Shown: piece after piece, positions 1 through 64,000 of the stretch
Position numbering within the stretch: position 1 is the stretch's first letter
How the letters are laid out: the number at the start of each line of letters is the position of its first letter
Assembly (NCBI GenBank): GCA_001247695.2
Contig: LGRX02034390.1
Span: 1-64,000 of the forward strand
Direction of reading: 5' to 3'
DNA length: 64,000 nucleotides
From: Cymbomonas tetramitiformis
Taxonomy: Eukaryota; Chlorophyta; Pyramimonadophyceae; Pyramimonadales; Pyramimonadaceae
Position numbers and translations under genes: made by a program
Notes under the pieces: model-generated
The model's input: the letters and a program-made list of their open reading frames with translations, nothing else
The model's database searches: none
Told to the model about the DNA's origin: nothing

Positions 1-353
1 TACAGGTCGAACAGAGAAGAAAACGCGGACTCCTCAGTGACGAAAATGTCCCGTAACGCCAGAACTAGACGGGCGAAGACGGAGCTGACGTTCGACTCCG
101 TACCGTGAAAACGCCCATGTTTGTCGTCGTAGACCTTCTTAATGACGAGCAGCTTGGCGGCACGCTCGTCGAAGGATTCCTTCGCCAGACGTCTGACCGC
201 ATCGAGGAAGACCGCCCCCGCGGACTGGGCAGCCGGGGCAGTCGCAACCGTAGGAGTGGCTGGTGTAGTTGCATGCCTGGCTGCGGCATCGTCGAAAATG
301 GTAACTAGTGAGCGGCGCGCGGCCGCAGTGTGCGATCTCGTAGAAGTGCCCAT
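1..353 (-). CDS. Copia-type Gag, N-terminal part, running off the left edge
   Basis: Reading leftwards from an ATG at 353 the frame stays open to base 1, about 117 codons. The translation aligns along its length with the N-terminus of the gag-only element's Gag at 24737-26911: both have an IFDD start region, an Ala/Thr/Pro-rich linker, a helix with an RLAKESFD or QLARDSFD motif, and an S(A/T)AF-FDL segment at the same spacing. It is therefore the 5' end of a gag gene from a related but clearly diverged LTR element lying mostly outside the window. Gag would form the particle that packages element RNA. I see no matching LTR upstream (354 onwards), so the element boundary is unplaced. It could belong to a full gag-pol or to another gag-only element. 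Confidence 0.7.
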   Translation of the reverse strand, partial: MGTSTRSHTAAARRSLVTIFDDAAARHATTPATPTVATAPAAQSAGAVFLDAVRRLAKESFDERAAKLLVIKKVYDDKHGRFHGTESNVSSVFARLVLALRDIFVTEESAFSSLFDL

Positions 354-1397
354 GATGAAATGACTATAGCGACAGGGTGAGGTGGATAATGCGAGGCGAG
401 GCTAACGGTGTGGGCGACGGCTTGCGAGTTGCGGCGGGTCGTCGAGGATAAATCGGGGAAACAGCAAAATGTACGCGGTCGTGTGGGACGAAAGGACGTG
501 ATCAATGTCGGACGGTGTGCTAGTGACCAGAAACAACAAAATCCAGCCCAACGATACTGCACGGAAATCAAGCTGCCATAACGCGCACCCCAATCAATCA
601 TGTCCAATCAACCGCGCGTCCGTAACTGAGCCACACCGCCCATACCGAAAGCCTCTCTAACGCGGGTCCTCACCCCATCTCAAGCGTCGGTGTTTAGCCA
701 CTCATGGCCAACGTCGCAGTGTAAAATTAAGTGTGCGTGGTACCAAACCTGCTGAATATATCAGCTGGACTGTATATTCGGTGAGATAGATAATCAGAAT
801 AGATATCGGTGAGAATACTCAGTCTTCCCGTTATATGTTCGGGGTCTAGGGTTCCGGGACCGGTGACAGTCATACACCCTAACTATAGGAATGACAGTCG
901 GGGCGTCACTTCCAGCAATTCTCGGGCGAAGTCTTAAAAATAGATCGATAAGCAATTCAGGCCTGTGCTACACCGAAACTTGGGAAAGCAAATGTGTTGA
1001 TCGCAGCGATTTCATTGGCCCCTGTCGCGACTGACATCCGGCGATGTCATGCGAGGTCATTATTATTTTTGTGAAATGCCAAAAAGTAAATAATCGTCCG
1101 ACATTTGGGACCTCGAAATCGTTATATGTTTTCACGGCCGCGGGGGGGACCAATGAAAACAGTGGGAAATGGGGGAGCCAGTGAAACGATGGTAGTTAAA
1201 AAGATGCTTGCGCACACCTTTCATGTTTCTTAATTAACGTTGCAAAATTTATTTGTTGGGGATATTCAGAGGAATCGGATCAGATACGGTTTTTTGATCG
1301 ATTGGTCGTGGGTAGCCGGTGAATGGAAATGCTCCGGCGGCCAATTGAATACGCTCCCTTGTCCGTGATAACTCCGGCCGTTTCCGACGGTGAGCCG
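354..1397. other. No gene seen; probable leader or flank of the gag element
   Basis: The first few hundred bases are probably the 5' leader of the partial gag. No LTR pair, primer site or long frame is recognisable. The rest is unstructured mixed-composition DNA with a short homopolymer run near 1142-1149. Confidence 0.4.
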
Positions 1398-1559
1398 GTT
1401 GGGGCGTGCTAATCTAAAATCTGCTAGTTATAGTTAAAGCATAAGTGTCTGTCTGTGAAAAGGCTGTGGCCAATATGGCGACGGCGTTTGAAAAGTTTTT
1501 TTTGGGTTTTTCTTTAGTTCGTGTGGCCAATATGACGTGTTGGACAACATTTGCACCAA
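1398..1559 (+). repeat. Left copy of a ~160-bp direct repeat
   Basis: This segment is nearly identical to 2671-2831, with a one-base length difference in the T/G-rich run. The two copies sit immediately outside the TIRs of the element at 1556-2670. Confidence 0.85.
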
Positions 1560-2670
1560 GGGGTATAAACTAAGGGGATGGCACGCCCGGTGTTTGCCGC
1601 GGCGGCTACAAGACGCACTTAGGGAGAGCCGTGCGATGGGTTGAGTTACTCGAAAACCCTGAGAGTTCAGCTTTGCCGCTCGATCGTCTCAGAATCCCAA
1701 CTTCATCGCTTCTGAGCGTTCCGACAAAAGCTTTGACCGAACATTTCTTTACATTTCAACGATGAAAACGGATGGTCTGCTTGCTGAATGCATATATATT
1801 TCTTGGTGCACATGATATTTTTTCACACAGCATTCAGCGGGATGTTATCTTACACCCTCGAATGATATCGTGTTTTTTCCCGAGGGGCATGCGTGCACAA
1901 TGATGCTCGTATGCCCCTTGGAAACACGAGTGAGAACCGATTTTTGAGGGACGCATGCGGGATTTGGGCGCATACTAAAAGGATGAACGCCATCATTTCG
2001 GTGAACTTTCTTCGAGTAACTATTTGTCATACGCAAGCGCTTCCCTTGAGCCCGTGACCTCAAGGGAAGTGCATGACTGATTTGTATTTCGGGCGGAAAT
2101 ACCCAAAGGGCGGATGCCAACAACAAATGCAAAGTGCTTGTCCAAAGATTCGCCTCTATGGGAGATTCCCGTTGCATCGCTAAATATAACGTATGAATGC
2201 TAGTAGATATGTTCGGTGCAACACTCAGCCCGTGACTCGCAAAGTAGAATCATAGTGCTAGAGAACCGATTTTTTTGGATCGTAACCTAGATCTTACACA
2301 TTGCTCAAGACATCTGAAAACTAGAATGCGAAATGTGAATATGCTCAATGCGGCAGAGTTGAGGGCAACGTGCTGATGGATGGTATTGCAATATGCACAC
2401 TTCAAGTATACATATTGCAATATATCACAGCAGGAAAGGGCAGTATGTACTTTCCGCCGAGAACTGATTTTTTGATTTTTGGAAGCCAGGAAGCGATTAT
2501 GAAAACACTGAAAACGTTGAGAAGCGAGGAAAATGGCATTCGAGAGGGATCTAACGGTGCATCTGAATTATTTTGCAATGAGAGGTGACACGAACGGCTG
2601 TGGGCGCGTGCGTCTTGTAGCCGCCGCGTTACATACTGGGCGTGGCATCCCCTTAGTATATACCCCTTGG
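1556..2670. mobile_element. 1.1-kb TIR element (MITE-like)
   Basis: The ends are inverted repeats of about 60 bp: the left begins CCAAGGGGTATAAACTAAGG and the right, reverse complemented, begins CCAAGGGGTATATACTAAGG, and the similarity continues into a GCGGCGGCTACAAGACGCAC stretch. The interior has no convincing ORF, so it is non-autonomous. No short target duplication is visible. Instead the element is bordered by two ~160-bp direct repeats. Superfamily not recognised. Confidence 0.7.
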
Positions 2671-2831
2671 GTTGGGGCGTGCTAATCTAAAATCTGCTAG
2701 TTATAGTTAAAGCATAAGTGTCTGTCTGTGAAAAGGCTGTGGCCAATATGGCGACGGCGTTTGAAAAGTTTTTTTTGGTTTTTCTTTAGTTCGTGTGGCC
2801 AATATGACGTGTTGGACAACATTTGCACCAA
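2671..2831 (+). repeat. Right copy of the ~160-bp direct repeat
   Basis: Near-identical partner of 1398-1559 in the same orientation, abutting the right TIR of the 1.1-kb element. Confidence 0.85.
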
Positions 2832-3156
2832 ATGGCATGCAAATGTCGCCTGGGACAAATCCTGGATCATCAGATCAAAAAGTCGGGGACGGTTCAGAGA
2901 GACCACCGGCTAGCTGGGGTGCGAAGATCGTGTATCGCTGGACTAGAATATGCTGCATTTTCCAATCATAGACACTGTTCAATATGGGGTCGTCTAGTTT
3001 TCAAACGTTTATATTTTTCAAACGACGCGGACGCGATCTGTACACACGAGGTCACGAGCACGTTTTTATGATGTTGTCCACGTCGGACCGACGCGCGTTT
3101 GCCCGAAATATTCCTTTTTAAGTCGTTTCGCACGTTCGATAAGGCGAATGTCGATT
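2832..3156. other. No feature seen
   Basis: Unique-looking DNA between two transposable elements. Short frames here are not supported by any domain or repeat. Confidence 0.4.
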
Positions 3157-3167
3157 TTAAGGGTAGG

Positions 3168-3827
3168 TGCCTATTCTACGAAAGGTGGGTTTACACACCG
3201 TAAGGACCCCTTACGGTGGGTTACCCAACCCTAAGTAAAACGATTATTTCAGCCCCTAAAGTGACCCCCTGGTCATGTTCATGATGACTTTAGACACTCC
3301 CAAGAGGCATCCGCGAAGAATTATATCGGATGTATCCGGGTTTGTTAACCTGAAACCCCAAACCCAAACCGGCAAACCAATTATCGCATATAAATCGTGT
3401 CATATAGCGTAATAAACCGTCATACCACCCTCACTTCGCTTGATATTTTGAGGGTCAAGATGACCTCGAATGAAAATTTTGACAAGACACTGCAGAAAGA
3501 GCAGCTCGAGAACTTGACAACATGGGTCTCCAATTTTCCAAAGGGCCATCGAGGAAGGCCACATATCTACCAATATACCAAATTATGTGGTAACCCACCG
3601 TAAGCCTATATGATCGGAACCCGCTACACCCCCCCACTTCGCGAGCGCATTACACACATGGGGCACATCGCATCCATCCATAGTATGTTCCTCAGCTTTC
3701 ATTCAACTCATAAACTGTCTGAAAATCGATAGGTTTGACACCGTAGACCTCATAACGCCACCACTAGAGGCCGCCGAAAATTCCTCTTACGGCGGGTTAA
3801 CCCACCGTAAGATTAGTAGAATAGGCA
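3168..3827. mobile_element. 660-bp MITE nested in the TTAA element
   Basis: Terminal inverted repeats TGCCTATTCTAC and GTAGAATAGGCA, with TAGG on both sides (3164-3167 and 3828-3831). Removing the MITE and one TAGG restores the inverse of the outer element's right end, which supports the boundaries. Subterminal CTTACGG/CCGTAAG motifs recur near both ends. It contains the coding-like fragment 3431-3541. Confidence 0.75.
3431..3541 (+). repeat. Coding-like fragment shared with 20856-20960
   Basis: The two copies are similar at DNA level, and both are open in the same frame around the shared peptide LENLTTWVS, with FDKTL upstream. This may be the remnant of a transposon or captured host exon. 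I do not recognise the protein. Confidence 0.45.
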
Positions 3828-3930
3828 TAGGGTGCACTTGGGTTTCGTTTTCGACCAAAAGATAAAAATATACATAACATTTTCCATATCTAATGACGAC
3901 TATTTACAATTAACTTTGATTTGACTTTGG

Positions 3931-4144
3931 AAATTTATAGCGTCAAATTTGCAACATCATCCCCCGATTTTAATTGGCTAGGATCCATGAATGGTGAGTC
4001 ATCTTTGTATAAAAAAAACCTTGGGCGAAGTTAACATGTAGATTTTTGTCTAGAATTTTTATAAAATCATATAATGCAGATTTAGTATATGCAGCTGATA
4101 AACAATTTCTAGAAATAAATCTACATGTTAACTTTGCCCAAGGT

Positions 4145-4176
<32 letters not shown>

Positions 4177-4250
4177 CCGAACACGCCATTCTTGGATCCT
4201 AGCCAATAAAAATAGGGGGTCATGTTGCAAAATTTGACGCTATAAATTTA
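3931..4250. repeat. Large imperfect palindrome
   Basis: The left arm (starting AAATTTATAGCGTCAAATTT) is matched in reverse by the right arm ending near 4250. Both arms include GGATCC-containing and TCTACATGTTAAC-containing blocks, and the right arm is expanded by a TA run. This forms the core of the TTAA element. Confidence 0.7.
4145..4173. repeat. (TA)n microsatellite
   Basis: Uninterrupted TA dinucleotide run within the right arm of the palindrome. Confidence 0.9.
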
Positions 4251-4400
4251 TAAAGATGTCATGTTCACAATATAATTTTAATTATTTTAAATATAGAAAT
4301 TATGATCAATATTTTTTAATTCTCGAGAACTGTGCACCCTACCCTTAATCTGATCGCGCGGACTGTGATTTATAGATTTAATAACTCGTCTGAAAATGAT

Positions 4401-4433
4401 CGCCGGGTCATACGGAGACTGTATGACCCGGCG
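4401..4433. repeat. Perfect 13-bp stem hairpin
   Basis: CGCCGGGTCATAC and GTATGACCCGGCG flank a 7-base loop. No poly-T tail or adjacent gene supports a terminator or RNA gene call. Confidence 0.7.
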
Positions 4434-5106
4434 AAACGAATCTTATTTGCTTCTCGCGCAGTGTACCAAAATCCGGTGTAGCACAGGCCTCAGCAACCGA
4501 TACAATATATTGATACAGGAGAGGAGACGTAGACGGGAGGGTCCAAAGCACCGCGCCTTCATATTGGACGGGATAACGATAACGGCTAGCGGGCATTTAT
4601 ATGCACACGGGCAGGAAAAAACGTGTTTTTTCAAGAAAACCATTCATGAACTTGAATTTAACATGTGGAAGTTTATAAATATATTATCGCACCGAAGGTG
4701 CATCTATTCCTCTCGTCCGAAAATGAAAAAAAAAATACACTAATTTCCACATCCTTGATCCTATAAATCATATAACACATTACATTTATTTTCCATATTT
4801 AAGACAATCTGTTTTTCAAACACGTCGTCCGATCAAACCGATTCCATCATATTACTGCATTTTTCGATCTAACCGCTTTTATGCAACGGACATTCGACGA
4901 ATGCCGCCACGTCATCCTTTCCTCACACTTTTAGTCGCTGCGCTGTGTCACTGACATCGCGCTCCCGTTTATAGAGCTCTGGGGTGTCGCAGCCCAGACA
5001 CGAGACAGACCTCAGATCGAGATACCCACATCGCAATCGAATGGTAAAGCGAGCGCGAGCGGAGCGGGTGGTGGGCGGAGCCCGCGCGACGCGACGCGGG
5101 AGCGAC
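4434..5106. other. No gene seen
   Basis: The 115-codon plus frame from 4396 has no recognisable domain. A GC-rich patch at 5045-5106 resembles 7314-7380 and belongs to the repeat nest that follows. Confidence 0.4.
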
Positions 5107-5335
5107 GAGTGGGCTTCGCTGTTATAATAATGTTTGTACACCTTCGGTGCGTCGGCTGGGAGCGCTTCAGCATCAGCATGCGAGCAGCGTTCATGTTCAT
5201 GTACATAGTAAGGGTATATATAAATTTAGATTCGAAGCCTTGATATATTTATATATATATATATGTGCCGAAAGTTGCCGAGCTCGGACGGAAGTCGGCT
5301 GCGGGATGCGGCTTCTCACCTGTATATAACACGTA
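5107..5335 (+). repeat. Left arm of a ~230-bp inverted repeat
   Basis: Nearly identical, in reverse orientation, to 7902-8133. It starts GAGTGGGCTTCGCTG and includes an AT microsatellite. The arms are about 2.6 kb apart and could be long TIRs of a decayed DNA transposon, or two independent copies of one repeat. Confidence 0.8.
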
Positions 5336-5941
5336 TTGGGGAAAAATCTTTAGATTGTCCCCCTCTTTGAAAAATCCGGTTTTTTATGTCACGCTTTTGT
5401 GTATAAAATTTTAAAGGTTCATTTCGCCGAAAACCAGCTATTCCAAAACGAACACTGCTTTGTGTCACGCTTTTCGAGCGTCACGCTTTTCGAGCGTCAC
5501 GCATTACACCCACTCAATTTAACCCCTGTTACGCACTTTAGCGTCGTGGATGAAAACTGCGAAACGATTCGTGTGTCGTGGATAAGTATGTGTCGCACGC
5601 GGCAGTATATAATTTGATATTTAGAATATTCAATACAAAGCCTCTTTATATTTAATTGGTCAATATAATATATAATATATATATTTTTAATTTTATTGGA
5701 ATTGCACAGGGTGTCACGACTGTTGATTATAAATATAACTTAGCACTGTATAACTTAGCACTGTAGTATTATTTTTAATATGACTTATTTAATTTTAAAA
5801 TAAGATGAAGACTTTATTGACGGTATAAATATTTGGATGTGGTCGACTGGACATTGACACATAAGACGTTAGACGTATGACATGACATGAGACGCAGTCT
5901 GTAAAGCGTAAAGCTTCGAGAATGAAAGTTGATGACAATGT
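5336..5941. other. AT-rich repeat nest, no gene
   Basis: Contains short tandem copies of a CACGCTTTTCGAGCGT-like motif (5465-5505). A block around 5365-5415 recurs around 6355-6400. No frame has recognisable content. Confidence 0.5.
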
Positions 5942-6199
5942 CATGAACGTCAGCTGTACAGTATGGGCTGGCCGAGCCCGTATCGCGTTGAAAATCAAGC
6001 TGCTTCTCACATTTTTTTTTTGGGGGGTGGGGGGGACCCCTCGCCAGTGGCCGTGACCCGTAGGAATCGACCATGAACGTCAGCTGTATGGGCTGGCTGA
6101 ACTCCGATGGAAAGCAAGCTGCTTCTCACATTTTTTGGGGGTGTGGGGGGGAACCCTCCCCTGCCCACAGGGGTGGCCGTGACCCGTAGGAGAATCGAC
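5942..6199 (+). repeat. Two-copy tandem duplication, ~129-bp unit
   Basis: Both units (5942-6071, 6072-6199) start CATGAACGTCAGCTGTA, contain a G-rich run after TTCTCACATTTTTT, and end with GACCCGTAGGA...ATCGAC. Confidence 0.8.
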
Positions 6200-6503
6200 G
6201 GCTTATTATTTATTAAATTTTATTCTTTGACGCTTTGACGCTTTTACGCTTTTCGACTGTCACGCTTTTCGCGCTCACGCTCTTTTTAATTATGACAGTA
6301 ACACGACATGGCATGGCACGACATCGACATGCCACGACAGTAAAGCGGGAGTTTGTCACATCTTTGAAAAATCTGGTTTTTTATGTCAAACTTTTGTGTA
6401 TAAATGTTTGGGGGAAATCATAATCATTAGGTTGTCGCCCCTTTGCTGTCATCGTGTAGACGCTGTCATCGTGTAGACGCTTCTTGATCGTTGTCATCAT
6501 GCG

Positions 6504-6654
6504 CGAACGCCAACGCCATAAGGCGCATGCCATGCCATGCGATGCCATGCGATGCGAATGCTACAGAATTCAGAACGAACAACTACTGTACTCGCAACCA
6601 CATTCAATTTTGGAAATTGATTTTTCCCCACCTGTACGTTCACGTACCCCCTAT
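6504..6654 (+). repeat. Dispersed repeat ending in a transposon-like terminal motif, copy 1
   Basis: Matches 7405-7555 in the same orientation. It starts CGAACGCCAACGCCA, contains CATGC iterations, and ends with a motif whose core is GTACGTTCACGTACCCCC. The same core forms both ends of the composite element at 21839-32178, here in right-end orientation. Confidence 0.75.
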
Positions 6655-6780
6655 AAATTTTTAGAGGTTTGATTTCGTAGAAACCAGCTATTACAGGACG
6701 ACCATTGCTCTGCGCTGCGTCACGCTCTTTTGCGTCACGCTTTTTGGGAGACGTATAGTGTAGTAGTTTATAGCCTAGCT

Positions 6781-6838
6781 TTGCGTGACGCTCTTTTGCG
6801 TGACGCTCTTTTGCGTGACGCTCTTTTGCGTGACGCTG
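6781..6838 (+). repeat. 15-bp tandem repeat, about four copies
   Basis: Consecutive copies of TTTTGCGTGACGCTC. Confidence 0.9.
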
Positions 6839-7404
6839 GTGGATGAAATCAATTTGCGTCGTTGAGATGAAAGCTGCAAACAAAATTTCAATCGCAGATA
6901 TGTTTGTATATATATTTACATATATTTATAAATATATCGACAGAATGTCGTCTGAATAATTAATATTATAAAATATAAAATATAAAATATAAAATATGAG
7001 TTAAACCGAATAAAATATGAATTAAACCTTTGTCCGAACCCTTGACTGTCGATCGGCGACCATCGATCTGACGGAGATAATTCTTTTTGGCGAGGATCGA
7101 GGGGGGGATCAGTGTTAATACTTTAAATCGACGGCCACCGGTAGCTAAGCCCTTACCACCGGTAGCCTTAAGTATGGGTGTATGGCGCAGAGGCTTAAGT
7201 ATGGCAAAACGATCTGACGGCTACCGGTAGCTAACGATTTTCGACCGGTAATTACCGGTGCCACTTGGACTGAGACGACGCCTCCTCCGTCCCCCCTCCC
7301 CTCGTTAATCGATCGGAGCGCGCGAGCGCGAGCGGAGAGGGGGCGAAGCCTCCGCGACGCGAAGCGGGAGCAGCGCGCGGTCGGTTGATGTTCGACTTGG
7401 ACTT
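6839..7404. other. No gene seen
   Basis: AT-rich stretch with AAAATAT iterations (about 6965-7000), then short ACCGGTAGC repeats (7135-7260), then a GC-rich patch resembling 5045-5106. Confidence 0.5.
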
Positions 7405-7555
7405 CGAACGCCAACGCCACAAGTCGCATGCCATGCCATGCCATGCTATGCCATGCAATGCGAATGCCACAGAATTCAGAACGAACAACTACTCGCAACC
7501 ACAATCAATTTTGGAAATCGATTTTTCCCCACCTGTACGTTCACGTACCCCCTAT
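7405..7555 (+). repeat. Dispersed repeat ending in a transposon-like terminal motif, copy 2
   Basis: Partner of 6504-6654, ending with the same GTACGTTCACGTACCCCC core. A MITE is inserted directly after it. Confidence 0.75.
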
Positions 7556-7556
7556 T

Positions 7557-7901
7557 ATAAATCAGAGGTGTGGGGTAAGATTGGGTTCATAAAACGCATT
7601 GTACGGTGGTCCTTGAGGTAGGATTATGAATTTGGGTAGTAGCCGCGAAGAGCCCATCCTTACGTTGAATGTCTAATACTGTAAATCGGCAAAATACGAA
7701 GAAGAAAAAATACGAGATACGTATTACCATGAATTATACGGTAACCTTACGGTAAGGGCATGGTAATCTTACCGTATAAATTAGTAACCTTACCGTCCAA
7801 AGTAAGGTTAGCAAAGGGGTAAGGTTAGCGGCCCGATATTTATACCGGTAAGGTCCCCCAAATCCGGGGTAACCTTAACCTTACCCCACACCTCTGATTT
7901 A
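7557..7901. mobile_element. ~345-bp MITE
   Basis: Inverted termini AAATCAGAGGTGTGGGGTAA and TTACCCCACACCTCTGATTT. The interior (7735-7885) is dense in GGTAA/TTACC motifs. The flanks read TATA on both sides, consistent with a TA-type target. No ORF. Confidence 0.7.
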
Positions 7902-8133
7902 TACGTGTTATATACAGGTGAGAATAAGCCGCATCCCGCAGCCGACTTCCGTCCGAGCTCGGCAACTTTCGGCACATATATATATATATAAATATATCAA
8001 GGCTTCGAATCTAAATTTATATATACCCTTACTATGTACATGAACATGAACGCTGCTCGCATGCTGATGCTGAAGCGCTCCCAGGAGACGCACCGAAGGT
8101 GTACAAACATTATTATAACAGCGAAGCCCACTC
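7902..8133 (-). repeat. Right arm of the ~230-bp inverted repeat
   Basis: Reverse-orientation partner of 5107-5335, with a few-base insertion near the GGCTTATTCTC site. Confidence 0.8.
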
Positions 8134-9585
8134 AAAATGGTCAACCTACTGTTTTCATATGTTATTTTTGTGTCACAATCAATTTCCTAAATGATAGGGT
8201 AGATGTCGTCGCGTTTACGTTGGACGCTTGTAATCGCTTTTAATCGTGTGCATCGTGTTTTTGCTAAAATCGTCAAAAAGTCGGTGGTCCTACCACAAGG
8301 ACCACCGTGTCCGAGGCATGTGTAACCTTCTAGATCAAATCTGATGGGGCTAGGAAGTTATATCGTGCAAGTTTATGACCGAAATGAAAGTTTAATGCCA
8401 TCATGTGGATTATGGGGGCATGCGCACAACACCTCAACGCTCACACGGATGTGCACGTAAGGCTTTCCTAGGAAAATTGCATTTCCCACTCCTGCAAAGT
8501 CAGGGTTGCCCATCTAAAATGGTGCATAATTATCATGACATGCTTCATATGGTTAACATCGAGCTTTTGGAAAATCAATCTATATGTTAAGTAAAAGATA
8601 ATATCATATGGGCCCATTCCGGATAACACATATCACCTATTACCAGGTTATTCATATATCATATTATGTAAGAGCGCATAAAAACACATTTTCTACCGCT
8701 TGGATCAAAAATGTTTTTCCGGGTGTAGGGTAACGATGAAGCCATTTTGAGAGTATATATAATAATTCCACCTCATATCAAGGCCCAAGATTATCATTAG
8801 TATGGAGTTATAGTTGCGCGATAAGAATGCGGCCCAGGTGGCTCTTAGTCCAAATGCTATTGGTAACAAATCGTGAAGGAAGGGTACCATTTTAAGCACC
8901 TTTTTGAATAGATGAAAATAGGCAACCGAGATTTTCATCGGGTGCCTGACTTTGCTGCATTCAAACGACGCGATATATATGGCGATTTCTGACTTAACCA
9001 CGCCCGCCCAACCAATACATAGGTGCCACATAGTCATGAGCTCATGGGATACGACCTCTAGAGGCCTGTGTTGACAGATTGATACGCAATACGCGTAAAA
9101 GTTCGAGACCCCGAAATACGTAAATTACGCGTAAATTACGTAGGCTATATGCCCCCCGGTGTTAACACCTTAAGGGCGAATTGCCATACTGCTCATACTG
9201 ATCCTGTTTTCTAGGAACTTATTTTCACGTTTTCGGCAATAACTCAAGTTCTAGACATCCATTTGCCACGATTCTTCGTATATATTATATTGCGGAACTA
9301 GGTGGATGATATGCCACTTCATTATCACTCGCACCGTATGTGCACACATGAATATATGTGACCCATCGCATCATCACCATACTTAAGGAAATTCTGTTGA
9401 ACAGCTGTTGGGGGCATTTTTGGGCATGCGCCATGAACATGCCACCACTATTGACTTGATGTTATGAGTGGGCGATGACGTATCATGGTGTATACCAATG
9501 GGGGGAAATACCATATCCTTGATTTGAAGCCTTTAGAGCACTCTCCATAGAGTACGCTTTTGTCACCTGGCAGCAGAACACCCCT
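8134..9585. other. No gene seen; short dispersed repeats only
   Basis: Contains a palindromic GGTGGTCC...GGACCACC motif at 8283-8307 and a ~58-bp repeat at 9082-9139 shared with 19301-19359. The minus frame at 8705-9037 shows no recognisable domain. Confidence 0.5.
9082..9139 (+). repeat. ~58-bp dispersed repeat (pair with 19301-19359)
   Basis: Same orientation and near-identical, with ACGCAATACGCGTAAAAG followed by TTCGAGACCCC. The GTTCGAGACC core resembles a Pol III B box, but no A box is evident. Confidence 0.6.
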
Positions 9586-9590
9586 GCACT

Positions 9591-9846
9591 TACTAGAATG
9601 TCCTAGTGACACAGTGAAAACGCTGAACGCCGTAGGGTTTGAGCGAGGCAATCGGGTATATCAAAAGATAGAAATGAATACACGACTCTCAGGCTATCTA
9701 AGCTCTGAGGCCGTCACTAGGCAATCATATCGTGTGTCACAGTCTAAGCTACCGAAGTCGAACTACTGAGTACAGGTAGGAAGTCACTGTACTGTCACTG
9801 TCACTGTCATACGTCATACGTGATACTGAACTACTGAATCTCAGCA
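9591..9846 (-). repeat. Copia-1 3' LTR
   Basis: 256 bp. Read in element sense it starts TGCTGAGATTC and ends CATTCTAGTA. The partner is 18254-18509. Confidence 0.93.
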
Positions 9847-9855
9847 CACCACCTC
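9847..9855 (-). promoter_or_regulatory. Copia-1 polypurine tract
   Basis: Element-sense GAGGTGGTG directly abuts the 3' LTR. The same GGTGGTG-TGCTG junction occurs in the gag-only and acidic-ORF elements. Confidence 0.7.
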
Positions 9856-10088
9856 GGCTGAGGTGGCACAAGAATGTGAAACAGGTAGCTAATGCAAACT
9901 AAGAGGTCCCCGTCCACGGATCAGAACAACATCAACCAAAGGGCCGACCTGCCGCCATCCCCGCTTCCGGCTAACCCTCTAAACCGAATGCTAAAGTACT
10001 AGTATATGCATGCCAACTAGGTGGACTGCCACAAGGATATGAAAATAGTAACTGGTCTCCGCCAGATCTCGCTCCCCGATAGATACTC

Positions 10089-10307
10089 TCATCTGATGCT
10101 GCTCAGCTCGACGGTCAACCAGTACTCGAGGTCATAGAAGATGTCAAAGAGGTACAGGATGTAGTCAAAGGCCAGAATCCAGTCAGATGTGCTTAAGGTC
10201 AGAGTAGAGCTGTCGGTGTCTAAGGTCTCATAGGGCAGGTCATAGGTACCAGTCTGTCCACGAACACAAAGTCCAGTCCAGAAGGGCACCACGTCAAAGG
10301 GCATCAA
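10089..10307 (-). CDS. Small ORF downstream of Copia-1 pol
   Basis: 72 codons lying between the pol stop and the 3' LTR. The product is acidic and rich in Tyr/Leu/Asp, with no domain I recognise. It may be an accessory protein, the residue of an extended pol, or chance. Nothing in the sequence shows that it is translated. Confidence 0.25.
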   Translation of the reverse strand: MMPFDVVPFWTGLCVRGQTGTYDLPYETLDTDSSTLTLSTSDWILAFDYILYLFDIFYDLEYWLTVELSSIR

Positions 10308-10389
10308 TCCAGTCAGACCAGAAAGACCCCTTGCCCGACCGCTGCCGGCTTATAGGCCTGCAGCTCAGTCGGACAGAGGACCAGAGAAC

Positions 10390-13300
10390 CTAGGAGTCAC
10401 CCGCACCACTGGGGTGCGGGCGGATCACGTCCATGAAGGACTCGATCATGCTGATGATCACCCGCACCTTGTCCTTGAGCCCAGGAAGAGGTTTGGTGAA
10501 GATATCAGCCAGGTTGAGTAAAGTGTTGATGTAAACAGGCACTAGGTACCCAGCACACACCCACCCCCGAAAGCAGTGAAAACGGATCAACACATGCTTA
10601 ATCTTGGTGGATAGCATGACATTCCTCAGAATGGAGGAGGCCGCCTGGTTGTCAATCATGACAGCCACCGGGAGCTCCAGCCTGGGAATGAAGGGTCCAG
10701 AGGTACCATACATGCCAGACCGCTGAGAGTGGTACTCCCGCGGACCGTCCTCATAGCCCGTGCCATCATATGGTACTGGCACGGCGTGAGGCAGGGCATA
10801 CAGGCTGCTGTCAGGAACAGGCTCAGCCTCCCGGTAGTGTAGGGGGGAGGCGGGGCCCATCTGACCATGACCCATAGCATGATTCTCGAAGAACGTGGCC
10901 GCCCTCTGCATCCAAGAAGTGTCAGCTGCAGGGAAGGCCGTAGACAGAGCCAGAGCAGACACACCCGGCTCCTGCTGCGTAATTCTGATAAAGCCGAACA
11001 TCTCCACAATCATATGGATAGCAGACATGGCCCGCTGCCCAACCACAGAGGCGGCCACATACTCAGATCCAGTGGAGGACATCTCAGCATCAGTCTGGCG
11101 GGCACATACCCAATGAAGGACCATGCCGTTGAGGAATACAATGCCTCCCGAGTAGGAGAGACACCCGTTGAGTTTGTCACGAGCATGGTCAGCATCCGAA
11201 TACACCTGTATTGTGAGCACAGAAAGCGGTGCACTGGGGTAAGCATAACGGATACGGTAGTGCCGTGTGAAGTACAGATACTGAGCCACTCTCTGAAGTG
11301 CCTCCCAGGCCTGAGCCGAGGGGCATGAGGAGAACTGTGCCAGATATATGACTGAGTAATAGATATCTGGCCTGGTGCACCGTGCAATCCACAGCAGGGA
11401 CCCAAGCAGTGAGAGATACGGGGTGACAAGGGTGAGATCAGGGTGCTCCGGCTTCTGGATAATGAGGTTCACATCCATCGGATTGTGATAGGTTTTGGCC
11501 GGAAGCTTGAACTTGGACATGAGCTCCTTGATCTGCCTGGTTTGGGACAATGCAATGCCCCACCGATCATAGTCAACCGCAAGCTGCAGGACGGCTGTCA
11601 TACGGCCAAGATTCTTGCTCTTGAATGCCGCCTGGAAAGCTGCCCAGAAAGCCTGGTGGAAGGCATCATCACATGTCAGCCCGAAGTCATCCACGTAGAC
11701 AGCCACGAAGGCCACGAACGCAGAGGTCACAATATAGTACAGGCACGGGTCATATGTGGACTGGGTGAAGTGCATTCCCTGATAGGTGAAGGACTTCATG
11801 AATTTGTTGGCCAGCTTCTGCCAGGAAGCACCAGCTGTCCGTAGCCCGTAGAGAGCATAGAGCAGCTTGGCATAGCCATATCTGCCCTTATACATATACC
11901 CAGAGGGGAACCGCACATATATAGGAACCTCCAGACGGGCATGAACAAAGGCCTGACTGACGTCAAAGTGATAGACCATAACCCCCATACCAGCAAAGAT
12001 AATAGACAGGATGAAGAGAAGGCGGAAGGTGGGCAGGTCTGCTACCGTGCATGCGGTCTCAGCTTGGGTGTAGCCCCAGTGCCATGTGGCAGCCACGGCC
12101 ATCCGAGCTTTATGAATTTGGACGGGTGGCAGACCATCCCGTGGCTTCCAGGGCTTATTCAGCACAAAGATGGTGCTGGTGGCGATCTCACCGTCGGGTA
12201 GCACCTCCACCGGTTCAATCTTACCCTGGTCAATCAGAGGCTGCACCTCCCCACCGGTAATAGCCTCCTCCCACTGAGCCCCATCAGGCATAGACAGTGC
12301 CTGGCGGTACCCACCCGGCAGTGGCAGATCAGGAGCTGCAGTGTGGTACAGGCGCTCGGCGAGGTCAGCAGAGATATGACTGAAGCTGAGTGTGCCACCG
12401 GCTGGCAATGTACTGACCGTGTCCTCTGGTGGGACCACATAGTGCGGAAGGAGCCACTGGTCCTGCTCCGGGTGGTCGGAGAAGGGAAGGTGGCAAGCAC
12501 TGTGGGTATCAGGGAACACCACCAGACTGGCACGGAGGTCCATGGCATAGGCACGTGGGGCAGTCACATCACCGTAGGCCATAGGCCGGAAGAGCACCCC
12601 ATAGGACCTGGACCGCCTCATGTCCGTGGACACAATGAGTGCCGGATACAGCGGATCACCGCGGGCCTCCTGAGCCTTAGCCAGAGTCCAGAGCGGGTAG
12701 TGTTGATTGACACAGTCAATGACCCTGCGGCGGTCCAGCCAGTGGACCAAGTCAAACCAAGCAGTGCCTGCAGGGTCCGCCATGACATACTGCTGGGCGG
12801 TGGTCCAGAAAGTGTCTGCTGAACCAGTGTCAAGCAACTGCACGGTGGCATAGGTCTCACCGTCCCGGGTGTCATAATAGGCAGCCACGGAATGGACTGT
12901 CACCACCATGTCAGTGGTGTAGTCCCTCCACGGCTCCGGCCTGTCACTGGGCACGGGTGCGGAGTGCTGCTCGTCGGGAGCGGGGGCAGGGAACGATGAC
13001 ATCACCTGCCCGAACTCTGAGTAGTTTCTGATGAAGTCTGGCCGGCCTTCGGAGACAACTTTGTTTCTCTCCAGGTCCAGTACCTTGTAGGCCGAGGACC
13101 TGAGGCTGATGCCCACAAACCGCCCCTGCCAGGCCCGGGGGGTCCGCTTCTTGGAGACCCCCGGATGGCGGGCCCGCATCTGCTGAGCATCCATGGCCAC
13201 AGTGCACAGGGTGCCGAATATCTCGATACGGGAGTAGGTAAAGTGATAGCCCATAAGGTGATAGAATGGCACCACGGCGTCCCGCCCATGAGGCAGGATA

Positions 13301-16300
13301 TCCCATAGCAGGCAGGCATGACTGTCCGCAAGAGGCCAGTAGGTGAGGTCCATACCGGCTGTCTCCAGGAGAGCACGGGAGACCGACGAGATCTTACCAA
13401 TCACATATTCAGCCATGAAGTTCTGCCAGTGCAGGGTGGGTGACGACTGCAGGTGTTTGATGCCATGGTGTTTGTACAGAGCCTGTGCTGCAGGGTCACA
13501 CAGCTCCGGGGCACAATCAGTGCGGAGAACCAGGCCAGTGCAGGCAAAGCCGTGATGAACAACATCTGCCAGGAACTGAGCCAGGACGAAGCTGTATGCC
13601 GACTTCTCAGCAGAGAAGTAGCAAAGTGTAAACCTCACAGTGAACTCCACAAAGGTCCAGCGGTACCTCGACCCGTCATAGCCAATAGGCGTGATCGGGC
13701 CTGTAGCATCAGCAGCCCACATAGATCCAGGCTTCTGAGCCCTGTATCTGTCAGCCGGAGGGTGCTTCGGGCTCGGCTGCACTGTCCGCATACGGGCACA
13801 CACAGCACAGGCCTCAGCACAGGTCCTGTGAGCCAGCAGCTGCTCCCGAGTAACTGTAGTGCCAGGTCGGGCGATGTCAACACCAAGGTCCATGAGCTGA
13901 GCCAGCCTGAGACCATGAGCATGAGCATATGCGGAATGGCACCACCTCTCAGGGGTGAACCTCATGGATGTGTACTGATCACGGTAGATGATAGCCACCG
14001 GGAACGGGGTGCCAGCAATGAAGACACGGTCCCCCCCGCCCTCCGAGCCAGCCGACTGAAGGGGCCGTCCAGCATAGGTGTGCTCACGACGGTAGCTGAA
14101 TATGCCCTCTGTGCCAGCTGGGTACACATGTAGCACCTCCCAATGAATAAGGTGCTGCCTGAAGGTACTGAGGTGTGACTGGGGGATCAAGAAGAGGAAT
14201 ACCGTGTGCTCGGGGTCGGTTGCAAAGTCCCGGTTGGCCTTCTTGAGCATCCGCTCACAGGTGAGTCTGTCAAAGGGCGGGTTGCCATATATATAGGCAC
14301 CGGCCCAGAGGTGACCCCAGCAGGAATCAGATAGTGAATACCTGACTGGGCAGGTCTGGTTGTTACCCACGCCGGGGGGGAGGTCGTCTCCGAAGAGGGA
14401 GATGTCAAAGTTGTGTTCCCCGGTTTTGGCCAAGGCAGCAGGCGAGCCCTTCAGGAAAGCCCACTTGGCATACTCTGAGCGTGCCCACATCCAGTCACAG
14501 ATCTCACCGGTGCGGACACGTGAGACAGTCTGGGTGAGTGCACTGGCTGCCCCCTCAGGGACCTCCGCCCACATATAGTCTGTGCCAGAGTCAATGATCC
14601 GATAGACACGGCCAGTAGGCAGGTGGGTGTAGGTGAGGGATACAAGGTCAGGGGACCCGAAGCCGAGGGATAGCATAACCCGAGAAGACAGCAGAGTGCG
14701 GCAGCCGGCCTTATAGTGTGAGTTTGGGAGAACGAAGTGGTCGATGGCGCCGTCCTGGACACAGACCCCATACAGGTGGAATGTCACAGTAGCATCCGTC
14801 CTGTGAGACCCAGCCGTGACCATGGTGAAGGCCACCGTACGGGTGTAGTCCACGTCGGTGCAGGCCGACAGGTCCCCGCACATGACACATGTGGCTCCAG
14901 AGTCACACACGATGCCTCTGTCAACCCGGACGGGTGCAGGGACAGCACTGGCCAGAGAACTGAATCCAGAAGCAGCCCACTCCTCGTCGGGCACATGCAA
15001 CGGAACTGACTCTGCACTGCCATAAACCAGAATACCAGTATAGCCAGCAGGTACCAGAGGGTAAACCACTGTAACTGACCCAAGCTGACCAGACAGTACA
15101 CCAAGCTCCACAGAAGCATAAGTACCCACAGCATAACCAGAGACCAGACATAAGCCGGTATCACCGGTAGCCAGTCCATCAGCTGAGAAAAGCTGACCAG
15201 CAGAACGGCCGACGGACCCCCCTGCTGGCGGGGTAAGCTGACTGACTGACTGACTGACTGACTGTCTGACTGACTGCCGCAGACCCAGAGAATACCCAAA
15301 CAGTAGTGCCGAGGTACACAGGGCCAGGCCACAGATAACCAGAATAGCAGTCCAGACCGGTGAGGAGCGGCGAGAGGTACGGGGCTCACCCGCCGGAGGC
15401 TGGGTTGTTGAGGGCTGGTGCCCGCCCGTCGGTGACTGGCGGTTGACAAGGTGTCGCCAGGTGCGTACGGGAGTCCTGGCACCAACGGCAGGAAGACAGG
15501 CCGAGATAGCCAGACCCCAGGTGACAGCATGCCAAAGCACCAGAGCCCGTGGGTGCACCTCCAGCACAGCACCGGAGGCACCACCAGACTGCACCGCATC
15601 TGCCGTGCCAGAGAATGCTAGAATGCACAGCAGACTCATGTACATGTAGTGACCCGCCCCATAGGGCCTGCGGCCCGGGCCACCCGGACCCCTGGGTCGG
15701 GACGGTGGTGCCGTGCTCACCAGCTGCACAGCTCCAGGGAATTCGTTGTTGGTTGTTGTGATTTGCACGTCGGCTGCCGGCACCGCTGGCTGCTGCGGCT
15801 CAACACTGAAGTGCTGCATAGACATGGCAGGGTCCGAAGGCTGGTGCACGGCAACATGGAGCTGAGCAGGCGTCATCTCACCGTCGGGTCCGTCCCCATC
15901 GCCAGGGTCCTGGTACGAGTTGAAGCGGTTGACTGCGTCATAGTACTGCTCCTCCGAGCGGCCACATGAGTCCCAGATAGCCCACTCCGACTCAGTCCAC
16001 TGCTCCCCACTGTCAACGGCAGAGTGCGGCACCACGGCAGCCGCCTGGGCCGCGGGGATGTCAAGCGGTGCCTCCCCGAGCTCCAATGAGTAAGTGTACA
16101 GGCATGACTCATACACCTCCTCCTCCGGATCGAGGAAAGCCGCATCCAACTCTGATAGGATGTCTGCAATGGGCGTGCCCTCGGGGTGGAACCCCGCCAC
16201 ATGAGCACTCTGCACGCCTCCAGGGCAGTCACGGCGGAAGTGAGGGCCGCCGCAGTCCCAGCACTGGACCGAGTGGCGGCCCTGTGCATCTCGCGTCACC

Positions 16301-17583
16301 CGCAAGGCAGTCGGTGAACCACCGGATGCAGGCTGCCGCTGCCCCTGAGTCCGCGGCGGAGGGGCATGAGGGGAAGGGTGAGAGCCCTTCCTGTGTCCCT
16401 TCATGTTTTGTTGTCGATTCTTTCCACCGCGGGCCGGTCTGGCGCGGGGAGCTGTACCCCTGTCGCCCCCAGACCGGTGAGCACCCTGTCCGGCCGCCTG
16501 TGGCTGAGCATCCTGAGTCTGTGGCGGGTGCCTGGGCTCGTCACGCCTGCGGCCACCAACAATGCGAGTCTGCGGGATGCCCGCACGGGCCAGAAGGGCG
16601 GCAGAAGGGGACTCCCCAGAGAGAAGTGAGGCCGCCAATGCGGAGACCCCATCCTTCTTTTTCTTCTCCTTAAGCAGCTTCTTCTCCTCTGTTTTCTGTT
16701 GGTGGAAGGCTTTTACAGCCAACGTGAACTGCTGAATGCCGAGCGCCCGCTTCTCCCTGCCCTCGGCCGTTTTAGAACTCCACTCCTGTAGAAGGTCCTT
16801 ATAGTACAGAGGGCACATGCGAAGGGTGAGGAGATCCAAGGCGAACCCCACACCCCACACATCGTCAGGCTCTACACCAGGTCTGAGCTCGGAACGGACA
16901 GCGGTGTGGTGCTGCATAAAACCCTTAATATAGGGCTCGGGGTCAACATCCTCCAGCAGCTCGATCGCAGGAGCCGTCTCGAACAGGTAACCATGGGAAA
17001 CCCACGGCCTGCGCCGTCTGGCAACGGCTCGGCAGACAACCAGCCACGCACGGCGTCCATCATCCGGAGACACCGTAGCCGACTCCTCAATGAGCCGAAG
17101 GCATGATCCACGCACCAGCGACGTCAAGATGCGAAATAAAATGCGAGTGGCTTCAGGAAGAACAGCCGCCGTGAGGTCAGTCGGGTGGAATACCGTGTCA
17201 AACTGAAGGTTGAAGTCGGTAAGTTGGGTCTGTACCGCTTTGGTGAAACGGTCCAGTGCAACTTCTCGAGGCACTTGGCCTTTGATCTTGTCGATGTCAA
17301 AGACCCATTCCGAAGCCTTGATGTGAGTTGGCCGGCACTGGTCACGAACCTGCTGAATAATGCTGGCCCGGTGACCAGGCTCGCGGAGAATCGTCTGGCA
17401 GTCCTTAAGGAAGTCCCTGAGAACCAAAGCACCGTCCGAGTCATCACTGTCAAGCGGGCGACGCTTTACAGGTGTAGGGGGCACAGGCTCTTCAGGGCCG
17501 TCGCTGAAGGGAAGCGCCCTCCGCGTGTCGATCCCAGCCGGGACCGGCGTGGTAAATCCATCCGAAGAATCCACGGTAGTCAT
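10390..17583 (-). CDS. Copia-1 Gag-Pol polyprotein (2397 aa)
   Basis: Starts at an ATG at 17583. Rough domain order: Gag core (1-330), basic Arg/Gly/Gln-rich stretch, shortened zinc knuckle C-X2-C-X3-H-X4-C (about 440-452), hydrophobic helices (about 645-660, 680-700, 743-767), aspartic protease CDSGAT (about 892), Dam-like module with NPPF (N1101), integrase zinc motif (about 1216-1265), integrase catalytic D/D/E (about 1292, 1355, 1390), RT with YVDD (1963-1966), and Copia RNase H beginning YSDADHA (about 2131). It is much longer than the usual 1300-1500 aa Copia polyprotein. The excess comes from the hydrophobic region, the methyltransferase-like module, a long integrase-RT linker, and about 110 extra residues inside RNase H. 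No frameshift separates gag and pol, so the Gag excess must be set some other way. Confidence 0.93.
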   Translation of the reverse strand: MTTVDSSDGFTTPVPAGIDTRRALPFSDGPEEPVPPTPVKRRPLDSDDSDGALVLRDFLKDCQTILREPGHRASIIQQVRDQCRPTHIKASEWVFDIDKIKGQVPREVALDRFTKAVQTQLTDFNLQFDTVFHPTDLTAAVLPEATRILFRILTSLVRGSCLRLIEESATVSPDDGRRAWLVVCRAVARRRRPWVSHGYLFETAPAIELLEDVDPEPYIKGFMQHHTAVRSELRPGVEPDDVWGVGFALDLLTLRMCPLYYKDLLQEWSSKTAEGREKRALGIQQFTLAVKAFHQQKTEEKKLLKEKKKKDGVSALAASLLSGESPSAALLARAGIPQTRIVGGRRRDEPRHPPQTQDAQPQAAGQGAHRSGGDRGTAPRARPARGGKNRQQNMKGHRKGSHPSPHAPPPRTQGQRQPASGGSPTALRVTRDAQGRHSVQCWDCGGPHFRRDCPGGVQSAHVAGFHPEGTPIADILSELDAAFLDPEEEVYESCLYTYSLELGEAPLDIPAAQAAAVVPHSAVDSGEQWTESEWAIWDSCGRSEEQYYDAVNRFNSYQDPGDGDGPDGEMTPAQLHVAVHQPSDPAMSMQHFSVEPQQPAVPAADVQITTTNNEFPGAVQLVSTAPPSRPRGPGGPGRRPYGAGHYMYMSLLCILAFSGTADAVQSGGASGAVLEVHPRALVLWHAVTWGLAISACLPAVGARTPVRTWRHLVNRQSPTGGHQPSTTQPPAGEPRTSRRSSPVWTAILVICGLALCTSALLFGYSLGLRQSVRQSVSQSVSQLTPPAGGSVGRSAGQLFSADGLATGDTGLCLVSGYAVGTYASVELGVLSGQLGSVTVVYPLVPAGYTGILVYGSAESVPLHVPDEEWAASGFSSLASAVPAPVRVDRGIVCDSGATCVMCGDLSACTDVDYTRTVAFTMVTAGSHRTDATVTFHLYGVCVQDGAIDHFVLPNSHYKAGCRTLLSSRVMLSLGFGSPDLVSLTYTHLPTGRVYRIIDSGTDYMWAEVPEGAASALTQTVSRVRTGEICDWMWARSEYAKWAFLKGSPAALAKTGEHNFDISLFGDDLPPGVGNNQTCPVRYSLSDSCWGHLWAGAYIYGNPPFDRLTCERMLKKANRDFATDPEHTVFLFLIPQSHLSTFRQHLIHWEVLHVYPAGTEGIFSYRREHTYAGRPLQSAGSEGGGDRVFIAGTPFPVAIIYRDQYTSMRFTPERWCHSAYAHAHGLRLAQLMDLGVDIARPGTTVTREQLLAHRTCAEACAVCARMRTVQPSPKHPPADRYRAQKPGSMWAADATGPITPIGYDGSRYRWTFVEFTVRFTLCYFSAEKSAYSFVLAQFLADVVHHGFACTGLVLRTDCAPELCDPAAQALYKHHGIKHLQSSPTLHWQNFMAEYVIGKISSVSRALLETAGMDLTYWPLADSHACLLWDILPHGRDAVVPFYHLMGYHFTYSRIEIFGTLCTVAMDAQQMRARHPGVSKKRTPRAWQGRFVGISLRSSAYKVLDLERNKVVSEGRPDFIRNYSEFGQVMSSFPAPAPDEQHSAPVPSDRPEPWRDYTTDMVVTVHSVAAYYDTRDGETYATVQLLDTGSADTFWTTAQQYVMADPAGTAWFDLVHWLDRRRVIDCVNQHYPLWTLAKAQEARGDPLYPALIVSTDMRRSRSYGVLFRPMAYGDVTAPRAYAMDLRASLVVFPDTHSACHLPFSDHPEQDQWLLPHYVVPPEDTVSTLPAGGTLSFSHISADLAERLYHTAAPDLPLPGGYRQALSMPDGAQWEEAITGGEVQPLIDQGKIEPVEVLPDGEIATSTIFVLNKPWKPRDGLPPVQIHKARMAVAATWHWGYTQAETACTVADLPTFRLLFILSIIFAGMGVMVYHFDVSQAFVHARLEVPIYVRFPSGYMYKGRYGYAKLLYALYGLRTAGASWQKLANKFMKSFTYQGMHFTQSTYDPCLYYIVTSAFVAFVAVYVDDFGLTCDDAFHQAFWAAFQAAFKSKNLGRMTAVLQLAVDYDRWGIALSQTRQIKELMSKFKLPAKTYHNPMDVNLIIQKPEHPDLTLVTPYLSLLGSLLWIARCTRPDIYYSVIYLAQFSSCPSAQAWEALQRVAQYLYFTRHYRIRYAYPSAPLSVLTIQVYSDADHARDKLNGCLSYSGGIVFLNGMVLHWVCARQTDAEMSSTGSEYVAASVVGQRAMSAIHMIVEMFGFIRITQQEPGVSALALSTAFPAADTSWMQRAATFFENHAMGHGQMGPASPLHYREAEPVPDSSLYALPHAVPVPYDGTGYEDGPREYHSQRSGMYGTSGPFIPRLELPVAVMIDNQAASSILRNVMLSTKIKHVLIRFHCFRGWVCAGYLVPVYINTLLNLADIFTKPLPGLKDKVRVIISMIESFMDVIRPHPSGAGDS

Positions 17584-18240
17584 GGCAGCCGTAAGCGAAG
17601 CACCGGCGCGATGAAACCCTAACGATAAGGGCGAGCCCCCCTCAAGGAAGGGGCCAAATCTGAAATAAATTCAAAATCTGCTCCGATGCCCACGAAACTC
17701 GGCAACACGGCCGGGATTGGCGAAGTAAAAATACTGTCCAAAGGAAAATGTCTGAGCCCAACTACTCCGTAAGTTATAAGCGTCCAAAAACGGCCAAGTC
17801 GCCCGCAAGATTACAAAATCCGCTCAATATACACAAACAAGCGGCAAGCGTGGCGAATTAAGGTAAAATGTCACGGGTAAAGACGCATAGAGTTGCGAGG
17901 AAAGATGCGGAGCGGCGGGGGTGGGCGGAAAGTAGGAGTGGGAGGTCGAGGTCCTTGCGCTTGTCGATGTCCGAGGTCATGGTCCGTTTAACGTGTCGCG
18001 ATCCACTTGGTACCAAACTCTGCGCAAAGCTGCATACAATCGGGGGCCCCAGCGCTCTCTGACCCATCTTCTCCGTACTCTCCTCCGCCACTCGTCGCGC
18101 TTACCTCTCCATCCACGCAGTCAGTTGTGCCGCGAAAACACGGCACCCCGCAACATTCTACCTACTCAGCCACGCTCGCCCCTCTACAGCTTTAGCCAGC
18201 CATTTAGTGGCTTTGAATCAAAACCACTTTAGGCAAGTGG
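17584..18240 (-). other. Copia-1 untranslated leader
   Basis: About 650 bp between primer site and Gag start. It contains no convincing ORF in element sense. Packaging and dimerisation signals would be expected here but cannot be read off. Confidence 0.6.
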
Positions 18241-18253
18241 TGGGCCTATAGCC
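18241..18253 (-). promoter_or_regulatory. Copia-1 primer binding site
   Basis: Element-sense GGCTATAGGCCCA directly follows the 5' LTR. With two differences it matches GGTTATGGGCC, the complement of the initiator tRNA-Met anticodon arm used as a half-tRNA primer by Drosophila copia. Confidence 0.6.
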
Positions 18254-18509
18254 TACTAGAATGTCCTAGTGACACAGTGAAAACGCTGAACGCCGTAGGG
18301 TTTGAGCGAGGCAATCGGGTATATCAAAAGATAGAAATGAATACACGACTCTCAGGCTATCTAAGCTCTGAGGCCGTCACTAGGCAATCATATCGTGTGT
18401 CACAGTCTAAGCTACCGAAGTCGAACTACTGAGTACAGGTAGGAAGTCACTGTACTGTCACTGTCACTGTCATACGTCATACGTGATACTGAACTACTGA
18501 ATCTCAGCA
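18254..18509 (-). repeat. Copia-1 5' LTR
   Basis: 256 bp, identical by eye to 9591-9846. Promoter and polyadenylation signals for the element would lie here. Confidence 0.93.
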
Positions 18510-18514
18510 GCACT

Positions 18515-18924
18515 TTCCACAAAGTCCTCCACTCGATAAACCGAGTTATTTGGTGGGCATTGAAGGGTTGAGGGACCTCGCCCAACTCCCCAATATGGAC
18601 ACTATTACTTCATAAATATCCAATAGTTGACTACCGTGGTAGTTATGGATGTTTCCGCCCTCATACTGATCCCATACTGCTAAAAACGAATTCGCCCTTA
18701 CGGTGTTAAGGGCTCAATTTTACGTTTGACGCCCGTATGCCACAGCCTCGGCCTCAAACAGGCTTGACACGACTTGAGGTCACACTTGGACAGTTCCGAG
18801 TTCGACTTCTTGAATTTTCTCACATCACACATTGACACATGTGTCAATGTGCCATTCCGATTGTGCGCCTGAACGCCCGAAGCTCCCGAAACCTGAGGCG
18901 TTCGCCTGCTAGACACGCAGACTT
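18515..18924. other. No gene seen
   Basis: Includes GCCCTTACGGTGTTAAGGGC (18695-18714), resembling an inverted counterpart at 9160-9185. This may be a decayed element end. Confidence 0.4.
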
Positions 18925-19133
18925 CACTGCTGAACAACCACCTGCTAGACCGCTTCACTGCACAACAACCACCGGCTAGACTTCACTGCATAACAATCAC
19001 CTGCTAGACAGCACTGCATAACAACCACCTGCTAGACTTCACTGCAGAACAACCACCTGCTAAACTTCACTGCAGAACTGCCACCTGCTAGACTTCACGG
19101 CGCGACTGCAGAACAACCACCTGCAGAACAACC
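18925..19133 (+). repeat. Minisatellite, ~27-bp unit
   Basis: About seven imperfect copies around the consensus TTCACTGCAGAACAACCACC followed by TGCTAGAC. Some copies are shortened or interrupted. Confidence 0.85.
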
Positions 19134-19300
19134 GATAGTAATAGTATGTTTTGCATCGTATTTGCAATATCCGAATCGTCTTCAAATAAGATAATAACTT
19201 AACCGACGTTCTCGTCACGAAACCCTAAATAAATAATAAAACACAAGGTCACATTGCCTCACGGGGAGGGGAGGGGATCCTCCACAAGTCTCTTGTGCTA

Positions 19301-19359
19301 ATACGCAATACGCGTAAAAGTTCGAGACCCCAAAATACGCAAATTACGAGTAAATTACG
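19301..19359 (+). repeat. Second copy of the ~58-bp dispersed repeat
   Basis: Partner of 9082-9139, same orientation. Confidence 0.6.
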
Positions 19360-19705
19360 GTACCATATACTGCGTATCTGCCAACATAGCTAGAGGCCAC
19401 CTGACGGCCCAAAAGAAATCGTGAAACGGTGGTCCTTCGTGTCATAGGACTACGCGCGTTTCTGGTCCGTCCTACCACAAGGACTTCCGGGCAGTAGCCA
19501 TTCGTCGTCACATTCGGAACCTTTTTCGTTTTCATACTCGTGCTCGGACCCTGCACTGCTCGCACTCCTACATTTTCTTTTGCCACCGCCACGAACCAAG
19601 CCTGATGTGCGTAACAACGAAAATTCCGTCACCGTATCGCTACAATCTCAGGAAATATGAGAAAGAGAATTCGTTGAACAAAAGAGAAGGGATCACAACG
19701 CTGTT

Positions 19706-20220
19706 CTACGTACTTCCAGAGTTCTCATCACTACCAAGGACTATCGGACCCACAAAATCATCACCAAAATAGGTGGAAAGGCCGTTGGTACGCCGCAGAT
19801 AATAATCGGTGTACTCGGTCAAAGAATTGTGCAGAGCGACAGAGAAGGCATGGACTTCGGCATACCCAGCCACTTCAGGGTTGAGCACCTAATCATTTTT
19901 GCCCTTCCTGTCAAAAGCGTTCTCCGGAAGGTAGGTGACGGGTGTGCGTGCAACCGGATTGCCACGGGGAAAACGTCCCACGCATTCGACCTAGGAGGAG
20001 GAGGAGGAGCCGGGAAATCGGACGGAGGATCTATATCGTCGATACAGCCCCGGGTGACCGTCCGTTCGTTGTTTTCATGAGAAAAGAATGAACCTTCGAA
20101 CGACGTTGAGCTATATGTTGTCGAATTTTCTTGAGGATTGTAAGCATCGACACTGAAGGGCAAGAAATACAAACGCAGAAAACGACAACATAAACCCACC
20201 CGCATCGCGGGATACTGCAT
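19706..20220 (-). pseudogene. Decayed coding fragment with a Pro-rich PRSNAWDVF motif
   Basis: Two overlapping minus-strand frames read as one protein if joined across a shift near 19890: an acidic Ser/Thr-rich segment, a proline run followed by RSNAWDVF, then a segment ending in a stop at 19706. The proline-run plus (S/N)-A-W-D pattern recalls plant DUF630/DUF632 proteins, but that rests on a short motif only. The frame shift, and the absence of a start outside a trinucleotide repeat, suggest a broken exon. Low-complexity coincidence is the main alternative. Confidence 0.3.
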
Positions 20221-20233
20221 GTCGATTGTTGTC

Positions 20234-20266
<33 letters not shown>
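20234..20266. repeat. (TAA)n microsatellite
   Basis: About eleven trinucleotide units. It creates the poly-Ile tract of the minus frame, which is not coding. Confidence 0.9.
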
Positions 20267-20267
20267 T

Positions 20268-20579
20268 AATAAAACATTTACGCTAGCAAAGGGGACAAAG
20301 TCCTGAGAGTGCGGTATCCCTGCAAAGCAGGCTAGTGAAAACACCAGGGGCTACTCCCTCTGCTATAGCGCGCCCACAAAGGGGCTCAGCCCACTTTTCA
20401 GCAGGGTGACATCTAGAGAAAAAGCTAAGTGCTAGGCAAAAAAACTCTAGAGGATGGAGAAGCAGCCATGGCCGGGTGAGTGGAGGGGAGGCTGAATCTG
20501 CATGTCGACTGTTGTCTTAGAAAGGAGGTCGGGTTGTGGAAATAAAACACGCTTGATGATCTGAGTGGCTACTATCCGG
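20268..20579. other. No gene seen
   Basis: Bounded by two near-identical 20-mers, GCATGTCGATTGTTGTCTTA at 20217 and GCATGTCGACTGTTGTCTTA at 20501, hinting at a small insertion between short direct repeats. Confidence 0.35.
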
Positions 20580-20629
20580 CAGTCCTTGTGACAGGACAGT
20601 AATTGTCGACAGTCCTTTCACAAGGACCG
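20580..20629. repeat. Two copies of a dispersed AGTCCTT...AAGGACT palindrome
   Basis: CAGTCCTTGTGACAGGAC and CAGTCCTTTCACAAGGACC lie in opposite orientation. Further copies are at 21002-21020 and 21760-21780, and related CCTACCACAAGGA forms at 8283-8307 and 19464-19486. Confidence 0.6.
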
Positions 20630-20855
20630 ACTTTCCAATATTTTTTCCCGATGCCGCCTTAACGAGCTCCGATCGATGTGCTTGCCCCCCGGGCGGAAAT
20701 TCCGTCAAGACTTGAAGTTTGGTAGGCTCCGTCCTACAATGTCAAGTGGCATGCATGTTGACCGCCACAGTTGAGGTTTCCCATGGGGGTACGCGTTTTT
20801 TTCTCCATGTTTTCTTGTCATTCGCCGGAATATAATTTATTCGTCATTCATGCTA

Positions 20856-20960
20856 CTTCGACCGATATTTTGAAGGCCGAGATGACCTCAGATCAGAATT
20901 TTGACAAGACATTGCGGAAAGAGCCGCTCGAGAACTTGACAACATGGGTCTCCGAATTTT
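20856..20960 (+). repeat. Second copy of the coding-like fragment
   Basis: Open frame matching 3431-3541 with conservative changes (for example a KTLQKEQLEN to KTLRKEPLEN difference). It lies next to a short AGTCCTTGTG palindrome. Confidence 0.45.
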
Positions 20961-21203
20961 CATGGGACCTTGAAGGAATTAGGTAGCACAACAAATAGCT
21001 TAGTCCTTGTGAAAGGACTGGGATTTTTTCATCGAAAACCGCAGAAATACACCCCAAAAGCGTCGCATTACAAAGTAACACTATACTCACTTGAGGCGTG
21101 TACCAATAATTATATTTAAATATTGCTTTGGCCCATAAATATGATGTGGAAACACACTTTGGGACCCATTGACCACAAATGATGCCCAATATTATTGATT
21201 ATT

Positions 21204-21746
21204 AGAGAGGTTCCGCAAAGTGGTCGGAGAACTAAATAATAACAAATAAGGGAATCTTCAGTCATAAATTCCGTCCACGTCGACAGATGACAGTTCCTTA
21301 CTTCTCCACAGTTCTTATCTCTCTCCTTAGCTCTCTCCTTAGTTCTCCGCCCCCACTGTTAACGATTTCTTATCTCTCCGCCCTCCGGAGAAATAAGAAC
21401 TGTGGAGAACTAAGGGAATCTTTTCCGATTGAGTACCTCACTGCCGCAGATTAAAATTTTCGATTCATCTTACGGTAGATCGGATCGTTTCAACCTGTTC
21501 ATTCTACAACACAGGACATAACCGGACGTCATGACGACGTTCTCGATTCCCGATTCAAAAAAATTATAATTATTTCTTATTTGTTATGTTAGTTCTCCGG
21601 GATTTCACATCTGCGGAAACCAAAAGGGCATTTTTCGTCGCAAAGAGTTAAGCAGAGAAATAAGCGCGATGACGTCGCACGATGCTGACGTGGCGTCGCG
21701 CTTAACTCTCCGCGCTTATTTCTCCGCCCCATTGCGGAACCTCTCT
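21204..21746. mobile_element. 543-bp MITE
   Basis: Ends AGAGAGGTTCCGCAA and TTGCGGAACCTCTCT, with ATT on both sides as a possible 3-bp duplication. It carries internal inverted motifs around GTTCTCCACAGTTCTTAT and no ORF. A 3-bp duplication would fit PIF/Harbinger-type transposition, which is inference. Confidence 0.7.
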
Positions 21747-21975
21747 ATTGTTGACTCTTAGTCCGCTTGTGAAAGGACTGTTAATTTGGATAGTAGCCAT
21801 GAGTCGATCAGTTGAGTGATCCCACAAACGATATGATAGGGGGTACGTGAACGTACAGGTGGGAAAAAATAAACCCCCCCCCTGATCATCCATCATCAAT
21901 CCATCCTCATCATGTGAAGAGTGAGAGACCGACAAATGAGATTCAGATTATGTCTCCCCCTCCCCCCACCCCCCC

Positions 21976-22110
21976 TTCCTGAATTATATCATTAACGCAG
22001 TCATTCATGGGTGACCTTACTCATTTATACCGCACGCAGGGTACGTTGTGCGTACGATTGTTCACTGTTCACGACACTTGAACGACTTGAGCGCAACGTT
22101 GCGTGTTTCT
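21976..22110 (+). repeat. Composite element, left copy of subterminal block
   Basis: Inverse of 31490-31555 over the part containing AACGCAGTCATTCATGGGTG and TTATACCGCACGC. It continues with a GACACTTGAACGACTTGAGC block also seen at 23570. Confidence 0.6.
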
Positions 22111-23547
22111 AAAACCTCTGACCTTTGACTGTCGTTGTCGCTGTCATGTCATGTCATGTCATGTCAATGTCATGACATGTCATCACAGTCTATCCTTCCT
22201 CAGGCTGTTTTGTAACCGGCGCGTCAGCGCACGGTGATCTGTACCGCCGCGTCCGCGAACGGCGAAGCGAACGGTGAAGATGTCTACGATGATCGTCTGT
22301 CATCAACGCAGTCGATCGTCTTTTCAATCACGAGTCACATTATAAAATACTAGCCAATCGGAAACTCAAAAAACAGATTTCCAAGATCGTTCAAGTTTTC
22401 AGTCGCCTGTCATAGTAAAAAAGATACTGCCAATCAATGCCTAGAAAGCTGGATTTCTAAGATCGATGCTTCGAACTTCGAAATTAACCCAAAGGGGAGT
22501 TCTGATGCAATTTCAAGCTCATTTCTTGTTTGCATCTTCCCGTGCACCTCCTGCTGTGACCCCGTGCTGCTGTGACCCTGCCTGCTATGAATATCTTTGT
22601 GCATAATGTTTCTGCGACTGGCGTTAAGTGTGTATGCATCGATATGTGTATGCATGACTAACTTTTTGCTTACATGCAGGATCAGTGCTCGACCGCATGA
22701 TGACCTTCAACTAGTCGACCCCTTTCCGCTTGTGTTCATCTTCGACCGACTTCACGCTCAACGCTCGCCTACGAGAGCCTCGCTGCATCCTCGCATACCG
22801 TTTCATATGCACTTTCGTGTGTGTGCCCCTCATGTCACTGTACGTTTTCAGATGACTTGTGTATTTTCCCTAATTCCCCGATCCCCCCCGCCATATGCCC
22901 CATGTGCCATCCGCGTATGCCCCCTTGTGACACACGCGCCCAATGTGCGGTTTGTTGCTCAGCTGGTGTGCTGCATTTTGTGTGCACTCGCTTACGTGTG
23001 TGTATCGCATTCGTTTGTTTTCATCTTGTATGTTTTCGTTCCGACGTCTTGTGTGGGATCCGGGGGCTTTGGGTTTTTCTCGCCCATCACCGCGTACCGC
23101 GGAGATCCCGGCCATGCTTTTGCCGTGTTTGTTCTGTTTGCATAATGTATTTGTCTGACACGCATTAGAACATTTTTAGGCAGAGCACAACACAGCATTT
23201 CGCAGGCGTTGTCGGCTTTGACCTAATTACGGGTCAAAGTCGTCAATGCCACGTATTCAGGGCTGGGTCACAGGGCATTGGCATTTTCCCAATTTCGGAA
23301 TATTTCATTTGAATATTGGGGCTGCATGGCCCCAATATTTTGAATATTGGTGCTTATCAGCACCAATATACAATGGAATCTTCCGAACATTGGGAACACG
23401 TCAATGCACTTGACCAATCCAGTTCTGAACACGTGGCCGCCTTACTTCCACATCAGCATTTCATCACAAATATAGCTCAGAATTGCTGCCTGCGTGGCAT
23501 GTTTTCATTGGTCCAAACCCGATGTGTCATGAATATAATATACAACT
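22111..23547. other. Interior of the composite element; no supported gene
   Basis: Includes a TCATG iteration (22143-22190). The 182-codon plus frame at 22597-23145 is Cys/Val/Phe-rich without domain structure, and equally long frames overlap it. Confidence 0.4.
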
Positions 23548-23823
23548 GCATTGTTCAATGTTCACGACAGCGACACTTGAACGACTTGAGCGTAACGTTG
23601 CGTGCTTTTTGATATAAATCAAATAATCAATTTATTCCTGTTTATATTTTTCATTATCCACTGATGACCTGAATTATATTATTGACGCAGTGTGAAGTCA
23701 TTTGTAAAATATGTGCTGTGTCACGTAGTCACATGGCTGACACAATGGCTTCAATTCATATAATATGGATACAGCATACGTAGTACAACATACGATTTGG
23801 GCGTCAAAAACGCACTGTTAACC
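23548..23823 (+). repeat. Composite element, left copy of inner inverted block
   Basis: Inverse of 30790-31075 over most of its length. It contains GGCGTCAAAAACGCACTGTT, of which four further related copies occur on the right side. Confidence 0.7.
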
Positions 23824-24308
23824 CCTAAACTGGTGTTGGGGTCATTTTCGACCCCAAATCGTGCGATGTTTTTTTAGTATTTTTGTGTCAACAACGTTGA
23901 TCATCACCATAATTGGTCTTGCGCCGTTTGAGGCCTTGCAAATATGTGTATCCTTGACGGTGAAGTACTTGCCTTTTAGATATATGTATGTTATATATCT
24001 CACATAGCATCATTTTCATCCATGAAAAAGTGCCTCGAAAGTGTGGAAAACGTTGCGGTGTGAAAAACATAAAATCGAGATGAAATGTAGAAATTCATCA
24101 TTTTAGACGCTTGCCGTGGACCCGAATGCATTCCGGATGGAATATGGCATCGTCCAAGCGACCATTAATCGTAAATGCATCAAATATATCCATTACGATG
24201 GTGGAAAAAAACTGCAAAATGATGAAATTTGAGCTTAAGTATGAAAAACATTGAGAATATGGTGTTTTTTCTGTTTTTTTTTTTTTTTTATACAATAAGC
24301 GTATAAAG

Positions 24309-24551
24309 TGCGAGGAAGACAGATACGCTGTCCGGCTAAGCTCGCTAGGAAACAAACTGATCATCATATAACTTGTGTCTGGCCGAAGCTTTATGCTCTC
24401 GGAAACCCAGACAGTGAAACGATGACTGTACTACTGTACTGTACTACTGTACAGTACAGTGCTAGGATGTCACGGACACGAGACGGAAGCAGGGTCAGGC
24501 TAGGGGCTAGTCAGAGCCCATAATAACTAAGCCTAAACCCGAAGTCCAGCA
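24309..24551 (-). repeat. Gag-only element 3' LTR
   Basis: 243 bp. In element sense it starts TGCTGGACTTCGGG and ends CTTCCTCGCA. Confidence 0.92.
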
Positions 24552-24559
24552 CACCACCC
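24552..24559 (-). promoter_or_regulatory. Gag-only element polypurine tract
   Basis: Element-sense GGGTGGTG directly before the 3' LTR, matching the Copia-1 junction. Confidence 0.65.
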
Positions 24560-24736
24560 GTGGGTGTGACTACCTAGCAAGGCAGGTACAGGGTATACAG
24601 CCACGTGATAATAAACAAACACCTACGTGCAACTCGGTGGAAACTGATCACTTCTAGCTGGGTGCCGGGGTCTTGACCCGGTCATCCCACTACTGGGCTA
24701 AAGCTAATCAAGCTGCCAGGATGATTGACTAGAAAC

Positions 24737-26911
24737 TCAGCCACTTTGAAGCTGGTCAGCAGAGCTGAGTTCAGCGGTTGGGATGTAAACACAGAGTAAT
24801 CCCGAAGTGAATTGCAGACTGTCCTTTTGAAATTGAGCACCACCAGGCCCAAGTGGGCAAGGCGGTTCCACAGCAGAAAGTAAATCAACTGAAGAACTCA
24901 TACAAGCAGATTCCCATGGCGGTTTGAACATTGAAGAAAGAGATAAAAGAACTCGATCGTCAGGCGGCCAATCACGGATGTCCAGAGAGCCAAGTGGCGG
25001 ATCCGAAGCAAAGAGATCTCCAGTAGACCGATGGACGGTGACTCCGGGCTCAACCAGGCCCCTGTCACCACCGCCCACGGCAACCAGAGATGCCGTAGCA
25101 CTGGCCAGTAGAGAACAGCAGAGCATCGAGGACATCAATGCACACCGGAGAAAACTCGGCGGCGCCCGTGGACGGTACATCGGAGCTGCCAGTGGCGATG
25201 CCCCCCTGTCAGAGTCATGCTCAAGAGCGCCGAAGGAGTCAAAAGCCACTTGCTGCCCGCCGTCAGAGTCACTGTCAGAGCCTTGGTCGTTGTCAGAGAC
25301 TTCAGAGCCAATGTCAGAAGCCTCAATCGTCATGCCAGCAAACAGCGGAGCCGGTGCAGAGTCGCCAAGCTGTAGCGATGGGACAGAACCAGGCAAGCCG
25401 AGAGAGCCAGGGACAGCCACCGGTGGGTCATGAGCCGCAGGCACACCACCAGCCACGAGTGCAGAGGGATCCCGAACCGCAGGCGGTGGCGGAATCGAAC
25501 CCCGTGCACCCGAGTGGAATGTGGCTAGAGGAAAGTGAGCCACGCCGTCATCGTCAGCCGCCGCATCCTGAGCGGAAGCCGCCGCATCCTGAAAGTGCCG
25601 CAGAGACGTGGGCTCAGCCGTCACAAAAGAATGCGCCGACAGCTCGCACACCTCCGGGCGACCCTCCATCGTGCAGAGCGACTCGAAGGCGTGCTCATCT
25701 CCCGCGTCATAGAAACGCTGGAAACGAACAGCCAAGCAGTCAGTCTCGTAGTCTTCAACCGCACTACAATAGTGGGCAGAGTGAAGACCGCCGTTGGGGC
25801 ATTCAGCATGCCAGTGCTTTAAACCACTTTGTGCACACACCGCATTCTGGCAGTGGGGCACGAAGGCACCCCTCTTCTTGTCAAACGAGACAGGAGGAGC
25901 GGTGCCAAGCGGTTTAACACCAGCACGATGAAGCTTGGCAGCAGAGCGGGTAAGGTGCTTGCCCGCAGGCGGAGGCCCTTCCCGCTTCTGCCGTTTCAGG
26001 TCACGAATGTCCTGTTGCATGCGCTCCAGCTGCTTCTGCAGACTGGACAACGCCGCAGCCAGGTCAGACGCGCCATCGCCGAACGACAGAGCAGAGACAG
26101 GGGCGTCAGAGACTTTCAGGCCGTGGCGGAACTGCTCCCGCACACGAGCCTGAATAGTCAGGAGAGACACGCCCTGCCGCTGGTCAGCCCGAGCCAGAGA
26201 GTTAGCCAAATCACGGTATAGCCACGAATCGCCGAGAGCCTTCAGAAACTGCCGCTTCACCGCGTCCTCTGGCAAGTTGTGGGAACGCTGAACGTCCCTC
26301 AACAGGCCATTGAACTCGCGGATGCCACGGTCAGGATCTTTGCTGCTGGGGATGCGAACCGCCAGCAGCAACTCAAAAGAGTCAAAGGGTTCCGAGCGCT
26401 CCTGGAGCATGCGCACCACCTCAAGGGCAGCGCGCTTGCCATCTCCAGGAACGTCGGACCCAGAGGCCTCAAGCCAGTCACGGGCAGGTGAGCCAGGGCG
26501 AGCCAGAAATGTCAGAGCCGAGAGCAATAATTCATTTGCCTCATGCCTAGCCTCAACTGCCATGTCAGTCAAGTCAAACAGGGGAGCAAACGCCGTCGAC
26601 TGAAGCACGAACTGTGCGCGCAACTCATGCATTAACTGTGAAAAAATGTCCACTGCGTCTGCCTCTGTCCCTGCAAAGCGCTCCGATTTGTCGCCTAGAA
26701 TCTTAGTGGCAACGGTTTTGGCCACTTTCCTGTCGAAACTGTCACGAGCCAATTGCTTACACTTGTCCAAAATCTCTCTCGCAGCTGCGGTGGTCGGAGC
26801 TGGCAGCTGCGGAGTGTGTGGAGTCGCAGCGTGCTGCGCACCGACGTCATCAAAAATCGTCTCTAATCTGCGGACGCGAGACCGCGTCACTCTATTCGTT
26901 GTGGTAACCAT
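24737..26911 (-). CDS. Gag protein of the gag-only element (724 aa)
   Basis: Starts at an ATG at 26911. The N-terminal half is helical and resembles Copia-1 Gag (FDLTDMAVEAR region, then an LPEDAVKRQFL segment) and the partial Gag at 1-353. A coiled coil (LQKQLERMQQDIRDLKRQ) precedes a basic stretch. At about residues 350-370 is an irregular Cys/His cluster, C-X4-C-X7-H-X4-C, unlike the usual CCHC knuckle. The C-terminal third is acidic, Ser/Asp-rich, and then has a hydrophobic segment (CALMSSMLCCSLLASATAS) like the membrane-type segments in Copia-1. No protease motif follows. The expected role is structural: particle assembly and RNA binding. Confidence 0.85.
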   Translation of the reverse strand: MVTTTNRVTRSRVRRLETIFDDVGAQHAATPHTPQLPAPTTAAAREILDKCKQLARDSFDRKVAKTVATKILGDKSERFAGTEADAVDIFSQLMHELRAQFVLQSTAFAPLFDLTDMAVEARHEANELLLSALTFLARPGSPARDWLEASGSDVPGDGKRAALEVVRMLQERSEPFDSFELLLAVRIPSSKDPDRGIREFNGLLRDVQRSHNLPEDAVKRQFLKALGDSWLYRDLANSLARADQRQGVSLLTIQARVREQFRHGLKVSDAPVSALSFGDGASDLAAALSSLQKQLERMQQDIRDLKRQKREGPPPAGKHLTRSAAKLHRAGVKPLGTAPPVSFDKKRGAFVPHCQNAVCAQSGLKHWHAECPNGGLHSAHYCSAVEDYETDCLAVRFQRFYDAGDEHAFESLCTMEGRPEVCELSAHSFVTAEPTSLRHFQDAAASAQDAAADDDGVAHFPLATFHSGARGSIPPPPAVRDPSALVAGGVPAAHDPPVAVPGSLGLPGSVPSLQLGDSAPAPLFAGMTIEASDIGSEVSDNDQGSDSDSDGGQQVAFDSFGALEHDSDRGASPLAAPMYRPRAPPSFLRCALMSSMLCCSLLASATASLVAVGGGDRGLVEPGVTVHRSTGDLFASDPPLGSLDIRDWPPDDRVLLSLSSMFKPPWESACMSSSVDLLSAVEPPCPLGPGGAQFQKDSLQFTSGLLCVYIPTAELSSADQLQSG

Positions 26912-27337
26912 GATGGAGAGACAGGGGAGAAGGTTGAGCTAAACAGGGAGATGGTGGAAGAACGCTTACAGCGGCCAGATAGTTTGTAGAAGTCTCAGCT
27001 GACAGATCAAAATTCACAGGTCGTAAGCGAAACCATGAGAGCGGCCAAAATTAGTTACGTGTGGAACGACCTCGCCGGAGCCAGCGGCGCACGAAACAGA
27101 TTAACTCTCGCTGCGACGATGCTTCCGTAAAATAAAAATAATCCGTCACGAACTGATCTCCTGCGCAGCGAAGGCGAGCACAATGCGTGCCGCCATCACT
27201 GCCAAGTCAAAAGGCCATACCGCAAGAGCAATTCACCACCGCCCAAGTGGGCGCTCAACCCCTCCTACGTCCTACTTAGCCGAACATGGCAACAGCAAGG
27301 CGCTGTGCCATCATCAGAATCACCGGAAAGCCGGTGC
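26912..27337 (-). other. Gag-only element leader
   Basis: Untranslated region between primer site and Gag start, with no ORF of note in element sense. Confidence 0.6.
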
Positions 27338-27348
27338 GGCCTATAACC
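27338..27348 (-). promoter_or_regulatory. Gag-only element primer binding site
   Basis: Element-sense GGTTATAGGCC directly after the 5' LTR, one base from GGTTATGGGCC of Copia-2. Confidence 0.7.
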
Positions 27349-27591
27349 TGCGAGGAAGACAGATACGCTGTCCGGCTAAGCTCGCTAGGAAACAAACTGA
27401 TCATCATATAACTTGTGTCTGGCCGAAGCTTTATGCTCTCGGAAACCCAGACAGTGAAACGATGACTGTACTACTGTACTGTACTACTGTACAGTACAGT
27501 GCTAGGATGTCACGGACACGAGACGGAAGCAGGGTCAGGCTAGGGGCTAGTCAGAGCCCATAATAACTAAGCCTAAACCCGAAGTCCAGCA
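27349..27591 (-). repeat. Gag-only element 5' LTR
   Basis: 243 bp, identical by eye to 24309-24551. Confidence 0.92.
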
Positions 27592-27713
27592 TAAAGTGAC
27601 ACGTAAACGTGGTATCCATACCCCAAGCAGCATATCAACGTGAAGCTATGATCAAAGCCGATGCTCTAAAGGTGTCCCATGGGTTGTGGGCTGTCCATAC
27701 CGTTTTTAATCAA

Positions 27714-27958
27714 TGCTGTGAACATGGTGTCACCTCGTGTGAGGTGGTGTGCTAGAATCTGCTTATCGGACTGTCACGGTATGACAGTCTGATATGACAG
27801 TTCTGGTATATCACACTCGTGACACCGTGTCTCACAGCTCGCAAGCCACTCACTGCTATATTATGCTATCTGAATAATCATCTTGAGCTTTTGTCCAAAA
27901 CCGTTTTCCGTGTGCCTACCGCAGCCTTTCCGCTAGCTGCGTTTAGTCATTTCCAGTA
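27714..27958 (+). repeat. Acidic-ORF element 5' LTR
   Basis: 245 bp. It contains inverted GACTGTCACGGTATGACAGT and CACCTCGTGTGAGGTG motifs. Confidence 0.9.
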
Positions 27959-27970
27959 GGTTATGGGACC
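27959..27970 (+). promoter_or_regulatory. Acidic-ORF element primer binding site
   Basis: GGTTATGGGACC directly after the 5' LTR, near-matching the initiator tRNA-Met anticodon arm complement. Confidence 0.7.
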
Positions 27971-28169
27971 ACTTTACGCTTGCGTATTGTGAATTTTTGG
28001 CGTGAATTTTATTTCGTACTCGCTCTATCCTTATTTTGAGCTTAGCCGTCTTTATCGCGGCTTACGGAGTCAGATTCTCGTTTTCGCTTGGACTGTCCGG
28101 CAGTTTCGGGAATTTACGGCAGAGTGGTATCGGCATTTCTTTTGTTCGCGTTCGCTTTCTTTTTCGACG

Positions 28170-28946
28170 ATGGCTCTCGAGAATATTTTGTCCGATGGGG
28201 AGCTTCTTGCTCTTTTGTTATCGTGCGACGAGAGATTGGAGAAGGTGGACCACCTGAAACGCGTCCAGCTCGTTTCTTTATGCCAAGCCCAGGCTAGAGC
28301 GCTTGATCATTTCCGGAGTGCTCCGCAGATTTTGACTCAGCCCTCTGCGGTTTGCGACCCAGTTGTTTTGAGTGTCATTATTGTCTCAGAGGACACAGCA
28401 GTTGGTGGTGCTGAGTCCGATGCACTGGTCTCTTCGGAGGTCTGTTTTTGTGAGCGGGGCGTTGGCACTGGACCCGTAATTTTGGACACCCGATCTGTTT
28501 CTTCGCAGATTACCACTACCAGACCCGCGACTGGGCGTTCCAGTTTGCGCAGGCTCCCACAACGGGCCCCTCTTGTTCGTGTGGAGCGTCACTACCATCA
28601 TTCTGTAGAGTACCTCTCTCGTGTCGTTGATTCAGAGCAGGATATCCACGCAGTTTTTGACAGTAGTGAGAGTGACGATGAATCGGAGTACCCACTTGGG
28701 TATTACGATGAATCTGACGACGATTGGGAGGAGACTGGTGGCCGATTGGCCTCTCCGACATTTTCTTCTTCTCAGTTGGAACAGCAGCCCGCCCTGGACA
28801 CAGGTTTCCAGGGCGACTACTATGGCGGTGTTTTGGAGGCTTCAGAAGCTGAATTTTTCCCGCAGCAAGACATTTCGACTGGTAGCGCATCTACTTTTGT
28901 TGAGGGCGCTGCGCCAGCGGACGGAAACTACGACAATTATTCTTGA
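28170..28946 (+). CDS. Unknown acidic protein of the LTR element (258 aa)
   Basis: Start chosen at the first in-frame ATG (28170); the frame is open further upstream, to 28002, without another ATG. The N-terminal ~50 residues are Leu-rich and probably helical. The middle is Ser/Thr/Arg-rich, followed by a strongly acidic Ser-Asp-Glu segment (residues about 165-190, DSSESDDESEY then DESDDDWEE). There is no zinc knuckle, protease or nucleic-acid enzyme motif. It sits where gag would be, so a very diverged Gag or an accessory protein are the obvious guesses. I do not recognise it. Confidence 0.6.
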   Translation: MALENILSDGELLALLLSCDERLEKVDHLKRVQLVSLCQAQARALDHFRSAPQILTQPSAVCDPVVLSVIIVSEDTAVGGAESDALVSSEVCFCERGVGTGPVILDTRSVSSQITTTRPATGRSSLRRLPQRAPLVRVERHYHHSVEYLSRVVDSEQDIHAVFDSSESDDESEYPLGYYDESDDDWEETGGRLASPTFSSSQLEQQPALDTGFQGDYYGGVLEASEAEFFPQQDISTGSASTFVEGAAPADGNYDNYS

Positions 28947-29041
28947 CTTGCGCTATCTGGTTGCGCACACGTGATTGAGATGGACAACGACGAGGGTTTT
29001 GTCGTGAGTTTACGGATTTAAACTCTCAGTTTTCTTATCTC

Positions 29042-29530
29042 TTGGCGGTATCTTATTTTGCTGGGTTGCTCGATGTCCCCTTGCGTATTTTCGTTGTCGT
29101 GCCTTCTCAGCTCTCAACGGAATGGACGCGCTCCGGGCATTTTCGATGTTTACATTGCGGGCTTGGGGCCTCGTTCCCGCCGGCATTTTGTGATCGGGCA
29201 GCTTATTACCGTTGGGATTGGTGGTGCTTGGGGTCTATACTTTGGCCCAAGCTACTTTTCACGTCTCGCGGCCAAAATTATGATATTCGAGCCGTACTTT
29301 GGGACGCTCCGGACATTTTTTCGTTATTTGTCTTGAGCGCGTTGCAGTACGGCACGTTCGCATTTTAGAAACTTTTATAACAACGGGGATTATGTGTTTT
29401 GTCCTTGGCGCGACACCGCAACTCTCATTAGGTGGTGGTGCTTCGTGCTTGATGGGCTGTATTCCGTGGACGTTGACTTCGACGATCTTTCACTGGTTGA
29501 TTATATTCGTGTATCAGTGTGCAGAGTTTT
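29042..29530 (+). pseudogene. Broken second ORF of the same element
   Basis: The plus frame from 29042 ends at 29368. An overlapping frame then reads NFYNNGDYVFCPWRDTA and an aromatic/acidic segment to a stop near 29550. Joined, they make a Trp/Tyr/Cys-rich sequence. One indel near 29366 would explain the break. Product unknown, and coding status is uncertain. Confidence 0.25.
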
Positions 29531-30144
29531 ATTGGCAGCGAGTTGTTTCTCGTGAAGTTTACTACGACGAATGCTGACCGCGTGTTCTTTCTTCTCTTCT
29601 TCGTTCCGAATTATCTTCTTCTCTTCTGCGTTCCGAATTTTTCTTCCGCGTGTTCTGAGCAGACAGGCAGGGCGATCATGACATTGTTTCGACCACTAGC
29701 TGAGGCAGAAATCTGGTCCGATGTTTTCTCGGGATGAGACTTGACCACTAGCGGGCAGTTGGACTTCGTAAGCCGAACTTTTCAGGCAGTTAAGACCTAT
29801 TTTCTCAGTTCGCGATCAACGTCCATTCTAAACCGACAGGCAGGTTCTTTTACTCGGCGATTCATCTATTTCTGCGAGCAGACAGGCGGCATCTTTGACC
29901 GCTGCTGACCACTAGCTGACAGTACTGAGAGGAAGAATGGGCTGCCTGAAGCGAAGGGGCGTGATGAGGTCTCTGAGGAGCAGGATGAACGGCGATCTTT
30001 TAGCTAGCATCGTGCAGTAGTATCCGCCTAGCATGGGGTCATCCCCTCTAGCTTAACTTAGCAGTTTTTCATTATTCTGCTGGCCATGTTACACTGTTAT
30101 TAAACTTTGGGTCCTAGTAGCAGTAACTAGGGATCCCGCAGTTT

Positions 30145-30152
30145 AGGTGGTG
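30145..30152 (+). promoter_or_regulatory. Acidic-ORF element polypurine tract
   Basis: AGGTGGTG directly before the 3' LTR. Confidence 0.65.
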
Positions 30153-30397
30153 TGCTGTGAACATGGTGTCACCTCGTGTGAGGTGGTGTGCTAGAATCTG
30201 CTTATCGGACTGTCACGGTATGACAGTCTGATATGACAGTTCTGGTATATCACACTCGTGACACCGTGTCTCACAGCTCGCAAGCCACTCACTGCTATAT
30301 TATGCTATCTGAATAATCATCTTGAGCTTTTGTCCAAAACCGTTTTCCGTGTGCCTACCGCAGCCTTTCCGCTAGCTGCGTTTAGTCATTTCCAGTA
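30153..30397 (+). repeat. Acidic-ORF element 3' LTR
   Basis: 245 bp, identical by eye to 27714-27958. Confidence 0.9.
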
Positions 30398-30598
30398 ATC
30401 AATGGCATTGTAAAGGTTTGTGTTTGGAAACCCCCAAAATTATGACGGCAATTTCGATATATTAGCGGATATACGATTGCGTCAAAATATGCGTATAACC
30501 TATCAAAATGTTGGGCCAATCGATGCCTAAGGGATGGTTGATTTAGCTAGCACGTGCATGCAACCGGTGCCACTTGTAAGTGACAAAACACGAAAGTA

Positions 30599-31075
30599 CC
30601 CAAGTCCTTTAACAGTGCGAATTAAACAGTGCGTTTTTGACGCCCAAATCGTAGGCTGTACTACGTATGCTGTATCCATATTATATGAATTGAAGCCATT
30701 GTGTATAAAATGCATATATAAATTAGGTCCTCATTCATGGCAATTCCAGGATTGCTTGAAGGGATTCAGAAAATTCAGTCCTTTAACAGTGCGAATTAAC
30801 AGTGCGTTTTTGACGCCCAAATCGTATGTTGTACTACGTATGCTGTATCCATATTATATGAATTGAAGCCATTGTATCAGCCATGTGACTACGTGACACG
30901 GCACATATTTTACAAATCACTTCACACTGCGTCAATAATATAATTCAGGTCATCGGTGGATAATGAAAAATATAAACAGGAATAAATTGATTATTTGATT
31001 TATATCAAAAAGCACGCAACGTTACGCTCAAGTCGTTCAAGTGTCGCTGTCGTGAACCAGTGAACAATGCCGTTG
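30599..31075 (-). repeat. Composite element, right copy of inner inverted block, partly duplicated
   Basis: 30790-31075 is the inverse of 23548-23823. Its end containing AACAGTGCGTTTTTGACGCC is also present as an extra copy at 30615-30700. Confidence 0.7.
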
Positions 31076-31489
31076 TGACCATTGCCATTGAACAGTGTGC
31101 TGTCAATAACCCTTACGCCGGAAGCGATCTTATAAATAGATATTGCGCAACAAAATGGGCCGAGATTTATATAACGTGAATTCAGAAACAGTGAATGCTA
31201 TCCATACACGTGGCATAGAAATCCTTTGCTTCTGCCCCAACTTAGATTTCCATATTTATATGGATGCATTGTGGCATCGTTAAAAACAGTAATCACTATA
31301 TTTCTATTTTAAGACCAAAGGTCGATCGTTGGCGGAGCGGGACATAAAAGTAGTAGCCTAATCATTCGTTTTATAGCATTTCTGCCGGCTGCTATTCAAT
31401 ACAAATCATGAATAGAGAAGTGTGTCACTGTATGCTGTATCCATATTATATGAATTGAAGCCCGAGTGTATTGTAAATAAAAATTGAAA

Positions 31490-31555
31490 CGTACCCAGCG
31501 TGCGGTATAAATGAGTAAGGTCACCCATGAATGACTGCGTTAATAATATAATTCG
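31490..31555 (-). repeat. Composite element, right copy of subterminal block
   Basis: Inverse of 21976-22050. Confidence 0.6.
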
Positions 31556-31706
31556 AGGAGGGGGTCTGGGGGGCAGAGCCCCCAGAGGCCCAAGATAGAG
31601 ATGGATAGACCAACACCGAGACGAATAAACGGGGTCACGTTAAGTATTTGTTTTTTGGAAAACAGAACGGGGGGCGGGAGGGAAGAGGGGGGGGATGGAT
31701 GAAATT

Positions 31707-31982
31707 CAGTCCGTTAACAGTGCAAATATTGACGCCCATATCGTAGGCTGTACACGACACATTGTATGCTGTATGCATATTATATCAATTGAAGCCCCAG
31801 TGTAGTGTGTATATAATTTCTGGAGTAATTTTGCATATATAAATTAGGTCTTCATTCCCGCAATTCCCAGAAATCCTTGCAAGGACGGATGAAATTCAGT
31901 CCGTTAACAGTGCAAATATTGACGCCCATATCGTAGGCTGTACACGACACATTGTATGCTGTATGCATATTATATCAATTGT
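31707..31982 (+). repeat. Two direct copies of a ~95-bp module
   Basis: 31707-31800 and 31889-31982 are nearly identical (GATGAAATTCAGTCCGTTAA start, TTGACGCCCATATCGTAGGC inside). Related to the GACGCCCAAATCGTA blocks at 30599-30870. Confidence 0.8.
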
Positions 31983-32310
31983 AACCCCAGTGTAGTGTCT
32001 ATTCCTGAATTCTTAATAACTAAATTGACATGCAATTACCAACCATACATTAAGATCATATGCACTCATATTTCTTCTATTTGGCTCAAATGAGTGTGTG
32101 TGCTAGGAATTGATATGTTGTTATGTTCCCTTGAATAAGAGATTTATTTTTTCCCCACCTGTACGTTCACGTACCCCCTATATATATATATATATATTAT
32201 AGTATTTTTTTGATTATTGTTATTTACTTTTTTTTTTACTCTCAGAATGTAGACGGGGAAATATGGCGAGGAGCTTGCAGTGTCACACGCGACGGGGAGG
32301 AAAAACGTAC

Positions 32311-32494
32311 AGTACGCTTCAAGGTATCGCCCAGTTCTACTAACCGGTTTGTCGAACAGGCGTCACGACCCAAATCGCTCTTGATGCCTCCCATTATCCC
32401 CGGTTCTCAATGGGAGGCGTCAAGAGCGATTTGGGTCGTGACGCCTGTTCGACAAACCGGTTAGTAGAACTGGGCGATACCTTGACGCGTACAG
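32311..32494. ncRNA. Near-perfect 76-bp-arm hairpin, candidate small-RNA precursor
   Basis: 32320-32395 and 32409-32484 are inverse copies over 76 bases with one difference, which would be a G-U pair in RNA. They are separated by a 13-base loop. Weaker pairing extends a few bases outward through GTACGC. Nothing like a TIR family motif marks the ends. Transcribed from either strand it would form an almost unbroken duplex, as in inverted-repeat small-RNA loci. A recent hairpin MITE is the alternative. Confidence 0.4.
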
Positions 32495-32705
32495 GAAAAA
32501 CTACCATTCAACTTGCATTGCGAGATTCAATGCAAAATAAGGACCTGAAGATTTACATGGATACTTGATACATATATTCTACCGATTTGGCACTTCTTAT
32601 CCTTAAATTCAGCTTTGGAGCCTTCATTATTTATGCCAAAAGTTGTCGCGCACGGACGGAAGTCGGCTTCCCAGGCCCTGTAATTTCGCCTGGAAGTTTT
32701 CAAGG

Positions 32706-35700
32706 ATGCGAGCCTCGGAAAATATTGCAGAATACGATTTGAGCCAGCGCCCCTCACCTGTTCCAGTTTTTGCTCTTGATAAAGCCCCCAAATCAGAGAA
32801 TGAAAGCGCCTTGAGAGAAGTAGATGTAGCGATGGAGGACAACGTACGCCATGAAAATGAGGTACCCGTCCATATCAAGGGTAGATTTGGGGATCAGGGA
32901 AAGAGTGCAGAAGAAATCAGAGAAGTTGGAGACGGGGAAATTGTTCTGGAAGATAGGGAAACATGGCAACCTGACATCGGAGACTCTGACAGTGATGGAG
33001 GATCTCCAGAAACCCACAGGGAAGAAGATTGGGATATGTGTAATACCGTTGTTGTAAAAGCTGATGCCCAACAAACTGCTGATTCCGACCGACATATGGA
33101 TACTAGCGGCGAGGGCGTCCGCGTTGGGCACCAGTCCAGCTCCGCACAAGTATGGGCTCTGACATACCGTTGTTTCCCTCACCTGGGGTTTGAGTCACTG
33201 ACGTTTTTTTATCTGGCTGTGTTTTCCAGTTGCACGGTTCACTTTTGTGTAGTTTCATTGTTTTTCACGAAGCTGGAGCAAAAAAATATCGTAGGCAAGA
33301 AATCCGCTGTCTGTAGTGTGCCAGGTTCCCGTATTGTTGTGGGTTAGCAGGGTCAACCTCAGAACCCATGTCGGAATACGACTAACAAGCAGCTTGGTAA
33401 ATCCAGTCCGGCGTTTGGCTTCGGTTTCTTTGGGGGGATTTTGTGAAAGGTCTTCACGCAAGAGCAAGCGATGACAGTATCAGCGAATAACGGCGTGCAA
33501 AGTATGGCGACTAAGTGCCTCCAACTTGCAAAGTTTCTCTTGTTGTGATCCTTCCTTTTTGTCACGACCGTACCGACTTCGCACCTTCTCGTGACTTTAC
33601 CTTAGATTTGTGCACGCGAACCGTCTCTTCCGCTCAAACAATGTTTTATACTCCTCGCAAGATGCGTAACTTGGCATGCTATTGTGAACAAACGACTTGC
33701 GCTCCTCACCAGCCTTGTGGTTACAGAAGACACTAGAGATCTCACTATCTATGATTCTTTCCACCCGAGTTTAAAGTGAGAGTCTGCAAGAAACTTTCTT
33801 CCACAAGTTAGCGCTCACCTACCCTAACTTGTTGGGCAACGAATGAAAAGAACTGAAAAAACTAAAGCTGGCAGGCTTCAACTAGCGCGAATAGTCAAGA
33901 TCCAGCGACGGAAGCTTGCTTGAGAAGCTTGGTTTTATTTTCGTCTTTGTTTGCAGATATGCAGTTCTACGACATCGTGACTCCCGGCGAGGCAGGGTCT
34001 TGGAACGACGGCGCTCTCAAAGTGTCTAACATCGATCTCTTTGAGGTAAACCCAACAATGCCACTACACATTATACTGTGACCTTCATAGCATTCAAGCA
34101 AAATAGTTTTTCTCAGAAAGACGTTACCACCAGGCAGAACTGAAATCTGAACTCCAGATGCTAGACTGTTCAAAGCCTCATCTGACATCACATTATGTCA
34201 CTGTAAGAATTTCTTTTGAAAAAACTCGTAACTCATGAGATACTTGCCAGAGGGGTGACTGCCCAATATTTTTAAGCTATTACCGCACTCTTCAGATTGT
34301 TCAGCGAGACCTTTGTATTACAGGTTTTAGGGTTATTCTAAGGAGAATTGGAGCACACTCTCTACTGAGCTTTGTTCCACTGAGTGTAACGAAAGTTCTG
34401 TGTACCTTGAGTAACACTTACCGACGTGCACTTTATGTGAAACGCTGTAGACTTTGAAGTGCAATTTGATTGTGTGCACCTCGTCAGTAGTACCAATCTG
34501 ATATATACTTAATGTTGTACCTTCTGAAGTCCTTAGCGAGATCTGCTTGCTATGCAGACTACTGATGGTCTGACTAATTATTGTACATTCTGAAGTCCTC
34601 AAGATCTGCTTGCTACAGTATCATGCAGACTACTGATGGTCTGACTAATGAGTGTGCATTCTGAAGTCCTCAAGATCTGCTTGCTATGCAGACTACTGAT
34701 GGTCTGAGAGGTTGATTTGCAACTTTGAAACCTTTCCCAAGCAAACATCAAAAGCTGGTTTGTGCATCATAGGTCACGTTATGAACGTGCGTGTGCATTA
34801 GATACAAAGACAATTCTGTTCCCAGGAGGAGTAATAATATATTACCACCTTCAACTGCTCAAACTCCTCTGCAGTCTTAGTGTGCGGCATGCCAGCGATA
34901 ACTTATCTGCACCGCCCACATATTGGGGTGGTGCCCATAGAGAAAACTAACCATCATGCATCTGCGAAGTACGAGGAGCCTTCCGCGACCACCTTCCAGC
35001 CGAGGGACGTAAGCTGCCTCCATCTCAGGCAGTCTTTGCACTGCTGTTACACAAGCATATATTTTGTGTGTGCCACCTTGATTGCTCGCCTTGCACAATT
35101 TGATTCTGCATGTCCTGCACTGCACCACAGTGGCAGTGCCTGCCCTTGCCCCAACAATCCTCCGCCAAACTTTTAGTCATCAGTTATGTGGTTCACCTTT
35201 ACCTTCCCACCATGCATGTAAGGTTCTCCTGCACTACTAAGTTAGCTGCAAGATTGCGGTGATATAGAGCTGAAACCAGAGATAGTTTTCTTGTGGAGGG
35301 AACGGAGTTGAGCTCTACTGATTATTCAAATTGATTTCTTTCCTTCCCGTATTGCAGGTCTTATTAGTCCTAAGGGAAGACTGATATAACTCAAATAAAC
35401 AGACCCTCATCTCTTTCATTATATCTATCTTGAGACTGCCATGAATGCATCTTTCAAGTACACAACCCTCAGTTACTACGCAAGAGCAAGCTTGTTCTTT
35501 GTACCTTCGGGATGCATGCTTACCTTAGGAGCAAGAACGCACCTGAAGCATGAAGAGTAAACCTGGTTTGATTTATTGTGTATCTCACTTGCACGCACTT
35601 GCTCAGACAAAACTACTGCTAGTGCTATTCTTCAGATTGGTAGGAGTTCTAGCATGAAGTCTACCCCATTGCTCCTGTATATTGTAACATTTCAACATCA

Positions 35701-37119
35701 GAGCATTTAATTGTCTTACAAGGTTGACAAAAGTGCAAGTTACCGTCAATCAGAATTGGGAATTTGGAACTTGTGGGATTTAAAATATTTCAGGAATACA
35801 TGAAGGAAAAGGAGGAAGAGTATCTTAAGAAACTAGTTGAGAACGTGGGAAATAGCTATTTTAAAAGGCAGGAGCCTCGAGGCAACCTGATGCCTGCAGC
35901 AATGCTCGGAACTGGTAATAATCGACCTGCTGAAACAGAGTTTCATCTAGAATGGTGAGAAACATTCAAAACTAATTCTTCTACTAACTGCTGTTTTTAC
36001 TACTCAAGGTTCTGTGACCGTATTGTTCAGAAATCAATCTTTTGCAACATTACATTGATGGTAAAGTGGAACGCCGTCTTTTCACTTGCTTGCTTGTGTA
36101 TTTGTATGTTGTTGTGAATTTTCAGGGCTCATGCTATTCGTTATATGTATATATGCTTTGCGAATCAAGGACAGGCAGGGGATGGTTGCATCCACACTCT
36201 GTGCCATTCCTACAATCAGGCGGCGAGCCCTTCTGTGCATGCCTGTCTTTGCTTCGGTCTAATTTCCCCTCTATCGTCCATGCAAGCTGGCAATATTTGC
36301 TGTGTATATTTGTGTGAGTGGGCATTTCTGGCAGCGCAACAAACATGACAACTCTGCATCACCCTGCTGGTGTTGGCACCGCGCCTGCTGTAACATTCTG
36401 GCTGTGCATCATGCTTACAGCGGGTCATGATGGCATCCACTGGCATTGGTTGGTGCGTGGGTCTCATGCCTTTCAGCTGTGTGTTACAGTCTTATCTGTA
36501 CTATATATGCAAACATGATGACATCTACGATGATATTCATTTTGCAGGCAATCATACATACCATGCATGCATATATGGCATATACATATATGCCAGTCAT
36601 AGAAGGATGGATACATATATATCTATGTCCGGTTTTGTAAGAATAGCATTTTAATCCAATTAGTTTCCCCAAACATCCATTTTGTTTGTCTTTGTTCTCT
36701 GCATACAGTATATGTATGTGGATGGTACCTTCGTACGGCTCTTGCTTGCATTATTGTTTTCCCCTGCCGCGTTGTCACTTGGGCATACGTCAGTTGCTTG
36801 ACATATTCCACTTGGTGTGGATAGAAAATAACGTCCCTTTTTGAATGAAAGCATTTTAATATATATGTGATTATTTGCACCACTTTTGTGCTTTTTGGTT
36901 CACAGGTATCACATCTGCTCCAACACCCAGTGTATCGATCCAGCATGCAAGCTATGTGCCTGCCGGAAGCATTGGTGCAAGCATGGGAGTGCGACTGCAT
37001 CGCCGCCACCAGGGCAGCCCTATGGTAAGGATTTTCATTACAATTTTAGCTTTGCAATGTCCGAAAAGTTCCAAGAGGTAGAGTTCAATGTCAAAATACA
37101 AGCATGGATCCCTAACTAA
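32706..37119 (+). CDS. Four-exon host-type gene, function unknown (about 299 aa)
   Basis: Proposed exons: 32706-33149, 33965-34045, 35794-35954, 36906-37119. All three introns are GT-AG and their phases (0, 0, 2) keep one frame to the stop at 37117-37119. This joint consistency is the main evidence. Exon 1 encodes an acidic, Ser/Asp/Glu-rich region (DIGDSDSDGGSPE). Exons 2-3 encode FYDIVTPGEAG, a charged helix (EYMKEKEEEYLKKLVE) and a GNLMPAAMLGTG segment. Exon 4 carries a Cys cluster C-X4-C-X4-C-X2-C-X-C-X4-C followed by KHG, likely zinc binding. I do not recognise the family. The start and the linkage of exon 1 are less certain than exons 2-4, because an ATG at 33959 could start a shorter form. 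Introns are 815, 1748 and 951 bp. Confidence 0.5.
34519..34708 (+). repeat. Three-copy tandem repeat in intron 2
   Basis: Unit of about 65-70 bp starting TTCTGAAGTCCT and containing GATCTGCTTGCTATGCAGAC and TACTGATGGTCTGA. Confidence 0.85.
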
Positions 37120-37195
37120 CAAGAACCTTATTAAAACCCTAAACCAAAGGTCTACTGTGATCAAGCAAGCATCGATGCTAGGGGAGGCAAAATAA

Positions 37196-37353
37196 CAGAG
37201 CTGCGGATTCCTGCAGTTGCGTTGGAACTCCTAAATACTGTTGAATGTGAAGCCTTCAGATCTAAATCACAGGTGCTTTTGATCTGATCGCTCAGGAAAC
37301 TCTGATCGATCTACCGGCACAGAAGCCTCTAAAATCCCGCAGGCTCCAATTAA
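37196..37353 (-). repeat. Relic PAT element, right-side A repeat (A2)
   Basis: Similar, in the same orientation, to 55912-56073: both start CAGAGCTGCGGATTC and end GCAGGCTCCAAT. The intact PAT element's A repeat has matching ends (AGAGCTG ... CTCCAATTTGA), so these are the split direct repeats of the relic. It lies only 77 bp after the stop of the four-exon gene. Confidence 0.7.
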
Positions 37354-37439
37354 ACCATTCCTTTTGATCTTCACATTTCATTGCCATGTAACAGAGATCA
37401 TTAGCGATTATTAGGCGCACTGCTGCCCTGTGCCAGGCT

Positions 37440-37863
37440 ACTGTACTCACCACCTCGGAGTGGTTCAACCGAAGTACTTCTCCATGTGCTCGTCGGGAAC
37501 AGCTGTCGGGTCGATGTATGTAGGAGTGGATGGCGGAGGACAACTGGATGGCAGAGACCAGACGCCCATGAAACAGCACCTCTCAAGCGCCGTGCCAACC
37601 GCTCTATCTGGCACCGGTACAAGCCCTCTTGCGGGTGCTGTGGCCAGAGATGTGTCCGTCCCTCTTCCGAAGGGACACACCCCAGCAGCAGCTTACCCAA
37701 TCCCAACTGCAGCCAGTCATTAGCTTGCACCAACTGGAGCTTGCCTTGCTTCCACGGCAGCCTCCAGTAGCTGTGCCGCTCCTTGGAGCTCGCCGCCGAG
37801 CGCATCACCCAACACCCAACTCCCGCACCTGCTCTCAGTGCTGCAGCAGGAGCCACGCACACT
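37440..37863 (-). pseudogene. Relic PAT tyrosine recombinase, C-terminal part
   Basis: Frameshifted pieces match the C-terminus of the intact recombinase: an ANDWLQLGL segment, a WPQHPQEG stretch where HSTRKG is expected in another frame, then GTALERCCFMG and YIDPTAVPDEHMEKYF. The nucleophile-type Tyr in YIDPT is retained, but the frame is broken. Confidence 0.75.
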
Positions 37864-37869
37864 AATAAT

Positions 37870-38292
37870 CACTCACGCAAAAATTCTCCTATATTTTCCT
37901 ATATACTAGGAATATGTAGGACAATATAGGACAATACAGGTAAATATAGGAGAATGTAGGAAACCAATTCATAGTAGAATATAGGAAAACCCATGTTTTT
38001 GCAATGTAGGATGTTTACACGTTGCTATACGATGATGTAGGAAAACCCACGTTGTCGTAGGCGTTTGTGGTTTCATGCATTATCCAACCACGAGCTAGCT
38101 CTTCATATGTATTTCTGCAACCGCACACATTGCAAAAACATGGGTTTTCCTGTATTCTACTATATACTGGTTTCCTACATTCTATCTCCTATATATATCC
38201 CTGTATTGTCCTATATTGTCCTACATATTCCTAGTATGTAGGAAAATATAGGAAAATATCTAGGAAAATATAGGAGAATTTTTGCGTGAGTG
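37870..38292. mobile_element. 423-bp MITE inside the relic recombinase
   Basis: Termini CACTCACGCAAAAATTCTCC and its inverse, with AATAAT on both sides (37864-37869, 38293-38298). The interior is built from CCTATATTTTCC/TAGGACAATA motifs and is itself nearly palindromic. It separates two halves of the recombinase pseudogene. Confidence 0.85.
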
Positions 38293-38298
38293 AATAAT

Positions 38299-38797
38299 AA
38301 ACCCTTGCTTGCACCCCCCCCTACGGGAATGGTGAGCCTTCGCTTGAGGCGCACATGCATCCTGTCGTTTCTCCTTGTGGATAATCACTGAGATGGTGTC
38401 ACCTGTGATGCTGATGCATGTGAGTCTGAAGCATGCATGGACACGCACACCAGTCTCCGGCCTGCCGAAGGTGACAAATGCAAACAACACGTAGGCGCAC
38501 GCCCGGAACAGCTCCATCTCTGCCCTGCCTACCGGCTGCAGTTCTAGCCCGTGCGCATGCGCAACCGAGACATGCCTGGCCGGCAGCCAGGTCGCTCCTC
38601 ACTGTCTGCTCCTCACCTGCCTCATCAGTTGCCTGCACCTGCAAGGAGCGAGGACATGCATGCCCTTCATCACAGCCCGTGAGACATCACGGCCCTTCGC
38701 ATGCCCGCGATACTCCATACATGCATGTCCTCGTCGTAGTTGTTGATGGTGGAGAGCGAGGTAAGGCTGCATGCATGCTAGCCGCCTGCACTAGATA
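38299..38797 (-). pseudogene. Relic PAT tyrosine recombinase, middle part
   Basis: The minus-strand frame reads LFRACAYVLFAFVTFGRPETG, matching LLRAFAHVVVAFVTFGRPDTG of the intact copy. Further upstream are INNYDEDMHV-type and CRPGMS-type pieces in shifted frames. The catalytic first Arg in FGRP is retained. Confidence 0.75.
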
Positions 38798-39413
38798 GTA
38801 CAAGCGCTCATCTGAAATTTGGGGGTAGAAAATCGCAACGGAGCCGCGGGATCGAAAATTCAGGGTTTCGGCCTCAGGGTATTAATTTTCGTGGCTGCAA
38901 AAATCAAAATTTGCGCCCGGGGTCTTTTCAGACCTATTGACATGCTTCTAAGGAAGCATACTGGTAGGTCCATGCTGCTCAGTTGTTGTTTCCTAACAAG
39001 AACTGAGCCAATCTCTCAGATCAGGTGAGATTTGTCTCGCTCACACCCCCGAACGCTCAATCGAGCATCCGGTATACCCCACTCGCTCACGGGGTATATC
39101 GGATGAGTGCAATCGATGCGCAAAAGCCTCAGCATTCCATTTCTGCTTTACTTTTGTTGATGCGGTAAGCGAGGTGAAAGTTATTCTTGCGAATCACCTT
39201 GCGAATCAGCTTTTGCGTGAAAACACATACTCCCGCAACCGGGCGCAAGTTGCCCGCTTGAGTGGAATCTGAAAATGTGAAGAATGCGTTAGCGGATCCT
39301 CAGATTGTTGGTACCTACTTGGTACCAACAGTCTTACGAATGTTGTTCTATGCATGCATATGCTTAGTATCATGTTTTTTGTGCAATATACACGGTCAAC
39401 CACAGGCAGTAAG

Positions 39414-39828
39414 TAGGAAAACTGTGGACTCTGAGACAGTGTTAAAGACAGAGAGCTCAAAAGACAAATTCAATGACTGTATGACAGTATGACAGTATGA
39501 CAGTATGACAGTATAACAGTATGACAGAGTACAGTACTATGTGTAAAGGTGAACAGAACAATGATGACAATGAGATTACAAGAGACAGAAGATCAATTCA
39601 AAATGGATACAGTATCTGTCACAAGAACACAAGAGTACTAGTACGAGTATAGAAGTAGCTATGACTGAGTAACAGTGAGCACTGGAACAGTGCTATGTGA
39701 TATAAGCACTGTGTGTAACGAACAAACACTCTTATCAGTTTAAATCAATCAACAGTGTGTGTGTGTATGAGTGTGTGTTCGTACACTTTCTACTAGATAT
39801 ATGAAGTTAGTAGAAGTTGATTATCCTA
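39414..39828 (+). repeat. Copia-2 5' LTR
   Basis: 415 bp, containing five ATGACAGT-type octamers in tandem (39481-39520) and a GT-rich stretch near 39750-39775. Confidence 0.95.
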
Positions 39829-39839
39829 GGTTATGGGCC
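39829..39839 (+). promoter_or_regulatory. Copia-2 primer binding site
   Basis: GGTTATGGGCC directly after the LTR. This is the exact complement of GGCCCATAACC, the anticodon arm of initiator tRNA-Met (anticodon CAT), as in Drosophila copia half-tRNA priming. Confidence 0.8.
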
Positions 39840-39872
39840 TGATATAGGTCTGATAGTGTAGATACAGCCGTC

Positions 39873-42800
39873 ATGGCGGACGCGGGGAAAGGAAAGTATC
39901 CTACGCGGGAATCGCAGCTTCAGGAATTGGTAGAGCAGCAGGCTAGTTTTATGAAATCTATGGAAGCAACAATTCAGGCTTTGATTTCAGAGAAGAAGGA
40001 GCCTGGGAAATCGACAGAGAATGAAGAAGCTGCGTCGGGTGCAATGAGCACTGCCAACGCACAGAAGACAGTTCAGTGCGTTGTGAAGTTGTTGGGTACG
40101 ACGAAGTACACGGGTACAGAGAGGAATCAGTATGAGTCCTGGGTACAATTTAAGACACAGTTAGAGTCAGCAGTCACGTTTTATCCTGAGCTGCTGGAAC
40201 TAGTGTGCGACTATCAAGTGTCAGATATTGCAGATATCAAAGGACTGGACTTGTATATGCCTAAATCGAGAGGACATGGCAACACGGCTGCGAAGGAGAA
40301 GTCGTCATCATGGGCAGAAGACAAGCCTGCGTCACAGGCAGAGGACGAGGACGTTTTTGAAGAGGTCTTTGACGACAGCGGCAGTTATATTACTGTGCCT
40401 GGTTCTGCGAGTATGGCCAGTACAATTTTGTCAGCTATTTTGAAGCAGGTGACAGCTGGGGACGCCTTTGACGTTGTACGACGCTGTGGTAATGACGGGT
40501 TGAAGGCGTTCAGGAAGCTGAAGTGCAAAGTGGAGCCGCAGCTGTTTGGTCAACTCGCGGGCTCAATGAAGAAGCTATGCAAGCTGTCGGTGAACGCCAA
40601 TGAGGACCCGGTGAAGCAGTTGGGATATTTTGGTGACGTTATGTGCTCAGTGGCCAACTATGGGGGTGCGAAGCTTGACCCGACAACTGTCGAGGTGCTG
40701 GTGACTGCTCTGGCTGTTGCGGCTATGCCTATAGAGTATTCGCAGGTGGTTGCGGATATCAGTAAGGAACGACGTCCTTCGTTTGATATGCTTATGCAGA
40801 GGTCTGAGTATTTTTATGTGAATGTCGTACAGCAATCGGCGGTTCATTCATCGAGTATTGTGGGAGCTACTGTGGACGAGGAGACTGTTGCAGTGGCAAG
40901 AGCACTGGTTGCGGACAGAAGGAGGCAGAGCGAGGAGAAGAGGTTCAATGACGGGAAGAAATTGATATGTCCTACGTGCTCTGGTGTACACTCTGCAGAG
41001 AAGTGCTGGATAAGCAACCCGGCAGGTATGGAGGAGTTCATCAAGCTCAATCCTGCTAAGGAGAAAGGGGTTCGTGAGAACTATGCGCGGAGGCTGAAGA
41101 AAATCGCGGCGAAGAAGTCACCTGACGCGGTAGCAGCGACGGTGGAGAAACCTTCATCGAGTTCAGCGAGGTCGCGTCGTACGGAAGTTTCTGCGGAGGA
41201 GCTGTGGAGCTTGGAGAATCATGAAGAAGTTCATGTTGCCTGTCCGGTGGTCGCTACAGTGGCAAACCAGAAGGTAGTATACACTGGTGAGGTATTGGAG
41301 GACACCTGGGTGTACGGTGTGTACGACAGAGACAAGGAGAATGACGCACTGGTGCAGAATGAGTACTATGAGGACTCGGTGCATGAGGAAGACCTGTGTG
41401 CAGCAACTGTGGTGGACTCTGAGAGAGAGCTGTATTTTGATAGCATGGCCACGAGGTCTATTTTTAATGACCTGTCTATGTTTGAGGGCGCTCAGGTGAA
41501 CGCGTCATCAGCGGTGGCGTTCAAGGTCATGGCTGGAGAGGTGACGACGTCTCGTGGGGGAGGCCGTGGGTATATTACCTTGTGGAATCGGGTGACGAAG
41601 AAGGCTGACGTGCTGCTGGTGGAGGCGCAGTATGTGCCTGAGTCCCCCTTCAATCTGGTATCCGCGGTGAGCCTGGAGGACAAGTACGGTCTGTATGCAC
41701 AGTTTGGGGACCGTGTACTGAAGGACAAGAAGAATCTGTGCGAGTACGACGTCTGCAGGAAGGGGAACGTGTATGTTTTACCTGAGGTTGTCGTACAGGA
41801 GGCTGCGCTGCCGGGGGTGGAGTGCGGCAAGAAGAAGAGTAGTCCGGTGAGGGACAAGTGCAACTGGAAGTTCACCGAGTTCCAGAGGTGGAACATTGAG
41901 AAGGGGCCCTTTCATCTGGATATGTGTGCTGACGAGCACAATCGGCAGGTGAGCGAGTACTACTCGTTGGTGAACTCGGTGTTTCTTCATTGTCTGACGG
42001 GACGAAGCTTCTGGGGTAATCCACCGTACGACGATATGTTCATTGAGAGACTGCTGACCAAGATACTCATGGACTTTCCTAAGGACCCCGTGAACACGAA
42101 GTTTATGCTTGTGGTGCCGTACAAGCCAAATGCTGCGTGGTGGAGTCTGACGACGAAGTTTGAGGAGTTGCATGTATACTCGAAGGGCAGCGTGATATTC
42201 TCAGCGAGAACGGATCAGTGCTATAACGTGTCTGAGCTGGAGGAGTCCGAGCCTGGTCGTGTGTTTATCCAGGGGACTCCGTGGCCAGTGGTTGTGCTGT
42301 ATCTTGATCAGTATGTGGTCCCGAGGGTGGACGTGAAGGTTGTTGCACATCTCAGACTTGGTCATGCTTGTGACAAGTATGTGGAGGTCATGGACCTTCA
42401 GGGGTTGGACCTTGGGGTCAACTCTGAGGAATTGAGGAACAGCAATGTACTGAGCTGTTCGGTGAACTGTATGGCGTGCCAGGTGGCGGCGCCGAAGAGG
42501 CCATCACAGACGACAGATAGGGGAAGGGTCCCGAAGTCTGTACGGAAGGTGGTGGACAAGAGGGAGGTGTCTGTCAAGATGGGGCAGCTGACGTTCACTG
42601 ACCATGGTGGACCATTCGTGGCATCTACAAAAGGTTATCGTGGGTACACTATCCACGTGGATGACTTTTCAGACGTGTGTCACTTCTATGTATGGAGACA
42701 AAAGCTGGAGTATGTCGACGCTCTGGAGGACTATCGCAAAATGGTGAGGGCGACTGGGCGAGTGTTCCTTCAGGAGGAGACTCGTGTTGAGCAGGTGGTG

Positions 42801-45431
42801 TACGACTTGGACGTGCTGGTGTTGCACTCCGACAATGACTCTACTATCGTGTCTGGAAAGACCAAGAAGTACTGTGAGGACAATGCTATTGTGCAGAGGA
42901 CGACGTCACCGTACTTGCACGAGAACAATGCCAGGGCGGAGACCATGAACAAGTTTCTGCAGACGAAGGCGAGGGCTATGTTGGCGACTGCTGGTTTGCC
43001 CGCGACTATGTGGCCTTTGGCAATGAGGCACGCTGTGTACCTTATCAATCGACTTTGCAAGGCTGGGCTGGGTATGCAGTCCAGCTTGCAGGTGCTGAAC
43101 CAGAAGTACGATCTGTCTGTGCTACGAGTGTTTGGTTGTCGTGCGTATGCTTTCATCGACGCGAGCCTGCGTTCCAAACTGGCTGATCGGGCTACTCCCT
43201 TGATCTACGTGGGACACGAAGAGCGATCTACGGCTTATCTGCTATACAGCCAGGACAAGGAGAAGGTGGTCAGAAGTGGTATGGTCCGGTTTGACGAGCG
43301 CGTCGATCTGTATGGAAAGCTGGTGATGTCTTGGGATCCCTCTATGCTGACACCGTTGAGATCGTTGTACGACTGCGAGGCTCTGGATGGAAACTTCGTT
43401 ACAGCGTTTGGGGGTACAGCGACAGTGATACTGGAACTGCGTGCCTATGTGGAGCCAAAGGGTGATGAGTTCACTGGTGTAGTGAAGTTGAAAAGTGCTG
43501 GTGGAAGAACATTTTGGACACCGGTGAGTGTGTTTCTGGAAGCACGGGTGGAGCATCTTGAGCTGCTGTTTGAGTTTCGTGTGAAGTTGTCAGTGAACTC
43601 ATTCTATCCTTTGTTTGAGAAGGTGGTATTGCAGCAGTCAGGAGGAGGTGAATGGGAGGCAGCAGTGGTGTGTGCTACGGCACGAGAGGATCACGTGTTG
43701 CCGTATCAGGTGATACTGGAACGTCATGCTGGAGTGAGTGGCTCGGCAGTTGATGTGTGTGAGGCTCGAGTGAGGTTTGAGAATCGTCATGTTGCTTTGG
43801 CAGCTCGTGAGGAGAAATTGACGGGGTTGCCAGTTGGAGTGACCGAGCCGAAAGGATGGGTTCAGTTGTTGAAGGGACCTGACGCAGTGCAGTGGCAGGA
43901 GTCAGATCACAAGGAGGAGTGTGCTCTTATTGACGTGAAGAAGGCAATCGAGCCGGTGGAGTCGGTACCGGCTGGTGAGAAGGTAATGCGCATGACAGCT
44001 GTGTACAAAGTGAAGCTGGACTCTGCTGGAGAGGTGACTGAGAGGAAGACCAGATGGGTGGTGTGTGGTAATGGTCAGCAGCATGGGGTGCACTATGAGG
44101 ACGTGTATGCCCCGTGTACACAGTTGTCAACGTTGAGAATTCTTATTCAGCTCAGTCTGGTGTTGGGACTATTGGTGTTTGCTCTGGACGTCATCACCTG
44201 CTTTTTGAACGGCGAGCTGGACGTGGATACTCCTATGTATGTCAGCTGGCCTAATGCACGGACAGTACGGGGAGTACTGTATGGAATTTTGCAGAAGAGT
44301 GTGTACGGCTTGAAACAGGCACCACGCATTTGGTACAAGACGAGCAAGAACTTTCTGCTGGCTTATGACAGCAGGCTCCGGGTGTCCAACATTGACCCGT
44401 GTCTCTTTTACATCTGGCAGCATGGTACACTGGTGGTGTTTGTGTACGTACATGTGGACGACTACACTGTGTTCACTTCATCAGTGGAGTGGAAGGTGGA
44501 ATTCTTCAGAGCATTCAGTGAGAAGTATCCGAGTAAGGACAAGGGCCCGTTGGTGGAGTTGCTGGGCATGAGTATGACTTTCAGTGACTATGGTCTTGTC
44601 AGGGAGTGTCAAATCAGTCAGGTTGGGCTGATACAGCGTATGCTGGAGAGGTATTCTATGCAGGACTGCAATCCGTGTTTGACACCTATGGAGCCCAGAC
44701 TGTCTTTGTTGCCTGTGGACTCGGAGGAGAAGTTGGAGAAGCTTCCTTATATCAACCTGGTGATGGAACTGATGTGGCTGGCACGTTGCTCACGGCCTGA
44801 TATTCTGACAGCAGTCTGTTATTTGGCCAGGTTCTCTCACTGCTATGGGCAAGAGCATTGGCAGCATTTGAAACGTGTGCTGAGATATTTGAAAGGAACT
44901 GTTCATGTTTGCTTGACTTTGCAGTGCAGTTCGCCAGCTTCACTGACTGCTGAGTTGATAGTGACAGCTTATACAGACGCGGACCATGCTGCAGATAAAG
45001 TGACCAGGCGCTCTGTTACAGGTTCATTGGTGCGTCTGAATGGGAGCACTGTCATGTATTCGTCAAAGTTGCAGAAGACAGTTGCAGTGAGCACAGCAGA
45101 GGCAGAATTGATAGCGCTGTCAGAATGTGCACGGGACGTAGAGTATGTTGTCAATCTGTTGGCAGAATTTTCGCCTGTCAAGCAACCTGTCACAATTCAT
45201 GGAGATAATCATGCTTCGGTGGCACAGGCAGAGAATGTTCTGAACAATGCAGCGACACGTCACGTGGCAGTGAGAAATCGATATGTGGCAAAGTTGGTAG
45301 AGCTGGGCAGAGTTGTTATTGCAAAAGTGCCTACGAAGGAGAATTTGGCAGACTTCTTTACCAAAAGTCTAGCTTTGGACCGTTTTCAGGTACTCAGTGC
45401 TGTGGTATTGAGATATTTTCGAAGAGCATGA
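39873..45431 (+). CDS. Copia-2 Gag-Pol polyprotein (1852 aa)
   Basis: Starts at the ATG 44 bases after the 5' LTR. Domains: Gag with an N-terminal coiled coil (about 10-50), shortened zinc knuckle C-X2-C-X3-H-X4-C (about 366-378), aspartic protease at about 520-620 with DSMAT where D-S/T-G is expected, Dam-like methyltransferase module (about 663-812, D683 M C A D687, NPPY at 716-719, then LVVP and PWPVVVLYLD), integrase zinc motif (about 826-868), catalytic D/D/E (about 909, 986, 1021), RT with VDD (1528-1530), and RNase H from TDADHAADK (about 1700). Longer than typical Copia by roughly the methyltransferase-like module plus linkers. The protease Gly-to-Met change could impair it, although the rest of the ORF is intact. 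Confidence 0.95.
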   Translation: MADAGKGKYPTRESQLQELVEQQASFMKSMEATIQALISEKKEPGKSTENEEAASGAMSTANAQKTVQCVVKLLGTTKYTGTERNQYESWVQFKTQLESAVTFYPELLELVCDYQVSDIADIKGLDLYMPKSRGHGNTAAKEKSSSWAEDKPASQAEDEDVFEEVFDDSGSYITVPGSASMASTILSAILKQVTAGDAFDVVRRCGNDGLKAFRKLKCKVEPQLFGQLAGSMKKLCKLSVNANEDPVKQLGYFGDVMCSVANYGGAKLDPTTVEVLVTALAVAAMPIEYSQVVADISKERRPSFDMLMQRSEYFYVNVVQQSAVHSSSIVGATVDEETVAVARALVADRRRQSEEKRFNDGKKLICPTCSGVHSAEKCWISNPAGMEEFIKLNPAKEKGVRENYARRLKKIAAKKSPDAVAATVEKPSSSSARSRRTEVSAEELWSLENHEEVHVACPVVATVANQKVVYTGEVLEDTWVYGVYDRDKENDALVQNEYYEDSVHEEDLCAATVVDSERELYFDSMATRSIFNDLSMFEGAQVNASSAVAFKVMAGEVTTSRGGGRGYITLWNRVTKKADVLLVEAQYVPESPFNLVSAVSLEDKYGLYAQFGDRVLKDKKNLCEYDVCRKGNVYVLPEVVVQEAALPGVECGKKKSSPVRDKCNWKFTEFQRWNIEKGPFHLDMCADEHNRQVSEYYSLVNSVFLHCLTGRSFWGNPPYDDMFIERLLTKILMDFPKDPVNTKFMLVVPYKPNAAWWSLTTKFEELHVYSKGSVIFSARTDQCYNVSELEESEPGRVFIQGTPWPVVVLYLDQYVVPRVDVKVVAHLRLGHACDKYVEVMDLQGLDLGVNSEELRNSNVLSCSVNCMACQVAAPKRPSQTTDRGRVPKSVRKVVDKREVSVKMGQLTFTDHGGPFVASTKGYRGYTIHVDDFSDVCHFYVWRQKLEYVDALEDYRKMVRATGRVFLQEETRVEQVVYDLDVLVLHSDNDSTIVSGKTKKYCEDNAIVQRTTSPYLHENNARAETMNKFLQTKARAMLATAGLPATMWPLAMRHAVYLINRLCKAGLGMQSSLQVLNQKYDLSVLRVFGCRAYAFIDASLRSKLADRATPLIYVGHEERSTAYLLYSQDKEKVVRSGMVRFDERVDLYGKLVMSWDPSMLTPLRSLYDCEALDGNFVTAFGGTATVILELRAYVEPKGDEFTGVVKLKSAGGRTFWTPVSVFLEARVEHLELLFEFRVKLSVNSFYPLFEKVVLQQSGGGEWEAAVVCATAREDHVLPYQVILERHAGVSGSAVDVCEARVRFENRHVALAAREEKLTGLPVGVTEPKGWVQLLKGPDAVQWQESDHKEECALIDVKKAIEPVESVPAGEKVMRMTAVYKVKLDSAGEVTERKTRWVVCGNGQQHGVHYEDVYAPCTQLSTLRILIQLSLVLGLLVFALDVITCFLNGELDVDTPMYVSWPNARTVRGVLYGILQKSVYGLKQAPRIWYKTSKNFLLAYDSRLRVSNIDPCLFYIWQHGTLVVFVYVHVDDYTVFTSSVEWKVEFFRAFSEKYPSKDKGPLVELLGMSMTFSDYGLVRECQISQVGLIQRMLERYSMQDCNPCLTPMEPRLSLLPVDSEEKLEKLPYINLVMELMWLARCSRPDILTAVCYLARFSHCYGQEHWQHLKRVLRYLKGTVHVCLTLQCSSPASLTAELIVTAYTDADHAADKVTRRSVTGSLVRLNGSTVMYSSKLQKTVAVSTAEAELIALSECARDVEYVVNLLAEFSPVKQPVTIHGDNHASVAQAENVLNNAATRHVAVRNRYVAKLVELGRVVIAKVPTKENLADFFTKSLALDRFQVLSAVVLRYFRRA

Positions 45432-45433
45432 GT

Positions 45434-45442
45434 AAGGAGGAG
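45434..45442 (+). promoter_or_regulatory. Copia-2 polypurine tract
   Basis: AAGGAGGAG directly before the 3' LTR, just past the pol stop. Confidence 0.75.
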
Positions 45443-45857
45443 TAGGAAAACTGTGGACTCTGAGACAGTGTTAAAGACAGAGAGCTCAAAAGACAAATTC
45501 AATGACTGTATGACAGTATGACAGTATGACAGTATGACAGTATAACAGTATGACAGAGTACAGTACTATGTGTAAAGGTGAACAGAACAATGATGACAAT
45601 GAGATTACAAGAGACAGAAGATCAATTCAAAATGGATACAGTATCTGTCACAAGAACACAAGAGTACTAGTACGAGTATAGAAGTAGCTATGACTGAGTA
45701 ACAGTGAGCACTGGAACAGTGCTATGTGATATAAGCACTGTGTGTAACGAACAAACACTCTTATCAGTTTAAATCAATCAACAGTGTGTGTGTGTATGAG
45801 TGTGTGTTCGTACACTTTCTACTAGATATATGAAGTTAGTAGAAGTTGATTATCCTA
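45443..45857 (+). repeat. Copia-2 3' LTR
   Basis: 415 bp, identical by eye to 39414-39828. Confidence 0.95.
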
Positions 45858-46059
45858 GTAAGACCCCTCCCGTGAGTTCTGCAAAAGAGCAATGAACGCG
45901 AACGCTGCGAAGAAAAACCAGAACGGGTAAATCAGAAAAATCGAACGACTGAGATTTGCGATCCGCGATTTTCCGGGTTTCTGAACCGTTCCTCGATTTC
46001 GAGCTCCATTGCAGAAAAAAGGGCGATTCTCCGTCATAATTTCAGATGAGCGCTTGTAC

Positions 46060-49000
46060 TGTGCCCTTGCCCAGCAGGTGCGAGCGACCGCACCGACCAT
46101 GCATGGCCTTCGTTGTCGGCAGCCACTGGTGCCCTTCCGCCACACAGGAATTCATGAAGGCTTGTGAATTCGGCTGGTAGTTGCTCACCGTCTTGCTGCC
46201 CAATGCTGTCCCCTGCATCTGCACTGCCAGCTCCGTGAGGGAGCTGTCCCCCAGCTCCCCTATATCAAGATCCAGTGCTGCATCCTGAAGCGCCGCATCC
46301 CGGCCGCTCATCTCCTGCGCCGCTTCTGGGATCACCTCATACTTCTCCTTGCTTGCTCATGATTTGTCCAAGTCCTCTTTGTCTCCATCATCGTAGGCAG
46401 CATGGGTCAGACCGTTTGCCCGCCGGGTGTCGCCCACGCACGATGCTCGTGTACCAGGCGTCATCCACGGGCCAGTACACCTTCACCTTACTTGCAGCCT
46501 CGCACCAGCCCCGTCTGCGGAGTGTGCCCTGCTGCCGGCCTTCTTTGCTCCTGCATGTAATGGCTCACTGGGAGTCGGAGATGATTGTGGAACGAACATG
46601 GCGTTGTCCCAGCTTGAGGTCCCGAGCAGCTCGGAACCTCCCAGCCGGCTGGGAGTAAAGAGGTCTCTGCTCCTGGGCAGGATGACCACCTCGTCGGCCA
46701 GGGCCTCCAGCTGCTGAAACCACATCTGCCCAGGCCTACCTGCTGTAGGGCGCCACCACCGTGGCGGCACACCTTTCCTCCCACAGCGAGCTTGTGAGCC
46801 ACCTCATCGAGCAGTCACCACATACAGCGGGTTGACCTAATTGACTTCTCCTCGCCAGAAATATTAGCTAGATAGGCCAAATGAAGAGTCCACTCTCTCG
46901 CACCCCGGGTTGTACCACTGAGCGTAGTAACGAGGCAACTGGGCCGAGAGCTTGGAATGAAGCAAAGGGGTCCACTTGATTTGTGCCGATGCCACTCCCG
47001 CTCAGCCCACTGGAACCACCGTTGGTTCGGTTACCAATCGTTCAAGTCCCTGTCCCGAGATAACCGATCGGCCCACTTGCGATTAATTGTTTGCTCGCTT
47101 CTGATGTACCTCGCCTGCTGGAGCTCGATGTCGTTTTGGTCGAGGAGGATCCACAGGCACGGCATGCATGCATGCGTCACATCAGCTCTGGTTCTGCAAG
47201 GTGAAGTGCGTGGCTGCTGAGCATCGCCACCACCGACCGCCTGGTTGTCGTAGTACAGGCGCACCACCTTGCTGGTGAGCTCCCGCAGAAACGGATGCAC
47301 CATGCATCTTGTAGACGGCTTCCAGCTCGAGATTCGTGATGTACATACAGGTGGTCCGACCACAACCCCCTACCTTGCCGCATGTTTCGTTCAAATTCGT
47401 TCAGCACCTACCCCGCCCCACAATAGGCAGGAGTGGGTGTGCACCTTTGTCCTCGTGGGGCTGCGCCAGTTCTTGCGACCGTTCCTCCGGCTATGCTGAT
47501 GAGCCGGCCTGAGCTACCAGCCACTGGATGTCGCTCCGCGCCTGCCGTGTGATGAGCTTCACCTTCGTGCCCCATCCCCGCTTGGTGGAGATCACAAAGT
47601 GCAGCTCTCTGGGATATAATCTCACCGGAGGAACTGCCAGATACTCTATCTACTGACTGGCAGAGCGCCGAGAACGCTGCAAGCTTCCGGGCTGGCAGCC
47701 ACCGCCGCTGCCTCGACGCCTCGCTGAGAAGCTAGCGCCTTGGCCTGCACATATATAGATGAATCTTCTGCCATCTCGCCGGCGTCACGCGGAACTGTCC
47801 CGCCTTCCCGAAGTCCAGCCACCGACCTCCAGCCTGCTGAGGTGCTCCATCGGCTGCGTCGGCTCCCATTATTGCCCTTTCGTGCGTAGGGGAGCACCCT
47901 TGCCCCTGCTGGGGCTCGCTCCTCGCGCACGCATCCTCCAGCTCGGTCGTCTGCAAACTTCCCAACGCCGGCGCACCTTGCTTCCGCTTTGCAGCTTCCG
48001 CACCTCTCGCATCTGCCGTGGATCGCGGAGAGCAAATAAAGGCATTCCATGAGTACCTTCATCACCTTGCCAAAAATGCGAGGGGAATCGTTGCATCCAA
48101 ATGGAAGGCGCCGAACTGGAATAACTCGACCGCACGTCCAACTGCTGCATGTACTCCTGGAAGGCGGGGTCGATCCCCACGACGTGGTACCCATCCTGGA
48201 GGTCAAAACTGAAGCACCAGTCGTCCGGCTTGGCGAGCCGTCGCAGCTTCTTCAGGGTCTCCATCTTGCAGCGTGACTTCACACATACAGTGGGCGTTCA
48301 ACCAGCGGAAGTCCATCGATCACAAGACGCCATTTGTTCGTCCACGCACGGCTTCGGCACCAGAAACGAACACCCTGGAAATAAACATGTCGTCGTCTAT
48401 TCGCTCGCTCGCACCCATGCGCCTGTCTTGAGATACCGACCGCTCGGTCTCTGCAGCCATACATCCACTCCAGCTGCGGAGGGGTGGCGTTGGCCAGGGA
48501 CACTCAATGATCAAAAGGCAGAGGCGCCTTGACAACCCAGCGCATCTTGATTGGGCCCTATATATGCTGATGATCCAGCCACTGCATCACCTCTGATTTT
48601 GTGCCAGCCGCATGTCATGCCCCCCTGCTGCTTCGCACCCTTTATTTCCTGGCGGGTGGATGGGCTCCTTTTGTTGGAAGCCCTGAGGGGCGGAACGAAG
48701 GCGCCCAACAATTTTCTGAATGGAAATTTGGCTGGGTCTGGGCGTGGGCGCCGCGCTAAAGCCCTGACCCTTTGCCGCCCCTCCCATTACCGCGCCCGCC
48801 TTCACCTTTGCCAGCTCCAACGCCTTTGCCTCTCCTTGAAGGTCTCGAAAACTCGAATTCTTGGCGCTGGCCTTGGCGTGCGTGTTCATCACAGCTTTCA
48901 CCTTCTGGTTGTCGAATTCCTTCAACCGCTTGGTGAGGACTGAGTCGATCATCACGAGCCCGTCAGTCCGTCCCAGCCTACACCTGCCTTCTCCTCGATG

Positions 49001-49697
49001 AACGCCAGTTTTGCCCGCAGCGCGTCCGCTTCACCGTGGACTATGACATCCGATTCTATGCTCGCCCTCAGCCGAATCATCGTGTAGCGGTTCGGTTGCT
49101 TGCTGAGAAGAGGAAAACGCCCTTAAAGGTGTTGTGAGCGGTGTACACGCACCCGCTCGACTCTCGCCAAGTTCCTCCATCGAAGGTGGGTCTTTCTCGT
49201 CCATGAGCCAGTCCATGGTGCCTTCGAAATACGCAATCGCATCGTGCATGTACAAACGCGCGGGCGCGAGCACCAAGCAAGCAAGCAACTGCTCATATAT
49301 ACCGCATCGAAGAGTTCATGCGGTTGGACAGGGCGTCGTAGGTCTTGTCATTGTAAAGGTCATACATTTGAGGAAAGGATTCCCAGCAACGTGGAGCACA
49401 TAATATATAAGGTAACTGCTTCAGTGCCTCCAACTCCGCGTCCCCACTCTGAGCGCTTCCGTCAGCCTGGAAGACGGCCTTCGCAGCCACGTGTGGAGAT
49501 CGTTCTTCTGCTGCAGCATTGTGTTGAGCAGCGCAGTCTGCTGCGCAAGCAGAGCTTCCCATCCAGGGTTCGGCTCGCGCGTCAGTTCCGATTGTTTCGG
49601 GGCAGGCGAACTCGAACGATCTCCTCGGACGATCTCCCCCTTCAGAACTGCCTTGACCGGTCAGCACTCTATCTTCTGACGCCGTCAAATAAAGGTT
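46060..49697 (-). pseudogene. Relic PAT element: gag, RT, RNase H, methyltransferase, recombinase N-terminus
   Basis: Minus-strand pieces match the intact PAT element in order, in several frames. Gag (about 49690-48960) has QMYDLYNDKTYDALSNRMNS, compared with QLYDLHGSKTYDALSKKSNS. RT (about 48580-47900) has KLRRLAKPDDWCFSFDLQDG. RNase H (about 47400-47030) has KVVRLYYDNQAVGGG and ARYIRSE. The methyltransferase end (about 46770-46500) has SRDLFTPSRLGGSELLG. A Tudor-like piece (about 46490-46360) has KVKVYWPVDDAWY and YDDGDKEDLD. The recombinase start is at about 46270-46060 (SSLTELAVQM). Frameshifts and stops in every part make it non-functional. The remaining recombinase lies at 38797-37440, beyond the MITE/Copia-2 insertion. 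Confidence 0.85.
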
Positions 49698-49715
49698 TTA
49701 ACCCCTATGGAGCGG

Positions 49716-50400
49716 ATAGAATTTTTTGCCAAAAGCACTAGTTTCACAAATGTGCCGTTTTCACGGTATATGGTACCTTGGTAAGTGTGGGTGATTCGTT
49801 ACATGTTCCATAACTCCTATAAAGTGATTTTGATCTATAGAATACATGATCGTATTATATATACAACGATATATCGGTGATATACAAGCCAAAAAACACG
49901 TTTTCCAGCAATCAAAAGTGTCAAAAATCAGTTCTCACAACCGCTTATTCGAGTATTAGGTCGCACCTCGACCATAAAACAATCGCCTTTACTTATGCCT
50001 TGAAATTGGTAATGGTGGCTGTAGTTAAACGCACTAATACATCGAAATATTCAAGCAATAAGGTGAAAAAAACATCAAAAAACAACGAAAAAACATCATT
50101 TGTCAAATGTTTTCCATACTTAAGGCCATATTGTGTGTTTTCGGGGGAAATCGACTGTTGGGAAAGTAAGTATTGCCCATATGAGGTGCATGGTCATTTT
50201 ATATGTTAGTGGTTACTGAACCAACAAATTCTTGTCGATGAATGGCATCTACACCTCGATTTTACACACTTTAAGATACTTTTGACCCAAATTTCATGCC
50301 TAGAAATAAGCAACTTTGGGGATTTTATTACAACAAAATTGCCCTTGGGTGAGATATATATACTAAGTATATGTGTAGAATAAATTGTTGAGTATTATAT
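49716..50400. other. Left interior of the TTAA element
   Basis: AT-rich DNA without a supported gene. The 110-codon plus frame at 49877-50209 has no recognisable domain. Confidence 0.5.
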
Positions 50401-50431
50401 ATTTCTCTTTTGCTCGAATCCTCATTTGCCA
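50401..50431 (-). repeat. PAT B2 repeat
   Basis: 31 bp, plus-strand ATTTCTCTTTTGCTCGAATC onward, same as 50760-50790. 166 bp separate it from A2. Confidence 0.85.
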
Positions 50432-50597
50432 AAGGCAGGCACTGCAATACATTTCATTAAAATGATTTTGTAAAGTGTTTAAAATGCATTTTGTGCTTTT
50501 ACATGCTTTCTAAATTCATGTTTTTGATGAGATATCCAGACTGTCTGTGCACGTCACCAAAAGGAAAGAGTCCGTCCTCTGGGTCGGGAGCGGTGGG

Positions 50598-50760
50598 AAG
50601 AGCAAAAGGAACAGAGCTGAACAGGCGTGTCGCTTCGTGGCTACTTGTACATCCTGTTTGTGTCACGGAGCTACATGTGTCATTCGGCTCTACTGCAGCA
50701 GGAGTCACGGATTCTGAAAGTCTGAAACCACAAAAATTCTGTTGCACTCCAATTTGAACA
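50598..50760 (-). repeat. PAT A2 repeat
   Basis: 163 bp, two differences by eye from 55514-55676, same orientation. Confidence 0.9.
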
Positions 50761-50790
50761 TTTCTCTTTTGCTCGAATCCTCATTTGCCA
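50760..50790 (-). repeat. PAT B1 repeat
   Basis: 31 bp, identical to 50401-50431, directly adjoining A2 and close to the recombinase stop. Confidence 0.85.
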
Positions 50791-50839
50791 TGAAACCAAA
50801 GATGAAACTGTGAGGCACACAAAAGAAATCTGATCTCTG

Positions 50840-52207
50840 TCACTGTGACCATGTTAACCAAGCGAAGTAGTAGTCCATGTCTGTGTCCCTCAGAGCTGTC
50901 GGGTCGATGTAGTGCTGCACTGCCGAAGAGAACTGTGACCAGCCTCCCAGGAAGCACACTTTCTCCATTGTAACACCCACAGCTCGAGCACACGTCGTGG
51001 CACCCTTCCGGGTGCTGTGTGCAGAAAAGTGACCTCCTTCCGGAGGTCTGCAGTCCAGCTCGTTGAGAGCCAGACCAATCCAGTCATTCACCACGGAAGC
51101 CTTGAAGCTCTTCGGGTCCTCGGGTAGCAGCCAGTTGGCGTCAGGTTGAGTCTTCTCAGAACTGTTCCAAGCCGTGTCACGGTGGAACTCCCAGTGCTCG
51201 ATCAGCTCCTTCAACAGAGCCACCCCCTTCCAGGGGATGCACAGGCGTCTCTTCAACAGTTGATGCCGCCGTCCTTTCTCCTTCAGCAGCACCACTGAGA
51301 ACTCACTGTCGCCACAATGAACGTGCTGCCGTGACAACGAGGTCCCCGTGTCCGGTCTGCCGAAGGTCACGAAGGCCACAACCACGTGGGCGAAGGCTCG
51401 CAGTAGCTGCATCTCCTCAGGCGATCTCGGAGTCAAACTCAGCGCTGCTTCGTGCACACGTCGTACGTGTGTCGCTGGCAGCCACGTCCGCTGGGTCTCG
51501 ATGTTCTCCTCCTGCACCGCCAGCTCCGCCTGGATGGTCGCCATCCCCTTCACAGCTCGGGTCACAGAACGCCCCTTCGCTGGTCCAGGAAAACGTAGGT
51601 CCTCGTGGTAGTTGTTGATGGCAGACAGGTACGGCTGCAAGGAGGTCGACTTGATGCCCCCGTCCTTCAACAGAGAGGCGATGTACAGCAACACCGTCGC
51701 CTCCGATGCTGGCAGCCACGGCCGTTGGTGCAGCTCACAAAATAAAATGAAGCGCTGCGCCTTCGGTCCGTAGTTGCCCATTGTCGTGTCCAGCAGTGCC
51801 TTTCTCTGCATCGTCACTGCCAGTTCCGTGAGCTGGGAAGGTCCCAACTCACCCCTCCACCGCTCACAAAGTGAGCGCGTGAGGAAATTTTGTACAACAC
51901 CACCGCGCTTGTACTCTTCGTAGTTGCCTCCGCTGCTCCGCTCGGTGTTCTCGCCGTCCGCGTCCGTTGCCTCGTCCGTGCTGTTGATGATTTTGAAGTT
52001 CTCCTCGGACAAGTCCAGCGTTTCCTCGTCGCCGTCGTCGTACAGCACGTGCGCCTTCCCGTCCTCGTTGAACTCCTTCATCACACCCGGGTAGAAGCAG
52101 CCATCGTCCTTCCAGAACACCTCGATTTTCGTACCCACGGTCACCTTGCTTGCTGTCGTACTCGTAGCAGAGCTTCTTCGTACTTCAGCAGCGTAGTAAC
52201 TCACGGG
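50840..52207 (-). CDS. PAT tyrosine recombinase with N-terminal Tudor-like module (about 454 aa)
   Basis: The open frame begins in the overlap with the upstream stop (CCC-GTG-A). There is no suitable ATG before the Tudor-like part, so -1 frameshifting or reinitiation is likely. The frame stays open to 53527, but upstream of 52207 it is only antisense-like noise over the RT-RNase H region. The Tudor-like module follows soon after the start (VGTKIEVFWKDDGCFYPGVM, then VLYDDGDEETLDL). The SAM-like N-terminal recombinase part has LTELAVTMQ and WLPASEATVLLYIASLL. The catalytic part has the first Arg in FGRPDTG, HSTR of the H-x-x-R box, GGW, and Tyr in HYIDPTA near 50910. It would join circular element DNA to the genome without an integrase. 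The relic copy shares the architecture. Confidence 0.85.
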   Translation of the reverse strand, partial: PVSYYAAEVRRSSATSTTASKVTVGTKIEVFWKDDGCFYPGVMKEFNEDGKAHVLYDDGDEETLDLSEENFKIINSTDEATDADGENTERSSGGNYEEYKRGGVVQNFLTRSLCERWRGELGPSQLTELAVTMQRKALLDTTMGNYGPKAQRFILFCELHQRPWLPASEATVLLYIASLLKDGGIKSTSLQPYLSAINNYHEDLRFPGPAKGRSVTRAVKGMATIQAELAVQEENIETQRTWLPATHVRRVHEAALSLTPRSPEEMQLLRAFAHVVVAFVTFGRPDTGTSLSRQHVHCGDSEFSVVLLKEKGRRHQLLKRRLCIPWKGVALLKELIEHWEFHRDTAWNSSEKTQPDANWLLPEDPKSFKASVVNDWIGLALNELDCRPPEGGHFSAHSTRKGATTCARAVGVTMEKVCFLGGWSQFSSAVQHYIDPTALRDTDMDYYFAWLTWSQ

Positions 52208-53325
52208 CGCGCCTCGATGAAGAACATCACAGCGTCCCACTTCGAGGGCCCGAGCAGCTCGGACCCTCCCAGCCTGCTCGGAGTGAACAGGTCCCTGCGC
52301 CGTGGCATGATCACCACCTCGGTGGCCAGGGCCTCCAGCTCTCTGAACCAGGACTGTCCCGGCCAGTACGGAGCCACCACCGTAGCAGCGGCCCCCTCCT
52401 CCCGCAGCTTGTGCGCCACCTCGTCCAGCAGCGCCCACGGGGGGTTCACCCAATTGTTCTCCCCCCGCCAGTCGTACGTCAGAGAGTCCACACCTTCGCA
52501 CTTCGGGTCCTTCCACGCAGCGTAGTACCGAGGAAGCTGCGCGGAGATCTCGGAAGCGAACCGGTCGACTGTGTAGGGCCCCCACTGCTTGTTGGCCCAC
52601 ACGAACCAGTCCCGATTCAGCCGCCAGTCGTCCAAATCCTCGCAACGCGAAAGGTTGTCGGCCCACACGTTGGCCTCGCTGCGGATGTACCGAGCCTGCA
52701 ACTCGATGTCGTGCAGATCCAGTAGCAGCCAGCGTCTCCGCATTCTCCTCATCAGGTCCGGGTTTCTGGATGTGAAGTGTGACAGCATCGCCACCACCGC
52801 CTGGTTGTCGCCGTAGAGCCGTACGACCTTGCCCTCCAGCTCCTGCAGGAACGCCTGTACGGTCTTGTACACGGCCTCCAGCTCCAGGTGTGTAATGTGC
52901 CAGCTGCGCATCTCGTCTGGCCAGAAACCTCGCGCGGGGAACTTCAGGTTCAGCACTCCTCCAAAGGCTGTCATCGAAGAGTCCGTGTGCACCTTCGCTC
53001 TCGTCGGGGATCTCCAGATCTTGCGCCCGTTCCACCTGCTCATCACAGGCAGCCTGGACCACCATTCTAAGTCCCCCCGAGCTGCACGCGAGATTTTTAC
53101 CTTCGCTCCCCAGCTGCGTTTCTCTGCCAGCACGAAGTAGAGCTCCCGCGCCGCTGGTACCGCCAAGTACACGGATTGGCAGAGTCCCGTGAAGGAAGCC
53201 AGTCTCCTGGCAGGAATCCACCTCCGATTTCTCGCTGCGTCGCACAGGATCTCCTTCGCCTTGGTGTGGATCTTGTGTACCCGTCGTTTTGTTACACGGA
53301 ATTGTCCCAGCGTCAGGTCCACCTC
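52201..53325 (-). CDS. PAT RNase H and methyltransferase-like region
   Basis: Continues RT in another frame from LEVDLTLGQFRVTKRR to the stop at 52201-52203. RNase H motifs: VHTDSSMTAFGG, HLELEAVYK, RLYGDNQAVV and ARYIRSEANVWADNLSR. It is followed by a Dam-like methyltransferase module with the segment YTVDRFASE, NPPW (near 52440), VVAPYWPGQSWF and MPRRRDLFTPSRLGG. This RT-RNase H-MT order is the normal one for DIRS-type elements. The frame extends upstream to 54258, but that half is noise over the RT frame. Confidence 0.8.
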   Translation of the reverse strand, partial: EVDLTLGQFRVTKRRVHKIHTKAKEILCDAARNRRWIPARRLASFTGLCQSVYLAVPAARELYFVLAEKRSWGAKVKISRAARGDLEWWSRLPVMSRWNGRKIWRSPTRAKVHTDSSMTAFGGVLNLKFPARGFWPDEMRSWHITHLELEAVYKTVQAFLQELEGKVVRLYGDNQAVVAMLSHFTSRNPDLMRRMRRRWLLLDLHDIELQARYIRSEANVWADNLSRCEDLDDWRLNRDWFVWANKQWGPYTVDRFASEISAQLPRYYAAWKDPKCEGVDSLTYDWRGENNWVNPPWALLDEVAHKLREEGAAATVVAPYWPGQSWFRELEALATEVVIMPRRRDLFTPSRLGGSELLGPSKWDAVMFFIEARP

Positions 53326-54251
53326 CAGCCGAGGTGCTCCACCACCTGCGTAGGCTCCCATTGGCCCTTCTTCTCGTTCCGCCGTAGGCCAAGTCGATGA
53401 AGCACCAGTTGAATTTTTTCTCGACGCAGAAAGCCTTCTCGCTGAGAGTCGACCAGCACCAGAAAATCGTCCATGTACGGTAGTACTCGCATTCCGCTGT
53501 GACGGTTCGCGTCCCCGCCAGCACCACCGGTCCTGCGACGGACTGACCATCGCTGTCGTACTGCGGAACCGTCCCGCAGCCTCCTGATTTCTCTGCGATC
53601 CTCCGCTGCCTGTGGAGAACGTAAAGCCTCCACCATCACGCGTACGAACTTGCAGAACACTCTCGGAGCGTCGCTCCATCCGAACGGCATCGCTGAACAT
53701 TGAAGCAGGTCCCCTTGCAGGTCGAACTGCATGAATCGCTGAAAGTCCGGGTGGATCCCCAGCGCATGAAACCCGTCCTGGAGGTCGAAGCTGAAGCACC
53801 AGTCGCCCGGTTTCGCCAGTCTCCTTAGTTTCGTCAGCGTCTCCATCTTCACACGATTCTTCACACACCACTGGTTCAGCCATCGGAAGTCCACCACCAG
53901 TCTCCACTTGTTCGTACCCGGTTTTGGCACTAAAAAAGCGCGAGAAACGTGAGATCTTCTCGTCGCTCTCGTCCAGGCACCGTTCTCCAGCAGCCTCTCC
54001 TTCTCCGCGTCCAGCCACACCTGCTGCTGCCGCGTAGCATCCCTCAGTGACACCCCGTGGTCGAACGGAGGCGGAGGCTTGCGCTTCCACCTCAACTTCA
54101 CCCCGTGAGTAATCCATTGCATCACCTCGGAACTGGCGCCCGCCGCGCGCCATGCTCCCCTCCGCTGTCTCACCTGCTGTTGCACGGTGAGTTTTCCCCG
54201 CCCAGCGCCCGGAGAGGGCTGTTGCGCTGGACGGGGTGGCGGCACGCACAT
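53313..54251 (-). CDS. PAT reverse transcriptase
   Basis: The ATG at 54251 overlaps the gag stop as TGATG, a typical stop-restart junction. About 312 codons. RT motifs: AFLVPKPGTNKWRLVVDFRW, WCFSFDLQDGFHALGI, CSAMPFGWSDAPRVF, and the catalytic YMDD in VLPYMDDFLVLV, then VVEHLGW. It then hits a stop at 53313, where the RNase H frame takes over one base back. CTCGGCTGG is not a classic slippery site, so a one-base loss is as likely as programmed frameshifting. It copies element RNA within the particle. Confidence 0.85.
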   Translation of the reverse strand: MCVPPPRPAQQPSPGAGRGKLTVQQQVRQRRGAWRAAGASSEVMQWITHGVKLRWKRKPPPPFDHGVSLRDATRQQQVWLDAEKERLLENGAWTRATRRSHVSRAFLVPKPGTNKWRLVVDFRWLNQWCVKNRVKMETLTKLRRLAKPGDWCFSFDLQDGFHALGIHPDFQRFMQFDLQGDLLQCSAMPFGWSDAPRVFCKFVRVMVEALRSPQAAEDRREIRRLRDGSAVRQRWSVRRRTGGAGGDANRHSGMRVLPYMDDFLVLVDSQREGFLRREKIQLVLHRLGLRRNEKKGQWEPTQVVEHLGWRWT

Positions 54252-55252
54252 CACACATCGGCCGCGGGCTTTCCGCCCCGGCCCTTGCCGCCTTTTTCGG
54301 TAGGCTTCTTAGCGTCCTTCTCCTCCTTGTTCTTACGCTCCTTCCAGCGCAGTTCTCGGTCCCGCGGATTCACCACCCGCGTTTCCGCGTTCGCCGCGTT
54401 CTTCGCCGTCATGCTCAGCATCGCCTTGCCGCGGTTCTTGTCAAAGTCGTTCAGCCACTGCTGCAACACCTCATCTGCCACCACGCCGTCTGCTGCCTGG
54501 TAGACTCTGTCCTCCACGAACTGCAGCTTTGCGCGTAGAGCGTCCGATCCTCCCCGTTGTGAAGAACCAGGCTCCTGCTCCAGCTGCCCGCGCAGTTCCA
54601 GCATCGTCCAACGGTTGCACAGCAACGCGTACACACCGTGCACCGAGTTGGTCACCGCGTGGAAACGTTTCTGCCACTCGATCTTCGTCAGTCCGCAGTC
54701 CTCGTTCACGTCCAACGTCTTGTTGCACTCGTCCACCACGTCGTGCAAATAAGACAGCGCTGGAGCCAGAACCATGCACTCGTACTTCATCGAAGAGTTG
54801 GACTTCTTGGAGAGCGCGTCGTACGTCTTGCTGCCGTGCAGGTCGTACAACTGCGGCATCCTCGATGTCAGTGTAGCCGGCCGCGGTGGGAACGGGTTGA
54901 CCGAGGCTGCTGGCACGTACTCCAGCTTCCTCCTTCTCTCCAGAAGTTGCTCGGCGGTCTTGGCTGCGGAGTCCGGGTCAGAAGTCCCAGGCTTCGCTGC
55001 CACCTTCGCCTCCAACTCAACGTTGATCTGTGCTTGACGTTGAAGCTCATTACGCAGCAGGCGATGCTCCTCTGCCTGCTGCCTCTGCATCTCAAGCAGC
55101 TCCCCTTGCTGCTTTTGCATTGTCAGAATTTGTTGCATCAGCACGTCCTGAGTGGACGGTGCTGCCGGGGAAGGGGAAGCCTGCCCGATGTCTGGCTTCC
55201 CCGGGAGGGGAGGGAATTCCTCTGTAGACTTTCCCTTCGAAGTTCCAGCCAT
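54251..55252 (-). CDS. PAT Gag-like protein (333 aa)
   Basis: Starts at an ATG at 55252. N-terminus Ser/Pro-rich, then a Gln-rich coiled coil (about residues 37-85, MQKQQGELLEMQRQQAEEHR). The central conserved block MPQLYDLHGSKTYDALSKKS is shared with the relic copy. The C-terminus is Lys/Glu-rich and strongly charged. No zinc knuckle is present. By position and conservation it is the capsid-type protein of the element. Confidence 0.8.
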   Translation of the reverse strand: MAGTSKGKSTEEFPPLPGKPDIGQASPSPAAPSTQDVLMQQILTMQKQQGELLEMQRQQAEEHRLLRNELQRQAQINVELEAKVAAKPGTSDPDSAAKTAEQLLERRRKLEYVPAASVNPFPPRPATLTSRMPQLYDLHGSKTYDALSKKSNSSMKYECMVLAPALSYLHDVVDECNKTLDVNEDCGLTKIEWQKRFHAVTNSVHGVYALLCNRWTMLELRGQLEQEPGSSQRGGSDALRAKLQFVEDRVYQAADGVVADEVLQQWLNDFDKNRGKAMLSMTAKNAANAETRVVNPRDRELRWKERKNKEEKDAKKPTEKGGKGRGGKPAADV

Positions 55253-55513
55253 TTTCTCTCCCTCAAAGGAGTAACAGTGAAGTCAATCGTACTGCCGTAG
55301 CCGATGTGAAGCCGTCGTTTTGAAGTCGTAACGCCGTCCCCGCGACTTCGCTGTCAGATCTCCTGTCGTCGTTCGATCGCCGTCGTACAACCTAGTGGTC
55401 TCGTCACTACCTACTCTACTGTTTTACCGGTGAAACAGGTGAAGAAATTTACAAAATCAGATTTGCAGTGTGCCTCACAGAGTACCGTAGGTACCCGTGA
55501 AGTTCCTGTTTGC
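55253..55513 (-). other. PAT element leader
   Basis: Untranslated region between the A1 repeat and gag. Confidence 0.6.
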
Positions 55514-55676
55514 AAGAGCAAAAGTAATAGAGCTGAACAGGCGTGTCGCTTCGTGGCTACTTGTACATCCTGTTTGTGTCACGGAGCTACATGTGTCATT
55601 CGGCTCTACTGCAGCAGGAGTCACGGATTCTGAAAGTCTGAAACCACAAAAATTCTGTTGCACTCCAATTTGAACA
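55514..55676 (-). repeat. PAT A1 repeat
   Basis: 163 bp, partner of 50598-50760, at the 5' end of the element. The promoter should lie here. Confidence 0.9.
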
Positions 55677-55911
55677 TACCTATTGCAACGGGTGCGCGAA
55701 GCTTGTATGGCCGATTCCGACAAGTGCTATCGGGCTGAGAAATGAATCCAAGCTTAGAGTTTGAAGTGGTTGTACCGTATACGGTACAAACCGCTCCATA
55801 GGGGTTAAAACTTCAACAGTAATGTACAAAATTGCTTGGGGTAAAAATTGCAGTGTGCCCCACTAAGAATTTCCTGCGAGGAAAAATTCTTGTGGAGCTC
55901 TTTTGCGAAGG

Positions 55912-56073
55912 CAGAGCTGCGGATTCCCACGGTCAGAGCTCCTAAATACTGTTGAGTGTAAAGCCTTCAGATCGAAATCACCAGTGTTTTTCATCTGACG
56001 GCTCAGGTAGATAGGACACTCTGATCAATCTACCAGCACAGAAACCTCTGAATAAATTTTGCAGGCTCCAATT
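55912..56073 (-). repeat. Relic PAT element, left-side A repeat (A1)
   Basis: Partner of 37196-37353. Together they bracket all relic gag-RT-recombinase pieces and so mark the approximate limits of the relic, 18.9 kb apart because of the nested insertions. Confidence 0.7.
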
Positions 56074-56095
56074 TGACCACAATTGCCATTGAAAT

Positions 56096-56540
56096 TGGGA
56101 GGGCACCAAAATCTTTTTGGAAAGCGCTTGATCATTTATAAACATAGATACTGCACACCTACCTGTTTGATTATCTCTATCTGTGTTGAGATCCGATCCA
56201 TGGCATGCTTGTTCTTGCTTGACAGAAAAAAGAAAAGAAAAAGAGACACCCTTTTTCGGGGTGTGGGGCTTTGAGTCCCCTTGACTCTTATTCCATTTTC
56301 CTTCAATCCGGCTCGTTATCCACTTTTTTCCTGTATAATCTGTTAAGGCTTACTGCATATCCCGTAGCGAGGCCGTGTATCTTCCTGAGTAGGCGTATGG
56401 TAGTGCTTCCTGTTTGTCGAATCCTAAGTGTTTGGTCAGTATCTTTACCGTGTGTTCATATATCGTACCTGTGTTCCCGAATACCATTACGTGTAGTGTT
56501 ACTTTGTACCCGTATAGTTCTAAGAGCTTAGAACTATATG
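56096..56540. other. No gene seen
   Basis: AT-rich, with a G-rich short inverted motif (GGGGCTTTGAGTCCCC, 56266-56281). No supported frame. Confidence 0.4.
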
Positions 56541-56939
56541 GATGCAGATTCCTGGATTTTTAAATTGAAAAAGCTACAGCCTTAGAGTCTTTTATCAGGT
56601 GCCAAAGAGCCCAGGTGGTGGCTCAATCCCTGGGTCACCTGGAGTGTCAAAAGCACTCACTAGATTCAAATTGGCTAGAAGCATGTTTTATTTGCGACGA
56701 CTTTCTAGGTTAGTTGATTCTCGACAACTACTTGCCATATTTTCGAGTTATTTGATCGGATTCAGCAAGTGCACAGCAGACAGTACACAACAGACATGCT
56801 TCTAGCCAGTTTGAATCTAGTGAGTGCTTTTGACACTCCAGGCGACCCAGGGATTGAGCCACCACCTGGGCTCTTTGGCACCTGATAAAAGACTCTAAGG
56901 TGTAGTTTTTTCAATTTAAAAATCCATCCATCCTGCATT
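56541..56939. repeat. Foldback element, arms ~145 bp
   Basis: 56543-56687 pairs with 56793-56938 with scattered mismatches. The arms include TCAGGTGCCAAAGAGCCCAG and GTCAAAAGCACTCACTAGAT, and the loop is about 105 bases. Short unrelated frames on both strands encode the same SPGGGSIPGSPG peptide only because of the inversion. Confidence 0.85.
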
Positions 56940-57073
56940 GCCCTCTTGTGAGTAGGAAGTCCTCTATCGGCGTGCCCGCATTCATCCCCACCCCCCTCCT
57001 CCCGGCGTGGGTCCTTATTATGCATCCCCCTTTCCTGCCTTTGCTCATGTCCTTCGCTATCATTCTGGTAGTT

Positions 57074-57775
57074 TCATCTGACCTGATTATTATCATGTTC
57101 TTTATCTCCCTTTCCGTACACCCCCCTAGTACATGGGCCGTGCGTATGAAACCTCCTTTGTTTACTTGCCCAGGCATTCCGCACCATTTGCACTTTTGTG
57201 CCCGTACTCATAGGTGTGGGTTGTCTAAGACGGGGGTTGCCAGAGTTCATGTTATTACCAGTATTTATTGTGGTTATGTGTCTGTTATGTCCCCTTGGGG
57301 GGGACCGGTCTACCGTGCACCAGCAGGATTCCGGTTGTTCTTTCGGGTCCGGTGGTTTGTACTGGTCCCACCTTTCAGCAGTGGGGCGGTGAGCTCGGGT
57401 TTGCAGGCTTACTGTGGGGTCACGTAGGTGAGGTGCAGTGTCGATGTCTCTGGAAGTTCCCGGTATGTCATACAGGTCCCCTTTCACAACGATGGGGAGG
57501 TGACTGCAGGGATGCGGGCTGTTTGTGATGTGCCGTGGGAACAATATATTAATAGTTACCCGGGCCGGCTGGATGTTGTCAAAAGGGCTTTCAAGGTTGC
57601 CAGGGTCTTTCCCCCTGCCTGGTGCAGAGTTACTTCTACTTTTTGGTACAGGGATCCCGTCGTTGCTATAGCACAACCGTCTGCCTTCGATGTGCTCAGC
57701 CTCGTTCAGTTCTGGTCCTACCAGTTGCCGATTTCTTTTTGGTCCTGTCCTCGCGGAGTTGCTGTGTGTCCACAC
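57074..57775 (-). CDS. Possible ORF of unknown function (233 codons)
   Basis: An open minus-strand frame directly downstream of the decayed coding region 57718-60226, rich in Pro, Arg, Asn and Thr. No domain recognised. It may be the tail of the same decayed gene, but one open frame of this length is weak evidence. Confidence 0.25.
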   Translation of the reverse strand: MWTHSNSARTGPKRNRQLVGPELNEAEHIEGRRLCYSNDGIPVPKSRSNSAPGRGKDPGNLESPFDNIQPARVTINILFPRHITNSPHPCSHLPIVVKGDLYDIPGTSRDIDTAPHLRDPTVSLQTRAHRPTAERWDQYKPPDPKEQPESCWCTVDRSPPRGHNRHITTINTGNNMNSGNPRLRQPTPMSTGTKVQMVRNAWASKQRRFHTHGPCTRGVYGKGDKEHDNNQVR

Positions 57776-60226
57776 CCCGCTCCTTCCCCCGGCGGTCTCA
57801 GATTTATCTTTTGCCCCTTCGATTTTTCCAGAGTTAACACAAGAGTTAACACAGTAAGCTGCCTAGGGTTATTTTTGCAGTTTTTGCCTCGACACGATCT
57901 TCGTTTTCCCCTTCTGCAAGCGGTATATGTGCCTGCTAGTGATGTTTTTGTGCCCCGTGGTTGGTACTTTCCTTTTTTCTCTTTCAGTATTTTCCGGGTG
58001 GGGTGGGAACTTACCCGTGCCTTGCGGAGAGCCCTTGCTGCCTCCTGCTCTTCGGGCGTGATGGAAGAAGGCCCGTCGTGCTCCATATATATGTCCAGTT
58101 GAGCCGTCGCTCAGCGGTGTGTCTGATCTTGTCCGTCGGACACCTCTTGATGCTTTTTCCGGGGTGGCCTTGTCAGTGAGGAGCTTTGCCAGTGCTCGGT
58201 TGGCGTTCCCAAAGCTCTTAAGGATGTCCTCGGAGATGCCTGTATGTATCTCGTGGTACTGCTTCGTTTCTTCCGTGAGATCGATGACCGACTGGTTGAC
58301 GACCTCAACCTTCTTGCCAACCTCCTTGGTGGCCGCCACGTTGTCGCTGAAGCTTTTATTGCAGGCCCCTTCTAGCTTCTCAACCGCCCCCCGCTGCGCC
58401 TTCAGCTCCGACTCGTTGTCGTTGCCTCCTCCAGCAACTTTCGCCCACGATCCAGTCAGCAGCTTCGCTTCCAGCGTTTGCACCACTGTATCTATCTATC
58501 TAGGCCTCCCCCCAAGTCTTTTGCTCGTGTCTTTTCCCGCTGTACCTGTCACTTGTGCGTGAAAAGTCGGATTGTTGAACCATAAACTACCGGTTCTTTG
58601 ATGTTATTTTGAACCGCGCCTCGCGGTTCTCCTGCTTACCCAACCAGTTATTATAGGCCTTTTCACTGGCTGAGGCGATGAAAAGGGTGCCGTTTTTTGT
58701 CGCTCTAGTACGCAGGTACGTGCCGGGTTTAGTCGTGTCCGTGCCCGGCCTTGCTGCTGTCGCTGGGAGTTTTCGAAGATGCTCCCCGGGTCCAGCCTGT
58801 GCGAAAAGCTCCCGCAGAGCTTTCGCCATATCCGGGAGATCCCCCACGCACACCAGACGGAGCGTGTGGCCGTTGTCTACAACCACAACCTCTGTCTCCT
58901 CGCAGGCCTTTATTTGCGCTACCGTAGTTCACGATTTTCTGTACTGTACTTGGTAGTCCTCTAGCCCTGGGAAAGTGGTTACCTTTTCTTCGATTTTGAC
59001 TGCGGCTTCCTCCGATGTCGCCACCAGCCGGATATTATTTGTCCCAGCCACCAGATGCACCGACCAGCCGCGGCCCCCTTTGATTGCAGACTCCAGCCCG
59101 TCCATATATAGCCCTCAGTTGCTCCTCAAGCAAGGTCCCGGATGTTTTTTCCCTTGAGCCCCTCACTGATGACGTGAAAGCTGCCGTCCTTCGGTTCCGC
59201 CCCACTGCTGCCGCGGATGGTACACCGACCCTCACCCTCGGAATAGCTAAGTTAGTGATCTTGAAGGAGTCCTCCCCGAGGGGAACGCAGTGCAGCGGCA
59301 TATGCACTAGGGATGCCGCCAGCGCCGTCAGCGCATATTCGGTCTTTTTGAAAGTTAGATGGAGCTCAGCCACCTTGTCCGCGAACCATCTCACCTTAAG
59401 CTGCTCCACGTCCGGTATTGCTGCATCCGTCCCCAACCAGCCCATGCAGGTGTCGCACATATGCAGACAGGTACCCCAGCAGGTAGCTGACCACCACATG
59501 CGGCTCTTCCCTGAATGGGCCCACAGTGACATGCGGGCCCGTGCTGTGCATACCAAGCTCATCCTGCTCCTCATATATACCGTAGGTCCGTTCAGTTGGC
59601 CACTGGCAAATAGTCCACCTTACCGTCCCGGCCCACGCGGCCGTATGGGTCTCAAGTGGAAAGGCTTGTTGGTACCCCAGTTTACGTTCTTCCCCATAGC
59701 TTTCCGCGAAATATTCGGCCAGGGCCTCAAGCCAGCACTGTCACGTTCGCATCCTTCTTCTGGGCCTCGCTTATCACCAGGGCCACGTCCTCCTCGTGCG
59801 TGTCTAGTACTGGTACCATCTTGGCACCCCCGTCATGCTCACTCGTATCCTTCGACACATGGTTCTTGAGTTCTGCGCGAAGTTGTTCTATCTGTCATCT
59901 CGCGGTCATTGGCTGTCCTTCCTCTGTCCGCGTGTCTTTCCAGCTTATCGGGCTGCCCCACCTGCTGCTGGGGACTTCTTTCACCGAATTTTCTCGCGTT
60001 GGTACTCTTCATGGTTCTTTCCTGGGGTTTTCCGGCAGTTTTTCGACTTCTTGCGTCTCTGAACTTTTGTCATTTTTTCAAGCAGGTACGGCGCATTAGG
60101 GCAGAATTCAACAGCATATGGCCGCACCTGTCTCTCACCTGCATTCGGTAGATCCTCATTTGTGCCGTTGGTGAAGGTCGTTGGCAGAAATTTGAAAATT
60201 ATCACACTAAAAATCACTGCTATCAA
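57718..60226 (-). pseudogene. Decayed coding region, probably one multi-domain gene
   Basis: Successive minus-strand segments in different frames have protein-like composition and follow each other with small gaps. They include a coiled-coil-like IEQLRAELKNHVSKDTSE piece near 59880; LEALAEYFAESYGEERKLGY near 59730; VEQLKVRWFADKVAELHLTF near 59390; NNIRLVATSEEAAVKIEEKV near 59030, with a stop near 58935; DNGHTLRLVCVGDLPDMAKA near 58880; and, after 58486, a helical stretch VEVVNQSVIDLTEETKQYHE running to 58090. There the frame slips at an ATATATAT run into a PEEQEAARALRKAR piece. Shifts at about 59720 and 58090 and internal stops argue for a pseudogene. The family is not recognised. A transposon ORF1/gag is a guess. 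Confidence 0.4.
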
Positions 60227-60455
60227 TTTTCTAAAAACCGTTAACTGCCCCCGCGGCCTGGACCGAGGCCTGGGCGGCTCATCATCGAAAAGTGATGCTG
60301 CTTGACAGACAAAGTTTGCAATAATGCAAGCAAGTTTTTTTTTTTTTACACGAATTGATTCACCTAAGAACTACACAATACTTGTGCGGCGCTAATAAGC
60401 CTCTCTTTCACACACACTGCCTCTGACGGGCATGCATTCTGTCGACTTTTGATTA

Positions 60456-60473
60456 TATGTATATATACATATA

Positions 60474-60506
<33 letters not shown>
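60456..60506. repeat. TA/TATG-rich microsatellite
   Basis: ATATATACATATATATATGT-type iterations, target of the following MITE. Confidence 0.85.
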
Positions 60507-60726
60507 GTTACACGCCAATTAATCATGCGGCGCGATTAATTACGCCCCGTTCACGCCAATCCCGCCCGGTGTGATTGGCGTTGTGAAAAATTTCACGCCA
60601 ATTGCGCCCCATAGAGCCTACAAATTGCAAGGTATATACTTCAACCATGTTCAACAAAGAAAACGTCGAAAACCATACTTCTCTGACATTTGGCGCGATT
60701 GGCGTGGGGCGCAATTGGCGTGTAAC
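60507..60726. mobile_element. 220-bp MITE in a TA repeat
   Basis: Termini GTTACACGCCAATT and its inverse, flanked by AT runs. The interior holds further CGCCAATTGCGCCCC/inverse blocks. No coding capacity. Confidence 0.85.
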
Positions 60727-62763
60727 ATATATATGTATATCAGTCAGCAGCCACACCACGCAGATGCTGCTGGAAGGTACTCGCTAGGGTGTAAAAAGCT
60801 TCTCAAAAAAGTTATGAATAAATCTGTGTCTTCTTGAAACCACTTTGAACTGCATGTATGTGCTCCTACACTAGCTACCATACTATCTGGTGTGGTGGGA
60901 AGCCAGAGTGAATACTACAATACTATCTACTGTGGTATTGTAGTACTGTACTCCTGCTTTACTACCGTAATATTGTAGCACTACTGTATGTGCTTCTGCA
61001 CCATCCATTATTATTAGCTACCGTATGATGATGATGATCGGGATCAATTAACATTTTGAAGATGTCTAGATGTAACACAAATCAGCAAGTCCAATGCGGG
61101 GCCGGCCAATGAGGATGCATGGATGATCTTAGCTATCGGCCACATTCAGGAAAAAGTGTCTGACACAATTTTTGACTTATTATTAGTTGGGGTTGAACGT
61201 ATGTTATTGTTTGATGAATCGGTAATTAAAGTTTGGTAATGAATTACTTTTTAGGTATGACCACTAGCTAGTTGCACTTACTCATTTAACTCGACTTTCG
61301 CCCAATAATAAGAAAAATATGATTGTATATATAGCTACTGTGAGTTTAATGATCCGTTGGGGTTAGGCATTAATAAATCTCGAGTTTTGTAACTGGTTGA
61401 TAGTATTTTTTACTGCCAATGAATTTGTACATTCAATTTGACAGTAGTGACAGTCCGAGGTATTTCATTATTACACATTACAATTATCGGTTTTTACTAA
61501 AATCATACCTCTAGCTATCGACAGATAGAATTTCATCTGCGAGCGAGCAATGCCCATTCTCCCCACGTTCGTGGTCACCATGCACCGGTCATATATAGCT
61601 CCTCATTGCTAGATGGAAAATACCAAAAAATTGTGGCCCACCAAAATCCTCACATGAATGCATGGGATACAATTCTACCAAGTAGGGATATCTTGAACCA
61701 TTCTATATTTTGAGAAGTTCTGGTAATATATGTGGCCGCAGCTTCCAATTACTGGCATCACCAGCAAGGACCTCCTGTAACCATCAGTGGGGTCAAGAGG
61801 CGACGTGCACTATCTCACCATGTACGAGCAAGATGTGGTCAGGTGATGCGCTCTTCCTCAAAATTAGATAGACTGCCATAGATATACATACTTCGTATAT
61901 GAAGTATATATCGCAGCAACGTGATGGGACAGGTGATATAGAATTGGGGCAATATCGCACGCATCTGCCGGCTCTTGCTTTGACGGCTCGCTCCCATACA
62001 AGCAATCCGTACATACATGCGACGTTGAATCTGATGGGTTGACAATGTTCATTCTCCCAAGGAGTTTCCAAGATGCATTGCATGCTCGTAGGCTAGAAAC
62101 TTTCCTTGACACTGATGTGATGGTGGCTAGATATTTTAAGAGGTTTAGGAACTTTCTGGTTCTGTCAATCCAGTTCCGTTGTCGACATTGCCACATACAA
62201 GTGAGCCGTGCCTTGGATGGCAAGGAGTTAGGGATGAGCCTTTCATGGTCAGAATAGTGAACACCAAATCATAATTTTGCTAATAATCCCATCCTTGTTA
62301 GGGAGATTGTGAATCACTGCAATTGGATTTCCTTTTCGCTCCTTGTTATAATAACGAGCATTATTGTAATGCAATTTCCCCCGCCCTCGCTCTGTATCTA
62401 ATAAGATTCAAGATGTGAATTCAGGACATTATCCATCATATACATCTTGCTGCTGCTGCTGGAGTTGTCACCAATCCAAGATTCAAAATAGCGTTTTATC
62501 ATGTGTGTGTTCTGAGCACACGCACATTGCTGATAGCATAGGCCATCAATTCATTGCCGGATTATGACTTAACACAGTGAGAATGCAGGCCTGCAGAACG
62601 CGTGCGCGATGCGTGGAAATTAATTTGTCCTATCTACATTCAAACCCAATCAATGCATGTCTCATATGTATATTGTAAAGGGGGGCATGCATGACTATGT
62701 CTGAAATGAACTTTTCTGAGATGTATGTATACACATACTTTAAAGAGCATGCATGCGTGGTGG
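60727..62763. other. No gene seen
   Basis: AT-rich intergenic DNA with a short run of TGTACTACTGTAC-like motifs near 60900-60990. Frames on the minus strand at 61793-62223 overlap one another and show no domain. Confidence 0.45.
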
Positions 62764-62764
62764 A

Positions 62765-62812
<48 letters not shown>
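62764..62812. repeat. (ATCT)n microsatellite
   Basis: About twelve tetranucleotide units. It produces IYLS peptide repeats in several frames that are not coding. Confidence 0.95.
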
Positions 62813-63260
62813 GCTCTTGCAGTCGTTATCTCAAGGCTCAGTTTGCTTCTTTGCATCTTCTTGCAGTCTTACAACACTTTTGCAGTTTACATTTCAAGTC
62901 TTGTGTCGAGCTTATAAGCTCAGTTTGTGTTCTTATATTTCCCTACATTTTCCTTCCGACTCGCCTATATTTTCCTATTTTTCACTACATTTTCCTAGAT
63001 CGCATTTGCCTAGATATGCCTAGATATGTATCCTATATTCGCCTACATTCGCCTTATATACAGGTGCATGAAGGATGATGGAGGGAATGCCTAACGTGAG
63101 TGCTATCTATCTATCTATATACATATACATATATATATATGCCCACTCCAGCTTCACCTGCAGCATAATGTATGACATAATTGTATACATATAATATATA
63201 GAAGTGTACGCAATGCATTATTGTAGAAGATTTCGCTTTGTTTTAGTACTTAAGTGCAGA
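62813..63260. other. No gene seen; CCTA-rich short motifs
   Basis: 62940-63060 has repeated CCTACATTTTCC/GCCTAGATATGCC motifs, similar in kind to the interior of the MITE at 37870 and to 63905-63950. Confidence 0.4.
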
Positions 63261-63538
63261 CATGTAGTGTGGAGGTGTGGCTGAAGCGTGACAAGAAAAC
63301 AGTTTTTTGCGGAATTTTGCAGAAAGTCCTTGTCCGAATGGTGAAGACGCTTACTGGGCAGACAATCGAAAATTTTCCAGATACGGTGACCCTGAATGCA
63401 ATCCTGCTTGGCCCTTATCCAGCCACCGATGTTACGCCTGGTGGCCATTGGACCATGGAGAAATATGAACAGGTGGGGTCAGCTTCTGTCATGTATCATA
63501 GAAACGTCACATACAAGGTTCAGGAGCAGGCCGTCTGA
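63261..63538 (+). CDS. Possible terminal exon of an unknown gene
   Basis: A TTAAGTGCAG acceptor-like site at 63251-63260 is followed by an open frame of about 92 codons to the stop at 63536-63538. The translation (for example FCGILQKVLVRMVKTLTGQT and GPYPATDVTPGGHWTMEKYE) is balanced in composition and not repeat-like. I find no matching upstream exon with certainty and do not recognise the protein. Confidence 0.3.
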
Positions 63539-64000
63539 CATCTTGAATCATTTCTATTATTGCACATGTCAATTAGCACATCATTAGTGAGCGAGTAAGG
63601 GTTTGTTTGCATGCAATAATGTTGCATTCTATGCCAAGTAAGACTGGTGTCAGAACTGTGCATGCAGATGTATCGGTATGGAAATCTAAAGTTACAGAAA
63701 ACAATCCCTAACTGACATGTCCAAGCAGCCAGAAGCATTTTTTTCTTTGTAGCGATGCTGTTGTTTGGATATTTTAGTTAGGGGTGGTTTATTTGCTGCG
63801 AACATATAAGAGCTCGGACTTGGACTCTTCAGAAATTCATTGTTAAAATAGCACGCACTTCAATGAAATTTCTCCACGTCTATGTACTATCTGGATGGAT
63901 GTGCCCCTTTGCATTTCCCTACATTTGCCTAGATTCGCCTAGATATATATATGGGATAAGTCTACATCGGGGGCCGAAATTTGATTTAAATCCACATCGG
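63539..64000. other. No gene seen; repeat starting at the right edge
   Basis: The last ~40 bases repeat an (T)C(T/C)ACATCGG motif (63961-63969, 63991-64000), possibly the start of another element. Confidence 0.35.

Follow-up and report, generated by a model that had tools for sequence, protein, structure and literature searches.

The window, that is, the whole stretch of 64 kb of DNA of the green alga Cymbomonas tetramitiformis that was analysed, contains three Dam-like domains: one in each of the retroelements Copia-1 and Copia-2 and one in a DIRS-like ORF of 722 amino acids (aa). Copia-2 lies on the forward (+) strand and is built up as follows:

39409..39413, no strand: target-site duplication GTAAG, left copy, read from the sequence and equal to 45858-45862
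39414..39828, +: 5' LTR, 415 bp, ends TAGGA...CCTA, identical to 45443-45857
39829..39839, +: putative primer binding site GGTTATGGGCC, read from the sequence
39873..45431, +: Copia-2 Gag-Pol ORF, 1852 aa, stop-free, with Pfam domains
40968..41006, +: gag motif CPTCSGVHSAEKC, residues 366-378, read from the translation, a CCHC-type zinc knuckle by its motif
41433..41684, +: protease region, residues 521-604, Pol_BBD (PF22936) at 17.3 bits, below the Pfam cut-off of 27; presumably protease, by its position and DSMA motif
41859..42332, +: Dam-like N6-adenine methyltransferase domain, residues 663-820 (PF05869, PHROG 111, TIGR01712 below its cut-off, hhalign, own HMM)
41916..41933, +: motif I-like LDMCAD, residues 682-687, from the translation
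42018..42029, +: motif IV NPPY, residues 716-719, from the translation
42348..42650, +: integrase zinc-binding region, starting with HLRLGH, residue 826 onwards, read from the translation
42651..42914, +: integrase core, rve (PF00665), residues 927-1014, 21.1 bits, below the cut-off of 32.6; D, D and E read by eye
43098..43304, +: SH3-like domain (SH3_retrovirus, PF25597), residues 1076-1144, Pfam, above cut-off
43962..44693, +: reverse transcriptase (RT), RVT_2 (PF07727), residues 1364-1607, Pfam E 4e-32, above cut-off
44730..45428, +: RNase H region, residues 1620-1852, assigned from its motifs and location, with no Pfam match
45443..45857, +: 3' LTR, identical to the 5' LTR
45858..45862, no strand: target-site duplication GTAAG, right copy, equal to the left copy

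Copia-2 belongs to the Ty1/Copia type, as its RVT_2 domain is located downstream of the integrase (rve below cut-off) and the element has identical LTRs of 415 bp and a 5-bp duplication. It does not qualify as a DIRS element: a PF00589 recombinase is absent from its Pfam list, and rve and Pol_BBD are present, both below their cut-offs. Using blastn, the maximal repeat containing the LTR was found to span 39412-39829 (418 bp). The putative primer binding site GGTTATGGGCC presumably resembles the half-tRNA-iMet site of Drosophila copia. The domain gag_pre-integrase (PF13976) was seen weakly in the relative P0021 (16.8 bits, cut-off 28.4). The Dam region is 100% identical to that of C. tetramitiformis protein P0002. 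Copia-2 is an intact, recently copied element. LTRs usually end in TG...CA; those of Copia-2 read TAGGA...CCTA. Downstream of the element, a short ORF on the minus strand (47646-48206) resembles, by eye, a fragment of a retroelement RT.

The initial annotation had proposed a Dam-like module between the protease and the integrase zinc motif, and this is borne out by the profile comparison with methyltransferases, in which a significant match was obtained. A stretch of 186 aa (residues 651-836, window 41823-42380) matched PF05869 with 36.1 bits (E 6.8e-9; gathering cut-off 28.1), and the whole Copia-2 ORF also scored above this cut-off (30.6 bits, E 3.2e-7). The same stretch matched PHROG 111, "DNA methyltransferase" (E 1.8e-6), and the phage N6A methylase model TIGR01712, the sole NCBIfam model listed (E 2.8e-6), albeit with 27 bits against an equivalog cut-off of 97.05. 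Of 50,697 records in a phage collection, 57 were matched by tblastn (E up to 1; best E 5e-4); every one of the 15 matches listed was annotated as an adenine- or DNA-methyltransferase, two of them at E 0.6-0.7. When PF05869 was used to search 14 control genomes, E. coli alone was positive. An hhalign comparison of five Copia Dams with 16 Dams from viral contigs gave a probability of 98.9% over 87 columns, motifs I and IV included. These viral proteins came from IMG/VR, in which 102 of 242 candidate stretches encoded relatives; 80 were kept, 42 of these 80 extracted and 16 used, the patterns for fetching having been drawn from the retroelement alignment. Our own HMM scored the Copia-2 domain at 168.6 bits, the sequence having been part of its training set. 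For the C-terminal third of the domain, the support consists of our own alignment and our own HMM. A search of solved structures by sequence with the Copia-2 domain returned unrelated weak matches only. When the entire Gypsy protein P0054 was compared with the phages, 27 records matched, and of the five listed, two were annotated as adenine methylases and three as hypothetical proteins.

A chance motif match was ruled out by the PF05869, phage tblastn and hhalign results. Judged from its sequence, the segment of residues 663-820 between the protease region and the integrase is a homologue of Dam (PF05869). The individual elements described earlier were recovered in the translation: DMCAD at 683-687, NPPY at 716-719 and, following NPPY in this order, FMLVVP, a Trp-Trp pair, GSVIFSA and PWPVVVLYLD. 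The location given for the module (41860..42310) was right, and its boundaries had been drawn slightly too narrowly; the domain extends over about 41859-42332.

Motif IV of the Dam family reads [DN]PP[YF], with which the NPPY of Copia-2 agrees. In a motif alignment of 56 rows (the query and 55 proteins), this motif was present as NPPY (27 rows), NPPF (22) and NMPY (2), and once each as NVPY, -MPY, IPPY, NPLY and NGPW. Motif I has its acidic residue, D or E, in all aligned rows but P0015, P0020 and P0051, which lack this stretch or cannot be aligned over it; in Copia-B, E replaces D. Four proteins with N[MV]PY form a subfamily of Copia-A (P0016-P0018 with NMPY or NVPY; P0020 with "-MPY", its start being cut), of which P0018 stays below the Pfam Dam cut-off (22.7 of 28.1 bits). 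P0013 and P0014 are devoid of the C-terminal part of the domain. The T and P of a WxTP motif at the start of the domain are invariant in 16 of 16 viral-contig Dams. The motif is absent from the retroelement Dams in the rows covering the start, which carry DWK or a similar sequence; in Copia-2, it is replaced by WKFT. In related enzymes, WxTP contacts SAM.

Such deviations might be expected if the domain, though derived from Dam, had lost its methylating activity and been kept in the integration complex to bind nucleic acids or to act as a scaffold, for its contacts with DNA or the integrase, a reading that is possible, if somewhat unlikely. It would account for the missing WxTP of those retroelement rows that cover this site, for E instead of D in Copia-B and for the variants of motif IV, NMPY/NVPY (one subfamily) and NGPW (Gypsy protein P0056), but the retention of NPPY or NPPF in 49 of the 56 rows is difficult to explain without catalysis. 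Moreover, N[MV]PY need not mean a loss of activity, because the adenine methyltransferases KsgA and Erm carry NLPY or NIPY as motif IV.

The likeness of N[MV]PY to the motif IV of these rRNA enzymes also bears on the idea that the domain is an RNA N6-adenine methyltransferase acting on the genomic RNA or the tRNA primer of the element. As part of Gag-Pol, it would be packaged together with the RNA, and de Mendoza et al. discuss RNA as a target of the C5 enzymes borne by LINEs (PMC5890265). The significant profile matches, however, are to DNA enzymes, and PF12237, the RNA cap-enzyme family of PCIF1, was reached below cut-off by Copia-2 (E 0.13) and P0021 (E 0.027), so that an RNA enzyme is distinctly improbable; the match of Copia-2 to PF12237 was regarded as chance.

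The 186-aa stretch was used to search the 851.7-Mb assembly, in which the window is contig C24294, and the best-scoring 150 of 7173 candidates were scored. At 74 of these 150 places, the window's own included and with allelic contigs possibly counted twice, the stretch is encoded at full length with 100% identity, which excludes a single-copy oddity. It is free of stops at 149 of the 150 places, a sample biased toward intact copies because the best candidates were scored. Many copies are embedded in stop-free frames about 1860 aa long, which, together with the 74 identical places and with LTRs and target duplication in place, makes an assembly or annotation chimera practically excluded.

For the analysis of selection, dN/dS was estimated according to Nei-Gojobori between the window copy and five copies of 87-89% identity. 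The values were, in the order L047 to L051:

Dam: 0.139, 0.060, 0.055, 0.056, 0.061
Integrase: 0.081, 0.070, 0.055, 0.066, 0.067
RT: 0.117, 0.111, 0.070, 0.092, 0.088
Gag: 0.213, 0.196, 0.158, 0.150, 0.165
Linker (residues 1146-1360): 0.283, 0.278, 0.261, 0.229, 0.299

By bootstrapping, the interval of Dam was shown to overlap those of integrase and RT in all five pairs and to be clear of that of the linker in four of them. When copies were compared with one another, the Dam values of four pairs were 0.037, 0.046, 0.046 and 0.109. Three closer copies (L052-L054), which were left out of the bootstrap, gave 0.116, 0.152 and 0.050 on 1 to 3.5 replacement changes each. The Dam domain is under purifying selection, like integrase and RT. 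A decayed relic was rejected on dN/dS and bootstrap, and the more general notion of a functionless relic or passenger in one copy, contradicted by this selection and by the presence of the domain in three Copia lineages, is very improbable. All five compared copies (L047-L051) retain LD and NPPY, which also speaks against a domain that has ceased to methylate.

A second element of the window and the DIRS-like ORF provide the other two Dam-like domains, all on the minus (-) strand:

10393-17670, -: Copia-1 ORF, 2426 aa, with RVT_2, SH3 and rve (below cut-off), from Pfam
13969..14499, -: Copia-1 Dam-like domain, residues 1058-1234, NPPF, ahead of the integrase, own HMM 68.8 bits
52204..52635, -: third Dam-like domain of the window, at the C-terminus of the 722-aa ORF, NPPW, PF05869 28.7 bits on the piece, cut-off 28.1

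Pfam Dam gave no match in Copia-1, and TIGR01712 matched it below cut-off (E 0.017); in the tree, its Dam domain groups with those of Copia-2 with a support of 96/91. The flanks of Copia-1 share a 260-bp LTR-like repeat (99.6%). Between Copia-1 and Copia-2, Dam is the best conserved of six parts (identities: Dam 38.2%, RNase H 34.2%, RT 30.3%, protease 27.4%, linker 26.2% and integrase 25.3%). This is not always so, as the identities between Copia-2 and P0021 amount to 39.9% (Dam), 44.6% (integrase) and 41.4% (RT). P0021 is a member of Copia-B (P0021-P0053), of which the five members compared are 39-41% identical to Copia-2 in the Dam domain; in P0021 and P0035, Dam sits between Pol_BBD and rve. 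A genome search with RVT_2 yielded 2783 candidates, 150 of which were scored; two were read upstream, and both proved to be Copia-B with Dam. Among these two RVT_2 places, examined beyond those found through Dam, there was no Dam-free Copia. By homology, the Dam domain is present in three Copia lineages, one of them represented by another element of the same window.

Dam is also found in other retroelements of this genome. With PF05869, 7257 candidates were obtained and 150 scored; all 150 were above the cut-off, the lowest listed with 48.7 bits, and the Copia-2 copy of the window (36 bits) lies outside these 150. Eight places were fetched (L039-L046), and the ORFs of five were scanned with Pfam. 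The Gypsy polyprotein in L040 (L040:2063-9820, minus strand) is 2586 aa long and has the order protease, RT, RNase H, Dam (1585-1658), integrase zinc domain (1830-1887), rve (below cut-off), SH3 and chromodomain. As in Copia, its Dam is located ahead of the integrase zinc domain. L039, L045 and L046 contain, by reading, a Dam sequence of the L040 type. L043 is a DIRS element with RT-Dam followed by a recombinase ORF (PF00589 below cut-off), L044 contains RT (below cut-off) and Dam, and L041 and L042 contain Dam alone. The DIRS-like assignment of the 722-aa ORF in the window (52204-54369, minus strand) was made by reading; it has a weak RNase H match and, over its whole length, scores 25.5 bits with PF05869 (cut-off 28.1); its Dam-like domain scores 62.7 bits with our own HMM. 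Among the proteins, P0055 and P0056 carry a Dam-like stretch at their N-terminus, and PF05869 is absent from the precomputed list of P0056. One protein search returned three proteins, the query included. That Dam precedes the integrase both in Copia and in L040, the Gypsy element of Cymbomonas, would suit a scaffold in the integration complex, but in the Gypsy protein P0054 from ENA, Dam (92-201) precedes the protease (299-382), away from the integrase.

At its C-terminus, L040 has a stretch resembling C5-cytosine methylases (PF00145, 19.9 bits, cut-off 22; FSGTG, SPPC and ENP read by eye), and this Gypsy element possibly combines two DNA methylases of different chemistry. In the Cymbomonas genome paper, the word "copia" does not occur, and over-abundant scaffolds with homology to chromodomain, RNase H and cytosine methylase are described (PMC5741210); as described there, these would fit L040. 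The genome also has 62 matches to MT-A70, a count in which any host AMT1 is pooled with RNA enzymes and repeats. Many of them are equal or nearly equal in score and each occupy one open frame of about 284-308 aa, as would be expected if a repeat or virus carried another adenine methylase.

In a tree of 35 rows (16 viral-contig and 19 retroelement Dams), the two groups were separated with a support of 100/100; a tree of 33 rows gave the same picture. Within the retroelement clade, which also holds the DIRS and Gypsy Dams, all ten sampled Copia Dams fall into a single clade (100/100) and adjoin three Gypsy rows (92/91, short of the star of the program). Long branches were flagged, among the retroelements those of P0056, the DIRS-like ORF of the window, Copia-1 and L040, and the deeper branching among DIRS and Gypsy Dams is weakly supported. 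Because the Copia Dams form a single clade inside the retroelement clade, Dam was probably acquired once by Copia, from another retroelement, the direction being inferred; the source for the Copia ancestor would probably have been an element of the Gypsy or DIRS type. Insertion of a DIRS element into Copia was rejected, in view of the one open frame, the absence of a listed recombinase and the Copia-only clade.

Dam domains have been described before in DIRS elements (PMC3783388; PMC5890265; PMC6338049), of fungi and elsewhere (PMC3783388); papers of 2001 and 2004 are cited for this in these texts. Like the DIRS1-type elements with Dam (MT), Copia-2 has PF05869 inside Pol, and the DIRS-like and Copia Dams fall into one retroelement clade. 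DIRS Pol, in contrast, consists of RT-RH-Dam and a tyrosine recombinase, without protease or DDE integrase, whereas the Dam domain of Copia-2 lies between a protease region and a DDE integrase. We know of no demonstrated role for the Dam domains of DIRS elements. The phage N6-adenine methyltransferases (PF05869, TIGR01712, PHROG 111) are collinear with Copia Dam in GPFxLDxxAxxxN, NPPY, LIP and the following W region; they differ in being separate proteins (149-321 aa in the 16 viral-contig rows) with WxTP, while Copia Dam is part of a polyprotein and is devoid of WxTP.

DNA methylases of another family and specificity, the C5-cytosine enzymes, are likewise carried by retrotransposons, namely LINE and DIRS elements of Symbiodinium and Gypsy of Klebsormidium; according to the same paper, Symbiodinium Copia is without any DNMT (PMC5890265). 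Copia is also named for DNMT3 in a passage of another paper (PMC12344493). In the alga Ectocarpus, the DNA transposon Sola1 carries ParB and a predicted adenine/N4-cytosine methylase as accessory protein (PMC12477816); this is a separate gene of a DNA transposon, whereas the Copia-2 Dam is a polyprotein domain. Searches of open-access full texts brought up no report of an adenine methylase in Copia. The view in the initial annotation that such a domain is not standard in Copia pol agrees with these searches, but within this genome three Copia lineages as well as Gypsy and DIRS elements carry relatives. As far as the open-access texts searched go, Dam is known in DIRS, and what is new here is Dam inside Copia pol.

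The sequence data suggest that Copia-2 may place a chemical mark on the DNA that it produces. The reading that we prefer, and to which we give about an even chance of being correct, is that the domain represents a retroelement branch of the phage/bacterial Dam family, which was taken up once by the ancestor of at least three Copia lineages and has been kept, and which methylates adenines of the element's own cDNA. Dam would be made as part of Gag-Pol and packaged with RT and integrase; such co-translation would put it where the cDNA arises, beside the integrating enzyme, and there, in the particle or the pre-integration complex, it would act on the double-stranded cDNA. Methylation of cDNA adenines would be the simplest use of the domain, and methylation of cDNA has been argued for the C5 enzymes in DIRS Pol by de Mendoza et al. 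(PMC5890265). The likeliest benefit would be that new copies bear a mark read by the host as self or as permissive chromatin, or escape attack as foreign DNA; licensing of new copies by 6mA is a guess. Alternatively, the domain may protect the cDNA or act against DNA viruses, the latter having been proposed for the DAM and DCM domains of retroelements (PMC6338049).

In the prasinophytes Micromonas and Ostreococcus, 6mA marks the first nucleosomes or starts of active genes (PMC12695648). Because of this mark and of the MT-A70 genes in the genome, a host reader of 6mA is plausible. The same paper, in which Cymbomonas is not mentioned, reports that Trichomonas transposable elements are not enriched in 6mA and calls this consistent with other eukaryotes (PMC12695648), a finding that argues against elements being permanently marked by 6mA. 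A wider version of the cDNA reading, speculative and on balance unlikely, is that Copia, Gypsy and DIRS elements all write 6mA on their own cDNA before integration, thereby mimicking the mark of active genes and remaining unsilenced, with the enzyme as a self-imprinting module passed between superfamilies.

As Dam was apparently taken up once by another superfamily, is fixed ahead of the integrase and is selected as strictly as RT, its uptake, place and selection argue that it may serve retrotransposition itself. The question can be tested by long-read maps of 6mA, since a single algal genome harbours Dam in elements of the Copia, Gypsy and DIRS types, with many near-identical copies.
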